A stretch of 64,000 nt of DNA, from NCBI RefSeq assembly GCF_000143845.1, contig NC_014363.1:1535186-1599185 (forward strand). The letters are read 5' to 3'. The position numbers and the translations under genes are program-made. This stretch comes from Olsenella uli DSM 7084 (lineage in GTDB: Bacteria > Actinomycetota > Coriobacteriia > Coriobacteriales > Atopobiaceae). This document shows, piece by piece, positions 1 to 64,000 of this stretch. Numbering within the stretch: position 1 is the first letter of the stretch; the number at the start of each line of letters is the position of its first letter. The notes beneath the pieces are model-generated. The model saw nothing but the letters and a program-made list of their open reading frames with translations. It was not told the origin of the DNA and did not search any database.

Positions 1-1
1 G

Positions 2-442
2 CTGAGAAACATCCTGAAGGAGCTTCGGGCGGACCTGGGCCACGAGGCCCGAGGCGGTGACCTCACCCCCTGGGCCCGGCAGGGCGTCCTGCTCCTGAAC
101 ACGGTGCTGACCGTCCCGTGCGGCAAGGCCAACGGCCACGCCAGGCTCGGCTGGCTGGACGTGACCTCGGCCATACTGGATTGCGCGCTGACGAGGACGA
201 GCCGGCTGGGGCACCATGTCGTGCTGCTGTGCTGGGGAAAGCAGGCCCTGGCCTATGCCCAGGGCTCGCCCGCCGCCACGCTGCCCAGCACGCATATCGT
301 CGCGTCCACGCATCCCTCCCCGCTCTCCGCCAGACGCGGCACCAGGGACCTTCCCGCCTTCATGGGAAGCAGGCCGTTCTCCACCACCAACGCGATCCTC
401 GCGGACCATGGCGAGGAGCCGGTGGATTGGTGCACGGTGTAG
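2..442 (+). CDS. ung: Uracil-DNA glycosylase, 5'-truncated by window edge
   Basis: C-terminal part of a family 1 uracil-DNA glycosylase, which excises uracil from DNA as the first step of base-excision repair in the cytoplasm. The reading frame is open from base 2 and ends at the TAG at 440-442. Visible family motifs are LTPWARQGVLLLNTVLTV, the leucine-loop signature HPSPLSA, and the closing GSRPFSTTNAIL segment. The N-terminal catalytic water-activating motif (GQDPYH) lies upstream of the window, so completeness cannot be judged. The fragment is 146 codons of an expected 220 or so. The next gene (copA) is convergent, with a strong hairpin between them. Confidence 0.93.
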   Translation: MRNILKELRADLGHEARGGDLTPWARQGVLLLNTVLTVPCGKANGHARLGWLDVTSAILDCALTRTSRLGHHVVLLCWGKQALAYAQGSPAATLPSTHIVASTHPSPLSARRGTRDLPAFMGSRPFSTTNAILADHGEEPVDWCTV

Positions 443-576
443 GCCATCCGACAACGGACCAGACGAGCCTCCTCATACCACTGTGCCTGCGGGAGGGCTC
501 GGCCCCGGATGTCGCGCTCGTGGTCTCGCTCCGCGAGAGCGGCAACTACCGGGGGGACCATCCTCACGACGCACAA

Positions 577-612
577 GGCGTACCTCGACGCACCAGGCGT
601 ACCTCGACGCAC
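577..612. repeat. Two tandem copies of a 17-bp direct repeat
   Basis: The sequence GGCGTACCTCGACGCAC occurs at 577-593 and again at 596-612, a period of 19 bp. It sits in the 279-bp gap between the convergent ung and copA genes. No coding role is apparent; nothing else in this gap looks like a gene. Confidence 0.7.
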
Positions 613-643
613 GCCTGATCTGTCGTCCGGGGGAGGACTGGCT

Positions 644-666
644 CACGGCGCGGTTACCGCGCCGTG
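644..666. terminator. Hairpin between convergent ung and copA
   Basis: An almost perfect 23-nt palindrome with arms CACGGCGCGGT and ACCGCGCCGTG. It lies between the ends of two convergent genes and could act in both directions as a terminator stem, but it has no clear T-run on either side. Its role is inferred from position. Confidence 0.5.
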
Positions 667-721
667 GCGCACGCCCTCACCATCCGGCCCGGCAGTCACG
701 GCCTCGCTCGATGCCCTTGGC

Positions 722-934
722 TCACTCGATGCCCCTGACCTTGTAGCCGGCGCCCTCGACGGCCCTCTCGAGCGCTGCGTCCTTGACGAGCAGGCCGGCA
801 TCCAGCCTGGCGGTGCCGGAATCGAGGTCGACGACGACGTTCTCGACGCCCCTGACGGCCTCGAGCGCCTCGGTCACATGGGCCGCGCAGTGCTCGCACA
901 TCATGCCTTCGATGCTCAGGGTCCTTGCCTTCAT
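722..934 (-). CDS. Possible internally initiated CopZ-like copper chaperone (C-terminal domain of copA)
   Basis: Within the copA frame an ATG at 934 is preceded by a strong purine-rich site (GGAGAAGGAG, at about 941-952 on the plus-strand coordinates) at ideal distance. Translation from it gives a complete 70-residue heavy-metal-associated protein, MKARTLSIEGMMCEHC..., the exact size and layout of a free CopZ chaperone. The stretch just before it in CopA is a Gly/Asn/Asp/Lys linker, not a folded domain. The same message could therefore give both the tethered domain and a free chaperone. Initiation here is inferred; readthrough of the full ATPase is equally possible. Confidence 0.5.
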   Translation of the reverse strand: MKARTLSIEGMMCEHCAAHVTEALEAVRGVENVVVDLDSGTARLDAGLLVKDAALERAVEGAGYKVRGIE

Positions 935-3460
935 GTGGGTCTCCTTCTCCTTGCCGTCATTGCCTTTGTCGCCATTGCCACCATAACCGGCCTGCGCGGC
1001 CTCCACGGAGCTCGCGCCACCAGAGCGGTCGGTAGTGGGGATGGGGGAAGTGGGGGCGCTCGCAGGGACCGCCGCACTCCCACGCGGCTCCCAGCGGAAG
1101 AGGCGCAGCGCGTTGCTGACCACGAACACCGAGCTGAAGCCCATGGCAGCCGCACCGACCATCGGGTTCAGCGTGATGCCGAGGGGCGAGAGCACGCCCA
1201 TGGCCACGGGAATGCAGACGGCGTTGTAGAACAGCGCCCAGAACAGGTTCTGCTTGATGTTTCGCATGGTCGAGAGGGACAGCTCGATGGCGGTTGCGAC
1301 GTCGGCCGGGTCGCTGTGCATGAGCACGATGTCGGCACTGCCGATCGCGACGTCCGTGCCAGCACCAATGGCAATGCCAACATCGGCTCGGGCCAATGCC
1401 GGGGCATCATTGATGCCGTCGCCGACCATGGCGACACGATCGCCTCCCCGCTGCAGCTCGCGGATCTTCTGCTCCTTCTGGCCGGGCAGCACGCCAGCGA
1501 CGACCTCGTCCACACCCACCCGGGCGCCAATCACGCGGGCCGTCGCCGCCTGGTCGCCCGTGAGCATGACGGTCCTCACGCCCAGGGCGCGCAGCCGTGA
1601 CACCGCATCGGCCGAGCTGGGCTTCACGACGTCCGTCACGCCAAAAAGGCCCAGCACGTCGCCGTCGGCGGCGGCGAAGAGAGGGGTCTCGGCGGAAGCG
1701 GCCATCTCGTCCGCGCGGACGGCCAAGCCGGACGCGCCGACGCCCACCCCACGGTCCGCCATCAGGCGGGCATTGCCCACCAGCACGTGATGGCCCGCGA
1801 CGTCGGCCTCGAGGCCCCCGCCGGCAACCTGTACGAAGTTGTGCACGTCAGCCTCGGAAGCGATGTTCCTCTCATCCGCATAGCTGACTATGGCCGCAGC
1901 CAGCGGGTGCTCGCTCATGCGCTCGACGGCCGCAGTCAGACCGATGAGCTCGTCTTCCGACACGCCGTCAGCCAAGACCGCATCGCTCACGCGAGGCGCG
2001 CCCTCGGTCATGGTCCCGGTCTTGTCCAGCACGACGACGTCCAGCTTGCAGGCGGTCTCCAAGGCCTCGGCGCTCTTGATCATGATGCCGTTGGCGGCCC
2101 CGCGCTCCGTGCCCACCATGATGGCGGTGGGAGTGGCCAGGCCCAGCGCACAGGGACAGCTGATGACCAGGACGCTGACCGCATGGTTGAACGCCACGGC
2201 AAAGTCACCGGGCGCGAAGACAACGAGCCAGCCCAGGAGCGTCACCACGGCCACCGCGATGACGGCGGGCACAAAGACGCCGGCAATGCGGTCGGCCACG
2301 CGCTCGATGGGTGCCTTGGTGCTGGTGGCCTCGTCCACCAGGCGGATGATGCCGGCGAGTGCGGTGTCCTGGCCGACGGCGGTCGCCTCCATCTGGAACC
2401 AGCCGCCCTTGGTGACAGTCGCACCGGTCACGGAATCGCCGACGGCCTTTTGCACGGGCACGGGCTCGCCGGTGATGGCGGACTCGTCCACGAGGGCCTC
2501 CCCCTTGGTCACGACGCCGTCCACGGGGACGGCCTCGCCCGTACGAACGACAAGGGTCTCCCCTGCACGGACCCGTTCCGTGGGCAGTTGGACCTCGGCG
2601 CCGTCACGCACGACCGTCGCGGTCTTGGGAGCCAGGTCCATGAGCGCGCTTATGGCACTCGTGGTCTTGCCCTTGGCCCGCGCCTCGAAGTACTTGCCCA
2701 GCGTGATCAGCACGAGAATGGTGCTGGCCGAATCAAAGTACAGGCCATGCATCATGGCATGATGCGCACCCTGCATGTCCATGGAGCCCAGGGCCAACGC
2801 CATCTGGTATACGCCCACGAGGCTGTACGCGTAGCTTGCCGCCGACCCGATCGCGATGAGCGAGTCCATGTTGGGCGAAAGGTGCGCCAGCGTCTTGAAG
2901 CCCCGGGTAAAGTAGCTGCGGTTCACGAACAGGACCACCGTGGCAAGGAGCAGCTGCGTCACGGCCGAGGCCATCATGCCCTCCATGCCCGCCAGGCCCG
3001 GCGGCTCGGGCCATCCCAGCATGGGTCCCATGGCCAGGTAGAACAGGGGCACGCCAAAGACCAGTGACCACAGCAGCTGGTCACGCCTGGCGCGCGTCGC
3101 CTTGTCGGCATTTGCCTGTGGGTTCGCGAACGCGCTGGGCGAGGAGGACGCGGCATCGCGACTTGTGGCCCCCTGCCCAGTGGGCGACATGCCGCTCGCG
3201 GCGTCCGAGGCGGCACCTGCGACGCCTGGGGCGACAGCGCCCGCGCCTGCCGAGCGCGGACTCGCGCCGTAGCCCGCCTTGTCGATGGCCGCCACGACCG
3301 CGGCGACGGTGGCGGGGTTGCCGTCGTAGTCAAGCTCCATCGAGTTCTTGAGCAGGTTGACGTTGGCCTCGGTGACGCCCGGTACGCCCGAGGCGGCCTT
3401 GCCTACGCGAGCCGAGCACGAAGCGCAGGTCATGCCCGTGATGTCAAGGGTCTCCTTCAT
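722..3460 (-). CDS. copA: Copper-exporting P1B-type ATPase with N- and C-terminal heavy-metal domains
   Basis: A 912-residue membrane ATPase that pumps Cu(I) out of the cell. In order: an N-terminal heavy-metal-associated domain with GMTCASC at residues 9-15, a linker of about 60 residues rich in Ala/Ser/Gly, transmembrane helices, the actuator TGEP motif near 330, the transport motif SCPCAL with CPC at 435-437, the phosphorylation motif DKTGT at 479-483, GDGINDAPAL, then a low-complexity tail and a second heavy-metal domain with GMMCEHC at 852-858. CPC followed by this order indicates a P1B-1 (Cu+/Ag+) ATPase. The frame stays open upstream into csoR, but the ATG at 3460, after a GGGGGAG site, fits the family start. 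It lies 34 bp downstream of csoR, so the two probably form an operon under CsoR control. The C-terminal domain may also be made separately (see 722-934). Confidence 0.95.
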   Translation of the reverse strand: MKETLDITGMTCASCSARVGKAASGVPGVTEANVNLLKNSMELDYDGNPATVAAVVAAIDKAGYGASPRSAGAGAVAPGVAGAASDAASGMSPTGQGATSRDAASSSPSAFANPQANADKATRARRDQLLWSLVFGVPLFYLAMGPMLGWPEPPGLAGMEGMMASAVTQLLLATVVLFVNRSYFTRGFKTLAHLSPNMDSLIAIGSAASYAYSLVGVYQMALALGSMDMQGAHHAMMHGLYFDSASTILVLITLGKYFEARAKGKTTSAISALMDLAPKTATVVRDGAEVQLPTERVRAGETLVVRTGEAVPVDGVVTKGEALVDESAITGEPVPVQKAVGDSVTGATVTKGGWFQMEATAVGQDTALAGIIRLVDEATSTKAPIERVADRIAGVFVPAVIAVAVVTLLGWLVVFAPGDFAVAFNHAVSVLVISCPCALGLATPTAIMVGTERGAANGIMIKSAEALETACKLDVVVLDKTGTMTEGAPRVSDAVLADGVSEDELIGLTAAVERMSEHPLAAAIVSYADERNIASEADVHNFVQVAGGGLEADVAGHHVLVGNARLMADRGVGVGASGLAVRADEMAASAETPLFAAADGDVLGLFGVTDVVKPSSADAVSRLRALGVRTVMLTGDQAATARVIGARVGVDEVVAGVLPGQKEQKIRELQRGGDRVAMVGDGINDAPALARADVGIAIGAGTDVAIGSADIVLMHSDPADVATAIELSLSTMRNIKQNLFWALFYNAVCIPVAMGVLSPLGITLNPMVGAAAMGFSSVFVVSNALRLFRWEPRGSAAVPASAPTSPIPTTDRSGGASSVEAAQAGYGGNGDKGNDGKEKETHMKARTLSIEGMMCEHCAAHVTEALEAVRGVENVVVDLDSGTARLDAGLLVKDAALERAVEGAGYKVRGIE

Positions 3461-3494
3461 ATGCGGTCCCATCTCCCCCTTTGCGCGGGTTGAT

Positions 3495-3815
3495 CTACAT
3501 GAACTTCCTGAGGAGTTGCATGACCTCGTCGACGGCCTCGGTGTCGCCGGCCTGGACGCGCTCGACGACGCAGGTCTCCAGATGGTCCTGCATGATCTCG
3601 CGGCTGACGGCCTTGACGGCCGACTGCACGGCAACCAGCTGGGTCAGCACGTCTGCGCAGTAGCGGTCATCCTCGACCATCGACTTGATGCCTCCCAGCT
3701 GGCCGATGGCCCGGTTGATGCGGCAGGCGACGTCACGCTTGAGCGCCTCGGAGCGCGGCGTTGCCTTCTGGTGGCAGCAACCCTCGGATGCTGGAGACGC
3801 GTTCTTCTCGGGCAT
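3495..3815 (-). CDS. csoR: CsoR-family copper-sensing repressor
   Basis: A 106-residue all-helical DUF156 regulator. The Cu(I) ligand set C-H-C is visible as the Cys in RYCADVL and the His and Cys in QDHLETC. Members bind DNA without copper and release it when Cu(I) is bound. An N-terminal extension carries GCCHQK, an extra Cys-Cys-His cluster that is not part of the core fold. The start ATG follows a GAGAGAGAAG purine run. The gene heads the copA operon, and GGGG/CCCC dyads typical of CsoR operators lie immediately upstream, which supports copper over nickel (RcnR) or formaldehyde (FrmR) sensing. Confidence 0.92.
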   Translation of the reverse strand: MPEKNASPASEGCCHQKATPRSEALKRDVACRINRAIGQLGGIKSMVEDDRYCADVLTQLVAVQSAVKAVSREIMQDHLETCVVERVQAGDTEAVDEVMQLLRKFM

Positions 3816-3833
3816 GGGCGCTTCTCTCTCTTA

Positions 3834-3850
3834 ATACCCCTTAGGGGTAT
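3834..3850. promoter_or_regulatory. Perfect CsoR-type operator dyad upstream of csoR
   Basis: The 17-bp sequence ATACCCCTTAGGGGTAT is a perfect palindrome 19 bp upstream of the csoR start. Its G/C tract arms around a short A/T core match the general form of CsoR operators. It lies downstream of a TATAGT -10-like box read on the minus strand (3866-3871), so a bound repressor would block transcription. Confidence 0.75.
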
Positions 3851-3867
3851 GTATCACTGACATGAAC

Positions 3868-3883
3868 TATACCCCTTGGGAGG
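3868..3883. promoter_or_regulatory. Second, imperfect CsoR-type half site overlapping the -10 box
   Basis: TATACCCCTTGGGAGG resembles the upstream arm of the perfect dyad at 3834-3850, with a decayed right half. It overlaps the candidate -10 hexamer of the csoR-copA promoter. The centre-to-centre distance of about 33 bp, or three helical turns, would place two repressor tetramers on one face of the DNA. Confidence 0.5.
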
Positions 3884-4015
3884 TCTCTATCACCAGCGGC
3901 GAACGCGTTCCAAGCGGGTGGGGGCTGCGTCCTGCCGTTCGACGCTTGCGGACGATTCCGTGCCTTCCCGAAGGCCCCGGAAGAACGTCTGCAGGCACAG
4001 AGGACGTTTGCGAGA

Positions 4016-4046
4016 CAGGCCCACACCCTGAAGGGGTGCGGGCCTG
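4016..4046. repeat. Inverted repeat downstream of htrA
   Basis: The arms CAGGCCC-ACACCC and GGGGTG-CGGGCCTG pair around a TGAA loop, in the gap between htrA (minus strand, ending at 4139) and the csoR promoter. It is likely the htrA terminator stem, but no T-run follows. No gene is visible between 3884 and 4138. Confidence 0.5.
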
Positions 4047-4138
4047 CCGAGTCGACATGCCTGTCATGTGCCTTACGTCTGCAGACGGACGCGCAGGTGC
4101 GGCGATGGGCGGCGATGCGGTTCCGAACGCACGGCCAC

Positions 4139-5707
4139 CTAGCTCTGGGTGGAGTCTCCCGAGCCCGTCGTCCGTCCGGTCGTGTCCAGCGAACCGCCGC
4201 GGTCGTTGTAGAGGTACTCGTAGATCTGCCGCAGCATCTCCTCACGGCCGCTGGTCCCCCTGTCATCGCCGTCGTCGCCGCTGCCGCCACCATTGCCGTA
4301 GCTGTTGCCATGGCCGCCGTTTCCGTCTAGGCCATTCTCCCGCAGCTGCTCCTGCCGCTGGCGCTGCTCGGCCTGCTCCTTCTGAAGCTCCTCGTCGGAG
4401 CCCAGGGTGACGCCGACGGTCTTCTCCTCGCTGCCACGCATGAAGGTGACTTGGACGGTCTCCCCGATGGCATGTGAGCGGACGTTGAGGATCATACCGT
4501 CGGCCGAGGTGATGGGCTCCCCGTTGACTGCGGTGATGATGTCGCCCTTCTCGATGCCGGCCTGGTCCGCCGGGCTGCCCTCGGTGACCGCCGCGACGTA
4601 GGCCCCCTGGTTGACCGAGAGCTTGTTCCTCTCGGCATTCTGCGCGTTCACCGTCTGCATGGACAGCCCGATGTAGGCGTGCGTGACCGTCTCGCCGGCG
4701 ATGATCTTGCTGGCCACCTGGACGGCATAGTTGCCGGGAATCGCGAAGCCGATGCCGGCGAACGAGTCCGTGTCGGACGAGAAGAGCGTGCAGATGCCGA
4801 CCAGCCTTCCCTTGTCGTCCACGAGGGCGCCACCGGAGTTGCCGGGATTGATGGCCGCGTCGGTCTGGATGAGGTTGGTGTAGAGGGTGTTGCCCGAGGC
4901 AGACTCCATCATCTGGTTGCGGGCGAGCGAGCTGACGATGCCGGACGAGACGGACTGGTCGAGGCCGAAGGGGCTGCCCACGCTCATGACCCAGTCTCCC
5001 ACGACGAGCTCGTCTGAGTTGCCGACCTCGATGGGACTCACCTCCGCGCCGTCCCAGTCGACATGGATGACCGCCAGGTCCGATGACGAGTCGGACCCCA
5101 CCAGCGTCGCGTTGTAGCTCTTTCCGTTGTACGTGACGGAGATCGACGTTGCGCCCTCGACCACGTGATAGTTGGTGATGATGTTGCCGTCCTTGTCGTA
5201 GACGACGCCAGAGCCCAGTCCCGACCCCTCGGGCGTGGTCACGTTGACGGACACGACCGATGGCAATGCCTTGGCTGACGCAGCCTGTGCAACGGTCGCG
5301 TCATCAGAGCTGGCGTTGATGGTGACGGTCCGGCCTGCGGAGCTCTGGGTCGTGGCCGATGCGTTTCCGATCACGCCGCCCGCGTAGAGCGCAGCTGTCA
5401 GCGCAGCCGCGCCCAAGACGCCACCGACCAGCCCCACGAGGGAGACCTTCCACCATCTGCCGCGAGAGTCCCCACCGCCGCCGTTGCCCCTGCCGGGGAC
5501 GGGGACGGAGGTCGTAGCGGCGGCACGTGCGGTGCCCATGGCATCGTCTGCGCCGGCCCTCCCGGCCGCATTGTGCGTGCCCGCAGACGCCGCTGCCCCG
5601 TCCCGCATCGGGATGGGGGCCTGCAGGGTGGGCTGCTGCTGAGTGGACTGTGCGGCAGGGTCGCCTGACCCGGCTACGGGAGGACGGTCGTTCTGGTAGT
5701 CATCCAT
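4139..5707 (-). CDS. HtrA/DegP-type membrane-anchored serine protease with PDZ domain
   Basis: A 522-residue trypsin-like protease for quality control of proteins outside the membrane. A cytoplasmic Pro/Ala/Gln-rich N-terminus of about 85 residues leads to one transmembrane helix (about 88-110). The catalytic triad is visible as His181 in TNYHVVEG, Asp210 in SSDLAVI and Ser291 in NPGNSGGAL. One PDZ domain spans about 345-435 (IGLSMQ..., [15 protein letters not shown]). The tail after 440 is a charged helix and then a Gly/Asn/Asp-rich stretch, which is unusual for the family. The start follows AAAGGAA. Its neighbour is an OmpR-type regulator 236 bp upstream on the same strand, a common pairing for envelope stress genes, but no operator was identified. 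Confidence 0.93.
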
Positions 5708-5897
5708 GCTGAGCTGTTCCTTTCCGGGCTATCGCCCACCTGACAAGGCCCACGCGCGTCACGCACGCAACACATGCGAGCCTGTCCTTTGGGAACTGTA
5801 CCCCTCGTCCCGCCCGTCCCATGGCCCCGCCGCATCTCACACGCCACGGAAACAACGCTTTTGGATTTCTGAAGACGTTGGTGCGCCGACCAGAGCC

Positions 5898-5926
5898 TTG
5901 GCCTCGGCGCACGTTGGCCTCGGCGC
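5898..5926. repeat. Short direct repeat between htrA and the response regulator
   Basis: TTGGCCTCGGCGC occurs at 5898-5910 and 5914-5926, just after the end of the response regulator gene. The remaining gap (5708-5943) contains no convincing gene. Confidence 0.5.
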
Positions 5927-5943
5927 GCGCCATCAGGGGCAGG

Positions 5944-6618
5944 CTAGAACTTGAAGAGGTATCCGACGCCGCGGACGGTGACGATGTGCGCTGCCACCTG
6001 CGGACCGACCTTCGAGCGGACGCGACGGATGTGCACGTCGACCGTGCGGGTGCCACCGCAGTACTCGAAGCCCCAGACGCGGTGGAGCAGCGTCTCACGC
6101 GAATAGGCGCGGGAGGGGTGCGTCGCCAGGAAGGACAGCAGCGAGTACTCCATGAGCGTGAGGTCCACCGGGGACTTGTCAATGTAGACCTGGTAGGTCG
6201 CCAGGTTGATCGTCATGTTGTCCACGGTCACGATGTCGGCGGGCGAGCTCTCCTCGCCCGGCCACAGGAGCAGGGCGCAGCGGACCTCGAGCTCGACCTC
6301 GCCGGCAGTGGAGAGGATGAAGTCATTGCGGCCCTGGGCGGGCATGTGCAGGCTGTCGAGCCTGCCCTCCTCCTGGATGGTGAGCGTGGGGATGAAGCCG
6401 TTGTCCGAGACGTAGGAGTCCACGGCATTGAGGGCTGTCTGGTCAAGGCCATCCGTGTCGAGGATGACGAGATCGAAGCTATGGCCTGAGGACACCGCCT
6501 GGGGGAAGGTCTCGGGGGTGGTGGGGAGAATGGACACGTCAAGCGCATGCTTGAGCTCGCGCATACGGTCGATGAAGCGTGACGTCCTCGCTACGAGCAA
6601 GATGTTCTTGTGGTGCAT
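5944..6618 (-). CDS. OmpR/PhoB-type response regulator with degenerate receiver domain
   Basis: A 224-residue DNA-binding regulator. The C-terminal winged helix (about 125-224) is clear, with LTLMEYSLLSFLATHPSRAYSRETLL, RTVDVHIRRVRSKVG and the closing VRGVGYLFKF. The N-terminal half has the receiver-like strand LVILDTDGLD but lacks the usual acidic pair after strand 1 (ILLVARTS replaces the DD motif) and a clear conserved Lys, so phosphorylation may not occur. No histidine kinase lies nearby, so this is an orphan regulator. The frame can open at TTG 6621, but the next codon ATG 6618 has better spacing from GGGGAG. A control link to htrA downstream is possible but not shown. Confidence 0.88.
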   Translation of the reverse strand: MHHKNILLVARTSRFIDRMRELKHALDVSILPTTPETFPQAVSSGHSFDLVILDTDGLDQTALNAVDSYVSDNGFIPTLTIQEEGRLDSLHMPAQGRNDFILSTAGEVELEVRCALLLWPGEESSPADIVTVDNMTINLATYQVYIDKSPVDLTLMEYSLLSFLATHPSRAYSRETLLHRVWGFEYCGGTRTVDVHIRRVRSKVGPQVAAHIVTVRGVGYLFKF

Positions 6619-6660
6619 CAAGAGCTCCCCGAGTCAGATATGGCGCGTCCCAAGCCGAAA

Positions 6661-6689
6661 AGCGGGAACGCTTGCAGTGCGTTCCCGCT
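6661..6689. terminator. Strong hairpin between ABC importer operon and response regulator
   Basis: The perfect 11-bp arms AGCGGGAACGC and GCGTTCCCGCT enclose a 7-nt loop. On the minus strand the stem is followed by TTTCGGCTT, so it probably terminates the amino-acid importer operon. A smaller GGCG/CGCC stem with TTTT after it (about 6745-6763) lies nearer the end of the ATPase gene and may be the first terminator. Confidence 0.65.
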
Positions 6690-6786
6690 ACAGACTAGCA
6701 TAAACGGAATCTTGCAGCTTGTTATATGCACAGGTTGTTGCAGATAAAACAGGCGCTTGCGCCGGAAGCCGCGACGACGGGGCCCG

Positions 6787-7647
6787 CTAGCGGATGCTAC
6801 CCAGGAACTCCTTCGTGCGATCGGCCTGTGGATGGTCGAAGACGTCCTCGGGAAGCCCCTGCTCCACCACGACTCCGCCCTCCATGAAGACGACGCGGTC
6901 GGCCACGTCGCGAGCGAAGCCCATCTCGTGGGTGACGACGATCATGGTCATGTCCCCGTTCAGCGCGAGGTCGCGCATGACGGCCAGGACGTCGCGGACG
7001 AGCTCCGGGTCGAGCGCCGAGGTGGGCTCGTCGAAGAGCAGCACCTTGGGATGCATGGCGACGGCGCGGGCGATGGCGACGCGCTGCTGCTGGCCACCGG
7101 AGAGCTGGGGCGGCTTGTAGTCTGCGCGATCCACCAGGCCGACGGCGTCAAGCTGCTTGAGGGCCTCCTCGCGCGCCTCGTCCTTGCCCCGCCTGAGCAC
7201 CTTGGTCTGGCCGATCATCACGTTCTCCAAGGCACTGAGATGTGGGAACAGGTTGAAGCCCTGGAACACCATGCCCAGGTTTCGACGGAGCTCGTTGACG
7301 TTTGCCTTGCTCGTGCCCGTGATCTCCTCGTCGTCGATCAGGATGTGGCCCGCCGTGGGAGTCTCGAGCAGGTTGATGCAGCGCAGCATGGTCGACTTGC
7401 CCGACCCCGACGGGCCGAGGACCACGACGATCTCACCGTTCCACACGTTGAGGTTGACGTCACGCAGGACAGGCGTGTCGGTGAACGTCTTGTTCAGGTG
7501 CTCGATGCGGACCACGGGGTGCTCGCCGTCCACGAAGTGGTGACGGGAACGGCCCTTGTCCCGCTCGAACGCGATGCGCGCCGCCTCCGCGGCATCCATC
7601 GCGGGAGGAACCGTGGCCCTCTCGGCCACGTGCTTCTTCGAGAACAT
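6787..7647 (-). CDS. Polar amino-acid ABC importer, ATP-binding subunit (GlnQ/ArtM-like)
   Basis: A 286-residue ATPase that powers uptake of polar amino acids. It shows Walker [10 protein letters not shown] (78-86), the Q-loop in [12 protein letters not shown], the signature [14 protein letters not shown], Walker [15 protein letters not shown] and the H-loop VVTHEMGFA. This order and the NLFPHL segment are typical of the GlnQ/HisP/ArtP group. A 45-residue N-terminal extension precedes the domain. The gene begins 3 bp after the end of the fused permease gene, so the two are co-translated. The exact amino acid transported cannot be read from the sequence. Confidence 0.93.
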
Positions 7648-7650
7648 CGC

Positions 7651-9897
7651 CTACACCTCCGAGGATGCGGGATGGGTACGGAAAGGACCGGTCAGGACAT
7701 CGAGGGCACCGTGCATGCCGGACTCCCAGGACGCATCCCTCCCCTGGGCGTGATAGCTGCTGGCCGTCTTCTCGCCAACCGTGTGGGAGGCGCCTCGCCC
7801 CGACGCCGACGCAGCCTTGGGCCTGGTTCCCCCGCCGCGCTCCGCGTTGGCAAGGCGACGCTCCACGAGGGAGACGATCCTGATGAGGGGCAGCGTGACG
7901 ATGAGGTAGTAGATGGCGGCGGCCATGTACGGGGTGATGTTGCCCGAGACCGTGGTGAGGTTCTTGGAGAACATCATGAGTTCCATGACGCCGACGGAGG
8001 ACAGAAGCGACGTGTCCTTGTAGGACGTGATGAAGTCCGAGGTGACGGTAGGGATGACGCGGCGCACCGTCTGCGGCAGGATGATCGAGAGCATGGTCTG
8101 CGCGCGGTTCATACCCAGCGAGGCGGCGGCCTCGTACTGGCCCTGGGGGATGGACTGGATGCCAGCGCGGAAGATCTCGGCGAGGTAGGCCGAGGAGTTG
8201 ATGGCCATGACCATGACGCCCAGCACGTTGTTGTCGATGTTGATGCCCATCATCGGCAGGCCGAAGAACATGATGTAGATCTGCAGGAACAGCGGCGTGC
8301 CGCGCAGGACATTGATGTAGACGGCGGCCACGCCGCGCGCGAGGCGCACGCCTGAGATCTTCATGATGGCGAAGAGCAGGCCCAGCAGGATGGCGAACGG
8401 GTACGCGACGATGACGATGCCCAGGCACACCAGCCAGCCGCCAAAGAGGGAGACGAAGGAGGTCACCAGGAGCTGGGGCTTGAAGAACATGCCCAAAAAC
8501 GGCACCGAGTTCCAGGCCGCAACCCACCCTTGGCCGTCAAGCCAGTTGACGACCTGCTGGACGGGCGTGTTGGCGATGACGGAGATGGACGGCGAGTCCT
8601 CCAGCTTGGCCTCCGTGCCTGCGGCTGTGGTGTAGCTGCCGCCGACGACGTAGGCGCCACCCTCGGCGGGGAACTGCATGTCCGTGACCTCGAGCCTGAG
8701 GAGGGAGCCTGCGGGGACCGGCGCCGCGAAGCTGACGGTGACGCTGCTGCCGCTGGCCTTCGCGTCACCGTCGACGTTCAGGCGGTTGAGGCCGTCGAGG
8801 ACGGTGACGCGGGTCGTGGAGCCTTCGAAGGTCGAGCCCTCGGGCAGGCTCAGCGTGACGGAGGAGATCCCACCATCCACGTTGACGGTCCCCTCCCAGG
8901 TGAGACGGGTGTTCATGGCACCGATGACGCCGCTGCCGCCAGACTCGTTCGGACGTGCGGTGGCCTTCTGGACCTCGATCGTGCCCGCACCGCCCGCAGC
9001 GCCTGTCGCAGGGGACGGCTGCGACGTGGACGTCGCCGCAGGCGTGGGCGCACCGGACTCTTCGCTCTCGCCGAACCACTTGGCCTCAAGCGTTGAGAGC
9101 GTGCCGTCCTCGCGACAGGAGGCGAGTGCGGCGTCCAGGGCGGAGGTGAGGCCGGGGTTGGCCTTGGAGACGACGATGCCGTACTGCTCCCCGGTCGCGA
9201 TCTCCCGTGCGACCTTGAGGTCGGTATAGGCGTTGAGGCACTCGTAGCGCATGACCGGCAGGTCGGCGATCGCCGCCGCGTACAGCCCGGTCTGAACGCC
9301 CGTCAGCGCCTGGATGGGGTCGTCCAGCGCGACCACGGTGGCGCGGGGCAGGTTCTCGCGTGCCCAGGACTCGCCGGTCGTGCCGGCTTGGACGGCGATG
9401 CTCGAGGTCGCATCGTCGAGTGCGGAGACGTCCGCCGAAACGGAGTCCGCCAGCTGGGCCGAGGTCACGATCCCCTGGTTGGAGTCGATGTAGGCGTCCG
9501 TGAAGTCGATCTCCTGCCTGCGCTCGTCGGTGATGGTGAAGTTGGACGCCCCGACGTCCGCCTTGCCACCCTGCTGGATGGTGGGGATGATGGAGTCGAA
9601 CTTGAGGGGCGGAAGGAACTCGCACTCAAGCCCCATCTTCTGGGCCAGCTCCTGCATGAGCTCGACCTCGAAGCCCTTGGCGACGCCGTCCTCCATGTAG
9701 TCGAAGGGCGGGTTGGCGAGGTCGGAGACGACGGTGAGCGTGCCTTCCTTGACGGTCGTGTAGCCGTCGGCAGACGCGGCAGGATCTGGGGCGGCAGGCT
9801 CCGACGCACAGCCCGAGAGCAGCAGCGACGCCGCGAGTACCAACGTACCTACGAGCACGGTCAGGGCCGACCTCCGCCTAGCAAGTGTAACGTCCAT
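7651..9897 (-). CDS. Fused lipoprotein substrate-binding protein and amino-acid ABC permease
   Basis: A 748-residue single-chain importer component. A signal peptide with lipobox LLLSGC (Cys30) is followed by a family 3 solute-binding domain (about 48-275, with NPPFDYMEDGVAKGFEVEL). A Ser/Thr/Pro/Ala linker (280-305) and a region predicted to be beta-rich (about 305-440) come next, then the permease (about 470-700), with the EAA loop YEAAASLGMNRAQTMLSIILPQ at 588-609. The cytoplasmic tail is Ser/Gly-rich. Fusion of binding protein to permease is known from GlnP-type systems, but the beta region between them is not part of that plan. The start ATG follows GGGAGGAG; upstream codons in frame are ignored for lack of a site. 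It is transcribed from the promoter at 9984-10012 with the ATPase gene. Confidence 0.9.
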   Translation of the reverse strand: MDVTLARRRSALTVLVGTLVLAASLLLSGCASEPAAPDPAASADGYTTVKEGTLTVVSDLANPPFDYMEDGVAKGFEVELMQELAQKMGLECEFLPPLKFDSIIPTIQQGGKADVGASNFTITDERRQEIDFTDAYIDSNQGIVTSAQLADSVSADVSALDDATSSIAVQAGTTGESWARENLPRATVVALDDPIQALTGVQTGLYAAAIADLPVMRYECLNAYTDLKVAREIATGEQYGIVVSKANPGLTSALDAALASCREDGTLSTLEAKWFGESEESGAPTPAATSTSQPSPATGAAGGAGTIEVQKATARPNESGGSGVIGAMNTRLTWEGTVNVDGGISSVTLSLPEGSTFEGSTTRVTVLDGLNRLNVDGDAKASGSSVTVSFAAPVPAGSLLRLEVTDMQFPAEGGAYVVGGSYTTAAGTEAKLEDSPSISVIANTPVQQVVNWLDGQGWVAAWNSVPFLGMFFKPQLLVTSFVSLFGGWLVCLGIVIVAYPFAILLGLLFAIMKISGVRLARGVAAVYINVLRGTPLFLQIYIMFFGLPMMGINIDNNVLGVMVMAINSSAYLAEIFRAGIQSIPQGQYEAAASLGMNRAQTMLSIILPQTVRRVIPTVTSDFITSYKDTSLLSSVGVMELMMFSKNLTTVSGNITPYMAAAIYYLIVTLPLIRIVSLVERRLANAERGGGTRPKAASASGRGASHTVGEKTASSYHAQGRDASWESGMHGALDVLTGPFRTHPASSEV

Positions 9898-9983
9898 GTG
9901 GCTCCTCCCACAGGAATCTGCGGCGACGCGGGGGTTGCCCCCACGCAAGCGTCGATATGTCGACATCTTATTTTAAAAGCGTA

Positions 9984-10012
9984 ATTATATTGGCTTTTTG
10001 CATATATTGAAA
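9984..10012 (-). promoter_or_regulatory. Sigma-70-type promoter of the amino-acid importer operon
   Basis: Read on the minus strand, TTTCAA (10007-10012) and a perfect TATAAT (9984-9989) are spaced by exactly 17 bp in an AT-rich stretch. They lie about 87 bp upstream of the lipoprotein start. This separates the importer operon from glnA, which ends at 10114 on the same strand. Confidence 0.75.
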
Positions 10013-10113
10013 CATATACGCGACCACTTCCTGAAAGGAGCGCCAGAGAAGGCGACGTGCACGGGCGTGCGCCGCCTTGGCATGCCACGGGCGGTCCAGA
10101 GTCCACGCGCCGG

Positions 10114-11460
10114 CTAGACGCCTGCGTAATAGTTGGCGCACTCCCAGTCGGTGACGACGGAGCAGAACTCGTCCCACTCCTTGCGCTTCTCGCTGACGAG
10201 ATACTCGAAGATGTGGTCGCCCAGGGTATCGCGCATGAGCTCGCTGCGCTCGAAGATGTCGACGGCCTCGCCCAGCGTGCGCGGCAGGCGCTGCATGCCG
10301 GCCGACGCGCGCTCCTCGGGGCTCATGGCATTGGGATCGACCTGGGCCTCGTCCGGCAGGGCGAGCCCCTCCTCGACGCCGCGAAGCCCGGCCGCCAGGG
10401 TCACTGCGAGCGCAAGGTAGGGATTGGCCGTGGGGTCGGGACTGCGCAGCTCGATGCGCGTGGATTGGTGCTTGCCTGGCTTGTGCGTGGGAATGCGCAC
10501 GAGGGTCGCACGGTTCTTCCGTCCCCAGGTGGTGTACAGCGGCACCTCGCCATTGGCGACGAGGCGCTTGTACGAGTTGACCGTCGGGTTTGTGACGAGG
10601 GTGAACTCGGGCGCATAGCGCAGGATGCCCGCCACGTAGCCCTGCCCCACCGGGGACAGGTGGGCGCTGTTCTCGGTCTTGGGAGCCCAGAACAGGTTGT
10701 CGCCCTCGTGGTCGAAGAGCGACTGGTAGAGGAACATGCCCGACCCGGAGCAGTCGCCCAGGGGCTTGGGCATGAACGAGGCCATCATGCCGTGCTCGAA
10801 CGCCTGCTGGCGAATGACCAGGCGTGAGGTGACGATGTTGTCGGCACTGGCGACGGCCTCGGCAAAGCGCAACTCTATGCCGTTCTGGGAAGGCGCGTTC
10901 GAGTGGTAGGAGTACGCCACGGGAATCGACATCTTCTCAAGGTTGAGCGTGGTCTCGCGACGCAGGTCGGTCGACGCGTCCGATGAGGTGAGGTCAAAGT
11001 AGCCCGCCTGGTCGAGCGGCACGGGCACGGGGGCCTTGGACTTGTCGAAGTAGAAGTACTCAAGCTTGGGGCCCACGTTCATGACATAGCCGCACTCGTC
11101 TGCCTTGCGGAATACGTGCTGCAGGCAGGAGCGGGGGTCTCCGTCGAACGGCTCGCGCGACGGGGTGCGGATATCGCAGAAAACGCGCGCCGCCCCCCTC
11201 TCCTCAGGGCGCCAGGGAAGCACCTGGAACGTCGTCGGGTCGGGAAATGCGAGCATGTCGGACTCGCACTGCGGGACAAAGCCCTGGACCGACGAGCCGT
11301 CGAAGCCAATGCCCTCCTCGAAGGCCTCCTCGAGGTCCTCTGCCGAGATGGAGAACGACTTGAGGTTGCCGAGCACATCGGTGAACCACAGGCGGATGAA
11401 GCGAATGTCACGCTCCTCGACCGTCCTCAGGACAAAGTCGACGTTCCTATCACCACTCAT
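10114..11460 (-). CDS. glnA: Glutamine synthetase, type I
   Basis: A 448-residue cytoplasmic enzyme that makes glutamine from glutamate, ammonia and ATP. Visible motifs are the N-terminal GFDGSSVQGF latch loop, LEYFYFD at the metal site, GSGMFLYQSLF, NPTVNSYKR, the ATP-site RIPTHKPGKHQSTRIELRSPD region and NPYLALAVTLAAGL. The length and the lack of the adenylylation segment (NLYDLPPEE type) indicate the GSI-alpha class, controlled by feedback rather than by covalent AMP. The start ATG at 11460 follows GGGAGGG; the frame extends further upstream but lacks a ribosome site. A polar amino-acid importer follows on the same strand from its own promoter, so nitrogen metabolism genes are grouped. Confidence 0.95.
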   Translation of the reverse strand: MSGDRNVDFVLRTVEERDIRFIRLWFTDVLGNLKSFSISAEDLEEAFEEGIGFDGSSVQGFVPQCESDMLAFPDPTTFQVLPWRPEERGAARVFCDIRTPSREPFDGDPRSCLQHVFRKADECGYVMNVGPKLEYFYFDKSKAPVPVPLDQAGYFDLTSSDASTDLRRETTLNLEKMSIPVAYSYHSNAPSQNGIELRFAEAVASADNIVTSRLVIRQQAFEHGMMASFMPKPLGDCSGSGMFLYQSLFDHEGDNLFWAPKTENSAHLSPVGQGYVAGILRYAPEFTLVTNPTVNSYKRLVANGEVPLYTTWGRKNRATLVRIPTHKPGKHQSTRIELRSPDPTANPYLALAVTLAAGLRGVEEGLALPDEAQVDPNAMSPEERASAGMQRLPRTLGEAVDIFERSELMRDTLGDHIFEYLVSEKRKEWDEFCSVVTDWECANYYAGV

Positions 11461-11706
11461 GCGACGCCCTCCCAGACGACTCGGAACTACAGCGAGAAGA
11501 GCCACGGCCCACCCGAACCTACGACCTACCTTTACATACCGAGATTACGCCTCTGTTACCGTCCGCAGACGGAAGAAAAAGCGGACCCGCCGTGGCAAGC
11601 CCGCAAGATTGTAACAATAACTGAACTTGTGTGCGAACGCCCGGCCATACGGGCGCTCCGGGGCCACCTCGCAAGGCCCCGGCCGCGGGGCCCCCGCAGC
11701 GAGGCC

Positions 11707-11922
11707 CTATGTGGAGGCCTTCCCACCCCGCTTGTCCAAGGCGGCGTCCACGTGCTCGAGCATGTCCTGAGCCACGGAGCAGCTGCCTCCCGTCGCATGC
11801 GCGCTGCAGCCAGCGCTCGACGAGCACGAGGAGCATTCGCTGCCCCCCTTGCGGAACGAGCGCACGCATGCCACCAGCACGGACAGCACGGCAACGATGA
11901 CGACTATGTCGACCAGACTCAT
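11707..11922 (-). CDS. FeoB-associated Cys-rich membrane protein
   Basis: A 71-residue protein with one N-terminal transmembrane helix (LVDIVVIVAVLSVLVACV) and a cytoplasmic tail rich in cysteine: CSSCSSSAGC, then CS further on, spread with Ser/Gly/His. This is the layout of the small FeoB-associated Cys-rich proteins found beside feoB in many anaerobes, thought to help handle ferrous iron. Here it is about 10 kb from feoB but next to a flavodoxin and a DUF3793 gene, which are also iron-linked. The start at 11922 follows GGGAGG. The longer open frame upstream is not used, judging by its composition. Confidence 0.8.
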   Translation of the reverse strand: MSLVDIVVIVAVLSVLVACVRSFRKGGSECSSCSSSAGCSAHATGGSCSVAQDMLEHVDAALDKRGGKAST

Positions 11923-12134
11923 GGGCGAAACCTCCCGCAGGATCAGGGACCTCGACCGGATCTCGAACTCAGGCAAGGTGGGAACCTCAGTTAGCCACGA
12001 TAAACTATACCCACCGACCCGTCGCCTCGCCCATCCGTCACAACAGGCACACGGAGCAAGCACAACACAGCACCCCGGAGGCGCGAAAACGTCCGTCCGG
12101 GACAGGCGCGCTGCACGATGCAGGGCAGAAAGTG

Positions 12135-12539
12135 CTAGGCAGAGAGCTTCTCGCCCAGCTTCCTGAGGCGCTCGAGGGCCTCGTCGTCAGGCTCCAGGTT
12201 GGCGATGACGGTGTCGACCACGTTGACGCCCGCCTGCTCGGCAGCGTCCTTCCAGGTCTCCATCCACTCGCCCGTGCCCCAGTCGTAGCTGCCGAAGAGT
12301 GCGACGGGCCTGTCGCCGAAGGACCCCACGCAGTCACCCCAGACCTCCTCGAAGTCCGGATCGAGCTCCTCGGCGCCCATGGCGGGGCAACCGAACGCAA
12401 AGGCATCATAGTCGGTGACGCTACCTGCGGAAAACGAGGACACCTCGATGGCATCGGTTCCCGCGGCCTCGGCAATGGCGTTGGCCATGGCCTCAGTGTT
12501 CCCGGACTGGCTCCAATAGACGACTGCCACCTTGCTCAT
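12135..12539 (-). CDS. Short-chain flavodoxin
   Basis: A 134-residue FMN-binding electron carrier that can replace ferredoxin when iron is scarce. The phosphate-binding loop is WSQSGNTEAMA near the N-terminus, and the second FMN loop region is FGSYDWGTGEWMETW. The start ATG follows AGGAGG at ideal distance. The gene lies between a DUF3793 gene and the FeoB-associated Cys-rich gene, all on the minus strand, and probably belongs to one iron-responsive group. Confidence 0.92.
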   Translation of the reverse strand: MSKVAVVYWSQSGNTEAMANAIAEAAGTDAIEVSSFSAGSVTDYDAFAFGCPAMGAEELDPDFEEVWGDCVGSFGDRPVALFGSYDWGTGEWMETWKDAAEQAGVNVVDTVIANLEPDDEALERLRKLGEKLSA

Positions 12540-12659
12540 GATTTCCTCCTGTGCTCTCGTATACGTCTTGTCTTGCAACGCGTCTCGTGCCAACCTGCAC
12601 GCCGGATCCCGGTACCCGCTGCACTGGGCCCCTGGCACGCTGGACCCCGATCCTCGAAT

Positions 12660-13364
12660 CTACGCCGCCGCACCCCCCCTCCCGCGCAGCAGTGACGCGA
12701 GCGTCGCGCCGTACGCGAAGCGCTCGCGGCAGCGTTCCTCTTGCATGCGCAGCCGACCGAACTCCCGTCGCGCCTCCTCCACGTCGCCGTATGCCTTCCA
12801 CGGCCCACGGCAGGTCTCCCTGCCGCCGCACATAAAACCGATGACGTCCGCGAGCGGATAGCCCAGGACCAGCCCAATCTCATGGGGGAACGCCAGACGT
12901 CCCCGGTGGCCGCCACGTCGCATGTGGTCATGACAACCGAAGAACGCGCGCAGGCCCCGGGAGAAGGACCCCATCAGCCGATCGGCATCCCGCACGTCAT
13001 GGCCCGCCGCTCGGAGCAGCTCGCGCTTGTCCGCATCTCTGAGGACGGAGGTCACCAGATCCCTGCGCCAGACCAGGAGGTTGAGGCGACGACCCGTGCG
13101 GCCCACGCAGGCAAGGGATATGCCAAATCCCGGCAGCAGGCGAGCGTAGGTGTCGACCACCCTGCCAACCGCAGCACCACCATCGCCAAGGACGGCACCG
13201 GGATCAAACGAGAAGAGCGCCGAGGGCTTCGCGCCCGCGATGACGCCCGCGGCACAGCAGACGAGGCACGAGGCGAAGCGATGGCAGAGGAGGCTTTCTC
13301 TCGGGTTGCAGCCCGTAAGTGACGTCGGCTCGCACGTAACGGATAGTGCGCCAAGATCGCTCAT
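12660..13364 (-). CDS. DUF3793 family protein
   Basis: A 234-residue protein of unknown function. The family hallmark FPHEIGLVLGYPLADVIGFM is present (about 165-185), followed by CRGPWKAYGDVEEARREFGRL; a Cys-rich N-terminal part contains SLLCHRFASCLVCCAAGVIAG. DUF3793 genes usually sit beside flavodoxins or heme/iron genes in anaerobes, as here, with flavodoxin 120 bp downstream. The start ATG 13364 follows GGAGG. Its promoter (13601-13628) has the GGTAACT element shared with the feo locus, so iron control is likely. The biochemical role is not known. Confidence 0.82.
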   Translation of the reverse strand: MSDLGALSVTCEPTSLTGCNPRESLLCHRFASCLVCCAAGVIAGAKPSALFSFDPGAVLGDGGAAVGRVVDTYARLLPGFGISLACVGRTGRRLNLLVWRRDLVTSVLRDADKRELLRAAGHDVRDADRLMGSFSRGLRAFFGCHDHMRRGGHRGRLAFPHEIGLVLGYPLADVIGFMCGGRETCRGPWKAYGDVEEARREFGRLRMQEERCRERFAYGATLASLLRGRGGAAA

Positions 13365-13577
13365 GCGTGCCTCCGGCTTACAACCGACAGAGTATGCGCC
13401 GCCGGTGCAGGAAAGGGGGGAACACCGGCGGCGCGAAGACCTGTCTGCGCGCGGGGAGAGGGTCCGCTTGCACCAGGTAGAGAAAAACGCGTTGCCACGA
13501 CACGGGAGCGGCCACAGGCAAGGCCAATTGCACGGTCCCACATCGCCCAACCGCTTCAGCAAGTAAAGTTTCCTTTA

Positions 13578-13628
13578 GGTAACTCGACTTGCTGGGACAT
13601 ATAGTACACCATAGCTAACTCATTGCAA
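13578..13628 (-). promoter_or_regulatory. Promoter and putative iron-type operator for the DUF3793-flavodoxin group
   Basis: On the minus strand TTGCAA (13623-13628) and TACTAT (13601-13606) are spaced by 16 bp. Downstream, 13578-13584 carries GGTAACT on the plus strand (AGTTACC when read toward the gene). The same seven bases follow or precede the feoA2 and feoB starts. The promoter call is by eye; the operator role is inference. Confidence 0.5.
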
Positions 13629-13667
13629 GCGTCATCGCGGACTTTTTTGCGTCCCTACCCACTTCTC

Positions 13668-13755
13668 GTGCACACGATTTCAAAACGTGTGCACGAGGCT
13701 TTTCCTGAACTGGGCCTTTATCACATGCGTGCACGCGATTTCAAAACGTGTGCAC
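13668..13755. repeat. Two 27-bp palindromic repeats
   Basis: Copy 1 (13668-13694) has arms GTGCACACG and CGTGTGCAC around the loop ATTTCAAAA. Copy 2 (13729-13755) is identical except for one base in the left arm (GTGCACGCG). They are 61 bp apart in the same orientation, downstream of the MetE-like gene and upstream of the DUF3793 promoter. Each could form a 9-bp stem. No gene is visible between 13629 and 13857. Confidence 0.75.
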
Positions 13756-13857
13756 GCGATGGACTCGCACACCGCGATGCAAGGGCACAACATCGGCCCA
13801 AGGGCCAAGGCCAAGGGACAAGATCGAGGTCCGGGTCGGCCTATGGCACAAGTTCGC

Positions 13858-14994
13858 CTAACCCAATGGCGATTGGCCCCAGACGCGCTCGGCGACGCGA
13901 CGGACCAGCGCGACCTTGGCCCACTGCTCATCCTCGGTCAAGATGTTGCCCTCCTCCGTCGAGGAGAAGCCGCACTGGGTGGAGAGGCGGAGCCGATCGA
14001 GCGGAACGTACTTCTCGGCTTCGCGAATGCGGGCGACAAGGGCATCCTCGCCCTCGAGCTCTGGCGTCTTGGAGGTGACGAGCCCCAGGACGACGACCTG
14101 GTCACGAATGTGCGCGAGCGGAGCGAAGTCTCCCGAGCGCTCGGAGTCGTACTCCAGGAAGAAGCCATCGTAGTTCGCCTGGGAGAAGAGCGCCTTGGCG
14201 ATGGGACCGTAGCCGCCGGACGAGAACCAGGTGGAGCGGAAGTTCCCGCGGCAGATATGGGTCGTGATGGTCATGTCGGCAGGACGGGCCTCGAGGGCCT
14301 TGTTGATCGTGTCGACATAACGCTGCGCCAGGCGGTCGAGGTCGAAGCCCTGCCCCTCGTACGCCGCGCGCTTCCGGGCGTCGCAGAGCTCCCCCCAGCT
14401 GGTGTCATCGAACTGCAGGTAGCGGCAACCCAGGTCGTAGAAGGCCCTGATGGCATGCTGGTAGGCGACGGCGATGTCATCGAAGAGGGCGCCTTCGTCC
14501 TGATAGCGCTCTATGGGCTGGTAGCTGGCCTTGCCACGTACGCAGGGGATGAGGTGGAGCATGGAGGGCGCGGGGATGGTCAGCTTGGTGGGATAGCCGT
14601 CCGCAATCCGGACGAGCCTGCGGTAGTGCTCGAGGAAGGGATGGTCGGCGCCAAAGTCGACCCTGCCGGAGAAGCGCAGCTGGGCGCCCTTGGGCTTGGG
14701 GCCCTTGAACTCGACGGACCACCGTTCGGCATCGACGTGCTCCACGCCCTCGAGCGCCTCCAGGAAGTCCAGATGCCACATGGCACGGCGGAACTCGCCA
14801 TCGGTCACGGCCTTGAGGCCGGCCTTCTTCTCCTTCTGGACGAGATCGGCAATCGCCTCGTCCTCCACGGACGTCAGCTGGGCGCGGTCGATCCTCCCGG
14901 CAGCAAAGTCCTCGCGCGCCTGCTTGAGGCCAGCGGGACGCAGGAAGCTGCCGACGATGTCGTAGGTGTAGGGCGGCTGCTTGAGAGTGGGCAT
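13858..14994 (-). CDS. MetE-like (YxjG/YxjH-type) methyltransferase
   Basis: A 378-residue protein related to the C-terminal half of cobalamin-independent methionine synthase, a zinc-dependent barrel that moves methyl groups to a thiol. Visible are VGSFLRP at the N-terminus, VTDGEFRRAMWHLDF, YLQFDDTSWGELCD, the zinc-site segment THICRGNFRS and LSTQCGFSST near the end. Stand-alone proteins of this size are the YxjG/YxjH group, linked to methionine supply in Firmicutes. The methyl donor is not evident from the sequence. The start follows AGGAG. It is a single gene with a 174-bp leader; no S-box motif was recognised there. Confidence 0.88.
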   Translation of the reverse strand: MPTLKQPPYTYDIVGSFLRPAGLKQAREDFAAGRIDRAQLTSVEDEAIADLVQKEKKAGLKAVTDGEFRRAMWHLDFLEALEGVEHVDAERWSVEFKGPKPKGAQLRFSGRVDFGADHPFLEHYRRLVRIADGYPTKLTIPAPSMLHLIPCVRGKASYQPIERYQDEGALFDDIAVAYQHAIRAFYDLGCRYLQFDDTSWGELCDARKRAAYEGQGFDLDRLAQRYVDTINKALEARPADMTITTHICRGNFRSTWFSSGGYGPIAKALFSQANYDGFFLEYDSERSGDFAPLAHIRDQVVVLGLVTSKTPELEGEDALVARIREAEKYVPLDRLRLSTQCGFSSTEEGNILTEDEQWAKVALVRRVAERVWGQSPLG

Positions 14995-15168
14995 GGGGGC
15001 TCCTGTCGGGTGGGACTCTGTCGTGGCAAGGCCATCATGACACGTCCTCGTGGCAGGGGGTATGACGAGATTCCTATGGTCTGCTATAGCCAGAGACGAT
15101 AACGGCGGAGCACGGAGAGGTGCCCGTCACGCACTCATCGCCCGCCCGCCACTCGCGCGACACCCCTG

Positions 15169-17619
15169 CTACTCCTGCACCTTGAGGGCCTCGGCGAGCG
15201 ACACGTGACGTACGCGCGCCACGTGGGCAAGGGCCACGACCGCATAGGACAGCGCACCGATCGCGATGGCCTGGGCCAAGGTCGACGGCGGCAGCCAGAG
15301 CTCGATGTTGCCGGAGTACTCCGCAAGCCAGGTCTTCATCAGCAGTTCGACCAGCCAGATGACGAGGGGGAGGCTCAGCACGAGGGACGCGAGCACCGTG
15401 ATCGTGATGGAGCGCACGTAGAGCCCTTGGATCTCGCCGTCGTGGTAGCCAAAGACCTTCATGTACGAGATGTAGCGTGATGAACGGTCGATGACCGTCT
15501 TGGTGAGCAGGTAGATGAGCACGATGGAGATGGGCACGGCTATGCAGAGCATCATGGTCATGATCGAGCCCATGGAGGTCTCCATCTGGTCTGCGATGGC
15601 GGACATCTGGCTCGGGGTCATCTCGGAGGCAACGTAGCGCTCGTTGAGGTTGAGGGTCTTGTCGGACGCATAGCCATCGAAGTCGTCAGGGTCCGTGCCG
15701 AAGATCTCGGCATAGGTCTCGCGGCTCATGTACACGTTCGTGTCGGTCGGCTCGCCGGCAATCACGTCGGGGGAGATCGCGTAGCTGTCTCCTGTGTACT
15801 TGTTGGTGAAGGTGGCCTGCTTCCCCACCGCAAGGCCGCACTTCTCGGCCAGGCCCGTTCCCACCACGACCTTGCCGCCCGAGACGTCGAACTTCCAGTA
15901 CGACGAGCTCACGGGGACGCCATATATGGCCACGTCCTCGCTGGAGTCCGCACGCAGGCGCTTGACCTCGAGAGAGACGGTGCTGAACTTCTCGGCGTCA
16001 TCGATCACGACCGACGAGTTCTCCCTCGTGTTGAGGGGGTGCCCGGACAGGACGCGCGCGTCAGAGGCGATGGACTGCGCACGCGAGACGAGCCTGAGAT
16101 AGTCCGCAGACGAGAGGTCCCTCTCGGGGTCCTCGAAGTCGGCCAGCTCGTCGGCTGCCTCCGCGGCGTCGCGCTGGGCCTCGGTCACATCCACCTCGAG
16201 CGGCGCCTTGAGGTAGTAGACGTGACCGGCCGGGACGCTGCGTTCCAGCTCGTCGGCGTAGTGCCTGATCATCGGCAGCATGCACAGGCCAAAGAGCAAG
16301 AGCAGCGTCGAGAACATGATCCCCACGAAGAGCACCGCGAAGTGAGAGGCGTTGCGCAGGAAGACGCGGACGCGAAAGCGCGTCGGAAAGCCCCAGCCAT
16401 CGGGAAGCGAGGCGGTGCTGCGCCGTGACCTGTGGCCGATCTCGTGACGCAGAAACGCCAGGGGCGTCGCCCCCAGCTTGCGTCTCACCCCAATCCACGT
16501 GATCGCCACCAGCATGACGACAGGCACCACGGTGGTCATGCAGAGGACCTCGAAGGAGAAGTACGCCCTGAACGGTGGCAGGTCGTAGGAGCGGTAGTAG
16601 AGCCCGGACATCACGTCGACGAGACGGGCGTAGCCCACGGCGTTGCCCACGATGGCGGCAAGCACGCCCACCAGCGTGGGGAGCACCAGGTAGTGACGGA
16701 CCAGCTCCCCCTTGCGATAGCCGGAGGCCAGCAGCATGCCGATGACCGGGCTCTCCTGCTCGATGGTGGCGTCGGTCAGGACCACGAACACGAAGGCGGA
16801 GATCACCAGCAGCAGGCCGCACATGACGGTCCATCCCAGCTGGTCCCCCTCGATGTCGTCGTCCGCGTAGGCGAGGGCCTGGTTGGCATCCCGGTCGACA
16901 AGGGAGCTCACCGTGGCGCCGTGGGCCTCGAGCGCATTGTAGGCGTCGGTCTCGTAGTCGGTACGGTCAACGAGAGGCATGTCCCTCTCGTCCAGCACGA
17001 CGGAGTAATGGTAGACCACCGACTCCGCCAGCTCGTCGAAGGCCTCCGGCGTGACCTGGGCCACGCTGAAGCCTTGGCCGTCAAAGAGCAGGTCCGTGTT
17101 CTTGCGTATGAGTGCCTGGTAGTCGGGCAGGGAGACGAGGCCGCAGATGGTGAGGTCGCGTCCGTTCACGCTGACCGTGTCGCCGACGGAGAGGCACCTG
17201 TTCTCGCAGAAGGTGCGCGAGAGGGCGATCTCGTCGGTCGCTTGGGGCGCATGTCCCTCAACGTAGCTGGCCAAATCCACTTCGCTGCGGTTCTCGTACA
17301 GGCGCACCGTGACGTCGTTGACCGAGGGGCCGGCGGAGAGGGGCAGCTCGGCGTAGAAGTTCCGATGCACCTCGCAGCCAGACCGCACGCGCTCGACTGC
17401 GTCAAGGGCCTCGTCGGAGGCCTCGAACTGCGTCGTGAACGCAAAGTCCTCGACGTTGCTGGACGCCCTGGTGTCAGCGATGACGCGCTGGATGGAGCGG
17501 GCTGCCACGAGATATCCGGTCACCATCGCGATGGTGAGGGAGATGAGGAGAAAGAGGCCCAGGTACTTGCCGAGGTTATGCCTGAGCTCGCGCGGGAGGC
17601 GACGGCCGAGAGGTGACAT
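15169..17619 (-). CDS. FtsX/MacB-type ABC transporter permease
   Basis: An 816-residue membrane protein. An N-terminal helix (about 21-43) is followed by a large outer domain (about 45-290), then a block of three helices (about 295-430), a further helix (near 475), a second outer domain with many charged residues, and three final helices ending in VRHVSLAEALKVQE. This is the duplicated FtsX layout with two outer domains, as in LolC-type or bacitracin/antimicrobial-export permeases. It starts at the ATG after GGAGGAG, 8 bp downstream of its ATPase gene. The substrate is unknown; export of lipid-linked molecules or peptides, or a mechanical role, are the usual options. Confidence 0.88.
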   Translation of the reverse strand: MSPLGRRLPRELRHNLGKYLGLFLLISLTIAMVTGYLVAARSIQRVIADTRASSNVEDFAFTTQFEASDEALDAVERVRSGCEVHRNFYAELPLSAGPSVNDVTVRLYENRSEVDLASYVEGHAPQATDEIALSRTFCENRCLSVGDTVSVNGRDLTICGLVSLPDYQALIRKNTDLLFDGQGFSVAQVTPEAFDELAESVVYHYSVVLDERDMPLVDRTDYETDAYNALEAHGATVSSLVDRDANQALAYADDDIEGDQLGWTVMCGLLLVISAFVFVVLTDATIEQESPVIGMLLASGYRKGELVRHYLVLPTLVGVLAAIVGNAVGYARLVDVMSGLYYRSYDLPPFRAYFSFEVLCMTTVVPVVMLVAITWIGVRRKLGATPLAFLRHEIGHRSRRSTASLPDGWGFPTRFRVRVFLRNASHFAVLFVGIMFSTLLLLFGLCMLPMIRHYADELERSVPAGHVYYLKAPLEVDVTEAQRDAAEAADELADFEDPERDLSSADYLRLVSRAQSIASDARVLSGHPLNTRENSSVVIDDAEKFSTVSLEVKRLRADSSEDVAIYGVPVSSSYWKFDVSGGKVVVGTGLAEKCGLAVGKQATFTNKYTGDSYAISPDVIAGEPTDTNVYMSRETYAEIFGTDPDDFDGYASDKTLNLNERYVASEMTPSQMSAIADQMETSMGSIMTMMLCIAVPISIVLIYLLTKTVIDRSSRYISYMKVFGYHDGEIQGLYVRSITITVLASLVLSLPLVIWLVELLMKTWLAEYSGNIELWLPPSTLAQAIAIGALSYAVVALAHVARVRHVSLAEALKVQE

Positions 17620-17627
17620 CGCTCCTC

Positions 17628-18338
17628 CTACCACTCGAGTTCGGCGGCGGGGACCAGCTGGGTATTCCCCTCGTCCTCGACCAGGAGACCGTCGCGCAGG
17701 CGCAGGATGTGGTGGGACATGTGCCGGATGGCGTCGTTGTGCGTCACGATGACCATCGTGCAGCCGTAGGTACGGTTGACCCCCTCCATCAACTGCAGGA
17801 TCTCCTTTGACGTCTTGTAGTCCAAGGCGCCGGTGGGCTCGTCGCAGAGCAGCAGGCCTGGGTTCTTGACCAGCGCACGGCCGATGGCGCAGCGCTGCTG
17901 CTGGCCGCCTGAGACCTGGCTGGGAAACTTCTTGCGCTGGTCCCACAGGCCCAGGGAGTCAAGCAGGTCGTCCACCGGCAGGGGGCTCTTGGAGATGTGG
18001 CGGCAGACCTCTATGTTCTCGCGGATCGTCAGGTCCGGGACGAGGTTGTAGAACTGGAAGATGAAGCCGAGCTCGCGGCGGCGATATTCCACCAGGTCAC
18101 GAGGGGAGAGTCCGCACACCCGCTCGCCGCCCACGACGATCTCGCCCGAATCGGGCGGCTCGAGGCCCCCCACCAGGTTGAGGAAGGTGGACTTACCCGA
18201 GCCCGACGGCCCGAACAGCACGCAGACCTCACCCTTCTGGATGTCGGTCGTGATGCCACGCAGGACCTCGACGCGCGCATCACCGACTCCGTATGCCTTG
18301 CGCACGTCATCCATGTGCAGATATGCACCATCACCCAT
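17628..18338 (-). CDS. ABC transporter ATP-binding protein (LolD/MacB type)
   Basis: A 236-residue ATPase partner of the FtsX-type permease that follows. It shows Walker [10 protein letters not shown], the Q-loop [12 protein letters not shown], signature [16 protein letters not shown], Walker [13 protein letters not shown] and the H-loop [15 protein letters not shown] is typical of the MacB/LolD class. Three ATGs cluster at the 5' end (18398, 18350, 18338); only 18338 has a well-placed GGGAG site, so it is chosen. Transcription probably starts from the candidate promoter at 18438-18466. Confidence 0.9.
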
Positions 18339-18437
18339 GCCGTCTCCCATGTCGTCGCTATGCCACGCCGTCACTGCCAGCGGGCCGCCGCCATGCATGG
18401 CAGGCGGTCCCCGACGTTAGTCCGAACCCGGGTCGAG

Positions 18438-18466
18438 TTTACAACAACTAACTATGCGACTTGCAA
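18438..18466 (-). promoter_or_regulatory. Candidate promoter of the LolD/MacB-like operon
   Basis: On the minus strand TTGCAA (18461-18466) and TGTAAA (18438-18443) are 17 bp apart, about 100 bp before the ATPase start. The rest of the 302-bp gap (18339-18640) shows only a short CACGGGAGCGGAG duplication and no gene. Confidence 0.4.
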
Positions 18467-18640
18467 ACGGACGGCTTTCCGCGGGAAGCTGTCGAACCTG
18501 ACGGACCCTTTCCAGGGGAAACGCTCGGAAGGCTGCAAAAGACACGGGAGCGGAGTCACGGGAGCGGAGCGGAGGGCGCGGAAAGGGGTGGGGGCATATC
18601 GCATACGCTCGACAGCGCAACGCGGGAGGAACGGCAGGGC

Positions 18641-20749
18641 CTATCGGCGCGGGCGGGGCAGCAGGGGTCGCGCATTGAGCCCCGTCACCGCGAGCGTCGA
18701 GACGTTATGCAGGTAGGCAGCCGTCGTCAGGGGCAGTGCGCCCGCAACACCCAGGGCGATGAGACCAGTGTTGAACCCGACGATGAAGCGGTAGTCGCGG
18801 TGGATGCGGGCCATCAGGCGCTGGGCCAGGCAGCGCATGGTCACCAGCGACTCCAGCGATGCGTCCAGGACCGAGACGTCGGCGACCGCCCGGGCGATGT
18901 CACTCGCATCCGACAGGGCGACCGAGACGTCTGCGGCGGCGAGGGCCGGGGAGTCGTTGATGCCATCCCCCACCATGATCACGACATGGCCCTGTCTGCG
19001 CAGCTCGCCTACGTAGAAGCTCTTGTCCTCGGGCAGCACCTGGGCATGGCAGGCGTCGATGCCCAACCGATCGGCAACATAGCGAGCGCTCGTCTCGGCA
19101 TCGCCCGTGAGCATGACGACCCTTTCGATGCCTAGGGACCGCAACTGCGCGAGGACGCCCGCGGCTTCGTCGCGTAGGGGGTCGCTGATGCAGAAGGCCC
19201 CCACCAGGACACCGTCCTGGGCCATGTAGACCACCGAAGCCGTGGGCGCGGCCTCATGGATCGCCTCCTCGATCCCCTCGGGCTTGGGAACGCCCTCGTC
19301 CTCAAAGACGAAGTGGGCGCTGCCGATCACGGCTCCCAGGCCATCGATGCGTGTGGAGATGCCATGGGCGACCACATATTCGACCTCGGCGTGCAGCTCG
19401 TTGACGTGCGTGAGGCCGCGCCGCTTGGCCTCGGCCACGATGGCGCGCGCCATGCTGTGGGGGAAGTGCTCCTCGATGCAGGCGGCGTAGCGCAAAAGGG
19501 TGTCCTCCCCCACCCCCGTGAAGCTCAGCACGCGCTCGACCTGTGGTGACGCATGGGTCAGGGTGCCCGTCTTGTCAAAGACGACGGTGTCGGCGCCCGC
19601 GAGGGCCTCAAGGTACCTGCCGCCCTTCACGACCACGTTGCGACGCGACGCCTCGTCCATGGCGCTCATCACGGCCACCGGCATCGACAGTTTGATGGCA
19701 CAGGAATAGTCCACCATGAGGACGGCCATGGCCTTCCCGACGTTGCGCGTGAGGGCGAGGATGGCGAAGAACGCGAAGAGGTTGAGGGGGACGAGCGCGT
19801 CGGCGAGGCGCTCCGCATCGCTCTGCACGCCAGCCTTGAGCTCGGCAGACTGCTCGACCATCGTAACGATGTCGTCGATGCGGGAGTCCCCGGGCGCAGC
19901 CGTCACGCGAACCCTGAGGTCACCGTCCTCGAGAGCAGTGCCTGCGAAGACCGTGGAGCCCTCTGCCTTGTGGACCAGGCGCGACTCCCCCGTCATGGAC
20001 GCCTCGTCGACCTCGGCCTCCCCATCGACGACCTTACCGTCCACGGGAAGCACCGAGCCCGCCATGAGGTGGAGCACCTGGTCGCGTTCGACTTCGTCGA
20101 TGGGTATGCAGACGTCACCGTCCTCGCCGGAGAGCCAGACGCTCTCGGCACGCGTGACGATGCCGTCCCTCAGCGCAAGGTGCACCCGGCTTTGGACGTG
20201 GCGCTCCATGGTGGACGAGAGCCCCAGCAGGAACATGATGGTGTCCGCCCCGTCGAAGCTCCCCCGCAGGAGCGATGCCACGACTGCGGTGGCATCGAGC
20301 ACCTCGACGGTAATCCGACCGTCCAGCAGCCGCCTCAGCCCCTCGGCCACAAAGCCGATCGAACGCAGCACCGTCCAGGCGACGCGCAGGGGAGCGGGCA
20401 GGAGGAGGCGCCTCAGCAGGCGCCAGGCTGCCAGCGAGGCAATCTCGAGCCGAAAGCGGTTGTTCTCTGCCGCGACCTCGATGGCAGCGGAGAACCCCTC
20501 GATGCCGACCTGCTCGCGTGGCAGGTCCAGCACATCGAAGGCGTCTATGGCCGAGAGCACGCGTCTCCGCTCGATGGGATCGAACGCCACAAGTATCGAC
20601 CCGTTTGCCGGATGGACCTCGGCATGGCGGACCCCCCGAGTACGCATGAGCGCGTACGCGACGCCACGAGCCTCCTCGTCGTCAAAGAGGCCGGCCTGCG
20701 TCCTGAGCCGAAGGCGACCCGGAATGTCGGAGACGATCCTGTACAGCAT
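18641..20749 (-). CDS. P1B-type metal ATPase lacking CPC (CtpC-like)
   Basis: A 702-residue metal-transporting ATPase. It has TGES at 253-256, the phosphorylation motif DKTGT at 392-396, MLTGD and GDGIND. The transport-helix motif is DYSCAIKLSMP (Cys350) in place of CPC, so it is not a Cu ATPase; this pattern is found in the CtpC-like group, for which Zn or Mn efflux has been described in mycobacteria. The N-terminus (about 1-90) is a degenerate metal-domain-like fold (RIVSDIPGRLRLR...) without CxxC. The start ATG is 4 bp after the stop of the small PacL-like gene, so the two are coupled. Metal specificity is inference. Confidence 0.85.
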   Translation of the reverse strand: MLYRIVSDIPGRLRLRTQAGLFDDEEARGVAYALMRTRGVRHAEVHPANGSILVAFDPIERRRVLSAIDAFDVLDLPREQVGIEGFSAAIEVAAENNRFRLEIASLAAWRLLRRLLLPAPLRVAWTVLRSIGFVAEGLRRLLDGRITVEVLDATAVVASLLRGSFDGADTIMFLLGLSSTMERHVQSRVHLALRDGIVTRAESVWLSGEDGDVCIPIDEVERDQVLHLMAGSVLPVDGKVVDGEAEVDEASMTGESRLVHKAEGSTVFAGTALEDGDLRVRVTAAPGDSRIDDIVTMVEQSAELKAGVQSDAERLADALVPLNLFAFFAILALTRNVGKAMAVLMVDYSCAIKLSMPVAVMSAMDEASRRNVVVKGGRYLEALAGADTVVFDKTGTLTHASPQVERVLSFTGVGEDTLLRYAACIEEHFPHSMARAIVAEAKRRGLTHVNELHAEVEYVVAHGISTRIDGLGAVIGSAHFVFEDEGVPKPEGIEEAIHEAAPTASVVYMAQDGVLVGAFCISDPLRDEAAGVLAQLRSLGIERVVMLTGDAETSARYVADRLGIDACHAQVLPEDKSFYVGELRRQGHVVIMVGDGINDSPALAAADVSVALSDASDIARAVADVSVLDASLESLVTMRCLAQRLMARIHRDYRFIVGFNTGLIALGVAGALPLTTAAYLHNVSTLAVTGLNARPLLPRPRR

Positions 20750-20753
20750 GGGG

Positions 20754-21056
20754 CTAGGCCTGGGCGCCCTCGGCATCGACCTTGGCGGTGACCTCCCTGC
20801 GGATGTCCTCCTCGACGGCCGCCAGGCGCTCCCTGACGGCAGCGTCGATCTTGGACTGGCGACGCGCCTCGGCGGTGGCGTCAGAGGCATCGTCGACAAT
20901 GCTCTGCGTCTCCGCAGAGACGACCTCGGCAACCCTCATGGCGCCTGTCGTGACGGCGACGGCACCCCTGTGCAGGACACCCTTGGAGGCAAGACCGGCC
21001 ACGCAACCAGCGGCAGTGGCCCCAGCAGCAGCGATCCAGAAGTGATGAAGACCCAT
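20754..21056 (-). CDS. Small PacL/DUF6110-like membrane protein, partner of the ATPase
   Basis: A 100-residue protein with an N-terminal hydrophobic segment (HHFWIAAAGATAAGCVAGLASKGVL) and a charged helical C-terminal half containing ATAEARRQSKIDAAVRERLAAVEEDI. The position directly before a CtpC-like ATPase, the length and the topology match mycobacterial PacL proteins (DUF1490), which scaffold and feed metal to CtpC. There is no terminal metal-binding Asp/His motif as in PacL1, so only the scaffold role is suggested. The start follows GGGAGAAGGA. The family name is my recognition, not a search result. Confidence 0.65.
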   Translation of the reverse strand: MGLHHFWIAAAGATAAGCVAGLASKGVLHRGAVAVTTGAMRVAEVVSAETQSIVDDASDATAEARRQSKIDAAVRERLAAVEEDIRREVTAKVDAEGAQA

Positions 21057-21230
21057 ATCCTTCTCTCCCTCTCCCGAGGGGGACGCCGTACGCGCCCCTC
21101 CACATGCGAAAAACTCTGGGGCAGACGGTATATGGTGCCCAAGGCGCACACAACTCCAAGCGGTCAAAGGCAATCCATTCGGACGGCCTTGGGACGGATC
21201 ATGCGCAGGTTGCCCACCCGAGGAATCGGG

Positions 21231-22142
21231 CTAGCCCTTCCGGCATGCCTTGCGCCAAGCGCTCGGAGGACAGCCCATGCAGTCGCAGAAGGCTCGGGAG
21301 AACTTGGAGGGGTTGGAGTAGCCTACGGCCAAGGCGATCTCGGAAATGGGCCTTGAGGTCCCCAGCAGCAGGTCGGCAGCCCGATGCATGCGGTACGAGC
21401 GATACCATGCGTAGACGGGAATGCCAAAGGTCTCGCGGAACGACTCCTTGAGCACGGTCGCAGAGACGCCGCAGCGCCCGGCAAGGGAGGGTATGGTGAG
21501 CGCTTGGGCCACGTTGCGCACCATCTCGCCCTGCGCGGCATGTGCGATCTGCTCGTGCGTGCGTCGCGCACCCGCGACGCCAGGCGCGCCGACGCCGCCA
21601 TCTCTTGACCCACCGTACGTGGGAACGGACGAGAGGTCCCGCAGGAGCTCGACGAGCTTGATCTTGAGGTATCCCAGCGCCCCATGCCGCGGGACGCAGC
21701 AGAGCTCGCCAAGCACGCGCATCAGCTCCAGGCAGTCTCCCAGGAGACGAAACGATGGGCCCTGGCTGACAAGGAGACGCAGGGCCTCCGTGTCGATCTC
21801 GAAGTCCTCGAACGTCACCAGGGTCTGACGGGGGAGGCGATGCGGGTCCAGAAGCACGAACGCCCCTGAGAAGGGCCCTGCGGGAGACACGCCCCCCTCA
21901 CGTCCGCCACCCCTTGGGCACAAAAAGCCGTCACCGGTCGGGACGTGTCGGGAAAGGCCCCGGACGGACACTTCGCATGACCCGCTGCGGCAATAGCCGA
22001 CAAGGAGCTGACCCTCGCGCCAGCAGGGTGACATGCGGACGTCGCGCACCGTCGAGTGCACGTCGGCCAGGACGAGCGCGACGCCTTCGATCGGCTCGAG
22101 CGAGACGCCGCAAGGCAGCTTGCCGAGGAGACCGTCACCCAT
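21231..22142 (-). CDS. AraC-family transcriptional regulator
   Basis: A 303-residue regulator. The C-terminal AraC DNA-binding domain (about 205-300) has both helix-turn-helix units: IPSLAGRCGVSATVLKESFRETFGIPVYAWYRSYRM and ISEIALAVGYSNPSKFSRAFCDCMGCPPSAWRK. The N-terminal part (about 1-190) is of the PchR-like type with a Cys-Arg-rich centre. Such regulators often respond to metal-chelators or host signals. The start is the first ATG after an in-frame TAG; the ribosome site is weak. It lies between the metal ATPase operon and feoB, both on the same strand, and either could be its target. Confidence 0.85.
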   Translation of the reverse strand: MGDGLLGKLPCGVSLEPIEGVALVLADVHSTVRDVRMSPCWREGQLLVGYCRSGSCEVSVRGLSRHVPTGDGFLCPRGGGREGGVSPAGPFSGAFVLLDPHRLPRQTLVTFEDFEIDTEALRLLVSQGPSFRLLGDCLELMRVLGELCCVPRHGALGYLKIKLVELLRDLSSVPTYGGSRDGGVGAPGVAGARRTHEQIAHAAQGEMVRNVAQALTIPSLAGRCGVSATVLKESFRETFGIPVYAWYRSYRMHRAADLLLGTSRPISEIALAVGYSNPSKFSRAFCDCMGCPPSAWRKACRKG

Positions 22143-22294
22143 CTAGCGGCCGATCCCTTGGGTGGCACGCGGCAGGAGGCCCCGAACCGCAACGGCGGCG
22201 GGCGAGACGGCGGCCGCCAGAAGCACTGCGTCAAAGGCGCTCATGTCCCTCTCCCCCCAAGCTAAGACCAACCACATCTGACAACGAAACGGTA

Positions 22295-22332
22295 GGGACG
22301 CACCACCCAAGGCCTCCTGGGCGGTGCGTCCC
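22295..22332. terminator. Hairpin downstream of feoB
   Basis: The 10-bp arms GGGACGCACC and GGTGCGTCCC are extended inward by CCCA/TGGG pairing. It lies about 100 bp past the feoB stop on the minus strand. There is no strong T-run, so termination is inferred from stem strength and position. No gene is seen in 22143-22429. Confidence 0.55.
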
Positions 22333-22429
22333 ACGACTCACGGATCACAGACCATATCGTGGCTCGTGACCGACCCCCTTCGCCCGGAGGGGCACGACGG
22401 GGTCTAGGCCAATCGCCACGCGCTGGCAG

Positions 22430-25090
22430 CTACGCCGCGTCATCGACGAGGCTGCCGAGGATCTTCTCGTCCCTCTTGTCCCACTTGGGCGTGGGACGGA
22501 AGAGCTGGAAGAGCATGGCGGCGAGCAGGACGAAGGCCACGACGGTCCAGACGCCGAAGTTACCGAAGGCGATCAGCTCGTAGAACTGGTTGATGAACAG
22601 GCCGATGACCCAACCGAAGACGCATTCGTAGATGATGGCGAAGGCCGTCCAGGCGGCGGAGTCCATCTGCTTGCGAATGGTGCCCATCGCCGCGAAGCAG
22701 GGCGCGCAGAGCATGTTGAAGGCCACGAAGGCGCACATGGCACCGACGTGCAGCGTGCCCGCGACCGTGAACATGCCGGCAAAGCCCTGCCACATGGAGA
22801 CCGAGTTCTCGGTCGCATCGCCCAAGCCATAGAGGACACCGAAGGTGGAGACCAGGTTCTCCTTGGCTATGAGGGCCGAGATGGTCGAGGCGGTCGCCTG
22901 CCAGTTACCGAAGCCGAGCGGGGCGAAGAGGAAGCTCAGGGCGCCGCCGACGCCCGCGAGGATGGAGTAGTCCATGTAGCCCTCGGGCACGCCCTCGGCG
23001 GAGGGCAAAAAGCCGAAGGTGTTGGAGCCGCCCTCCCAGCCGGAGATGCCAAAGTTGGAAAGTGCCCAGATGCCCACGGCTGCGGCGAAGATGATGGTGC
23101 CGGCCTTCTTGACGTAGGCGGAGACGCGCTCCCACACATGGAGCGCCCAGGAGCGGACGGCCGGGAAGTGGTAGTCGGGCAGCTCCATGACGAACGGCAC
23201 GGGCTCGCCCGAGAAGGGCTTGGTCTTCTTGAGCATGACGGCGGAGACGATGATGGCGACGATGCCCATGAGATAGAACATGGGGGCGACCCACCACATG
23301 CCGGAGCCGCCGGCGAGGACGCCCATGACCAGCGCGATGATGGGCAGCTTCGCGGAGCACGGGATCATGGTGGTGAGCATGGCGGTCATGCGGCGGTCAC
23401 GCTCGTTCTCGATGGTCTTGGTGGCGAGCACGCCCGGGACGCCGCAGCCCGACGAGACGATCATGGGGATGAAGGACTTGCCCGAGAGGCCGAAGCGACG
23501 GAAGACGCGGTCCATCACGAAGGCGACACGGGACATGTAGCCGCAGTCCTCGAGGAAGCAGAGCATCACGAAGAGGACGAAGATCTGCGGGATGAAGCCG
23601 AGGACGGAGCCCACGCCCCCGATGATGCCGTCGACCACGAGGGACTTTACGACGGGCGAGGCGCCCGCGGCCTCAAGGGCGTTGGTCGCGGCGTTGGGGA
23701 TGGAGTCGACGAAGCCGTCGTAGTCATGCTGGTCGGGCTTGGCGGCGGCAACCGCCGCCGCGAAGTCAGCCGACGTGACGCGGTCGATGACCTGGAGCTC
23801 CTGGTCACTGTCTAGGACGGGCTCGCCGTCTGCGGTCTCGGAGGTGATGGGCTCGTCGTCGGTGTCGAGGTAGTTGCCATCCTCGTCGTGCACGGGGACG
23901 TCGGTCGCGACGACGCCTGCCTGGGCGGCCGCAGCCTCGAAGTCGGCGACGGTCGCCTCGTCCTCGGCAGTGGGCTCCTCGGCGGCAACGGCATCGGCGA
24001 CGCCCTCCGTGTCGACGCCGGCCTCATCGGCGGCCGCGATATAACCGTCGATCTGGTCCGAGTAGTGATGCGACGCGTACTCGTCAGACGCCTCGCCGTA
24101 GGCCTGCTCGCTGGCGCCGTTCACGAAGAAGCCGTCGGAGAACAGGTTGTCGTTGACCCAGTCGGTCGCCGGAGTGCCCACGGCGACGAGCGCGATCCAG
24201 TAGACGAGGACCATGGCGGCCGCGAAGATGGGCAGTCCCAGCCAGCGGTTGGTGACGACCTTGTCGATCTTCTGGGAGCGGGTCAGCTTCTTGGGGGCCT
24301 TCTGGACGCAGGCATCCATGACCGTCGCGATCCAGTCGTAGCGATCGGAGGTGATGATGGACTCCGAGTCGTCGTCACGGTCCCTCTCGACCGCGGCGAT
24401 GAGGGGCTCGATGGCGGCGAGCGTCTCCTGGGAGAGGGAGAGGGGGGCGATGGCATCGGCATCACGCTCGAAGACCTTGATGGAGTACCAGCGGGAGAGC
24501 CCTGCGGGACAGCTGGACGAGATGCGCTCGGCGATCCTTGCGAGCACGTCCTCGACGTCGTCCGAGAAGCACCTGACCCCCTGGGGGGCCACGTTCTTCT
24601 CGCCAGCGGAGATGGCCTCGCCGACCAGCTTGTCGAGGTTCTGGTTGCGCAGGGCCGAGACCTCGACCACGGGAACGCCGAGCATCTTGGAGATGGCCGC
24701 CACATCGATGACGTCGCCGCGCTCCTTGAGCAGGTCGCACATGTTGAGGCCCACGACCACGGGACGGCCGGCCTCGAGCACCTGCGTGGTGAGGTAGAGG
24801 TTGCGCTCGAGGTTGGTGACGTCGATCAGGTTGATGACGGCGTCGGGGCGGTCGTTGACGACGTAGTCGCGGGAGACGACCTCCTCGGGCGAGTAGGGCG
24901 AGAGCGAGTATATGCCGGGAAGGTCGACGAAGGTGACGTCATGGTTGGCCTTCCAGGTCGCCATCTTCTTCTCGACGGTGACGCCCGGCCAGTTGCCAAC
25001 GTAGCCGTTGGAGCCGGTGAGCTCGTTGAACAGCGTGGTCTTGCCACAGTTCGGGTTGCCGGCGAGGGCAATGTTGATCTTGTCAGACAA
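22430..25090 (-). CDS. feoB: Ferrous iron transporter FeoB with large acidic outer insertion
   Basis: An 886-residue G-protein-coupled Fe(II) permease. The N-terminal GTPase has G1 GNPNCGKTT (11-19), the switch region VGNWPGVTVEKK, G3 DLPGIYSLSPYS and G4 NMCD. The membrane part has gate motifs such as SSGCGVPGV and IPCSAKLPI. Between the first and second transmembrane helices (about residues 315-475) is an acidic stretch much longer than usual, rich in Glu, Asp and Ala, which should face outward. The best start is TTG 25090, with AGGAAGG seven bases before it, giving MSDKINIALAGNPNCGKTT; ATG 25114 is an alternative. It follows feoA with a 122-bp gap holding a likely terminator and a GGTAACT element. 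Confidence 0.95.
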   Translation of the reverse strand: MSDKINIALAGNPNCGKTTLFNELTGSNGYVGNWPGVTVEKKMATWKANHDVTFVDLPGIYSLSPYSPEEVVSRDYVVNDRPDAVINLIDVTNLERNLYLTTQVLEAGRPVVVGLNMCDLLKERGDVIDVAAISKMLGVPVVEVSALRNQNLDKLVGEAISAGEKNVAPQGVRCFSDDVEDVLARIAERISSSCPAGLSRWYSIKVFERDADAIAPLSLSQETLAAIEPLIAAVERDRDDDSESIITSDRYDWIATVMDACVQKAPKKLTRSQKIDKVVTNRWLGLPIFAAAMVLVYWIALVAVGTPATDWVNDNLFSDGFFVNGASEQAYGEASDEYASHHYSDQIDGYIAAADEAGVDTEGVADAVAAEEPTAEDEATVADFEAAAAQAGVVATDVPVHDEDGNYLDTDDEPITSETADGEPVLDSDQELQVIDRVTSADFAAAVAAAKPDQHDYDGFVDSIPNAATNALEAAGASPVVKSLVVDGIIGGVGSVLGFIPQIFVLFVMLCFLEDCGYMSRVAFVMDRVFRRFGLSGKSFIPMIVSSGCGVPGVLATKTIENERDRRMTAMLTTMIPCSAKLPIIALVMGVLAGGSGMWWVAPMFYLMGIVAIIVSAVMLKKTKPFSGEPVPFVMELPDYHFPAVRSWALHVWERVSAYVKKAGTIIFAAAVGIWALSNFGISGWEGGSNTFGFLPSAEGVPEGYMDYSILAGVGGALSFLFAPLGFGNWQATASTISALIAKENLVSTFGVLYGLGDATENSVSMWQGFAGMFTVAGTLHVGAMCAFVAFNMLCAPCFAAMGTIRKQMDSAAWTAFAIIYECVFGWVIGLFINQFYELIAFGNFGVWTVVAFVLLAAMLFQLFRPTPKWDKRDEKILGSLVDDAA

Positions 25091-25140
25091 TATAGTGCCT
25101 TCCTGCGAGTGCATCCACAATTGTTACCTTGACCATACTA

Positions 25141-25210
25141 TTTGTTAGAATTCGGTAACTATTGGACCGAAAAAAAGAGCCACGTGCGAAGCCATCGCGA
25201 CTGCGACTCC
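25141..25210 (-). promoter_or_regulatory. feoA-feoB intergenic control region
   Basis: On the minus strand the region after feoA has a modest GC stem followed by seven T residues (plus-strand A-run 25170-25176), a likely terminator or attenuator. Next comes the GGTAACT element (25154-25160) in the same orientation relative to feoB as at the two other iron promoters. Farther on, TAGTAT (about 25138-25143) could serve as -10 for feoB. All roles are inferred. Confidence 0.45.
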
Positions 25211-25212
25211 GC

Positions 25213-25455
25213 CTACGCGTTAGCCTTGGCGACGTCCGTGACCTCGACGCACTGGGCCTCGTCCTTGCGGAGCGACAGCTCGTAGCCACGGACGGTGACC
25301 TCGATGGGGTCGCCGAGGGGAGCCACCTTGTGCACCAGGACGTGGGTGCCCTTGGTTATGCCCATGTCCATGATGCGGCGCTTGATTGCGCCGGTACCGG
25401 AGAGCTTGGAAACCGTACAGCTCTCCCCCACCCTCACGTCTCTGAGACTTGCCAT
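25213..25455 (-). CDS. feoA: FeoA ferrous iron transport accessory protein
   Basis: An 80-residue SH3-like FeoA protein that works with FeoB in the cytoplasm. Typical features are SLRDVRVGESCTVSKL, GAIKRRIMDMGITKGTHVLV and the closing EVTVRGYELSLRKDEAQCVEV. The start ATG follows AGGGGGAAAG. It is the second of two FeoA-type genes in a row; feoB follows downstream. Confidence 0.93.
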   Translation of the reverse strand: MASLRDVRVGESCTVSKLSGTGAIKRRIMDMGITKGTHVLVHKVAPLGDPIEVTVRGYELSLRKDEAQCVEVTDVAKANA

Positions 25456-25531
25456 CTTTCCCCCTATACCTTCATCCGCCCGAGGGCGGCGTGTACAAAA
25501 CCCGCAGAGACCGGCACCCGCCCGCAGCTGG

Positions 25532-25810
25532 CTAGCAGGTGACGATCTTCATCGACATCTGACGGCTGAGCCCGAAGGTGGCGCCCTTGACGCTCACGAC
25601 CACGTCACCGTTGACGCGCGAGACGACCTTGACCTCGGCGCCCTGGACAAAGCCCAGCTCCGACAGGTGCTGACGGAGCTCGGCCGTACCACGGACCTTG
25701 GCGACGCAAACGGTCTCGCCCTCGGCCACCAAGGCAAGCGGCAGCTGTGCCCCGCTCAGGCGAGACTGTGCGTCAAAGTCCGCACCCACTACACCCATCG
25801 TCGCTTCCAC
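25532..25810 (-). CDS. Second FeoA-domain protein
   Basis: A 92-residue FeoA-like protein with an N-terminal extension of about 25 residues before the domain (LPLALVAEGETVCVAKVRG, ELRQHLSELGFVQGAEVKVV, DVVVSVKGATFGLSRQMSMKI). The start is GTG 25810, five bases after AGGAGG; ATG 25798 is in frame but poorly spaced. It is first in the feoA2-feoA-feoB series. Two unfused FeoA proteins per FeoB are common in anaerobic Firmicutes and Actinobacteria; the roles may differ. Confidence 0.9.
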   Translation of the reverse strand: MEATMGVVGADFDAQSRLSGAQLPLALVAEGETVCVAKVRGTAELRQHLSELGFVQGAEVKVVSRVNGDVVVSVKGATFGLSRQMSMKIVTC

Positions 25811-25847
25811 ATCTGCCTCCTTGGGCGCTCGTCCAAAATAAGCTCAG

Positions 25848-25892
25848 GGTAACTAACACAAAGTAGTATAGGGCTTACTCGCGGACAGGCAA
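25848..25892 (-). promoter_or_regulatory. Promoter and putative operator of the feo operon
   Basis: On the minus strand TTGCCT (25887-25892) and TATACT (25865-25870) are spaced by 16 bp. Just downstream lies GTTAGTTACC, whose complement contains GGTAACT at 25848-25854. Placement right after the -10 box fits a repressor site, for example of a DtxR- or Fur-type iron regulator not encoded here. Confidence 0.55.
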
Positions 25893-25977
25893 CCCAGGGA
25901 GCCAACTTCCCCACACAGTCCCCTCGGCGGATGTCCCAAAAGACATGGCACGGAGCCCCGGTGGTGCGGGTGGCCCG

Positions 25978-28752
25978 TCACCCCGTGTTCTGCAGACCGG
26001 CGGACACCCCGGAGACGGTACAGAGGATGAGGTAGATGAAGCGCTCGCGTTCCTCGGGGGTGAGCTTGTCCCCCTTGGTGCGCATCGTGGCGAGGGCACG
26101 GGCCTGCATCACGGAGAGCACGTTCACGAACGGCAGGCGCATGCGGATGACGGGCCCCAGGACGCGACGGTTCTGGAGCGGCCAGTCGTTGCCGGTGATG
26201 GCGAGCACCCACTTCCTGGTGAGGGCCATCTCGTCGAGGACCTTGGCGTTTAGATCCTCGCGGTCGCCCAGCGCGAGGTACATCCGCGCGATGCGCTCGT
26301 CGGTCTTGGAGAGCGACATCTCGATGTTGTCGACGAACGTGGTGAAGAGCGGCCACTCGGCATAGGCCTCGCGCAGGCGTTCCAGGTCGCCGAAGCGCTC
26401 GCAGGCGCTGCCCAGGCCATACCAGGCGGCGAGGTTGGTGCGCGCCTGGGACCAGGAGAAGATCCAGGGTATGGTGCGCAGGTCGTCGAGGGACTTGGCG
26501 CCCAGTCCGCGCTTCGCGGGACGCGAGCCTATGGGCATGAGGCCGATCTCGGTCAGCGGGGTGACGGTCGAGAACCATGCGGCGAAGCCCTCGGTCCCAA
26601 GGAGGTCCAGGTAGCGCTCGCGCGAGGCACGATCGAGCTCAAAGGCGAGCTCGGCGTACTTGTCCGTGGTCTCGGTGTTGATGTACTCGATGGCGGGCGC
26701 CGACTGCAGAAGCGTCGCGCCGGCGACGGACTCGACGTGGCGGCGGGCCAGGGTGGGGTCCCCGTAACGGGCGAAGATGACCTCGCCCTGCTCCGTCAGC
26801 TTGAAGCGGCAGTTGACGGAGCCCTTGGGCTGCGAGAGGACCGCACGGTTGGCGGGGCCGCCGCCTCGGCCGACGGCCCCGCCACGACCGTGCATCAGCA
26901 CGAGGTCGATGTTGTTCTCGTCCGCCCACCGGGCGATGCGCTCCTGGGTGGCATGCAGGACCAGGGTGGCGGAGGTGGGGCCGGCGTCCTTGGAGGAGTC
27001 GGAGTAGCCGAGCATGACCTCCATCCTGCGGCCCGTCTGGGCCAGGCGGCGCTGGACGTCCGCGAGCTTGATGACCTCGTCCAGGGTGTCGACGGCGTTC
27101 TCGAGGTCTTCGACCTGCTCGAACAGGGGGATGACGTCGAGGGTGGGCACGTCCTGCTCGTGTGCGAACGCAAGGCGCGCGAGCTCGTAGACGTCTGCGA
27201 CGTTCTGGGGGCTCTGCGTGAACGAGATGATGTAGCGTCGCGCCGCCTTGACGCCGTTCTTGCGCTGTATGGAACCGATGGCGCGGAAGGTGTCCAGGAC
27301 CTCCTTGGTCATGGGCGCGAGCTCGCCCCGCTCGCCCCAGCGCCCATGCTCGCGAATGTCGGCAAGGGCACGGGAGTGGACCAGCGAGTGCTGGCGGAAC
27401 TCCATCTCGACCATGTGGAAGCCGAAGGTCTCGGCCTGCCAGATGAGGCGCTGGAGGGGGCCGTAGGCCGTGCGGACGGCGCCGGCATGGGCAAGGGAGT
27501 GCTGGACGACGCGCAGGTCGGCTATGTAGTCCTCGGCCGAGTCGTACATCATGTCCGCCGTGCGGCCGATGGTCGCCTCGAGCCTGTTGGAGATCACGAT
27601 CATGACCGCACGGTGGAGCTCGGAGGCGGAGACCTCGAGCGCGTGCGCGGTCAGGACCTCGCTCATCTCGACCTGATGGTTCCAGAGGTTGAGCAGCTGG
27701 TCGGAGGGCTTCGTCGAGGACGCGTCGAGCGTGAGGTTGCGGCCCGTGCGATAGGTGGCCTCGGTCAGGGTCTCGAGCATGTGGGTACGGAACTTCTCGG
27801 CCACCCTGCGGCTGACCCTGGCGGTGACGTTGGGGTTGCCGTCGCGGTCCGAGCCGATCCAGCTGCCCGGGTGGAAGAACGCGGGGCAGATGGGCGCCAC
27901 GGTGCCGGCCTTCTCGCCCAGCTCCCAGTCGTCGAAGCGGCGATAGACCTCGGGCACCATGTCGAAGAGCGTGGCGTCGAAGATGTCGAGGATGGTGTCG
28001 GCCTCCTCGACGGGGGTCGGCTTCTTGATGGCGATGGGCGAGGTGCGCAGGAGCGCGTCGATCTCCTCGAGCATGCGCCGCTCGTTCTCGGCCAGCGAGG
28101 CGCCGCCCAGCCGCGGGCGCTCCTCGAGCAGGGCGGATATGCGACGGATCTTGCCCTCGACCGCCTTGCGGCGGGCCTCCGTGGGATGCGCGGTGAAGAC
28201 GGGATGGAACTCCAGGCGGTTGAGCAGGGCCAGGGCCTTGCCGCGCCCGCACTCGTCCACCAGCTGGTGGTAGGCAACCGTGATGTCGTTGATGGGATCC
28301 TCGTCCTCGGTCGTGGGGACGGCCTGCTCGCGGGTGCGCAGGGACTTGACGCGATAGTTCTCCTCGCAGATGTTCGCCAGGTGGAAGTAGGCCGCGAATG
28401 CCCTCGTCAGCATGGTCGCGGGCCCGACGTCCAACGAGTCGATGATGGAGACGGCGTCGGCGAAGGCGGCCGCGCGGCCCTCGCTGTCGATGCTGGTGGC
28501 ATCCTCCTCGATGTTGGCACGGATGGCGTCCGCCAGCAGGGCGTCGAAGGCATGGCGCAGTTCTGGGTCGTACTCGGTCAGGACCTTGCGCACCAGGCGC
28601 AGGAAGAGCGCCATGTTCTCCTTGAGGTCGTCCGGGATGTGGACCTGGGACAGCGCCGTTCGGGCGGCCGCGCGCTCCAGCTCGGCCTGGTTGACCCCAA
28701 CCTCCGCCGCAGCTGCGGCGACCTCGTCCTTCAGTCGATCGACTTCAGACAC
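25978..28752 (-). CDS. ppc: Phosphoenolpyruvate carboxylase
   Basis: A 924-residue cytoplasmic enzyme that adds bicarbonate to PEP to form oxaloacetate. Signature segments are VFTAHPTEARRKAV with the catalytic His, GSWIGSDRDGNPNVTARV, LGYSDSSKDAGPTSA, MHGRGGAVGRGGGPANRAV, and the conserved C-terminal end GLQNTG. Two starts have good sites: GTG 28752 (AAGGAGG, spacing 4) and ATG 28773 (GGAG). GTG gives MSEVDRLKDEV and is chosen; the alternative adds seven residues. In anaerobes this enzyme feeds succinate or aspartate formation; the latter is the substrate of nadB in the same window, though the link is only metabolic. Confidence 0.95.
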   Translation of the reverse strand: MSEVDRLKDEVAAAAAEVGVNQAELERAAARTALSQVHIPDDLKENMALFLRLVRKVLTEYDPELRHAFDALLADAIRANIEEDATSIDSEGRAAAFADAVSIIDSLDVGPATMLTRAFAAYFHLANICEENYRVKSLRTREQAVPTTEDEDPINDITVAYHQLVDECGRGKALALLNRLEFHPVFTAHPTEARRKAVEGKIRRISALLEERPRLGGASLAENERRMLEEIDALLRTSPIAIKKPTPVEEADTILDIFDATLFDMVPEVYRRFDDWELGEKAGTVAPICPAFFHPGSWIGSDRDGNPNVTARVSRRVAEKFRTHMLETLTEATYRTGRNLTLDASSTKPSDQLLNLWNHQVEMSEVLTAHALEVSASELHRAVMIVISNRLEATIGRTADMMYDSAEDYIADLRVVQHSLAHAGAVRTAYGPLQRLIWQAETFGFHMVEMEFRQHSLVHSRALADIREHGRWGERGELAPMTKEVLDTFRAIGSIQRKNGVKAARRYIISFTQSPQNVADVYELARLAFAHEQDVPTLDVIPLFEQVEDLENAVDTLDEVIKLADVQRRLAQTGRRMEVMLGYSDSSKDAGPTSATLVLHATQERIARWADENNIDLVLMHGRGGAVGRGGGPANRAVLSQPKGSVNCRFKLTEQGEVIFARYGDPTLARRHVESVAGATLLQSAPAIEYINTETTDKYAELAFELDRASRERYLDLLGTEGFAAWFSTVTPLTEIGLMPIGSRPAKRGLGAKSLDDLRTIPWIFSWSQARTNLAAWYGLGSACERFGDLERLREAYAEWPLFTTFVDNIEMSLSKTDERIARMYLALGDREDLNAKVLDEMALTRKWVLAITGNDWPLQNRRVLGPVIRMRLPFVNVLSVMQARALATMRTKGDKLTPEERERFIYLILCTVSGVSAGLQNTG

Positions 28753-29101
28753 TGTGCCTCCTTCTTGCCCCATTCTCGCTCCGCCGACGCGGGCACACGT
28801 CTCTACAAAGAGAATTGCGTCCCCTACCTTACAGTGCGCCCGTCCCACACACACCGCCGCCAGGACGCCGAAACTCAATATTCACTGGATGTGAACGTTT
28901 GCGAGACATCCGCAGGCGGCAGGCATACGCCCGCAGGCGGCATTTCGCACAGCCCTACAATGGGTGACCGGGAAGGTTACCGTGTCACGGCGGCCCTGCG
29001 GCGCACCGGCGGCAGGGACACCTCGCGCGGCCGGCGGCGCTGTGGTGCGGGCCACCCGTCGCTGCGCCGCCCATAATGTCACCAGCACGCCAAGGAGTCC
29101 C
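28753..29101. other. Divergent intergenic region between ppc and flippase
   Basis: A 349-bp gap between divergent genes that must hold both promoters. It contains two near copies of GCAGGCGGCA (about 28912-28942) and a GC-rich stretch before the flippase start. No small gene or RNA was recognised. Confidence 0.6.
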
Positions 29102-30436
29102 ATGAGAAACCCGCTCGGCCACATCCGTGATACGCGCAGCCTGGTGGGTGACTGGTGGGACCGCCTGATAGGCGCCGTGTACTCCGGCTCGCTCGCCGAC
29201 CAGACGGCGCGCTATGCGGCGCACAACGCCAGGCGCGACTACCTCTTCAACAGTGCGGGCCTGGCACTGTGGGGCGTGCTCTTCCCGCTGCTCACCATCA
29301 TCGCCACGCAGCTCGTCGGGGCCGAGGCCGCCGGTCGCTTCTCCATGGCCTTCGTGATCGCCAACCTGCTGCAGTTCATCGGTATGTACGGGGTCCGCAC
29401 CTACCAGGTGTCGGACGTGGACGAGATGGACTCCTTCGGCGCCTACCAGATCCAGCGCGTCGCGTCGTGCGCGCTCATGGCCGCGGCGTGCTGGCTGTGG
29501 TGCGTCGTGCGCGGCTACTCGGGCGAGATGCTCTCCATCTGCCAGGGCGTCTTCGCCTTCCGCATCGTCGACGCGCTGGCCGACGTGTACGAGGGGCGCC
29601 TTCAGCAGTACGACAAGCTGTGGCTCGCGGGGGTGTCGCAGGCCCTGCGCTGCGGTGCGGCTACCGTCGGCTTCACCATCGCGCTGCTGTTCACGGGAAG
29701 TCTGTCCATCGCCTGCCTGGCCCTCGCCATCGCCGCCGTGGCGTCGCTGGCCTTGGTGAGCGTGCCTCTCGCCTACTTCGAGACGCCGCGCTCGCGCGCG
29801 TGGGAACTCGTCGAGCTGCGCGAGATCTTCGTCGAGTGCCTGCCCGCATTTGCGGCGCAGTTCCTCTTCTCGCTGATAGAGACCGTACCCAAGTTCGCCA
29901 TGGAGGGTATGCTGGCCTACGAGAGCCAGCTCTACTTCAACGCCATCTACTTCCCCGCGCAGGGTATCGCGATGTCCGTGGGGCTCGTGTACAGGCCGCA
30001 GCTGGTCCGCCTGGCCACCATCTGGGACGATCCTCGCCACCGCAGGCGCTTCGACCTCGTCGTGCTAGCCGTGGCGGGCATCGCCGTGCTCGTCACGGCG
30101 GGCGTGCTCCTGTTCAACGCGGCCGTCGGCGTTCCGCTCCTGAGGATGCTCTACGGACTGGACTTCGAGGGCTACCGCACGCAGCTCTACCTCATGGTGA
30201 TTGCGGGAGGGATGTCCGCCGTGGCGGACTTCCTCTGCCAGATCATCACCGTGCTGCGCAGGCAGGAGGTCGTAACCCGCTCCTACCTGGTGACTTTTGG
30301 CGTATCGGTCATGCTGAGCCTCGCGCTCGTCCCCACGCTCGGCTTCGACGGCGCCGTATGGGCCTACGTCGTCTCCATGGCCACGCTCTTCGTGCTGCTC
30401 GTAGTCCAATACGTGCTGCTGCGCATGCGCAGGTAG
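29102..30436 (+). CDS. Polysaccharide flippase-like membrane protein
   Basis: A 444-residue integral membrane protein with about 12 hydrophobic segments, from LFNSAGLALWGVLFPLLTIIATQLVG to the final VSMATLFVLLVVQYVLL. Layout and segments resemble Wzx/MATE-like lipopolysaccharide biosynthesis proteins that flip lipid-linked glycans across the membrane. No glycosyltransferase genes lie nearby, so the substrate is unknown. The start ATG 29102 follows AAGGAG; the frame continues upstream without a site. It is a single-gene unit on the plus strand ending at the repeat region 30490-30832. Confidence 0.78.
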   Translation: MRNPLGHIRDTRSLVGDWWDRLIGAVYSGSLADQTARYAAHNARRDYLFNSAGLALWGVLFPLLTIIATQLVGAEAAGRFSMAFVIANLLQFIGMYGVRTYQVSDVDEMDSFGAYQIQRVASCALMAAACWLWCVVRGYSGEMLSICQGVFAFRIVDALADVYEGRLQQYDKLWLAGVSQALRCGAATVGFTIALLFTGSLSIACLALAIAAVASLALVSVPLAYFETPRSRAWELVELREIFVECLPAFAAQFLFSLIETVPKFAMEGMLAYESQLYFNAIYFPAQGIAMSVGLVYRPQLVRLATIWDDPRHRRRFDLVVLAVAGIAVLVTAGVLLFNAAVGVPLLRMLYGLDFEGYRTQLYLMVIAGGMSAVADFLCQIITVLRRQEVVTRSYLVTFGVSVMLSLALVPTLGFDGAVWAYVVSMATLFVLLVVQYVLLRMRR

Positions 30437-30489
30437 CATGCGGGCCCAGGCGGCGCGCGGCATGATGTGGGATGCCACGCGGGCCGAAT

Positions 30490-30580
30490 GGGGGCGCCGC
30501 ATGGCCGGGCGAATGGTTGGGCGGACGGGGGCGCCGCATGGCCGGGCGGAACCGGGCGGAACCGGGCGGGAACTGGGCGG
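30490..30580. repeat. GC-rich direct repeats after the flippase gene
   Basis: The same 22-bp GC-rich sequence, containing GGGGGCGCCGCATGGCC, occurs at 30490-30511 and 30527-30548, a period of 37 bp. It is followed by three near copies of the 10-mer GGAACCGGGC up to about 30580. The block lies directly before palindrome array A. No reading frame of interest is present. Confidence 0.7.
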
Positions 30581-30601
30581 GAGTCCATCTCTGAGACCGA
30601 A

Positions 30602-30832
30602 AGTCACAGTTCTTCCTCTGCCGTCCATTAGGTAAAACCCAATGGATGACTAGAGAGATAGTGTGAGTGCCCTGCAGCCTATCACTCACAATTCTTCCCC
30701 AGCCGTCCACTTGGAACGGCGGGACGGACGTGTGGGGAGATATTGTGAGTCACTCCAACACCCTCACTCACAATTATTGCCCTGCCATCCACGAGACTTC
30801 GCCAAATGGACGGCAGGGCAACTTCTGTGAAT
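30602..30832. repeat. Modular inverted-repeat array A (six 26-nt arms)
   Basis: Three 67-nt palindromic units start at 30602, 30684 and 30766, an exact 82-bp period. Each is a 26-nt left arm, a 15-nt variable segment and a 26-nt right arm; units are joined by 15-nt variable segments. Left arms are 30602-30627, 30684-30709 and 30766-30791; right arms are 30643-30668, 30725-30750 and 30807-30832. The left arm begins ACTCACAATT and ends CCGTCCA in consensus; the right arm is its reverse complement. The array fills the gap between the convergent flippase and glycerate kinase genes. The same arms build arrays B and C. Confidence 0.85.
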
Positions 30833-30915
30833 CAAAATTTCATCTACTATCGGGGACCGAGCCCATCCTGACAACCCGTCAACCTGTTGCAGCTAGCACC
30901 GTCAGCCTGTTGCGG

Positions 30916-32091
30916 CTAGCAGGTGCCCGGCACAGCAGACCGCAAGCCTTCGGCCACGCCGATGGCCACGATCGAGAAGAGCCTCTCTGCGGCCGCGGCG
31001 TAGAGCTCCTCGGCGTTACCAAGCGCCTCCTCGAGCGGCATCGGCCCATCGGGCGTGGGCACCACGGCGACAAGTCCGTCGACATCCGCTGGTGACGTGC
31101 CCCTGGCCACGCCGCCCACGATTGCGACGCATGGCACGCCACGTCGCTTGCATGTGGCGGCCACGCCGGAGATCACCTTGCCGTGCGCCGTCTGGGAGTC
31201 AAGGCGGCCCTCCCCTGTCACGCAGAGCGCGGCACCCTCCAGGGTGGCGTCAAAACCGACGAGTCCGAGCACGCTTCCGATGCCGCTCTCCAGCGTGGCA
31301 CCAAGAAACGCAAGGCAACCCGCACCGAGACCGCCCGCCGCGCCGGCACCGGGAACGTCGAACCCCTTGCCGAACGTCGCCTCGAGCACGTGTGCATAGC
31401 TGCGCATGCCACGGTCAAGCTCCTCCACGATTTCGGGCGAGGCGCCCTTCTGCGGGCCAAACACGAAGCTTGCGCCACCAGGTCCCACGAGCGGGTTGTC
31501 CACGTCACACATGGCATGGAAGCTCGCGGCTGCCACCCGCGGGTCCAGGCCGGAGGCGTCAATCGTCCCTACACGGCCCAGGTCTGCGCCGCAGCCCCCA
31601 AGCTCCCTGCCCTCTCCATCGAGGAAGCGCACGCCGAGTGCGCGGGCGCAGCCCATGCCACCGTCGTTGGTGGCCGAGCCACCGAGTGCGATGGTTATGT
31701 CCACGCAACCACGGGCAAGCGCATCGGCGATAAGTTCGCCCGTGCCATAGGTGCTCGTGAGGCGGGGGTCGCGCTCGGCATCGGTCAGCAGCGGCAGCCC
31801 TGAGGCGGCCGCCACCTCGACCACGGCGCGCCCACCCGGCAGCACGGCATAGCTGGCCACGAGTGGACGACCCAGCGGGCCGTGCACGCGTACGCTCACG
31901 ACCTCTCCCCCACAGGCGTCCGCCACGGCCTCGGTCGTGCCCTCGCCGCCGTCTGCCATCGGCACGGCGACGCAGGCACAGTCTGGGAAGTGCCTCCTTG
32001 CAGCCTCCTCCAGGAGGACGGCGGTCTTCCGCGAGGAGAGCGTCCCCTTGAACGAGTCGGACGCGAAGACGAAGCGCGGTACTCTGATCAT
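30916..32091 (-). CDS. Glycerate 2-kinase (GlxK/GarK family)
   Basis: A 391-residue cytoplasmic kinase that phosphorylates glycerate. Family motifs are ASDSFKGTLSS at the N-terminus, MADGGEGTTEA, VVEVAAASGLPLL, STYGTGELI, ALGGSATNDGGMG, FGPQKGAS, GAGAAGGLGAGCLAFLGA and VTGEGRLDSQTAHGK. The start ATG follows AGGAG. In enterobacteria such kinases serve glyoxylate/allantoin or glucarate breakdown; an allD-like gene lies about 24 kb away, but no operon link exists here. Array A lies just past its 3' end. Confidence 0.93.
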   Translation of the reverse strand: MIRVPRFVFASDSFKGTLSSRKTAVLLEEAARRHFPDCACVAVPMADGGEGTTEAVADACGGEVVSVRVHGPLGRPLVASYAVLPGGRAVVEVAAASGLPLLTDAERDPRLTSTYGTGELIADALARGCVDITIALGGSATNDGGMGCARALGVRFLDGEGRELGGCGADLGRVGTIDASGLDPRVAAASFHAMCDVDNPLVGPGGASFVFGPQKGASPEIVEELDRGMRSYAHVLEATFGKGFDVPGAGAAGGLGAGCLAFLGATLESGIGSVLGLVGFDATLEGAALCVTGEGRLDSQTAHGKVISGVAATCKRRGVPCVAIVGGVARGTSPADVDGLVAVVPTPDGPMPLEEALGNAEELYAAAAERLFSIVAIGVAEGLRSAVPGTC

Positions 32092-32438
32092 ATCTACTCC
32101 TGCAGGAGCCTGACGGTAACGACGTTCGCAGCCGCGACGACAGGCGTCGCGTCCACCTCATTCTCCGCCACCTTGAATCCGCGAGGCTAGCTCAGCTACG
32201 AAGGTAGCATACGCCCGCACGGAGTCACTTCGATGGGGCCTGCGTTCCAGACCGTCGCCATCCCCCCCTGCCAAGGATGCCAAAGTCGCGGCAGACGCCC
32301 TCTGCCGCCGACGACCCCGTCACGCTGCCCCAGCGTCGGGGTGGGGTAGCTCGCTCATGAGCGCTATGGTGTTACCATGACGCGAAGACATCGTCACGAG
32401 AACTGCCACGAGAGACCGCTCACAGCCAGGAGGGACGC
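32092..32438. other. Divergent intergenic region, no gene seen
   Basis: A 347-bp gap between divergent glycerate kinase and EEP-protein genes. A small stem ACGCTG/CAGCGT (about 32321-32336) is present, and short open frames here have no ribosome site or recognisable product. It should contain both promoters, but no clear pair of boxes was identified. Confidence 0.5.
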
Positions 32439-33722
32439 ATGCCCACCACCCCGCGACATGGTGCGCACGATGCACGGCGCCGCAAGGACGAGGGTGCGTC
32501 TGTCTGGGCATGTACGCCGACACGCACTTCAGGGTCCGCGTCGGCACCTGCCCTGCAAAGCGCGCTTCCCAAGCGGCCGCAACGTGGCGGAGCGAGAAGG
32601 GCCCTGCTCTACCTCGTGCGAACGGTGCTTGCCCTGGCGGTGGTCGGCGGCATGGCCTTTGGCACCTACGTGCTCTACCTCGAGAGCCACTACACGCGCA
32701 TCGCGGACAACACCCTGCTTGAGATCAACCAGGCAAACGCCACGGACGTGCAGCCGCAGCTGGTGGCAGGGCAGACCTACACCGCGACCACCTACAACAT
32801 CGGCTTCGGTGCCTACACGCCCGACTACACCTTCTTCATGGACAGGGGCGCCATGGCAGACGGCACGGCCACTCAGGGCACCAGCTCGGTTGCGACAGGC
32901 GAGCAGTCCGTGCGGGACTGCACGGCAGGCGACATCGCGACCATGCGGGCGGCCGCAGGCGGCATGGCACCGGACTTCATGCTCTTCCAGGAGGTCGACG
33001 TCGACTCCGACCGCAGCTACCACGTCGACCAGCGGACGGCGCTCGCGGACGCCTTCCCCACCTACCAGTCGGTCTTCGCCTCCAACTTCCACGCGGGCTT
33101 TCTGGCCTGGCCGCCCACCAGCCCGCACGGCCGCGTGAGTTCCGGGCTGCTTACGCTGGCGGACGTGGACGTGACCTCGGCGCTCAGGCGCAGCTACCCG
33201 GTGGACGAGAGCTTCCCCACCAAGTTCTTCGACCTCGACCGCTGCTTCGAGGTCCTGCGCGTCCCCGTGTCGGACGGCCGCGAGCTGGTGCTCATAAACA
33301 GCCACCTGTCTGCCTACGACGAGGGCGGCACCGTGCGCGCGCGCCAGCTCTCCATGCTCGGCGCCGCGCTCTCGGCCGAGCGCGCGGCAGGCAACTACGT
33401 GATCGCCGGTGGCGACTGGAATCACGCGCTCTGCGGGTCGCTCGAGCTCTACCCCTCCCAGCAGCAGGTTCCCGACTGGGTTGCCACGCTTGACGACGAG
33501 GACCTCCCCGAGGGCTTCTCGGTCGTGAGGGCGGGGAACCTCGAGGAGGTCGCAAGCTGCCGTGGGGACGACATCCCCTACGAGCGGGACGTCACCTACA
33601 CCGTGACGGTGGACGGCTTCGTCGTGTCGGACAACGTCAGTGCCACGGCGACCAACATCGACACCGGCTTCGCGACGAGCGACCACAACCCGGTGCTGCT
33701 CAGCTTCGCGCTGGGCGCCTAG
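32439..33722 (+). CDS. Membrane-anchored endonuclease/exonuclease/phosphatase family protein
   Basis: A 427-residue protein. An Arg-rich cytoplasmic N-terminus (1-55) is followed by one transmembrane helix (about 57-80), then an EEP domain facing outward. Catalytic motifs are in order: TTYNIGFGAY (Asn), LFQEVDVDSDRS (Glu), INSHLSAYDEG (His), GGDWNHAL (Asp and Asn) and ATSDHNPVLL (Asp-His). The fold includes nucleases, sphingomyelinases and phosphoinositide phosphatases; the substrate cannot be told. The outward location argues against DNA repair. The start follows AGGAGG. Its stop overlaps the stop of the convergent glutaredoxin gene in a CTAG. Confidence 0.87.
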   Translation: MPTTPRHGAHDARRRKDEGASVWACTPTRTSGSASAPALQSALPKRPQRGGARRALLYLVRTVLALAVVGGMAFGTYVLYLESHYTRIADNTLLEINQANATDVQPQLVAGQTYTATTYNIGFGAYTPDYTFFMDRGAMADGTATQGTSSVATGEQSVRDCTAGDIATMRAAAGGMAPDFMLFQEVDVDSDRSYHVDQRTALADAFPTYQSVFASNFHAGFLAWPPTSPHGRVSSGLLTLADVDVTSALRRSYPVDESFPTKFFDLDRCFEVLRVPVSDGRELVLINSHLSAYDEGGTVRARQLSMLGAALSAERAAGNYVIAGGDWNHALCGSLELYPSQQQVPDWVATLDDEDLPEGFSVVRAGNLEEVASCRGDDIPYERDVTYTVTVDGFVVSDNVSATATNIDTGFATSDHNPVLLSFALGA

Positions 33723-34039
33723 AACGAGCAGCCGCTCCCATCGAGCGAGCAGGCGCCTCCGGCCGCGGACGTAGCGTCCTCCTCCTGCGCCGCCTTGTCC
33801 GCGCCAAACTCCCTGCCCAGGTAGTCGATGATGTCATTGGACTCATACAGCGCCTTGCCATCGACGAACAGGCAGGGGACCTGGCGCTTGCCGCCGTTCT
33901 CGATGAGGTAGGAGCGCGCGGCGGCGTCCGTGTCGATGTTGTGGGTCTGAAGTTCGATGCCGTTGGACTCCATGAAGGACTCGACCTTGGCGCAGTAGGG
34001 GCAGGAGGTCTTGACGTAGAGTTCGGGCTTCTCGGCCAT
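33719..34039 (-). CDS. Glutaredoxin-like protein with Cys-containing tail
   Basis: A 106-residue thioredoxin-fold protein with the classic dithiol active site CPYC in VKTSCPYCAKVESFM, followed by the cis-Pro segment KRQVPCLFVDGKALYESNDIIDYL. The last 25 residues are an added tail with two more cysteines (GGACSLDGSGCSF). Likely a cytoplasmic thiol-disulfide oxidoreductase. The ribosome site is weak. The stop codon overlaps that of the convergent EEP gene, leaving no room for a terminator between them. Confidence 0.9.
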   Translation of the reverse strand: MAEKPELYVKTSCPYCAKVESFMESNGIELQTHNIDTDAAARSYLIENGGKRQVPCLFVDGKALYESNDIIDYLGREFGADKAAQEEDATSAAGGACSLDGSGCSF

Positions 34040-34176
34040 GAGGGACTCGCTTTCGTGAGGGCCGGGCGCGAGGGACCGCCGTCCGGCTTGCTGTCATTGC
34101 AGAGGTGTATACCCGCACGAGGCGGATATGTACACACTCACCCCACCCGATCACCCCACTTGCGCACGCACCTGCC

Positions 34177-36018
34177 CTACTCGAGCTCGGACGAGCCCGT
34201 GTAGAGCTGCCAGTACTCGCCGCGCTGCGCCAACAGCTCCTCGTGCGTGCCGCGCTCGATGATGCGGCCGTGCTCCAGCACCATGATCGCATCGGCATTG
34301 CGCACGGTCGACAGGCGGTGCGCGATGACGAAGACGGTCCTCCCACGCATGAGGCCGTCCATGCCCCTCTCGATCAGGGCTTCGGTGCGGGTGTCGATGC
34401 TGCTCGTGGCCTCGTCCAGAATGAGGACCGGCGGGTCGGCGACCGCCGCACGGGCGATGGCGATCAGCTGGCGCTGGCCCTGGCTGAGGTTGGCTCCGTC
34501 TGCGGCCACCACCGTGTCGTAGCCCTTGGGCAGACGACTGATGAACGAGTCCGCGTTGGCGATGCGTGCCGCGTGCCTGACCTCCTCGTCGGTCGCATCG
34601 AGCCTGCCGAAGCGGATGTTGTCGGCGATCGTGCCGCTGAAGAGGTGCGTGTCCTGCAGCACGATGCCCAATGAGCGGCGCAGGCTTGCCTTGCTGATGT
34701 CGCGCACGTCGATGCCGTCATAGGTGATGACGCCGGAGCGCACGTCATAGAAGCGGTTGATGAGGTTCGTGATCGTGGTCTTTCCCGCACCGGTCGATCC
34801 CACGAACGCGATCTTCTGGCCCGGCTTGGCAAAGAGCGAGAGGCCCTCGAGCACCGTCTGCCCCTCGTCGTAGCCAAAGGTGACGTCGTAGAAGCGCACG
34901 TCGCCCGCAAGGGGGACGTTCTCGCCCAGCTCGGGGAAGTGCCAGCCCCAACCGGCGGCCCCTGCGGCCATGCGGTCGGCATCCAGCTCGTCGTCGCGCA
35001 CGAGCTGGATGGTGCCCCGGTCCAGCTCGCCCTCGCAGTCGAGGACCGCAAAGACCCTCTCGGCGCCCGCCAATGCGGTAAGCAGGAAGTTGCCCTGCTG
35101 CGTCAGCTGGTTGATGGGCATGGCTGCCTGACGCACGAAGACCAGGTATGACGCCAGGGCCCCCACGTCCAGCGTCGATCCCATCGCCAGAAGGGCACCC
35201 ACCATGGTGACGATGGCGATGTTGACGTACGAGACGGCGACGGTCACGGGGATCATCGTGGAGGCGTAGCCCTGGGCCATGGCACCGCTCTCGCGCATGA
35301 GCCCGTTCAGGAGGTCGAAGCCCTGCAGGCTCTGGGCCTCGTGGTTGAAGGTCTTGACGACCTTCTGGCCGCTCATCATCTCCTCCACGTAGCCGTCCAG
35401 CTCGCCCAGGGCCTGCTGCTGAGCCGCAAAGTAGTGCCCACTGCGATGGCCCGAGTAGCGCACGTAGAGCGCTATCGCCGCGTCGCAGGCCAGCGTGATG
35501 AGCGTAAGGCGCCAGTCCAGCACCACGAGCAGCGTGAAGGTACCCACCGTCTGGATGAGTGCCTGCACCGCGTTGGCGAAGCTGTTGTTGAGCGCCTCCG
35601 AGATGGTGTCGACGTCGTTGGTGAAGTAGCTCATGATGTCGCCATTGCGCATGCGGTCGAAGAACGACAGCGGCAGGCTCTCTATGTGGGCGAGAAGGTC
35701 ACGCCTGATGTCGTAGACGACCCTCTGCGCCGCACGGACCATGGTCTGGGTGTAACCCCAGGCAGCCAGGGAACCCAGCGCGTAGATGGCCGCCGTGAGG
35801 ATGACCAGGCGGACGAATCCCTGGTAGTCACCTGCGCCCACCGCGTTGACGACGGGCTTTATCATGTAGGTCCCCAGAAGTGCCGCAAGCCCGCTCGCCG
35901 TGACGAGCACCGCCACGGCCAGGAGCTGCACGCGCGCGTGGCCCATGTAGGCCAGAAGCGCCCGCAGCGTGTGGCGCAAGTCCCTCGGACGCGAGGGCGC
36001 CCCTCCCCTAGCAGCCAT
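34177..36018 (-). CDS. ABC exporter half-transporter, consensus ATPase site (partner 1)
   Basis: A 613-residue half-transporter: six transmembrane helices (about 35-340), then an ATPase domain with Walker A GSTGAGKTT, signature LSQGQRQLIAIARA, Walker B VLILDEATSSID and H-loop IAHRLST. All catalytic residues are present, including the Glu after Walker B. A segment of about 35 residues (RDDELDADRMAAGAAGWGWHF) is inserted between membrane and ATPase domains. The start ATG lies 11 bp inside the upstream partner gene, so the pair is co-translated. Heterodimeric exporters of this type move drugs, lipids or peptides. Confidence 0.93.
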   Translation of the reverse strand: MAARGGAPSRPRDLRHTLRALLAYMGHARVQLLAVAVLVTASGLAALLGTYMIKPVVNAVGAGDYQGFVRLVILTAAIYALGSLAAWGYTQTMVRAAQRVVYDIRRDLLAHIESLPLSFFDRMRNGDIMSYFTNDVDTISEALNNSFANAVQALIQTVGTFTLLVVLDWRLTLITLACDAAIALYVRYSGHRSGHYFAAQQQALGELDGYVEEMMSGQKVVKTFNHEAQSLQGFDLLNGLMRESGAMAQGYASTMIPVTVAVSYVNIAIVTMVGALLAMGSTLDVGALASYLVFVRQAAMPINQLTQQGNFLLTALAGAERVFAVLDCEGELDRGTIQLVRDDELDADRMAAGAAGWGWHFPELGENVPLAGDVRFYDVTFGYDEGQTVLEGLSLFAKPGQKIAFVGSTGAGKTTITNLINRFYDVRSGVITYDGIDVRDISKASLRRSLGIVLQDTHLFSGTIADNIRFGRLDATDEEVRHAARIANADSFISRLPKGYDTVVAADGANLSQGQRQLIAIARAAVADPPVLILDEATSSIDTRTEALIERGMDGLMRGRTVFVIAHRLSTVRNADAIMVLEHGRIIERGTHEELLAQRGEYWQLYTGSSELE

Positions 36019-37759
36019 CCACGACCCTCTCCCCGTGGATGCCCGATCCTATCTGAGACTCATAGAGCTCCTGATAGATGGGATCGCTTGCAAGCAGTTC
36101 GGCATGCGTGCCCACGGCGTGGACGCACCCGTCGTCCAGGATCACAATCTGGTCGCAGTCCATGACCGAGTTCACGCGCTGCGCCACGGTGATCTTCGTG
36201 ACGTCCGCAAGGCCCGCGAGCCCGGCACGGATCCTAGCATCGGTCGCCATGTCGACGGCGCTCAGCGAGTCGTCGAAGACCAGCACCTTGGGACGCTTGA
36301 GCAGGGTCCGCGCTATGGAGAGGCGCTGCCTCTGACCACCCGAGACGTTGTCGCCGCCCTGCCCCAGGTCCGCGTCGAGGCCACCTATGCGTTCGAGGAA
36401 CTCGTCCGCACAGGCGATGCGGCAGGCCTCGAGCAGCTCCGCGTCCGTGGCGTCGGGATTGCCCCAGCGCAGGTTGTCGCGGACCGTCCCCGAGAAGAGC
36501 ACGCTCCTCTGCAGGACGACGCCCACGGCATCGCGCAGGGCCGCGAGGTCGTAGTCGCGCACGTCTCGGCCACCCACGCGCACGGAGCCCGAGCTGACGT
36601 CGTACAGGCGTGCGACGAGCTGCACGAGGGACGACTTTCCCGAGCCCGTGGCCCCCAGCACGCCAATCGTGGACCCGGCGGGGAAGCTGAGGCTTATGTC
36701 CTCGAGAACGTCCTTTCGTGCGTCGGCATGATACTTGAAACTGACGTGGTCGAAGACGACCGAGCCGTCCGCGACGGTGGTGGCGGCACCCTCGGCCGAG
36801 CTGATCGCGGGCCTCTCGTCCAGGACCTCGCGCACGCGACGGATGCTCGTGAGGGCACGGGCCAGGAGCAGGAAGACGCCGGAGATCATCATCAGCGAGT
36901 TCATGATCTGCAGCACGTAGCTCATGAAGCCCGTGAGCGTGCCCACCTGCAGCTCGCCGACCAGGATCAGGTTGCCGCCAATCCAGAGGATGGACACGCA
37001 GGTCACGTACATCGACACCTGGAAGACGGGGGTGTTGAGCACGGCACCGCCAAAGGTGCGCGTCGCCGTGGTGGAGTAGGCCCTGTTGACCTCGTCGAAT
37101 CGCGCCTGCGTCCAGTCCTCGCGCACGAAGGCCTTGATGGCGCGGATGGCACGCAGGTCCTCCTGCAGAGCGTCATTGAGCCTGTCCATCACGCCTTGCA
37201 GCACTGCGTAGAGCGGGCCCACGTGACGCACGATGAGGAAGAGCACCACCGCAAGAAACGGCAGGACGACGCAGAAGATCACGGCGAGGCGAGCGCTCAT
37301 CACGAACGAGAGCACCAGGCCCATCACGAGCATGGACGGACCGCGCAGCATGGGTCGAAAGCCCATGACCAAGGCGTTCTGGATCACCGTGACGTCGGTG
37401 GTCATGCGCGTCACGAGGGACGAGGACTCGAAGGAGTCCAGGTTGGAGAAGGCGAAGTCCTGGATGTGGGCAAACTCGGCGCGGCGCAGGTTGGCGCCCA
37501 GACCCATGGCAGCACGGGCCGAGAGGCGCGCGTAGCCGCCGCCCAGGGCAAGCGCCGCCAGCGCGCAGCCCAGCATGGCCGCCCCGCGGGTCCAGACGAT
37601 GGAGGCGTCACCTGTCGCGAGCCCGTCATCGATGATGGAGGCCATCAGGAGCGGGATCAGCAGCTCGAGCACCGACTCGAAGAAGACGCAGATGCCCGCA
37701 CCCACAAAGTCACGCCGATAGGGGCCAAAGCTTCGCGCGATGAACGCAATGTCACCCAC
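36008..37759 (-). CDS. ABC exporter half-transporter with degenerate ATPase residues (partner 2)
   Basis: A 583-residue half-transporter with six transmembrane helices and an ATPase domain. Walker A is GATGSGKSS and the signature VSGGQRQRLSIARTLL is intact, but the catalytic Glu is Asp (LVFDDSLSAVD) and the H-loop His is Gln (ITVAQRVNS). Such changes are the mark of the degenerate half in asymmetric heterodimers like BmrCD or TM287/288. The start is GTG 37759, nine bases after GGAGG. It is the first gene of the pair; a repeated TAAYCGATTT element (37834-37856) lies just upstream. Confidence 0.93.
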   Translation of the reverse strand: MGDIAFIARSFGPYRRDFVGAGICVFFESVLELLIPLLMASIIDDGLATGDASIVWTRGAAMLGCALAALALGGGYARLSARAAMGLGANLRRAEFAHIQDFAFSNLDSFESSSLVTRMTTDVTVIQNALVMGFRPMLRGPSMLVMGLVLSFVMSARLAVIFCVVLPFLAVVLFLIVRHVGPLYAVLQGVMDRLNDALQEDLRAIRAIKAFVREDWTQARFDEVNRAYSTTATRTFGGAVLNTPVFQVSMYVTCVSILWIGGNLILVGELQVGTLTGFMSYVLQIMNSLMMISGVFLLLARALTSIRRVREVLDERPAISSAEGAATTVADGSVVFDHVSFKYHADARKDVLEDISLSFPAGSTIGVLGATGSGKSSLVQLVARLYDVSSGSVRVGGRDVRDYDLAALRDAVGVVLQRSVLFSGTVRDNLRWGNPDATDAELLEACRIACADEFLERIGGLDADLGQGGDNVSGGQRQRLSIARTLLKRPKVLVFDDSLSAVDMATDARIRAGLAGLADVTKITVAQRVNSVMDCDQIVILDDGCVHAVGTHAELLASDPIYQELYESQIGSGIHGERVVDGC

Positions 37760-37833
37760 GGACGGCCACCTCCTCGCACCGAGCCAGGACGTTGCTCTCG
37801 GGCGGAGGCGCTCCTTGCTACAGGGGATTTCTT

Positions 37834-37856
37834 TAACCGATTTTTCTAATCGATTT
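37834..37856. promoter_or_regulatory. Direct-repeat element upstream of the ABC exporter pair
   Basis: TAACCGATTT (37834-37843) and TAATCGATTT (37847-37856) form a direct repeat with 13-bp period in an AT-rich stretch between the divergent exporter pair and XRE regulator. Two such half sites could bind a dimeric regulator. A -10 box TACAAT (37931-37936) serves the plus-strand gene. Confidence 0.4.
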
Positions 37857-37970
37857 CTTTGTCACCCAAACGATATGCCTGTTGGCTGGCATGTCAACTC
37901 ATGTGGTGATGCGGTGTACAGAGACTGCCGTACAATCGAAGAGAGCTTTCGTTGATAGGCGGGAGGATCC

Positions 37971-38945
37971 ATGGACGCAAAGTCGCTCAGCAGCAGGATC
38001 TCGAGTCATCGACGCGTACTTGGAATGACACAGGCTGCCTTGGCACAGATGCTTGGCGTAAGTGACAAAGCTGTAAGTAGGTGGGAACGAGGAGTAGGGT
38101 TCCCCGACGTTACATTACTTGAACCCTTAGCAACAGCCTTACAAATTGATTTGAGCGAATTAGTTATCGGCCCATGCGAGGTTGGCGCCTGCACCGAGGA
38201 TGCCCACACTGAAACGGCTGATGCCGAGGAATCTAACGATAAGGGTGCCAGCGTCGAGGAAATCTCGAAAGACACTCCTCTTAATCAACCATACGTAGAC
38301 AGAGTGACACAGTCAGGCATAGCTTTGCGAACTGATAGGCTATCGAAAACATCAACAGCACCAGAAAAGAGACCGACGCTAGGTAAAAGACGACGTCTCG
38401 TCAAAGCTGCTGCATATATTGCAGCAGCTACGTTTACGGCATTAATTGCAGCGTCTGCTGCCATCAGCTTGAGATCTCCATCAGAGGAGAATGTAATCGC
38501 ATCAAACACGACAGCGGGAGGTTTCATAAACTCCGAGGGGCATGACGGCGTACCGTCAGCAAATACCAGCTCAAGCAACAACTCAAACGATAAATATGTA
38601 TCCGAAGAAGACGGGGAGCTTGCACGTGAACAACAGGAATGGCGTGTTGCAAATCATATAGACACGAGCGAAGACCTAGAGTGGGATGCCGTCACACGAG
38701 ATGGTATAACCGCTTTTGCTGCAGAGGTTAAGGTTCGTAATGTCTGTCAGACATCGTGTGATAAAACATTCGATCCTGACCTAGTTTCTGGCATAACAAA
38801 GCTGCGCCTCTCTGAGGACAAAGCGCAGCTTCAAATCGAAATTCAGGGAACATATATCGATGGCTCACACGGTACCTGCACGGCGATAGTAGTGGGTAAC
38901 GAAGCAGAGCCTTACGTGCAGGAGCTACAAATCAGACATGTATAA
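37971..38945 (+). CDS. XRE-family regulator with transmembrane helix and outer domain
   Basis: A 324-residue protein. An N-terminal Cro/C1-type helix-turn-helix (about 7-62) with MTQAALAQMLGVSDKAVSRWERG is followed by an acidic linker, a basic cluster GKRRRLVK, one transmembrane helix (about 143-167) and an outward domain of about 155 residues with a Cys pair (VCQTSCDK) and a third Cys. The layout suggests direct signalling across the membrane, sensing something outside or the state of an exported product. Base composition is clearly AT-richer than the flanks. The start follows GGGAGGATCC. Next on the other strand are a secreted peptide and a transporter, with which it likely forms a unit. 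Confidence 0.85.
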   Translation: MDAKSLSSRISSHRRVLGMTQAALAQMLGVSDKAVSRWERGVGFPDVTLLEPLATALQIDLSELVIGPCEVGACTEDAHTETADAEESNDKGASVEEISKDTPLNQPYVDRVTQSGIALRTDRLSKTSTAPEKRPTLGKRRRLVKAAAYIAAATFTALIAASAAISLRSPSEENVIASNTTAGGFINSEGHDGVPSANTSSSNNSNDKYVSEEDGELAREQQEWRVANHIDTSEDLEWDAVTRDGITAFAAEVKVRNVCQTSCDKTFDPDLVSGITKLRLSEDKAQLQIEIQGTYIDGSHGTCTAIVVGNEAEPYVQELQIRHV

Positions 38946-38957
38946 GAATAGGTATAT

Positions 38958-39299
38958 CTACCATACCTTGTAGTTACACCTATACCTTGAAATATTTCCA
39001 TAGTCACCTTTGGGCGAATATCCCATGTATGATTCAACGAACGAATCACTGAGGCGTGCATATGAGTGTGTATAAGTAAGTTTTTTATATGTCTTTAGAA
39101 ACCCCGATACGTAAGATCCACTCGCGCTAGATGGCTTGAAGTTGCAGTAGGTATCAAGAACGTCTGCCATCGGAGCTCTAAGAATAGGCGACGCAGCATA
39201 AGCCGTGCTTGGAATAGAGAGCGCTACGCTGGCGGCAACCAAGAACGCTCCCCAAATTACTACAAACCTACGAGATATACACTTTGTTGATGACATCAT
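38958..39299 (-). CDS. Small secreted two-cysteine peptide, bacteriocin-like candidate
   Basis: A 113-residue precursor not recognised from any family. A Sec signal peptide (basic CISRR, then VVIWGAFLVAASVALS) has a likely cleavage site after STAYA (residue 35). The mature part of about 78 residues has just two cysteines, Cys52 and Cys108, each in a near-identical setting (YCNFK and RCNYK), with many Tyr, Ser and Gly and a C-terminal KVW. A single disulfide could close the chain into a loop. It is followed 13 bp later by a fused ABC transporter and preceded by a convergent membrane-bound regulator; size, signal and context resemble lactococcin 972-type bacteriocin systems, but no sequence match is claimed. 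Confidence 0.72.
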   Translation of the reverse strand: MMSSTKCISRRFVVIWGAFLVAASVALSIPSTAYAASPILRAPMADVLDTYCNFKPSSASGSYVSGFLKTYKKLTYTHSYARLSDSFVESYMGYSPKGDYGNISRYRCNYKVW

Positions 39300-39312
39300 T
39301 TTTTACCTCTTC

Positions 39313-41226
39313 TCAACTTTTTTCAGTTTCCGCACTAGCTGCTTGTCCCTCCTCTCTCATCCCGTATGTCTCCTCAAACACGATGTGTGAAGGGTTGTCC
39401 CGCCTCACGAGCACCGGGCCTTCATGAACGAAGAGAATGAGCTGGTCGCAAAGCTCGTCCACGTTATCAAGCAAGTGCGAGGACATAACAATACAGGTGC
39501 CATTGGCACGTAGTTGCCGGATGAGGCTCGAGAGCAGAAAAGTCTTTTGTGGGTCGAGTGCATTCATGGGCTCATCAAGCAGCAGATAGCGTACCTGCGC
39601 CATACGCGCCATGGCAATCGTCACCTGCTGGCACATGCCCTGAGAGAGCTTCGTGACACGACGGTCGAGAAAGCCCGAGATCCCGCACTCGCGAGCAACA
39701 TCATCGACATCCAGCGACGATTGCCAGGCGCTTCTCGCAAGCTCGAGGTGCTCCCGTACCGTTGCCCCTTCGCAGAGCATACCGCCCTCACCGGGAACAT
39801 AGAGTGCCATGCGCCTGAATGCCGCATCCTCACAAGAGATACCATTGGCGGTTGTCGCACCGCGCCGCAGGCAGATTCTCTCGCCCACAAGAGCGCGCAT
39901 GAGGGTGGTCTTGCCGCAACCGTTCGGCGCGATAATGCCGATTGACGAGCCTTCTGCTAGTACTAGGTTCACGCTGGGAAAGAGCATCCTGCCACGATAC
40001 CCTACGGCTATACCATCTGCCACAAGCGCGTGTTGTGCAGCAACTTTTGCATGGATTCCGGATTGCGCATGTGCTGCTGCGTGGGCATTCTCGCTGATAG
40101 TTCGTTGCACCCGAATGCGAGACATCGCGCCGCGCACTACGAGTACAACCACAGAAATAAGGACCGTACACGCTACCAGCACCACGAGCGCATCAAAGAT
40201 CGTCAGTCTCTCCAACGGCATGCTGTCGTGACCGATTGCGTACATTGGGCGCCCCACAATATCCGAAATACGCAGGTATGTGATAGGCAGCCAACGAATA
40301 CTGCCCGCAAGAGGCGAGGTGGTACCAAACAGATCAGGAACCATGGGCGATAGCGCAAGGACGCCCGCCAACGCAGCCCCCACAACAGGCCTTCTTGTAG
40401 CAACAAGGGCTGCGCAGGACACAGAGCTCAAGAAAAGGGTCGACGCTGCCACGAGCACAAGAATCTTAAGCGCCATAGCACCTAGGGTCGTGGTGACGAT
40501 CTCTCCTCCCTGAAACAGTGCGATGGGATACTCGGGACTGCCAAGCCCATTGCGCAGCGCAAAAGAAACAAGACAGGGCAGCAGGGAAATTAAAGCCACC
40601 ATGATGGCGACGAGGGACGAGGCTAACCACGCATCGAAGAAGTAGCGCCACTCAGGCAAAGGAAGCCGACCCGCCAGACGGTCCTTGTCTATCGCCCTTG
40701 CGCAGAGCGCTGCCGTCGCGATGGCAGGGACAAGCCACAATGTACCCGGTACCCACGAGAAAGCATCAACGAAGTAATAAAGTGCCGTCTCTTCTTGCTC
40801 TGAACCGAACACCTGCACACCATCGTACGAACTAAGTAGGTGAGCGTAAGTGGAGAGAAACTCCATATCCTGCCTGTCAGCCGAGAGGTAACCTGCGTCA
40901 TACTCCTTCAGCTGCACGTCATAGTAACTGGCGAAGTAGCTTAGACGTTCCTGGTCACTTTGCGCGGAAACCACACTGCGCAGCAGCTCACGCTCCTTGT
41001 TGGTATATGCCAGCAGTTCTGCGGGAGCCGTATCGTAGGCTCCAGAAGACACACCTTCATCAAGAATTTGCAGGGTTTCTCGCGCGCTCGCACTATCAAA
41101 GTTGTAACTCATCCCACTTGCGTCGAACATGAGGGGCATGGCAAACGCGAGTGCAAGGATAATCGCCAGCGCGTAAGGAATGGGATTTCTCAGCAGGATG
41201 CGAACGAGGAACCTGGTACGACTCAT
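39313..41226 (-). CDS. ABC-2-like transporter with permease and ATPase fused
   Basis: A 637-residue protein. The N-terminal half has one helix (about 13-33), an outer domain of about 120 residues, then a block of five or six helices (about 150-365). The C-terminal half is an ATPase with Walker A APNGCGKTT, signature LSQGMCQQV, Walker B LLLDEPMNALD and HLLDNVDEL. The NPA order (membrane then ATPase) in one chain is unusual for ABC-2 systems, which normally use separate genes. It starts at the ATG after GGGAGG; an upstream in-frame start is poorly spaced. Transcription runs from this gene toward the peptide gene 13 bp downstream, so they likely share a message: export of, or immunity to, the peptide. 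Confidence 0.82.
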   Translation of the reverse strand: MSRTRFLVRILLRNPIPYALAIILALAFAMPLMFDASGMSYNFDSASARETLQILDEGVSSGAYDTAPAELLAYTNKERELLRSVVSAQSDQERLSYFASYYDVQLKEYDAGYLSADRQDMEFLSTYAHLLSSYDGVQVFGSEQEETALYYFVDAFSWVPGTLWLVPAIATAALCARAIDKDRLAGRLPLPEWRYFFDAWLASSLVAIMVALISLLPCLVSFALRNGLGSPEYPIALFQGGEIVTTTLGAMALKILVLVAASTLFLSSVSCAALVATRRPVVGAALAGVLALSPMVPDLFGTTSPLAGSIRWLPITYLRISDIVGRPMYAIGHDSMPLERLTIFDALVVLVACTVLISVVVLVVRGAMSRIRVQRTISENAHAAAHAQSGIHAKVAAQHALVADGIAVGYRGRMLFPSVNLVLAEGSSIGIIAPNGCGKTTLMRALVGERICLRRGATTANGISCEDAAFRRMALYVPGEGGMLCEGATVREHLELARSAWQSSLDVDDVARECGISGFLDRRVTKLSQGMCQQVTIAMARMAQVRYLLLDEPMNALDPQKTFLLSSLIRQLRANGTCIVMSSHLLDNVDELCDQLILFVHEGPVLVRRDNPSHIVFEETYGMREEGQAASAETEKS

Positions 41227-41453
41227 AGCTGCCTCCCTCATCGTAACTAGGGCGAGCGTAGTACGACGAGCCTATGGCGGCAATCTACGATCCGTTGACG
41301 GGATAACGGCTATCATCTATGGGTCGTTACCTGGTCATTCTCAGATGCGTTGAGCGTATGCGAATGACGCGCAGGTAGTGCGAGCGGTGCATGAGAAGCG
41401 CACGGGCAGTGCGCGAGAAACACGCGGGCGGTGCGTCCAAAACTGTTTTGCAA

Positions 41454-41579
41454 CTTTCCGGGCGTTTGCCCAGGAAAGATTTTGCCCATTGGAGCAACTT
41501 CCTGCGGGAAGTTGCTCGTTTTACAAAGAATGACTGGTAGACGGTGGTGCGAGTTTTACAACTTTCTGCAGAAAGTTGT
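41454..41579. repeat. Three related hairpins with CAACTTTC-type arms
   Basis: Hairpin 1 (about 41454-41478) pairs CTTTCC with GGAAAG; hairpin 2 (41492-41517) pairs GAGCAACTTCC with GGAAGTTGCTC around TGCG; hairpin 3 (41558-41579) is the perfect palindrome ACAACTTTCTGCAGAAAGTTGT (22 nt, arms ACAACTTTCTG and CAGAAAGTTGT). All share a CAACTTYC core. They occupy the gap between the fused ABC gene start and the aspS stop. The rest of 41227-41684 has GC-rich partial repeats and no gene. Confidence 0.75.
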
Positions 41580-41684
41580 TCGCTTGGGAGGCGCGGACAT
41601 GGAGCATGCGGATGGTGGCGCGCGGGGTGCGGCTAAAATCCGAACCCCGGCACGCACCCCCACGCGCTACGCTCTTCTCCCCTG

Positions 41685-43454
41685 CTACAGCAAGCGGAGC
41701 GAGACCTCCTTGAGCTGGCGACCGGACACCTCGCCCGGCGCGTCGCTCATCAGGTCCGAGCCGCTCGAGGTCTTGGGGAACGCCATGACCTCGCGGATGG
41801 AGTCCGATCCCGCAAGCAGCATGCACACGCGATCGAGTCCCAGCGCGAAGCCGCCCATGGGGGGCGCACCGAACTTCAGGGCCTCCATGAGGAAGCCGAA
41901 CTGCTCCCGTGCGCGCTCCTCGGTGAAGCCCAGCTTCTCCAGGATGCGCATCTGCAGGTCGGCATCGTGGATGCGCATGCCGCCGCCGCCCGCCTCGAAG
42001 CCGTCCATCACGAAGTCGTAGGTGTGAGAGCCCACGGAGAGCGGGTCTGCGTCCAGGAGCTCGACGTCCGCCTCCATCGGCTGGGTGAAGGGCTGGTGCT
42101 CGGCGGCATAGGCACCGCGATCCTCGTCCCAGTGGAAGAGCGGGAAGTCCACCACCCACAGGAAGTCGTGCCCCTCCCGCACGAGACCGAGCGCATCGGC
42201 CATGTGGCTGCGCATGCCGCCCAGGATCTCGTCGGCCGCAAGGCGGCCCTCGACGGCAAACATCACCAGGTCACCTGGCTCGACGTCCATCTCGGCCCTC
42301 AGGGCCGCCATCTCCTCGTCCGAGAAGAACTTGACGATGGGGCTCGTGACGCTGCCGTCCTCTCTGAAGGCGATGTAGGCCAGGCCCCTCGCGCCGAAGG
42401 CAGACGCGACGTCCGCCAGCTTGTCGATCTGGGCGCGGGGCCACTTGCCGGCGCCCTTTGCGTTGATGGCCTTGACGTAGGTCTTGGGATCGGTGGCGGC
42501 GCTGGAGAAGAGCTTGAACTTGGACGACGAGAAGATCTGCGTCACGTCATGGAGCTCCATGCCGAAGCGGGTGTCGGGCTTGTCGGTGCCGTAGGTGTCC
42601 ATGGCCTCCCAGTACGGCAGGCGGCGCAGGGGCAGCTGCATCTGGACGCCCACCTTGGAGAAGGCCTCGGCGAGGACGTCCTCGAGCGCGGCCATGACGT
42701 CGTCCTGCTCGACGAAGCTCATCTCGACGTCCACCTGCGTGAACTCGGGCTGTCGGTCGGCCCTCAGGTCCTCGTCGCGGAAGCACTTGGCGACCTGGTA
42801 GTAGCGCTCGACGCCACCCACCATGAGCAGCTGCTTGAGCAGCTGCGGAGACTGCGGCAGCGCATAGAAGTGACCTGGCTGCGTGCGGCTCGGCACCAGG
42901 AAGTCGCGGGCGCCCTCGGGCGTGGACTTGAAGAGGGCTGGCGTCTCCACCTCCATGAACGCACGGTCGTGGAGGGCCTGGCGGATGGCGAAGGTGAAGT
43001 CGGAGCGCAGCCTGAGGTTCGCCATCATCTTGGGGCGACGAATGTCCAGATAGCGATAGCGAAGACGCACGTCCTCGGCGGCGTCCACATGGTCCTCGAT
43101 CTGGAAGGCGGGGGTCCTTGCGGTGTTGAGCACCTCGATCTCCGAGACAAGCACCTCGATCTGACCCGTGGCGAGCTTTTCGTTGGCCTGCCCCTCGGGG
43201 CGCTCGCGCACGGTGCCCACGACCTTGATGGGCCACTCCGAGCGGATGGTCTCCGCCGTGTGGAACGCGATGCCACCGGAATGCTCGGGGTCGAAGGAGA
43301 CCTGCGTGACGCCCGCACGGTCGCGCAGGTCGACGAAGATCAGGCCACCGTGGTCGCGGCGATGCCATACCCAACCGGTAAGTGCAACCTCGCGCCCGAT
43401 GTCCTCGCGTCGCAGCTCGCCACAGGTATGGGTATGCATGCTGTGGGAATCCAT
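41685..43454 (-). CDS. aspS: Aspartyl-tRNA synthetase
   Basis: A 589-residue class II synthetase of the bacterial type, which charges tRNA-Asp with aspartate. An N-terminal OB-fold (about 10-110, GWVWHRRDHGGLIFVDLRDR) precedes motif 1, motif 2 (FRDEDLRADRQPEFTQVDVEMSF), the GAD insertion (about 290-420) and motif 3 (GAPPMGGFALGLDRV). The start ATG follows GGGAGG. A candidate promoter lies at 43549-43554. It is a single gene, bounded downstream by the hairpin cluster at 41454-41579. Confidence 0.96.
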   Translation of the reverse strand: MDSHSMHTHTCGELRREDIGREVALTGWVWHRRDHGGLIFVDLRDRAGVTQVSFDPEHSGGIAFHTAETIRSEWPIKVVGTVRERPEGQANEKLATGQIEVLVSEIEVLNTARTPAFQIEDHVDAAEDVRLRYRYLDIRRPKMMANLRLRSDFTFAIRQALHDRAFMEVETPALFKSTPEGARDFLVPSRTQPGHFYALPQSPQLLKQLLMVGGVERYYQVAKCFRDEDLRADRQPEFTQVDVEMSFVEQDDVMAALEDVLAEAFSKVGVQMQLPLRRLPYWEAMDTYGTDKPDTRFGMELHDVTQIFSSSKFKLFSSAATDPKTYVKAINAKGAGKWPRAQIDKLADVASAFGARGLAYIAFREDGSVTSPIVKFFSDEEMAALRAEMDVEPGDLVMFAVEGRLAADEILGGMRSHMADALGLVREGHDFLWVVDFPLFHWDEDRGAYAAEHQPFTQPMEADVELLDADPLSVGSHTYDFVMDGFEAGGGGMRIHDADLQMRILEKLGFTEERAREQFGFLMEALKFGAPPMGGFALGLDRVCMLLAGSDSIREVMAFPKTSSGSDLMSDAPGEVSGRQLKEVSLRLL

Positions 43455-43548
43455 GTGAATCCTCCCGTCTCTGCCGCCCCGTGCCGTGCGGGCGGGCTCC
43501 CAGCAGACAGCGCGCCGGCGTAGACGGCGTCGGCGCACAGGGTTTCAC

Positions 43549-43554
43549 ATAATA
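43549..43554 (-). promoter_or_regulatory. Extended -10 box of the aspS promoter
   Basis: On the minus strand TGCTATTAT forms an extended -10 (TGnTATTAT) about 95 bp before the aspS start. No good -35 box was seen, which fits an extended -10 promoter. Confidence 0.4.
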
Positions 43555-43667
43555 GCAGCATCGGATAGCCGAGAGGCCCATGTTCGCAAGGTTGGCCCAT
43601 CGCGAAACCAAGCTGTCACGCTCGACCGCCGCCAGCCTGGGCCGAGCATCCATCCGCATGTGCGACC

Positions 43668-43687
43668 GCCCGTCTGCGCAGACGGGC
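43668..43687. repeat. Perfect 20-bp palindrome between aspS and macA-like genes
   Basis: GCCCGTCTGCGCAGACGGGC is self-complementary over all 20 bp. It lies mid-way in the 396-bp gap between divergent aspS and the MacA-like gene. It could be an operator dyad or a hairpin in a leader. No gene is visible in this gap. Confidence 0.6.
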
Positions 43688-43769
43688 GCCCACACACCGT
43701 CCTGGCTGCCCCCGCATGTCCGACCGTCCGCCCACACAACCGCTCGCTGACGCTCGCGGTACACTCCCC

Positions 43770-43799
43770 TTGAAAAGCGCCTTGGCTTTCGTCTAGATT
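43770..43799 (+). promoter_or_regulatory. Candidate promoter of the macA-macB-type operon
   Basis: TTGAAA (43770-43775) and TAGATT (43794-43799) are spaced by 18 bp on the plus strand, about 50 bp before the MacA-like start codon. Confidence 0.45.
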
Positions 43800-43850
43800 C
43801 TTGCGATAAGTCCAACGCCCCCAGAAACGTAGCAGCAGGAGGGAGTCCCC

Positions 43851-45353
43851 ATGGCAGCTCACGACGACCTGGCCAGCACCGGAAACACATCCCCCGTCGC
43901 CCGGAAGCACGCAGGGCCGACCCCGCCCATCCCGGTGCTCGAGCGCGCCTCATCCGCACCCGATGCGGCCACCGCAGACGCGGGCGGCACAGGCACGGCC
44001 GTCACGGGCGGCACGACCGCCCCGACCGAGGCGATCCTCACGGACGGTGCCGTCGCTCCCGACGACGCCACCTCGGTGGCCCTGCGCAACATGGAGCGGC
44101 GTCGGCGCGCACGGCGGCGCAAGCGTCTCATACGGGTCGCCATCGTCGTGGGCACCATCGTGGCGCTGGTGGCCGGCACGGCGATCGTGAACATGTTGAA
44201 CGCGGCGGGCGCCGGCGGCGGAGGGCCGGCGACGGCTGTCGTCACCCGTGGGGACCTCACGAGCTCGGTCAGCGCGTCAGGCAAGGCGGAGCCCATCTCG
44301 TCCACGGTCGTGACGCCCGAGGTCGACGGCATCATCGAGAACCTCCAGGTCGCCGAAGGCACCACCGTGAACGCCGGCGACGTGCTCTTCACGCTGAGAA
44401 ACGACTCCCTCGACAAGGCGGTGCGCGAGGCCAGCCAGCAGGTGAGATCGGCGGAGGTGGGGGTCAGCGGCGCCCAGGCCTCCCTCGACAGCGCGAGGTC
44501 GAACTACAACACCGCGCTCAACGCCTGGAACAGCGCCCCTGACGGGGAGACGCAGGCCACCCTGACCGATCCTGACACCCTCTACGACGCCGTGGTGTCG
44601 GCCCAGTCCTCGCTCGAGGCCGCCCAGGTCACGCTCCAGGGCGCACGCGAGGCCTACGACGAGGCCGTCGCCACAGCCGGCAAGCGTACCGTCAAGGCAC
44701 CCATCTCGGGGAGCGTCGTGGCCGTCGGAGCCGTCGCGGGCGCCTCGACTGCCAGCAGCGCCGCGCCGTCCCAGCAGGGCTCGAACACGCCCTTGGTGCA
44801 GATAGCCGACGTCTCGCAGATGACCGTCACAGCCCAGGTGAACGAGGTCGACATCTCAAAGCTTGCCGTGGACCAGACGGCGACCGTGACCTTCTCGGCA
44901 CTGCCGGGGACCACTATGGACGCACGCATCACGCACATCGCCACCGTTGCTACGAGCGGCGCGGAGGGAGGCGCCGGCGTGGTGACCTACTCCGTGGAGC
45001 TCCTCATCCCCAACCCGGACCCCAGCCTCAAGCCGGGCATGACGGCCAGCGCCACCATCGTCACGCAGAGCGTGACGGATGCCCTCATCGCCCCCGTGGC
45101 CGCCCTCTCCACCCACGATGACGGGACCACCACCGTCGACGTCGTCACCTACGCCGCGGACGGCAGCTCCATCGAGTCCGTGGAGACCAGGGAGGTCACC
45201 GTCGTGGCCCAGAACTCCAATGATGCCGCAGTGGAAGGGCTCTCCGAGGGTGACGTGCTCATGCTCCCCTCGACCGACGGTGCCACGGGGATCGGGCCCC
45301 TGAGCGAAGGGTCTGCGGGCGGCTCCTCGGACACCGCAGGCGCGGGGCGCTAG
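43851..45353 (+). CDS. MacA-like periplasmic-adaptor protein of an ABC efflux system
   Basis: A 500-residue membrane fusion protein. A long Thr/Ala/Pro-rich cytoplasmic N-terminus (1-80) with the basic cluster RRRRARRRKR precedes one transmembrane helix (about 94-116). Outside, a lipoyl-type half (EVDGIIENLQVAEGTTVNAGDVLF) leads to a coiled coil (about 185-280), the second lipoyl half (VKAPISGSVVAVGAVAG), a beta-barrel domain and a C-terminal membrane-proximal part. In Gram-positive bacteria such adaptors work with MacB-like ABC exporters without an outer-membrane channel. The start follows AGGAGGGAG. The ATPase gene begins one base after the stop. Confidence 0.92.
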   Translation: MAAHDDLASTGNTSPVARKHAGPTPPIPVLERASSAPDAATADAGGTGTAVTGGTTAPTEAILTDGAVAPDDATSVALRNMERRRRARRRKRLIRVAIVVGTIVALVAGTAIVNMLNAAGAGGGGPATAVVTRGDLTSSVSASGKAEPISSTVVTPEVDGIIENLQVAEGTTVNAGDVLFTLRNDSLDKAVREASQQVRSAEVGVSGAQASLDSARSNYNTALNAWNSAPDGETQATLTDPDTLYDAVVSAQSSLEAAQVTLQGAREAYDEAVATAGKRTVKAPISGSVVAVGAVAGASTASSAAPSQQGSNTPLVQIADVSQMTVTAQVNEVDISKLAVDQTATVTFSALPGTTMDARITHIATVATSGAEGGAGVVTYSVELLIPNPDPSLKPGMTASATIVTQSVTDALIAPVAALSTHDDGTTTVDVVTYAADGSSIESVETREVTVVAQNSNDAAVEGLSEGDVLMLPSTDGATGIGPLSEGSAGGSSDTAGAGR

Positions 45354-45354
45354 C

Positions 45355-46082
<728 letters not shown>

Positions 46083-46086
<4 letters not shown>

Positions 46087-47309
46087 GGGCAACGGACCTC
46101 ATCACGGAGACCTGGGAGGCCCTTGACGCCAACCGGGGGCGCTCTCTGCTCACCGTGCTGGGCATCGTCATAGGCATCAGCGCCGTCATCTCCATGACCG
46201 CGCTGATCGGCGGCATCAAGGAGGCCATGGTCAGCAGCCTGGGGCTCGGCCAGGCACGAGCCGTCTACATCACCCTCTACACGGGCGGCGACGTGACCCG
46301 GGACGACGTGAGCCTCATCGAGCGCTCAGTCGACGGCTACGAGTTCGTGACGGGCCTCTCGCAGGGCTCGGCCACTGTCACGACCGGGAAGAAGCAGGTC
46401 TCTGCGCAGGTGCTGGGAGTCAGTCCGGAGTACTTCTCGGCCGTCGATGCCAAGCCGCGCTCGGGACGCCTGATCAACGCCAGCGAGGCGGCCGGCATGG
46501 CCAACGTCTGCCTTCTGGATCAGAACGGCGTCAAGGAGCTCTTCGGCGATGTCGACGCGGACGCAGTGGGCAGGACCATCCGGATGGGAAACGATGACTA
46601 CACCATCATAGGGGTGCTTCCCTCCAAGAATGCCTCCATGGGAGGCGGCATCGCCGCCTACGTCCCCCTCAGCACCTGCATGGCGCGTGTCACGGGCAGC
46701 CAGTCCATCGATCAGATCGTGGGGCTCGCGCGCGAGGACGTTGACGTGGAACAGCTGGTGAAGGACACGGACGGCTGGCTGAGGGAGCACTACGGCATCC
46801 CTCCCGAGACCGAGGGCTACGCGAACATGGACGTGAGCGGCGGCTACGTGTACGTCTACTCCATGAAGTCCATCGCCGACCAGCTTGATGCCACGACGAT
46901 GTCGTTCCAGGTGCTCATGACCGCCGTGGCAAGCATCTCGCTTCTGGTGGGCGGCATCGGCATCATGAACATGATGCTCACCAACGTCACCGAGCGCATA
47001 CGCGAGATCGGGCTGCGCAAGGCCCTGGGAGCTCGGCGCTCGGACATCACCCAGCAGTTCCTCCTGGAGTCCGTGTGCCTGTGCCTGGCCGGGGGTGTGA
47101 TAGGCATCGTCTTCGGCTACCTGGGGGCGCTGGCGCTCTCGGGACTCGCATCGGGACTGACCGAGGGCATGAGCGTCACGCCGCAGGTCTCCCTGTCCGC
47201 CGTGGCGCTGGCGACGGGCATCTGCGTGGTCATCGGCGTGGTCTTTGGCTACTACCCGGCGCGCCACGCGGCGCGGCTCGATCCGGTGGAATCGCTACAC
47301 TTCCAATAG
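46083..47309 (+). CDS. MacB-type ABC transporter permease
   Basis: A 408-residue permease with one N-terminal helix (LLTVLGIVIGISAVISMTAL), a large outer domain (about 45-280) and three C-terminal helices, ending ARLDPVESLHF as in most MacB/FtsX permeases. Motifs include GIGIMNMMLTNVTERIREIGLRKALGA, which couples to the ATPase. In Gram-negatives the ATPase is fused to this subunit; here it is separate. Together with the two preceding genes it forms a tripartite-type exporter, probable cargoes being antimicrobial peptides or lipopeptides. Confidence 0.93.
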
Positions 47310-47463
47310 GGGTACGGGCCCGAGGCGCAGGCGGAGACGCGGACGCGCGCTTCGGGTGGCGGGGGCTTCCAATGGCAGGCACTTCGAGTGGCAGGCACTT
47401 CGGACCTGCGAGCGCCCCAGATGCGCGATGATGGTGGCAGGGCGACGCGAGAGGAGGCGGGGC

Positions 47464-48114
47464 ATGGCATACAGGGCGGCCATCTTTGACCTTGATGGGA
47501 CCCTGCTTGACACCCTCGACGACCTCTGGCACGCCGTGAACTTCGCCCTCGGCCAGGAAGGCGAGCCCACACGCAGCCGCGACGAGGTACGGGCGTTTCT
47601 GGGCAACGGCGTCGCGCGGCTCATGCAGCTCAGCATGCCCGAGGGCAGCGACCGCGAGCGCACGGCACAGGCACTCGCCACCTTCAGGGAGTACTACGCG
47701 CACCACAACGCCGAGTTCACCGCTCCCTACCCTCAGATTCCCGAGCTGTTGCACGTGCTGGCAGGAGAGGGCGTGCTACGCGCCGTGGTCTCCAACAAGC
47801 CCGACGCGTACGTGCAGACCCTCGTGGCAACGCACTTCAAGGGGCTCTTCAACGCCGCCGTAGGCGAGCGGGCGGGCGTCCGTCGCAAGCCGGCGCCAGA
47901 CGCTCTGCTCGCCGTGATGGACGAGCTGCGCTGCGCGCCTGACAACACGGTCTACGTGGGCGACTCCGAGGTGGACCTCCAGACGGCCAAGGCCGCTGGC
48001 GTCGGGTGCATTGCCGTGAGCTGGGGGTTCAGGGACCGAAGTTTCCTGGTAGGCCAGGGTGCCACGTCCATTGCAGACTCCACCGAGGAGCTCGCCGAGA
48101 AGATCTTGCTCTAG
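47464..48114 (+). CDS. HAD-family phosphatase, phosphoglycolate phosphatase-like
   Basis: A 216-residue haloacid dehalogenase-type hydrolase. Motif I is IFDLDGTLLDTLDDL at the N-terminus, motif II VVSNKP, motif III Lys in RRKPAPDALL, and motif IV YVGDSEVDLQTAKAAG. A helical cap after motif I identifies the Gph/beta-phosphoglucomutase subgroup; phosphoglycolate is the likeliest substrate. The start follows AGGAGG. The 154-bp gap from the MacB permease has two copies of TGGCAGGCACTTCG (about 47371-47402). An inverted repeat CAAGTGG/CCACTTG (48181-48208) follows the gene. Confidence 0.87.
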   Translation: MAYRAAIFDLDGTLLDTLDDLWHAVNFALGQEGEPTRSRDEVRAFLGNGVARLMQLSMPEGSDRERTAQALATFREYYAHHNAEFTAPYPQIPELLHVLAGEGVLRAVVSNKPDAYVQTLVATHFKGLFNAAVGERAGVRRKPAPDALLAVMDELRCAPDNTVYVGDSEVDLQTAKAAGVGCIAVSWGFRDRSFLVGQGATSIADSTEELAEKILL

Positions 48115-48325
48115 CCGCTCTAGCCCCACCGGGCACGCCGATCCCAGACGGAAACGCTTAGCCACAACTGGCATCCGCGTCAAGTGGTCCCCATCCACAT
48201 GCCACTTGGGCGCGCTTGCCTAATGGAACCATCATTGATGAATAGTCCCAGGGGACGGGCGGTAGAATCTTGCCATCGGAAGCGTTTTCCTTCTTCAAAG
48301 GGACCTCTTCGGGAAAGGACGCATC

Positions 48326-48634
48326 ATGGGTAAGAAGGCAGCTGAGGCACTTGAGATAAATTACGATGACCTGGCCGACTACCTGCACAAGAACCACTCG
48401 GTCTACATGCGCGTCGACAACGACGTTTACTACCTCACCGACGTCAACTACGAAGCTTGGCGTGCGCAGGACACCAGCCTGCGTAACTCGAAGAATCACT
48501 TCGTCGACTGCAGCGACCTGGTTCCCACGGTCGACGAGTTCCTCGCGCTTCCGTTCGTGAACGGCCGCACCATCAAGGATTCCTTCTCTCACGCAACGTT
48601 CTACGAGAGCGTGAAGGGTGTCAAGCAGCCGTAG
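48326..48634 (+). CDS. Small conserved-looking protein of unknown function
   Basis: A 102-residue soluble protein, not recognised. It starts with a Lys/Ala-rich helix, then LEINYDDLADYLHKNHSVYMRVDNDVYYL, a segment that reads like alternating strands with Asp, Asn and Tyr, and a C-terminal helix region DEFLALPFVNGRTIKDSF. It has a single Cys and no membrane segment. AAAGGA precedes the ATG at normal distance, codon use is like the flanks, and a strong hairpin follows the gene at 48683-48708, all of which argue that it is real. Its context does not indicate a role. Confidence 0.72.
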   Translation: MGKKAAEALEINYDDLADYLHKNHSVYMRVDNDVYYLTDVNYEAWRAQDTSLRNSKNHFVDCSDLVPTVDEFLALPFVNGRTIKDSFSHATFYESVKGVKQP

Positions 48635-48682
48635 GTTTGTCACAGCGCAGCGAATGTGGCGCAGCGAGCACCGCTGCAACGT

Positions 48683-48708
48683 GCCCGGTCGGTCGGTTCC
48701 GACCGGGC
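48683..48708 (+). terminator. Terminator hairpin after the small unknown gene
   Basis: Perfect 10-bp arms GCCCGGTCGG and CCGACCGGGC enclose TCGGTT, followed by GCTATATTA. It lies about 50 bp past the stop of the gene ending at 48634. The T-run is weak, but the stem is strong. Confidence 0.6.
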
Positions 48709-48757
48709 GCTATATTACCGCACGATGGCAAAGTTCGGTGGCAGGCGCACGTTATCA

Positions 48758-48795
48758 GCCCGCCAGGTCAAGTGATCTCAGCTCGGCTGGCGGGC
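48758..48795. repeat. Inverted repeat in the 48.6-49.15 kb gap
   Basis: GCCCGCCAG (48758-48766) and CTGGCGGGC (48787-48795) pair across a 20-nt loop. Short open frames through 48618-48956 cross this and the terminator and are not considered genes. Confidence 0.55.
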
Positions 48796-48994
48796 CGCCG
48801 TATCCAGACGCGTCCAGATGCGGCGGAATCCCATCCCGAAAAACTGTATGCAACAAAATCGGCGGTTATGTGTGGATCAGATCCGTTTCACGGGCGCTTC
48901 CGCATCATCCCAAGATGACCTTCGATAGAACCGATTCTTATATCCGCTGGTCATAGCTATATAAATTAATTAATTTCTTGGAAACGGTGTGAGG

Positions 48995-49050
48995 GTGGAT
49001 GACACTGACACCCGCAAGGCACACATAACTGTCAATTTTGTGTCATCCAC
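48995..49050. repeat. Inverted repeat with 11-bp arms
   Basis: GTGGATGACAC (48995-49005) and GTGTCATCCAC (49040-49050) are perfect inverse copies with a 34-nt spacer, following an AT-rich tract (48956-48978). It could be the edge of a small decayed element or a stem in a transcript; no coding sequence is within. Confidence 0.6.
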
Positions 49051-49102
49051 ATTCTCAATCACCCGCAAACCAGCGGCCGCAACCCACGACCGACCCGTAA
49101 AC

Positions 49103-49144
49103 GCACCAACAGGCGAGCCGGCGCTCGCATTCGCCTGTTGGTGC
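49103..49144. terminator. Long hairpin downstream of the hydrogenase-like gene
   Basis: Perfect 14-bp arms GCACCAACAGGCGA and TCGCCTGTTGGTGC enclose a 14-nt loop that can itself form a GCGC-rich stem. It starts 7 bp past the stop of the minus-strand gene at 49151 and is followed on that strand by GTTTACG. The likely role is transcription termination. Confidence 0.75.
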
Positions 49145-49150
49145 ATGCGC

Positions 49151-50770
49151 TTACCTGGGCAAAGACGCGTCGCGCGTCTCCTCAACCTCACGGTCCTCGT
49201 CCTGCTTGGTGAAGCCCCTCTCCAAGGCGGGGATCAGCATGCGATAGGCGTTCTCGGTCGCGTTCTCGTGCAGGGAGCGCTTGGCGTAGCGGTGGACGGC
49301 GCCCGTGCTCTTCTTGATGTTGACCAGCGTACCGGCACCTGCGACGCAACCACCCGGGCAGGCCATGCCCTCTAGCAGGTAGCCAGGGTACTTTCCCTTG
49401 ACAGCGTCCTTCATCATCTTGCGGCAGTCCTCGAGGCCTTCCGCGTTCGCCACGTTGACCTCGCGATCGGGATAGCGACGGTGGATGGCGTTCACCACGG
49501 CGCTCGCAACGCCACCGGACACGGCGAAGTTGCGCCCATCCGCCGAGGCCACGTCGAAGTCGCTCTTGTCATCATCCTTGAGGGCCAGGTAATCGATGCC
49601 CCGGGCCTCCATCATGCCGGCCATCTCCTCGAAGGTGAGGACGAAGTCCACCTCGGAGCGCACGCTCCTGCGCATGGCCTCGAGCTTCTTGGCCGCGCAG
49701 GGCCCCACGAAGACGATCTTGGCGTTGGGGTGCCGTGTGCGAATCATGCGCGCGGTCAGCGTCATGGGCGTCAGTGCCATCGAGATACAGTCTGCATGCT
49801 CGGGAAACTCCTTCTTTGCCATGACCGACCAGGCCGGGCAGCAGCTCGTCCCCATGAACGGCAGCTTGTCGGGAACTTCGTCCAAGAAGTCATCGGCCTC
49901 CTGCACGGTGCAGAGGTCAGCGCCCAGCGCGACCTCCTCGACCCCCGAGAAGCCCAGGCGCTTGAAGGCCTCGCGCAATTTGCCCACGTTGCCCTTGCCG
50001 CCAAACTGTCCCACGAACGAGGGCGCCACGGCAGCGATGACCTCGTCACCGGCCAGTATGGACCAGATGACCTGGCCGATCTGGCTCTTGTCGGCAATGG
50101 CCCCAAACGGGCAGTTCACCAGGCACTGGCCGCAGCTGACGCACTTCTCGTAGTCGATGTCCGCCCGCCCATGCTCGTCCGATCCGATGGCGTGCATGCC
50201 ACAGGCCGCGGCGCAGGGTCGCACGTGATGGTGTATAGCGTGGTAGGGACAGGTCCTCTCGCACATGCCGCACTGAACGCACAGGTCCTGGTCTATGTGG
50301 GCCCGCTTGTCCACGAAGCTGATGGCCTGCTTGGGGCAGATCTCGCGGCAGGGGTGCGCCAGACAGCCCTGGCACTGGTCCGTCACCGTGTACACGTTGT
50401 CCTTGCACGCGTTGCAGGCGAACTTGATCACGTTTATCAGAGGGGGCTCGTAGTACGCCAGGTCGCCGACCTCGCTGTTCGCGAAGCCCTCGCTGATGCG
50501 CGCAGGTCGGTCCACGCCCTGCAGCGACAGCCCCATGGCCAGGCGTATGCGTTCGCCGATGATGGCACGCTCCAGGAAGACGCTCTCGCGATACGTTGCC
50601 ACATCGCCCGGCAGGATCTGGAACGGCAGCTCGTCGAAGCGTGCGTCGAAGTCCTCGTCCGTACCATCGGGATTGTCGTTGAGCGAATAGCAGACCCTCG
50701 CCACCTCCCGGAAGACGTCTCGACGGATCTTGGTCAGGTTGGTGTACACCCCACGCATGGTATCTGCCAT
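49151..50770 (-). CDS. Monomeric [FeFe]-hydrogenase-like protein with ferredoxin-type clusters
   Basis: A 539-residue cytoplasmic iron-sulfur protein. An N-terminal region with CNAC and CQGCLAHPCREIC precedes CVQCGMCERTC (164-174) and CVSCGQCLVNC (210-220), two ferredoxin-type [4Fe-4S] motifs, plus an extra Cys segment (CAAAC). The H-cluster motifs are GTSCCPAW (307-314), GPCAAKK (356-362) and EGMACPGGCVAGAG (467-480). The TSCCP and GPC variants match the group B type of putative hydrogenases rather than classical HydA (TSCCPGW, MPCxxKxxE). It could make or sense hydrogen. No HydEFG maturation genes are in the window. The start ATG 50770 follows GGGAGAGGG; the longer upstream frame is ignored. 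Confidence 0.88.
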   Translation of the reverse strand: MADTMRGVYTNLTKIRRDVFREVARVCYSLNDNPDGTDEDFDARFDELPFQILPGDVATYRESVFLERAIIGERIRLAMGLSLQGVDRPARISEGFANSEVGDLAYYEPPLINVIKFACNACKDNVYTVTDQCQGCLAHPCREICPKQAISFVDKRAHIDQDLCVQCGMCERTCPYHAIHHHVRPCAAACGMHAIGSDEHGRADIDYEKCVSCGQCLVNCPFGAIADKSQIGQVIWSILAGDEVIAAVAPSFVGQFGGKGNVGKLREAFKRLGFSGVEEVALGADLCTVQEADDFLDEVPDKLPFMGTSCCPAWSVMAKKEFPEHADCISMALTPMTLTARMIRTRHPNAKIVFVGPCAAKKLEAMRRSVRSEVDFVLTFEEMAGMMEARGIDYLALKDDDKSDFDVASADGRNFAVSGGVASAVVNAIHRRYPDREVNVANAEGLEDCRKMMKDAVKGKYPGYLLEGMACPGGCVAGAGTLVNIKKSTGAVHRYAKRSLHENATENAYRMLIPALERGFTKQDEDREVEETRDASLPR

Positions 50771-50799
50771 GAGTCCCTCTCCCTGGACAACGGCACCCT

Positions 50800-51867
50800 C
50801 TACTCCCCCTGTTCCAGTATGGACCAACCGGATGCGTCCGCAGCCGAGAAGAACGCGTCGAATCGCTTGGGCCAGGCCGTCCTCAGGACGAGCTCCTCGC
50901 CCGTGACGGGATGTACCAGCCGCTCCTCGATGGCGTGCAGCATGAGGCCACCGGTGGCGCGACTGCCGTGCCCACCGCGCCCCGCACGGCCACCACACCC
51001 TGCAGGCAGGGCGCCGTAGAGCCTGTCTCCCACGATGGGATGCCCCGTCGACGCAAGGTGCACGCGAATCTGATGGCGTCGGCCCGTCCCAATCCTGACC
51101 AGCAGCAACGTATGGTCCCCGCGTGTGGCCAGAGGCCTTGCCCACGTGCGCGAGGACTTGCCGCCCGCACTCACGCGCATGCGACGGGCGTCGTGGCGGT
51201 CGCGCCCGATGGGGCGGTCGATCAGCATCGTCCCGGACGGCCATGGTCCTCGCACCACGGCAAGGTAGCGCTTCTCCGTCACGCGACCCGCCATGAGCGC
51301 GTCGAAGGCCGGCTGTGTCTCCTCGGCCAGCGAGAACAGCACGAGCCCGGAAGTCTCGACATCCAGGCGCTGCAACGCCTGGGGAACCAGCCGTGCGACT
51401 GAGTCGCGCCCCCCGTCCGGCATGCGACCGGGCGGGCCCTGACCGTCAGGCCGACCCTCGTGATCAGGCCGGCCCTCGCGGTCGAGCAGGCCCTGCACGC
51501 GTGCGGTCAGGGTCTCTCCCACGCCGCCGTCCGCATGCACCAAGATTCCAGCAGGCTTGTCGACCGCCAGCGCAAAGCGGTCGCGCCAGACCACCACGGG
51601 TTCGGCCTCGCTTGCGGGACCCGGCACATGCGTATGCGCGAATGCCAGACCAACCACGTCGCCTGGCGCAAGACGGCTCGCAGGCGCCAGCCCCGCACCG
51701 TCAAGAGACAGCCTCCCCCGTGCCAGCACGCGCGCTGACATCTGTCTGGAGCACGTCAGCTCGCGCAGCAGCTCGAGCGCAGAGACCGGCCGTGCGACCT
51801 CCAGCTCCATATGCGCACGGTCGCAGCAACGTAGCCGGAAGCTCTTATCGGCCACCTTCTCGGCCAT
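50800..51867 (-). CDS. RluA-family pseudouridine synthase
   Basis: A 355-residue RNA-modifying enzyme that converts uridine to pseudouridine in rRNA or tRNA. An S4-like N-terminal part (ELTCSRQMSARVLARGRLSLDG) precedes the catalytic domain with DKPAGILVHADGG, the catalytic Asp in QRLDVETSGLVLF and RTGRRHQIRVHL-type segment (GTGRRHQIRVHLASTGHPIVGDRLYG). An insert (about 155-180) is rich in Gly/Asp/Arg/Pro repeats (DREGRPDHEGRPDGQG). The start ATG follows GGGGGAGG. The stop of the LysR gene lies just before it (gap 2 bp), so the two are in one unit. Confidence 0.92.
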   Translation of the reverse strand: MAEKVADKSFRLRCCDRAHMELEVARPVSALELLRELTCSRQMSARVLARGRLSLDGAGLAPASRLAPGDVVGLAFAHTHVPGPASEAEPVVVWRDRFALAVDKPAGILVHADGGVGETLTARVQGLLDREGRPDHEGRPDGQGPPGRMPDGGRDSVARLVPQALQRLDVETSGLVLFSLAEETQPAFDALMAGRVTEKRYLAVVRGPWPSGTMLIDRPIGRDRHDARRMRVSAGGKSSRTWARPLATRGDHTLLLVRIGTGRRHQIRVHLASTGHPIVGDRLYGALPAGCGGRAGRGGHGSRATGGLMLHAIEERLVHPVTGEELVLRTAWPKRFDAFFSAADASGWSILEQGE

Positions 51868-51869
51868 GC

Positions 51870-52832
51870 TCAGGTCCTCCCCCGGTGCGCCAGACGCACC
51901 GCGTCGTCGGAGAGCTGCTCGTCCAGCAGTTCGCAGAATGACTCGATCACGCTCCAGACATGGGGAGCGGCGCGCCATGCCACGCTGATGGAGATCTGGG
52001 CTTCGGGACCCAGGCCGATGGCGCGCAGGCCGCGCGCGCCGCCGCCCCCGACGGCCAGCACGCTGCTCGCAAGGTCATACGGCACGAAGCAGGCCCCGAC
52101 CCCGCGCGCGGCGAGGTCGACCAGCGTCTCGGAGTTTCGCGAGCGCACGCGCTCCCACGGCGAGACGCCCGATGCCGCGAGTATGCGCCGCGAGAGGTCG
52201 CCGGGCTCGTCTCCCTGACCCAACAGCATGAACGGGCACGCCGAGAGCGGGGCCAGGCTGCCCGTGCGCTCGACTTCGGCGACGGCGGCGGCAGGGTCGT
52301 CGCACGCCCTGCGCAGGAGGTCATCCGTCGCCAGCAGCACCACGCGCTCGTGATAGAGCTCGCGCACGACGAAGCCCGGCTCGTCCTCGGGCACGCTCGC
52401 CACGATCACGTCGACGCGGCCCTCCCTCAGAAGCTCGATGAGCACGGCGTTCTCCTCCTCGTGCAAGAGCACGTTGACGCCCGGATGTGCCTCCTGGAAC
52501 ACCGAGAGCGCCCGCGGCATGATCATGCGGCCGCGCGTGGAGGCCACACCGACGCCCAGAAGGCCGCGCTCGTCTCCCGATATGTCGCGGAACTCCTGTC
52601 TCATGGCACGGTGCTCCGCCTGGAACCTGCGGGCATACGAGAGGAACTCGTGGCCGGCGTAGGTAAGCGTCAGCGGGACCCGACGATTCACCAGGCGCAC
52701 GCCCAGCTCGCGCTCGACGCCCGCGATATGGGCCGAGAGCGTCTGCTGGGTGACGGAAAGGCGCCTGGCAGCATGGGTGAAGCTCCTCTCCTCCGCCACC
52801 GCTATGAAGTAGTCCATGCTCTGGAAGTTCAC
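51870..52832 (-). CDS. LysR-family transcriptional regulator
   Basis: A 320-residue regulator with the standard N-terminal winged helix (NFQSMDYFIAVAEERSFTHAARRLSVTQQTLSAHIAGVERELG) and a periplasmic-binding-like effector domain (about 90-300). The family start pattern MNFQSM suggests initiation at GTG 52832; a better ribosome site is lacking, and ATG at MDYF is an alternative. It is divergent from the NhaC-like gene (53077), as LysR genes often are from their targets, so it may control that transporter. Confidence 0.9.
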   Translation of the reverse strand: MNFQSMDYFIAVAEERSFTHAARRLSVTQQTLSAHIAGVERELGVRLVNRRVPLTLTYAGHEFLSYARRFQAEHRAMRQEFRDISGDERGLLGVGVASTRGRMIMPRALSVFQEAHPGVNVLLHEEENAVLIELLREGRVDVIVASVPEDEPGFVVRELYHERVVLLATDDLLRRACDDPAAAVAEVERTGSLAPLSACPFMLLGQGDEPGDLSRRILAASGVSPWERVRSRNSETLVDLAARGVGACFVPYDLASSVLAVGGGGARGLRAIGLGPEAQISISVAWRAAPHVWSVIESFCELLDEQLSDDAVRLAHRGRT

Positions 52833-53076
52833 GACAGCCCCGATCGCCCAGCGAGCTCTGGCGCAAGGCCCGCCCTGCGGAGGGTCTTGGCACGGGAGCA
52901 CCTCCTACTGAGAGGAACTCAGATTACCAACAGATCCTGTGATCAATACCGAATATAACAGTTGGACCCCTTATGAGGGCATGCATAGATTACTTGCTTG
53001 GGCAAACGCTCCGTCGGCGCCCTCAGGTCGGCGTCCACACACCAATGTCCGTGCATGCGGACGAGAGGAATGTCGC

Positions 53077-54453
53077 ATGGTCGAGTCGGCAGTGCTTGTG
53101 CTCTTCGCGGCGATGCTCGTCGGTGGCGTCATCGCGGGCGTGCCACTGCTCGCGCTGTTGGCCTTGGGACTGCTGCTGTTCTGCGCCTATGCCGTCTACC
53201 GCGGTCACGGCATACGCGAGATTGCGCGCATGGTGCTGCAAGGCCCCCGCACGGCCATCCCGGTACTTGGGATGTTCGTGCTCATAGGGGCCCTGACCGC
53301 AAGCTGGCGTGCGTCGGGTACCATTCCTGCCATCACCTGCTGGTCCGTACAGATGGTGAACCCCAGGACCTTGGTCATCGCATCGTTTCTGCTGTGTGCC
53401 GCCATGTCCATGCTGACAGGGAGCTCGTTTGCGGCCGCAGCGACCGTAGGGGTCATCTGCGTGGCCATCGCAGGCGCCATGAGGGCCGACATGGCACTGG
53501 TGGGAGGGGCCGTCCTAAGCGGCTCGTTCGTGGGCGACCGCTGCTCTCCCCTGTCAAGTACGGCCAATCTCGTGGCCACCCTCACCCATACGCATGTGTT
53601 CGACAACGTGCGGCGCATGATCCGCATCGGGGCGATCCCGTTCGCGCTGAGTTGCGTCGTCTATGTCACTTTGGGCGTGAGTTCGGGCGGTACGGGCATG
53701 GCGCCCTCGTTTCGGGGATCCTTCGCCGCAAGCTTCGATCTCTCGTGGGTCACGATCCTGCCGACGCTCGTGGTCCTGACTCTCTCCCTCGCGCGGGTGA
53801 ACGTGACGAGGACTCTGCTCGCCAGCCTGGGATGCGCGCTTGCCATCTGCACCCTGGTGCAGCACATGCCCCTGGAGCAGATCCCGAACATGCTGGTCTT
53901 TGGCTACCACAGCCAAAACCTCGCAATCGCGCGCATGGTCAACGGCGGGGGGATCGCCTCGATGATCGACATCATCCTGATCGTCGCGATGGCCTCGACC
54001 TATGCCGGCATCTTCGAGGGCACGGGGTTGCTGCTGGGCCTCACGGAATTCGTGAACAGGGTCGCGCGGGGTGCCACGCCATTCGCGAGCGTGCTCGTGA
54101 CGAGCATCGTGACCTGTGCCGTAGCCTGTGACCAGGTTGTCGCGCTCATGCTCACGGCCCAGCTCTGCGCGGACACCGAGCGCGGCGGGAGCGCACTGGC
54201 CCTGGACCTCGAGAACAGCGCGGCGATCATACCGGCGGTCATCCCTTGGTCCACCTCATGCATCGGCATCATCGCGTTCGTGGGCATGCCGCTGACGTCG
54301 GTCGCCTTCAACTGCCTCTGCTATCTCATTCCGCTCTGGACACTGGCCGTATCCGTCTACCAGCACCGTCATCCTGCGTTCGTCCATGGCAGGTGCGGGA
54401 GGCTGCTGGGTCTGGACGCCCGTGATGACGCCCGTGACGACGCGAGCGGGTGA
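53077..54453 (+). CDS. NhaC-type Na+/H+ antiporter family protein
   Basis: A 458-residue membrane transporter with about 11 hydrophobic segments. Characteristic are MLTGSSFAAAATVGVICVAIAG, SGSFVGDRCSPLSSTANLVATLT, VNGGGIASMIDIILIVAMASTYAGIFEGTG and the late AIIPAVIPWSTSCIGI. These match the NhaC family, which includes Na+/H+, malate/lactate and amino-acid antiporters, so the cargo is open. The start follows GAGAGGAA. The last 25 residues are a hydrophilic tail with DARDDARDDAS. The LysR gene lies divergent upstream; array B follows. Confidence 0.88.
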   Translation: MVESAVLVLFAAMLVGGVIAGVPLLALLALGLLLFCAYAVYRGHGIREIARMVLQGPRTAIPVLGMFVLIGALTASWRASGTIPAITCWSVQMVNPRTLVIASFLLCAAMSMLTGSSFAAAATVGVICVAIAGAMRADMALVGGAVLSGSFVGDRCSPLSSTANLVATLTHTHVFDNVRRMIRIGAIPFALSCVVYVTLGVSSGGTGMAPSFRGSFAASFDLSWVTILPTLVVLTLSLARVNVTRTLLASLGCALAICTLVQHMPLEQIPNMLVFGYHSQNLAIARMVNGGGIASMIDIILIVAMASTYAGIFEGTGLLLGLTEFVNRVARGATPFASVLVTSIVTCAVACDQVVALMLTAQLCADTERGGSALALDLENSAAIIPAVIPWSTSCIGIIAFVGMPLTSVAFNCLCYLIPLWTLAVSVYQHRHPAFVHGRCGRLLGLDARDDARDDASG

Positions 54454-54493
54454 CAGGGACCGCCGGAAGCGGACGGCATGGAGGTGCAGCACG

Positions 54494-54789
54494 CGGACGG
54501 CAGGCGAGATACAGCGTACGGACGGCAGGCGAGATATTGTGAGTGGCTGTGGGGAGAATCTCACACTTCTTCCCCAGCGGTCCACTTTTCAGGGCCCTTG
54601 GGATGGGAGAGAAGCTATTGTGAGCGGTGCTCTGGACCTCACTCACAATAGCTTCTCTGATGTCCAGCAAGGGACCATCTAGCGGACGTGTGGAGAAGTA
54701 CTGTGAAAGTGGTTAAAAAAACTTTCACAATAACTCTCCAGACATCCACATGGACCGCAAAAGTGGATGGCAGGGAAACTTGCGTGAAC
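54494..54789. repeat. Modular inverted-repeat array B (seven full 26-nt arms and one partial)
   Basis: Arms at 54494-54511 (partial, right), 54519-54544 (right), 54559-54584 (left), 54600-54625 (right), 54641-54666 (left), 54683-54708 (right), 54723-54748 (left) and 54764-54789 (right). Full arms alternate in orientation, separated by 14, 15, 15, 16, 14 and 15 nt of variable sequence. Left arms begin near-ACTCACA and end TCCA; right arms are the reverse complement. Bases 54608-54624 and 54642-54658 are perfect 17-bp inverse copies across one spacer. The array fills the gap between convergent nhaC-type and hisS genes (54454-54871). Confidence 0.85.
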
Positions 54790-54871
54790 GGACTGCCACG
54801 GCAGCCGCGCTAGTCCACCGCCAACCTCAGCGCCACGCGCGAAGGGCTACGCCATAGCGCAACGCACCTCT

Positions 54872-56185
54872 CTACCCCAGCTTCTCGACAACGCGCGCGG
54901 CAAGCTCGCCCATGGGGACCCGCCCCTGCTCGTGGGTTCGCATGTCGCGCAACGTCGCCACACCCGCAGCGATCTCGTCGGAGCCCAGCACCACACAGAG
55001 ACGGGCACCCAGCTTGTCCGCCTGCTTGAACTGGGACTTGAGCGAGCGCCCCTGGTAGTCGGCCTCGGTGCGGACGCCAGCCCCGCGCAGCGCAAGCGTG
55101 GCCGAGAAGACCGCGTCCCTCTCGGCCGCAGAGGTACAGGCTACGTACACGCACCCCGGGTCCTCACCCTCGACGTCCACGCCAAGCGACCGCAGCGCCA
55201 GGCACATGCGCTCGAAGCCCACGGCGAAGCCGATGCCCGGGGTGGGCTTGCCGCCCTCGAGCTCCATCAGGCCGTCGTAGCGACCGCCACCGCCGATAGC
55301 ACCCACGCGCGAGCCCTCGCACTCAACCTCGAAGACGGTACGGGTGTAGTAGTCCAGGCCACGAACCAGCGTGGGGTCCTCGACGTAGGTGACACCCGCC
55401 TCGTCCAGGTACTGCTTGACCTTGGCATAGTGGATCGCGCATCCGTCGCAGAGGTTGTCCTTGGCAAGGGGTGCGGTGGCCATGACCTCGCGGCAGCGGT
55501 CGTTCTTGCAGTCGAAGGCGCGCAGCGGGTTGATCTCCGCACGCTCGAGGCAGTCCTCGCACATCTCGTCAGCATGGTCCAGGATGAACTGGCGCACGGA
55601 CGCGCGGTAGGCGGGGCGACACTCGGCATCACCCATCGAGTTGATGCGCAGCTGGAGCCGCTCGGCCGGGAAGCCCAGACGCTTGTAGAACTCCATCAGC
55701 ATGATGATGGACTCGGCATCGGCCGCGGGGTCGGAGGCACCCAGCCATTCGACGCCCACCTGGTGGAACTGGCGCAGGCGACCCTTCTGCGGACGCTCGC
55801 CGCGGAACATCGCCCCGGCGTACCAGAGCTTGGCGGGAGCCCCGCCCTGCGGGACGAAGTTGTTCTCCACCGCAGCGCGCACCACGCCGGCCGTGCCCTC
55901 GGGGCGCATGGCCATGCGCTGCTTTGCCTTGAGGCCGCCCTCGCTGCCTGACTCAAGCAGACGCTCCATCAGGGCGCCGGAGAACACGCGGAACATCTCC
56001 TTGCGGACGACGTCCGTGGACGCGCCGATGCCATGTACGAAGGTGTCCACCTGCTCGATCGCCGGCGTCTCGATCATGTCGAAGCCGTACGTGCCAAGCA
56101 GTTCGCGGGCAACGTCCTGCATGTGCTGCCAGGCGCGCATGTAGCCGCCGAACAGGTCCTCGGTCCCCTGGATCCTCTGTGCCAT
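54872..56185 (-). CDS. hisS: Histidyl-tRNA synthetase
   Basis: A 437-residue class II synthetase that charges tRNA-His. Motif 1 region GFDMIETPAIEQVDTF, motif 2 RPEGTAGVVRAAVENN and QFHQVGVEWLG, the histidine-binding LVRGLDYYTRTVFEVE, and motif 3 TPGIGFAVGFERM are present. A Cys-rich insertion (CEDCLERAEINPLRAFDCKNDRC... and LCDGC) lies in the middle, as in many Gram-positive enzymes. A C-terminal anticodon-binding domain spans about 335-435. The start ATG follows GGGGAG. No T-box motif was found in the 282-bp region upstream. Confidence 0.96.
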   Translation of the reverse strand: MAQRIQGTEDLFGGYMRAWQHMQDVARELLGTYGFDMIETPAIEQVDTFVHGIGASTDVVRKEMFRVFSGALMERLLESGSEGGLKAKQRMAMRPEGTAGVVRAAVENNFVPQGGAPAKLWYAGAMFRGERPQKGRLRQFHQVGVEWLGASDPAADAESIIMLMEFYKRLGFPAERLQLRINSMGDAECRPAYRASVRQFILDHADEMCEDCLERAEINPLRAFDCKNDRCREVMATAPLAKDNLCDGCAIHYAKVKQYLDEAGVTYVEDPTLVRGLDYYTRTVFEVECEGSRVGAIGGGGRYDGLMELEGGKPTPGIGFAVGFERMCLALRSLGVDVEGEDPGCVYVACTSAAERDAVFSATLALRGAGVRTEADYQGRSLKSQFKQADKLGARLCVVLGSDEIAAGVATLRDMRTHEQGRVPMGELAARVVEKLG

Positions 56186-56398
56186 GAAAGCTCCCCTGCG
56201 TCCGTAGGTGTCCTAGGGAGTATAGCGCCCTGACACCCTACAACACATGCAGCCCAGCCGCGAAGTTCGCGAACGACAGGGACGGGCCCAGGCACAAGCT
56301 CGGCCATCTGCTCGAAAGCCCTGGCTCGGACAGGATCGGGCCTGACCATCCAAGCGCCCCCGCAGGTGATGACGGACGGACATGCCAGGCGCTACCCA

Positions 56399-56462
56399 GC
56401 GGGCGGGGATAATCCCCGCCCGCTTGTCCGAGGGACAGCCCCTGCACTTCAAGGGGTGTCCC
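56399..56462. terminator. Two consecutive hairpins after the allD-like gene
   Basis: The first stem after the stop on the minus strand (56432-56462) pairs GGGACA/CCCCT with AGGGG/TGTCCC, with a one-base bulge. The second (56399-56423) has perfect 11-bp arms GCGGGCGGGGA and TCCCCGCCCGC around a 3-nt loop. Neither has a T-run. They are likely the end of the allD transcript. Confidence 0.6.
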
Positions 56463-56467
56463 CTCAC

Positions 56468-57520
56468 TCACTCTGCAAAACGGTTCCTGTGATCCCAGTC
56501 ATGAATCCAAAGTTTGTCGGAGACGAGGTAGTCGTAGATGCTGTCGACTATCTCGATGCCACCCGCCGCATCGCACTTCGCCTTGCGGATGAGCGCCCGC
56601 TCCCCCGGGTAGTAGACCTTGTCGTAGCCCGGGGCAGGCCTGACGGCGCCAAGCTCGTCGAGGGTCTGGCTCATCTGCTCCTTGAACTCTTCCAGACCCA
56701 CAAAGCGCGACGGATCGATGACGATGTGCAGATGACCGAGGTCGCGACCTTCGGAGAGGTCGTGGTACATGGAAGAGACGTTCTTGCCCGAAGGCACGCC
56801 GAGCAGCACCCCGGAGAGGATGTCCACCATCATCATGAGACCGTATCCCTTGGGTCCGGCAATGGCGCGCAGAGCATTCACCTCGTGAGGATCGGTGACA
56901 GGGTTGCCCTCCACGTCCACCGCCCAGTCATCGGGTATGAAGCGGCCGGCGCTCTTCGCGTCAAGAATCTTTCCCCGAGCCTGCACGGTCGTCGCCATGT
57001 CAAAGTTGACGAAACGCTCGTCTGCCGTCGGCGCACCAAAAGCGATGGGATTGGTACCGTAGAAGGGCTCCGCGCCACCATACGGGATCACCATCGGATC
57101 GGACTGGCACATGGTGAGACAGCACAGGTCACCCTTCGCAGCCATCTCGGTATAGTAGCCAAGGGCGCCCGTGTGCGACACACGGCGCACGCCCACGACG
57201 CCGATACCATTCTCCTTCGCAAGCCCCATGGCCTTCTCGAGTCCCAAGATCGCAAACGGGTATCCACAGCCGTTGTCACCGTCCACGACACCGGTGCAGG
57301 GGCCGGTCTGCTCCCAAGACCACTTGGGATCCACATTGATACCGCCCTTGTAAATGCGTTCGGTGTAGTATTCGACACGTACCTCACCATGGCTGTGCAA
57401 GCCCCGTTCGGAAGACCAGGTAAGGACCTCCGCAGTCTGGTCGGCATGATCCTCGTGAAGGCCTCCTACCATCAGCTTCCTCTTCATGAGTTCCTTGAGT
57501 TCCTCGCGCCGCACCAACAT
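56468..57520 (-). CDS. allD: Ureidoglycolate dehydrogenase (AllD-like)
   Basis: A 350-residue NAD(P)-dependent dehydrogenase of the malate/lactate dehydrogenase type 2 family. It matches E. coli AllD along its length as I recall it: RGLHSHGEVRVEYYTERI, TGPCTGVVDGDN, MCQSDPMVIPYGGAEPFYGTNPIAF, FDMATTVQARGKILDAKS, AGPKGYGLMMMVDILSGVLLG, VSSMYHDL and LGHLHIVI. AllD oxidises ureidoglycolate to oxalurate in allantoin breakdown. Start ATG 57520 (MLVRREELKEL), with AAAGG upstream, aligns with the E. coli start; ATG 57547 would add nine residues. A broken DUF2877 gene lies upstream on the same strand; DUF2877 proteins accompany allD in allantoin operons, but the other genes of the pathway are missing here. 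Confidence 0.9.
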   Translation of the reverse strand: MLVRREELKELMKRKLMVGGLHEDHADQTAEVLTWSSERGLHSHGEVRVEYYTERIYKGGINVDPKWSWEQTGPCTGVVDGDNGCGYPFAILGLEKAMGLAKENGIGVVGVRRVSHTGALGYYTEMAAKGDLCCLTMCQSDPMVIPYGGAEPFYGTNPIAFGAPTADERFVNFDMATTVQARGKILDAKSAGRFIPDDWAVDVEGNPVTDPHEVNALRAIAGPKGYGLMMMVDILSGVLLGVPSGKNVSSMYHDLSEGRDLGHLHIVIDPSRFVGLEEFKEQMSQTLDELGAVRPAPGYDKVYYPGERALIRKAKCDAAGGIEIVDSIYDYLVSDKLWIHDWDHRNRFAE

Positions 57521-57578
57521 GGCAACCGCCTTTCTGACATCTGACATGGAAACGCTGAACTGACTGCGCCCTTCGCCC

Positions 57579-58593
57579 TTATGGCCTTGGCGCTGGGCTG
57601 CCCCCGGCGCTACGACCAGTTACGCCGATTCTCTCGAACGAGACGGCAGGGGTGCCACGTCGAACTCCAGCACCCTGGACCAGCCCCCACCCCATTCGCA
57701 CGTCGCCCTCTGGCGCACTCCTTCCCCTGCCCAGGGCGAGGGCAAGTCCTAGGAGCGTGTCACACCCAGAGGTATGCCCGTAGTCACGGACACGGGCGAT
57801 GAAGCCCCCGAGGGCGTCGCCTTCCCCCGCCGCACGCAAGAGGTCCAGCACCCCCTCGTTCGCATATCCCTCTGCCATAGCGTCAAGGTACGCCTCGCTC
57901 ACGTACGTGGTCCTGCGGACCCTGCGGGCGTCACGCATAGAGGTACAGAGCACCTCGTGGGCACCCGCCTCCCCACGCACGAGAAGCCCGACACCAAACC
58001 CGCAGAGTATATCGTCCCCCGAGGGCGTGAGGCCAGGACCCCTCCCCAGGAGCCAGCGGACCGCAGCGGGCCAGCCGTCCGTTGTGGACCCGGAAAGTTA
58101 CCTGAGCACGCACCGAAGGTTCTCATCTGGCTCGAGACCCACACCAAACCCGACATCGGCGCAGGCAAGCGACCGAGCAAGGTGAGCGAGGGCGATATCT
58201 GGCAACGGCCCGGAAAGACGGAGATCAACCTCCTGTGCCTCGTGCAGGCTCACGGTCGCCACAGGAGCACCATTCCTGAAGAAGGAGGCCCTTTCGTCCG
58301 AGAAGAGCACATCGTCACCAGGCTCCACAAGACGCATCGCGCGGCCCAGAGTCGGTGCCGGAAGCTGTGCCCCCACGCAGGAAAGAGGACTGCCGAACCC
58401 ACCGAGGTAGACGAGGGACCCCTCCTGGGGAGGGCGTTATGTTCGAGTACACGCAGTCGCACCACTGCCCCGACGGCTTCTCGTTCTCCGCCGTCGCCCG
58501 GCGTGAGGGATGGGCCAGGGCCACGCGCTCCTTGTCGGATTGATACGATGCCTCGACGCCTCGCTGCAGTACGACGCTGGACTCGTCACGCAC
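57579..58593 (-). pseudogene. Decayed DUF2877 (AllH/YlbF-like) gene
   Basis: On the minus strand, 58436 to 57579 reads as one frame interrupted only by a TAA at 58098-58100. Before the stop it encodes LVYLGGFGSPLSCVGAQ...EPGDDVLFSDERASFFRNGAPVATVSLH; after it LLGRGPGLTPSGDDILCGFGVGLL and RVRDYGHTSGCDTLLGLALAL. GxGPGLTPSGDD followed by GHTSG is the DUF2877 signature. A further TAA at 58437-58439 precedes, and the probable N-terminus continues in other frames up to about 58593 (VRLRVLEHNAL, then KERVALAHPS), implying frameshifts. The intact family member is about 270 residues and occurs in allantoin/oxamate pathways, fitting the allD neighbour. A sequencing error is an alternative explanation for single lesions, less so for several. 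Confidence 0.72.
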
Positions 58594-58696
58594 AACGAGG
58601 CAAAACTGTCAGTCAGCTTGGGTCGAGACACACGGCAAGGACGCTGATCGGATCCGCTGGCTGGTCAGCCTAAGGTAGCCTGCCAACCCGATTCCG

Positions 58697-58989
58697 GCTC
58701 ACAGAAGTTCTTCTCGCATCCATCTTTGGCGGTCCCGTGGACGGCAGGGGAACTTTTGTGAGTCGTCACAAGGCCTTTTTCACAAAAGCTCGCCACGCAT
58801 CCACGGATAGGACCGTTCTTGGACGGCTAGAGAACTTTTGTGAAAATAGTTGCAAAACTTTTCACAAAAACTACCCAGCCATCCAGAAGAGTCCGGAAAA
58901 CGGACGGCTGACGAGGTAGTGCGAAACCCGACCGGCGGCGACTCACAAAAGCTTGCCAACCGTCCAGCCAGTTGACCACCAGCCGTCCA
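58697..58989. repeat. Modular inverted-repeat array C (seven full 26-nt arms and one partial)
   Basis: Arms: left 58697-58722, right 58738-58763, left 58778-58803, right 58820-58845, left 58860-58885, right 58901-58926, left 58941-58966, then a partial left-type end AGCCGTCCA at 58981-58989. Spacings are 15, 14, 16, 14, 15 and 14 nt. Left arms run from (A/T)(C/T)TCACA to (C/A)(G/A)TCCA. Several neighbours share the TTTCACAAAA variant of the outer end. The array lies between the DUF2877 remnant and the end of ilvE, all minus-strand genes. No gene is seen in 58594-59029. Confidence 0.85.
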
Positions 58990-59029
58990 CAGGTCCGTCA
59001 TCTGTCGCGATCCTGCTTGGTGCTACGTT

Positions 59030-60061
59030 CTACTCCACGTCGATCTTGTGGACCCAGCCAAACCTGTCTTCGATCTCACCGGACTGGATGCCGGTCAGGG
59101 TCTCGCGCAATCTCTGCATCACAGGGCCCACGTGGTCCATGCCGTAGACGACCTGCTTGTCGGCGGCATCGACCTCGCCCACCGGCGAGATGACGGCAGC
59201 GGTGCCGCACATGCCGCACTCGACGAACTGGTCGATCTCGTCGAAGCGCACCTGACGCTGGATGACCTTCATGCCCAAGTAGCTCTCGGCCACGTCCACC
59301 AGAGAGCGGCGCGTGATGGAAGGCAGGATGGAGTCGGTCGCGGACTGCGGGACGACCAGGTTGCCGTCCTTATCGACGAACAGGAAGTTGGCACCGCCGG
59401 ACTCCTCGACATAGGTGCGCGTCTCGGGGTCGAGGAACATGTTGTCGGCGTAGCCCGCGGCGTGGGCCTCGACGGAAGGATAGAGGCTCATGGCGTAGTT
59501 CAGGCCCGCCTTGATGTTGCCGGTGCCGTGCGGGGCGGCGCGGTCGTATTGGGAGACCTGGACCTTGACCGGCTTGACACCGCCCTTGTAGTAGGCGCCG
59601 ACGGGAGTGACGAGGATGCGGAACTGGTACTCGTCGGCCGGCTTGACGCCGATGACGTCACCCGTGGCGACCATGAGAGGACGGATGTAGAGCGTGGCAC
59701 CCGAGCCGAAGGGTGGGACCCAGGCGGCGTTGGCGCGCACGACCTTCTCGACGGCGTCGACGAAGCGGTCCTCGGGGAAGGGGGGCATCACGATGCGACG
59801 GGCGGAGTCGGCCATGCGGTGGGCGTTCTGGTCCGGACGGAAGCAGACGACGTCACCGCTCTCGGTGGTGTAGGCCTTGAGGCCCTCGAAGACCTCCTGG
59901 CAGTAGTGGAGGATGCCCGCGCACTCGGAGAGCCTGATGGAGTGGTCGGCGGTGAGGGCGCCGTCATCCCAGGCACCGTCCCTGTAGTTGGACACGTAGC
60001 TGTAGTCGGTCGGCTGGTACTCGAACGAGAGATTGGCCCAGTCCAGATCCTTCTTCTCCAT
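59030..60061 (-). CDS. ilvE: Branched-chain amino-acid aminotransferase
   Basis: A 343-residue fold-type IV PLP enzyme that transfers amino groups between glutamate and branched-chain keto acids. Typical segments are LHYCQEVFEGLKAY, RPDQNAHRMADSARR, LYIRPLMVATGDVIGV, the PLP-Lys stretch HGTGNIKAGLNYAMSL, EESGGANFLFV and CGTAAVISPVGEV. Length and motifs match the group of IlvE enzymes found in Gram-positives (YwaA type). The start ATG 60061 follows AAGGAG. It is a single gene after the NiaR operon, 189 bp away. Confidence 0.94.
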   Translation of the reverse strand: MEKKDLDWANLSFEYQPTDYSYVSNYRDGAWDDGALTADHSIRLSECAGILHYCQEVFEGLKAYTTESGDVVCFRPDQNAHRMADSARRIVMPPFPEDRFVDAVEKVVRANAAWVPPFGSGATLYIRPLMVATGDVIGVKPADEYQFRILVTPVGAYYKGGVKPVKVQVSQYDRAAPHGTGNIKAGLNYAMSLYPSVEAHAAGYADNMFLDPETRTYVEESGGANFLFVDKDGNLVVPQSATDSILPSITRRSLVDVAESYLGMKVIQRQVRFDEIDQFVECGMCGTAAVISPVGEVDAADKQVVYGMDHVGPVMQRLRETLTGIQSGEIEDRFGWVHKIDVE

Positions 60062-60250
60062 GCAGATGCTCCTTCGCTTTGCAAGAGGTCGGTGCGCCCG
60101 TCGGCAGATGTCGACGTTCAGGGCGAGTGTACTACCGCCCACACGGGCCCCTCCCACGCGAGACAAGCCTGAAACATCGTCGGCACCACAGCCCCACACG
60201 CCCCGAGCTTCGACCCTGGCATTCGACCCCGACGTTCGGGGGACGCACCC

Positions 60251-60865
60251 TCACAAGTCCTCGCCCATCTCATACGGCATGCGCTCGACCAGGTAGCCGC
60301 CCGAGCCGAGCGCGTCCTCGATCTCGTCCAGGATCTCCTCGGACGGCGCCGTCACGTGATGGAAGTGGTAGCCCGAGGTGATGCGGCTGATGGGAGCCGA
60401 CTTGCTGGTGGCCAGGTCGCGCACGAAGCGGTCTATGTCCCGACGGCTGCCGATGCCCAAAGGGGCACGCACCCGCCCGTAGGTGCGATGGTTCACGACG
60501 ACGTCCTCGACGGTGCCACCCAAGTCCACGACGAGGCGGAGCTCGTCGGCCATGCGGTCCTCCCCGTGGCGCACCTTGAACGTGCGACGGCACGCGGCGG
60601 GCACCCCGCCCTCCACCAGCACGTAGCCACGGTTGGTGGAGGCCACATTGACGCCGGCGCTGCGCAGCAGGGCGATGTCCTGCACGATGACCTGTCTGCT
60701 CACGCCCTGCTCGGCCGCAAGGTCACTGCCACGCACGGGAGACTTGGCCGCACGCAGGCGCTCGACGACCAGCCGCCTGCGCTCCTCTCCGCCGACGCGT
60801 CCCTCGCGCATGCCACCCACGCCCATGGCGCCCCGTACGCCCGCGTTAGCCGCGTCCCCGCTCAT
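60251..60865 (-). CDS. niaR: NiaR-type repressor of NAD biosynthesis
   Basis: A 204-residue regulator. An N-terminal winged helix (about 25-85; RRRLVVERLRAAKSPVRGSDLAAEQGVSRQVIVQDI) is followed by the 3H domain (about 95-200) with its conserved histidines: HRTYGRVRAPL and SGYHFHHVTAPSEE. NiaR binds nicotinic acid and represses NAD synthesis and niacin uptake genes. The ATG overlaps the nadC stop (ATGA), so it is the last gene of the nadABC operon and likely controls it; the operator would lie beyond the window. Confidence 0.93.
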   Translation of the reverse strand: MSGDAANAGVRGAMGVGGMREGRVGGEERRRLVVERLRAAKSPVRGSDLAAEQGVSRQVIVQDIALLRSAGVNVASTNRGYVLVEGGVPAACRRTFKVRHGEDRMADELRLVVDLGGTVEDVVVNHRTYGRVRAPLGIGSRRDIDRFVRDLATSKSAPISRITSGYHFHHVTAPSEEILDEIEDALGSGGYLVERMPYEMGEDL

Positions 60866-61725
60866 GCGTCGAGCACCACGAGGTGCTTGAGGCTCAGGTC
60901 CAGGATGGGGGCAGAGTGCGTCAGAGCCCCCGACGAGACGTAGTCCACGCCGAGGTCCGCCAGTGCGGCCAGGCCCTCCTCGTCCACGTTGCCCGAGGCC
61001 TCGACCCGGGCACGACCACCGATGACCGCGATGGCCTGGGCCATGGTGTCGTGATCCATGTTGTCGAGCATGATGATGTCTGCACCGGCATCTGCGGCCT
61101 CGCGGACCTGGAGCAGGCTCTCCACCTCCACCTCTATCTTGCGGACGAAGGGCGCGTGGGCGCGGGCCAGGCGGATGGCCTCGGCGACACCCCCAGCCGC
61201 ATCGATGTGGTTGTCCTTGAGCATCACGCCGTCAGACAGGTTAAAGCGGTGGTTGCCGCCCCCACCCACGCGCACGGCCTCCTTCTCGAAGACGCGCATG
61301 TTAGGGCAGGTCTTGCGGGTGTCGACCAGTCGGGTCTTGCTAGCTGCCAGAAGCGTCGCCATGCGACGCGTCTTGGTGGCGATGCCGCTCATGCGCTGCA
61401 GGTAGTTGAGGGCGACGCGTTCGCCAGAGAGGAGCGCCCGGACGTCGGCCGCAAGGACGCCCAGCTCCTGGCCGCACGTGACCTCGGCGCCCTCGCGGAC
61501 GCCAGCGGCAGGCGCAAGGGTCGCCGCGGCGTCGAGCAGCTGGAACGTGCGCAGGAACACGTCGAGGCCGCAGATGACGCCCTCCTGCTTGGCGATCAGG
61601 CGCACCTGGCCGGGCCGGGCCTCGGGCATGACGGCAGCCGTCGAGACGTCCTCGCTGGTGATGTCCTCGCGCAGGGCAGAGAGTATCAGCGGCTCCGCCT
61701 GCAGCCTAAGCGTAACGGGATCCAT
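60862..61725 (-). CDS. nadC: Nicotinate-nucleotide pyrophosphorylase (carboxylating)
   Basis: A 287-residue enzyme that converts quinolinate and PRPP to nicotinate mononucleotide. Visible are REDITSEDVST, GERVALNYLQRMSGIATKT, DTRKTCPNMRVFEKEAVRVGGG, HRFNLSDGVMLKDNHI, VEVESLLQVREA and EASGNVDEEGL. The start ATG 61725 follows GAAGGAGG and lies 20 bp inside the end of nadB, which shows tight coupling. Confidence 0.96.
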   Translation of the reverse strand: MDPVTLRLQAEPLILSALREDITSEDVSTAAVMPEARPGQVRLIAKQEGVICGLDVFLRTFQLLDAAATLAPAAGVREGAEVTCGQELGVLAADVRALLSGERVALNYLQRMSGIATKTRRMATLLAASKTRLVDTRKTCPNMRVFEKEAVRVGGGGNHRFNLSDGVMLKDNHIDAAGGVAEAIRLARAHAPFVRKIEVEVESLLQVREAADAGADIIMLDNMDHDTMAQAIAVIGGRARVEASGNVDEEGLAALADLGVDYVSSGALTHSAPILDLSLKHLVVLDA

Positions 61726-63082
61726 CGCGATGCCTCCTTCTGACGATGTCACGCGCGGCCAGGCGCGCGAAGACCAGGCTCTCGAGCAGGGAGTTGCTGG
61801 CCAGACGGTTCCTTCCGTGCACGCCGTTGCAGCTGGTCTCGCCTGCGGCGTAGAGGTGGTCCATGGTGGTCCGTGAGTCCTGGTCCACGCGGATTCCTCC
61901 CATGAGGTAGTGCTGGGCGGGCACCACGGGGATCGGCTCGCGGCAGATGTCGTAGCCCTCCCGCAGGCAGTGCTCGTAGATGTTCCCAAAGTGGGTCTTG
62001 ATCTCCTGCTCTGGCACAGCCGAGAAGGACAGACGCACGTACTTGCTGCCCTCCCTCGCCATCTGCCGCTGGATGGCCGCCGAGACCACGTCGCGTGGCT
62101 GGAGCTCGTCCGTGAATCGCCGACCGTCCGCCCCCAAAAGGACCGCCCCCTCTCCGCGACAGGACTCCGAGATCAGAAACGCACGGCCGGGACGTGTGCT
62201 GTAGAGCGTGGTGGGATGGATCTGCACGTAGTCCATGTGCTCCAGCTCCACGCCGTGCGCCGCCGCCACGCGACAGCCATCGCCCGTGAGGCTGCGGAAG
62301 TTGGTGGAGTGCTCGTACAGGCCGCCGACGCCGCCCGTTGCCAGGACGGTGTCATGCGCATGGACCTCAACGCGGGAGGCCGCGCCCCTCTCGGACGCAG
62401 CCTCCTCGGATGCGCCCTTCCCGGCAGCGTCCCGCTCGACCACGACACCCGCACAGGCGTCACCCCCCACCAACAGGTCAACCAGGGGACTTCCCTCCCA
62501 AATGGCCACGTTTCCCAGCTGGCGGACCTGTTCCAGGAGCCGGGTCGTGATCTCGCGGCCAGTCACGTCCGCATGGTGCAGGATGCGCTTGCGGCTGTGA
62601 GCCCCCTCGCGGGTGTAGTCCAGCGCACCCGTCTCGTCACGGTCAAAGCGGACGCCCAGGCGCATGAGGTCGCCGATGACGTCGCGACTGGACCAGATCA
62701 TTGCGTCCACGGACTCCACGCGGTTCTCGCCATGCCCCGCCCGCAGGGTGTCGTCGAACCAGGGGCCGTAGTCGTCATGGTCGCGCATCACGCAGATGCC
62801 GCCTTGGGCGAGCATGGAGTCGCAGCTGGCTACATCCTCCTTGCAGAGCATGAGGACCCTGAGCGAGCGTGGGAGGTTCAGGGCCGCGTACAGCCCCGCG
62901 ACACCACAGCCCACGATCACGACGTCGTACGTCAGCCTGTCTCCCACCCGCGCGACTCCCGTCTGCATGGCCGCCGCCTCCGCAGCATCCATCCACATGG
63001 GCACCGTCTGGGCAGCGCCTGCCTCCATGACCGTCATCCGGACAGCGCCCGGTTGCGCAACCCCTGACTGCAGCCTCACCAT
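61706..63082 (-). CDS. nadB: L-aspartate oxidase, short form
   Basis: A 458-residue FAD enzyme that oxidises aspartate to iminoaspartate. An N-terminal tail of about 48 residues precedes the dinucleotide fold VVIVGCGVAGLYAALNL. Other motifs are SMLAQGGICV, REGAHSRKRILHHAD, THF-side LATGGVGGLYEHSTN, VQIHPTTLY, RFTDELQPRDVVS, HYLMGGIRVDQDSRT and GETSCNGVHGRNRLASNSLLE. It ends soon after this, lacking the C-terminal helical domain (about 80-100 residues) of E. coli NadB. This short form is seen in several Firmicutes-type enzymes. The start follows GGGGAGGG, 9 bp after the nadA stop. Confidence 0.94.
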   Translation of the reverse strand: MVRLQSGVAQPGAVRMTVMEAGAAQTVPMWMDAAEAAAMQTGVARVGDRLTYDVVIVGCGVAGLYAALNLPRSLRVLMLCKEDVASCDSMLAQGGICVMRDHDDYGPWFDDTLRAGHGENRVESVDAMIWSSRDVIGDLMRLGVRFDRDETGALDYTREGAHSRKRILHHADVTGREITTRLLEQVRQLGNVAIWEGSPLVDLLVGGDACAGVVVERDAAGKGASEEAASERGAASRVEVHAHDTVLATGGVGGLYEHSTNFRSLTGDGCRVAAAHGVELEHMDYVQIHPTTLYSTRPGRAFLISESCRGEGAVLLGADGRRFTDELQPRDVVSAAIQRQMAREGSKYVRLSFSAVPEQEIKTHFGNIYEHCLREGYDICREPIPVVPAQHYLMGGIRVDQDSRTTMDHLYAAGETSCNGVHGRNRLASNSLLESLVFARLAARDIVRRRHRDGSRYA

Positions 63083-63091
63083 CGCCCTCCC

Positions 63092-64000
63092 CTAGCGTGC
63101 GGCAAGCTCGAGCATGCGCTCGAGGGGTTGGTTTGCACGATCGGCATTCGCGGGCAGGGGCACCTCGCCCAGGCCTTGCTCGAGCGAACGCAGGACCTTG
63201 TCGGGCGTGACCATCGCCATGTTGGGACAGAGGGGTGTGGTCTGGGGGAAGTAGATTCGCTTGTCCTGCCCCTCGGTAAGCCTGCCGATCTGTGCCGCCA
63301 CGCCCACGACAGTCAGCACGATGAACTCATGCCGGTCGCTTTGTGCTATGCGCTCTATGATCTGCTTGGTCGACCCGATGAAGTCCGCCTCGCCCAGGAC
63401 CTCCTCGCTGCATTCGGGATGTGCCAGGACCTCGGCATCGGGATGGGCGACCTCGAGGGCCTCGACCTCTGCGGGGATGATGCGCTGATGGGTGGGGCAC
63501 CAGCCGCGGTTGAGGATGAAGTTCTTCTCGGATAGCTGCTCGGCAACGTAACGGCCCAGGTTCATGTCGGGAATGAAGAGAATGTTGCGCTGGGGCAGCC
63601 CGCGCACGACCTTCACGGCATTCGATGAGGTCACGCACACGTCCGACCATGTCTTTATTTCGGCGGTCGAGTTGATGTAGCACACGACGGCCAGATCGTC
63701 GTAGCGCTTGCGGACGGCATCAACATCGGCCTTGCGGACCATATGCGCCATGGGACAATCCGCGCGCGGTTCGGGGTTGAGCACCATGCGCTCGGGGTTC
63801 AGGAGCTTGACACTCTGCGCCATGAACGAGACACCGGCCAGGACGATGGTCTTGCAGTCCAACGTACGAGCAAGACGTGCCAGGTAGAATGAGTCGCCCA
63901 CATAGTCGGCGAGCGCCTGGGTCTCGGCCGGGACGTAGTAGTGCGCCAGGATCACGGCATCGCGCTCGTGTTTGAGCTCGGCCACCCGCTTGGCAAGGCC
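63092..64000 (-). CDS. nadA: Quinolinate synthase, 5'-truncated by window edge
   Basis: The [4Fe-4S] enzyme that condenses iminoaspartate with dihydroxyacetone phosphate to quinolinate. The frame is open to the window end (GLAKRVAELKHERDAVILAHYY...), so the N-terminus is missing. Seen are ILAHYYVPAETQALADYVGDS, CYINSTAEIKTWSDVCVTSSNAV, FIPDMNLGRYVAEQL, AHPECSEEVLGEADFIGST and the late Cys in PLCPNMAMVT. An in-frame GTG at 63985 is inside the protein and not the start. It is the first visible gene of nadA-nadB-nadC-niaR. Confidence 0.95.
   Translation of the reverse strand, partial: GLAKRVAELKHERDAVILAHYYVPAETQALADYVGDSFYLARLARTLDCKTIVLAGVSFMAQSVKLLNPERMVLNPEPRADCPMAHMVRKADVDAVRKRYDDLAVVCYINSTAEIKTWSDVCVTSSNAVKVVRGLPQRNILFIPDMNLGRYVAEQLSEKNFILNRGWCPTHQRIIPAEVEALEVAHPDAEVLAHPECSEEVLGEADFIGSTKQIIERIAQSDRHEFIVLTVVGVAAQIGRLTEGQDKRIYFPQTTPLCPNMAMVTPDKVLRSLEQGLGEVPLPANADRANQPLERMLELAAR

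What the first reader, a model, noticed from the sequence alone, without database searches (positions are those of the whole stretch)
37971..41226. AT-rich island: membrane-bound XRE regulator, secreted two-cysteine peptide, fused ABC transporter
The three genes differ in base composition from the GC-rich surroundings, pointing to transfer. The peptide (38958-39299) has a Sec signal, a mature part of about 78 residues, and two cysteines in near-identical surroundings (YCNFK and RCNYK) suggesting a closed loop. The transporter gene is 13 bp away on the same strand and fuses permease and ATPase in one chain; the convergent regulator has an outer sensor domain. Together they read as a self-contained bacteriocin-like or signalling system not known to me.
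Basis: partly seen in the sequence, partly recalled or inferred. Interest (0 to 1): 0.75.

Follow-up and report, generated by a model that had tools for sequence, protein, structure and literature searches.

The report
Secreted peptide with dedicated ABC transporter
A small acquired gene island in an oral/gut-type bacterium encodes an unannotated secreted peptide next to its own membrane pump, and relatives of the pair recur, some on plasmids, in its bacterial order, which suggests an undescribed type of antibacterial peptide with self-protection; nothing has been tested in the laboratory.

Summary
A 3.3-kb island (52% GC against 66% around it) encodes a secreted 113-residue peptide, a fused ABC transporter 13 bp upstream of it, and a convergent membrane-anchored XRE regulator. 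Three relatives keep the flanking genes aspS and the exporter pair next to each other without these three genes, so the island is an insertion. The peptide belongs to a family that Pfam, NCBIfam, the PDB and PADLOC do not hold. It was found in three families of Coriobacteriales, on a Collinsella plasmid, and in no phage. Of 24 non-redundant peptides at 20 loci, 15 lie within 166 bp of this transporter family, always on the same strand. The other five loci carry peptide pairs without it. The regulator is not a fixed partner: the same slot holds LuxR-type membrane regulators, two-component systems or HTH/DUF2975-like pairs. The two-cysteine loop is not conserved. Best reading, inferred and not shown: a Sec-secreted, beta-rich bacteriocin-like peptide with an ABC-2 pump for self-protection. 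It resembles the lactococcin 972 group in gene layout but fails the sequence tests for membership. Rivals are a signalling peptide, or an accessory protein of a detoxification pump.

The parts
38958..39299 (-). secreted peptide gene, 113 aa, signal peptide plus about 78 aa mature part
   Evidence: ORF and signal peptide read from the sequence; family profile with relatives
39313..41226 (-). fused ABC transporter, 637 aa: N-terminal membrane half with a large outer loop after the first TM, C-terminal ATPase
   Evidence: PF00005 at residues 418-555; permease family alignment; adjacency to peptides at 15 of 20 peptide loci
37971..38945 (+). membrane-anchored XRE regulator, 324 aa, convergent with the peptide gene
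   Evidence: HTH_3 at 17-64; homologues match only the HTH part
39195..39299 (-). signal peptide coding part (residues 1-35, cleavage predicted after AYA)
   Evidence: read from the sequence; contains SRRFVV, a twin-arginine-like motif
37760..41684 (.). inserted AT-rich segment between exporter gene pair (34177-37759) and aspS (41685-43538)
   Evidence: composition; in L195, L198 and L200 the exporter genes and aspS are adjacent without these three genes

Best explanation
This is a mobile antagonism cassette. The peptide is exported by the general secretion route (signal peptide present: shown from sequence), folds into a small beta-rich domain (low-confidence prediction) and acts on the envelope of neighbouring bacteria (inferred). 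The co-transcribed ABC-2-type pump, whose permease has a large outer domain, removes the peptide from the producer's own membrane or carries it away, and so gives immunity (inferred from linkage and from known bacteriocin loci). The membrane-anchored XRE protein switches the cassette in response to an outside cue (inferred). In other loci a LuxR-type membrane regulator, a two-component system or an HTH/DUF2975-like pair takes that role.
For: 15 of 20 peptide loci have this ABC family at -20 to +166 bp, same strand every time; peptide-bearing permeases cluster on the ABC tree, 5 changes against 8.7 shuffled, 2 of 500 shuffles as low. Several divergent paralogues per genome. Two peptide loci on a 27-kb Collinsella plasmid with a relaxase gene. 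Decayed copies are common: an internal stop in L032 and stops reported inside other copies, no signal peptide in L094, and a deletion of both peptides with the 4-TM neighbour left intact in G058. Top NCBIfam model for the ATPase is the lantibiotic-protection ABC, though far below its cut-off. Predicted secondary structure is all-beta. Same gene content of secreted peptide, membrane protein and ATPase as on pBL1, where those genes are read as immunity genes (PMC4055356; not proven, PMC11796350).
Against: No activity data. The ABC family also occurs, with regulators, without any secreted peptide beside it (18 loci), so its basic job need not be immunity to this peptide. Five loci carry peptides without the ABC. 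Peptides are not more divergent than their permeases. Peptide and permease distances co-vary only because of a few close pairs. No sequence or fold match to any bacteriocin. After the G058 deletion both the 4-TM gene and the peptide remnant still show low dN/dS, so selective retention of immunity is not shown.
Confidence: 0.5

Rival explanations
1. The peptide is an accessory outer protein of a detoxification pump: ABC plus regulator detect and expel foreign antimicrobial peptides, and the secreted protein binds or shields against them, as LanI proteins do in lantibiotic immunity.
For: ABC plus LuxR-type or two-component regulator occurs on its own in many genomes, so the pump-regulator pair may be the stable core. 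Most regulators seen are membrane-coupled. ATPase resembles the lantibiotic-protection type.
Against: Peptides also occur as tandem pairs without any pump of this family. They lack a lipobox and would diffuse away, whereas LanI proteins are mostly lipoproteins (own knowledge).
Confidence: 0.2
2. The peptide is a signal. It is secreted, accumulates with cell density, is sensed by the outer domain of the membrane regulator or kinase, and the pump adjusts its level.
For: A membrane-coupled regulator lies beside about half of the ABC-linked loci; in L097 and L102 the order is ABC, peptide, response regulator, kinase on one strand.
Against: Regulators are of at least four unrelated kinds, so there is no conserved receptor to match a conserved peptide family. 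The mature part is 70-100 residues, with signal peptide and no processing peptidase beside it, which is long for a pheromone. Some loci have no recognised regulator nearby.
Confidence: 0.15
3. A small secreted adhesin or host-directed effector carried with an unrelated transporter.
For: Oral and gut niche; secreted beta-rich domain.
Against: Linkage to one transporter family in 15 of 20 loci, on the same strand every time, is not explained; plasmid carriage and tandem paralogues fit antagonism better.
Confidence: 0.1

Closest known systems
Lactococcin 972 group (TIGR01653/PF09683 peptide, TIGR01654 membrane protein, ABC ATPase)
   Same: Sec-type secreted unmodified peptide of about 66-80 residues, aromatic C-terminus, beta-rich (lactococcin 972 is a beta-sandwich), next to a large membrane protein and an ABC ATPase, sometimes on plasmids
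   Different: No sequence match of peptide or permease; the profile comparison aligns only 13 signal-peptide residues; permease is a different kind and is often fused to its ATPase; restricted to Coriobacteriales in these searches
Lantibiotic-protection ABC transporters (LanFEG / TIGR03740)
   Same: ABC-2-like pump with an ATPase of similar sequence beside a secreted peptide
   Different: ATPase scores 81 bits against a cut-off of 310; the window permease matches no Pfam family; no modification enzymes at the window locus
Two-peptide bacteriocins with a small multi-TM immunity protein
   Same: Five loci carry two adjacent peptide genes, and most have a small 4-TM protein beside them
   Different: The two peptides are homologous to each other and Sec-secreted; the 4-TM proteins of different loci are mostly unrelated in sequence

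Membership tests
Lactococcin 972 family | Peptide matches PF09683 / TIGR01653 | tested here: not met
   No family for P0001; no A5 member matches; 0 of 149 class genomes over cut-off; hhalign against four lactococcin 972 peptides aligns only signal peptides. Positive control pBL1 peptide scores 1.4e-31.
Lactococcin 972 family | Neighbouring membrane protein matches TIGR01654 | tested here: not met
   No TIGR01654 match among the best shown for P0002 or for three other permeases; direct BLASTP of the pBL1 protein against P0002 finds nothing (E 0.55); pBL1 control 4e-212
Lactococcin 972 family | Beta-sandwich fold | tested here: inconclusive
   All-beta model but mean pLDDT 62; best PDB match E 0.96 and 2lgn not among the 50 matches shown
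Lactococcin 972 family | Lipid II binding, septum inhibition | not testable with these tools
   needs experiment
Lantibiotic-protection ABC (LanFEG, TIGR03740) | ATPase above the curated cut-off | tested here: not met
   81 bits against 309.75
Lantibiotic-protection ABC (LanFEG, TIGR03740) | Lanthipeptide precursor and modification genes at the locus | tested here: not met
   No such gene recognised among window ORFs 33-46 kb by reading; not profile-searched one by one
ABC-2 type transporters (general) | ABC ATPase plus ABC-2-like permease | tested here: inconclusive
   PF00005 in P0002 is clear; one relative's permease matches ABC2_membrane_3 at 5e-4, below the curated cut-off; the window permease itself has no Pfam match
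Sec-secreted bacteriocin (functional class) | Signal peptide and short mature part | tested here: met
   read from sequence
Sec-secreted bacteriocin (functional class) | Killing activity and cognate immunity | not testable with these tools
   needs experiment

The most novel reading that the evidence does not exclude
A new structural class of unmodified, Sec-secreted bacteriocins specific to Coriobacteriales (Olsenella, Collinsella and kin), with its own family of self-protection ABC transporters and interchangeable membrane-bound regulators, spread by plasmids and chromosomal islands.
Probability: 0.45. Interest if true: 0.65.

Novelty: new variant of a known kind. Interest (0 to 1): 0.5.

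Why it matters
I found no paper describing a bacteriocin of Coriobacteriia in this library, although they are common oral and gut bacteria. If the reading is right, it gives a family profile to find such loci in Olsenella and Collinsella, two plasmid-borne examples to test, and a clear question: does the pump protect its owner from the peptide? It also shows one transporter family gaining and losing a secreted partner, useful for asking how immunity pumps and toxins are paired.

Tried and rejected
Phage origin: no match in 50,697 phage records or in five scans of viral contigs. Lactococcin 972 membership: rejected on sequence. Known family or PDB relative: none. Conserved disulfide: rejected, cysteines vary. 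Conserved regulator: rejected. Co-evolution of peptide and permease: apparent (r 0.52) but vanishes when a few close pairs are dropped. Hidden peptides beside the peptide-less transporters: none found. Selection on the 4-TM protein after the G058 deletion: inconclusive. Flanking direct repeats or tRNA at the island: none convincing. Structure of the regulator's outer domain: too poor to use. Scan of the named-genome collection gave only Olsenella sp. KGMB02461. A first version of the peptide-permease test paired two loci with the wrong gene copies and was redone.

Full report
What is there. The window lies at 1,535,186-1,599,185 of a 2,051,896-base single-contig genome. From memory, that size is the one of Olsenella uli DSM 7084; the tools did not name it. 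Peptide: 38958-39299 minus, 113 residues, signal peptide ending AYA, mature part 78 residues, cysteines 52 and 108. Transporter: 39313-41226 minus, 637 residues, 13 bp upstream of the peptide gene. Regulator: 37971-38945 plus, 12 bp from the peptide's stop. GC of the three genes together is 52.3% against 65.6% (sd 1.6) for other stretches of that length, and GC3 is 43-60% against 88-90% in the flanking genes.

It is an insertion. On one side lies a pair of ABC exporter genes (34177-37759), on the other aspS (41685-43538). In L195, L198 and L200, from two other genera, aspS and the exporter pair are adjacent, with about 0.1 to 0.8 kb between them and none of the three genes. No flanking repeat, tRNA or integrase marks the edges.

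The peptide family. A search of 140 genomes of the same family gave a handful of true relatives. A profile of eight then found 28 of 398 genomes of the class, in three families of Coriobacteriales coded f1, f3 and f9. No genome outside the class matched in a phylum-wide sample of 296, where the single new match (G155, same order) was too weak to count. Named members are Olsenella sp. KGMB02461 and Collinsella aerofaciens. The common pattern is V-x-D-T-Y..F, then T-Y-K-x-L/I-x-Y/F, then an aromatic C-terminus, often C-N-Y-x-W. No member has a credible match in Pfam or NCBIfam; the few weak matches are to single members. There is nothing in the PDB by sequence or by fold of a low-confidence all-beta model. 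Phages and viral contigs hold none.

The cysteines are not a family feature. The second is common but often absent; the first moves or is missing; two members have none after the signal peptide. A bond between C52 and C108 in the window peptide is possible but untested.

Transporter linkage. I collected 34 peptide genes, which collapse to 24 at 80% identity, at 20 loci. Fifteen loci have a relative of the window transporter at -20 to +166 bp, always on the same strand. The loci were chosen by the peptide profile alone, so this count is not biased by the transporter. In at least eight of them permease and ATPase are separate genes, so the fusion is incidental. The permeases share TM1, an outer domain of about 120 residues and further membrane helices, with a conserved RNGLGDPxYPV-like motif. 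They form a family that Pfam does not hold.

The other arrangement. Five loci (L031, L032, L034, L092/L093, L095) carry two adjacent peptide genes (the second broken in L032) and no such transporter; most have a small 4-TM protein and L031 has a two-component system. In genome G058 a deletion has removed the first peptide and most of the second and left the 4-TM gene intact. This is what loss of a toxin with its immunity gene kept would look like. But both the 4-TM gene and the peptide remnant still show low dN/dS (0.33 and 0.11), so the deletion may simply be recent.

Regulators. The window's XRE protein has homologues only over its HTH part in 298 class genomes. Elsewhere the neighbours are LuxR-type proteins with many membrane helices (L030, L036, L094, L104), two-component systems (L031, L097, L102), or HTH and DUF2975-like proteins, the DUF2975 scores below cut-off (L033, L099). 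I first took the divergent 794-residue protein of L102 for a LuxR type; Pfam shows it is a potassium transporter. Most of these regulators are membrane-coupled, which suggests that an outside cue matters, but no one regulator belongs to the peptide.

Transporter without peptide. Eighteen further loci carry the transporter, often with the same kinds of regulator, and no secreted small protein within 400 bp on the same strand (the one candidate, in L114, is the broken-off N-terminus of the transporter itself). On a permease tree the presence of a peptide is clustered, needing 5 changes against 8.7 when shuffled, with 2 of 500 shuffles as low. The tree has long branches and few strong forks. The peptide is thus a recurrent partner of part of a larger transporter family.

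Mobility. Collinsella aerofaciens TSDC17.2-1.1 plasmid 7 (27 kb, relaxase and ParA genes) carries both arrangements: transporter plus peptide, and a tandem pair. A third locus of that strain is on a 0.9-Mb record labelled plasmid 6.

How it probably works. Shown: secretion signal, co-linearity with a pump, insertion, plasmid carriage, repeated decay. Inferred: the mature peptide harms neighbours, the pump protects the producer, the regulator times expression. Confidence 0.5. The best precedent for layout is lactococcin 972, a Sec-secreted beta-sandwich peptide that binds lipid II, encoded before a membrane protein and an ATPase read as immunity genes (PMC4055356, PMC11796350). PMC11796350 itself notes that the roles of those two genes have not been verified for any such locus. 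The window system is not a member of that family: peptide and membrane protein both fail the models, while the pBL1 controls pass.

Limits. The test of peptide-permease co-variation depended on a few close pairs. The named-genome collection could be scanned once and gave one locus, so names of most loci are unknown. Gene calls in the fetched loci are mechanical ORF picks.

Noticed in passing
window 39245-39299: The peptide's signal sequence holds SRRFVV, a twin-arginine-like motif; one relative (L129) has TRRALVV. Most members lack it, so Sec remains the default.
   Followed up: no
window 34177-37759: Adjacent pair of half-size ABC exporters, in conserved order in several Atopobiaceae genomes and next to aspS in three of them.
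   Followed up: partly
L166 (NZ_OY725718.1) 8065-10099 and 21829-22667: A 27-kb Collinsella aerofaciens plasmid with a relaxase gene carries two different loci of this peptide family.
   Followed up: partly
L108 7270-7887 against L034 7172-8513: Deletion in G058 joins the start codon region of the first peptide to the 3' end of the second and leaves the 4-TM gene intact.
   Followed up: yes
L100, L101, L109: Two neighbouring units in Collinsella: fused ABC plus peptide beside peptide plus a 746-762-residue permease with about 13 TM and a separate ATPase.
   Followed up: partly
window 48001-49000: Second GC dip (56.8%) with a small ORF of 102 residues (48326-48634 plus) between a phosphatase-like gene and an iron-sulfur hydrogenase-like gene.
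   Followed up: no
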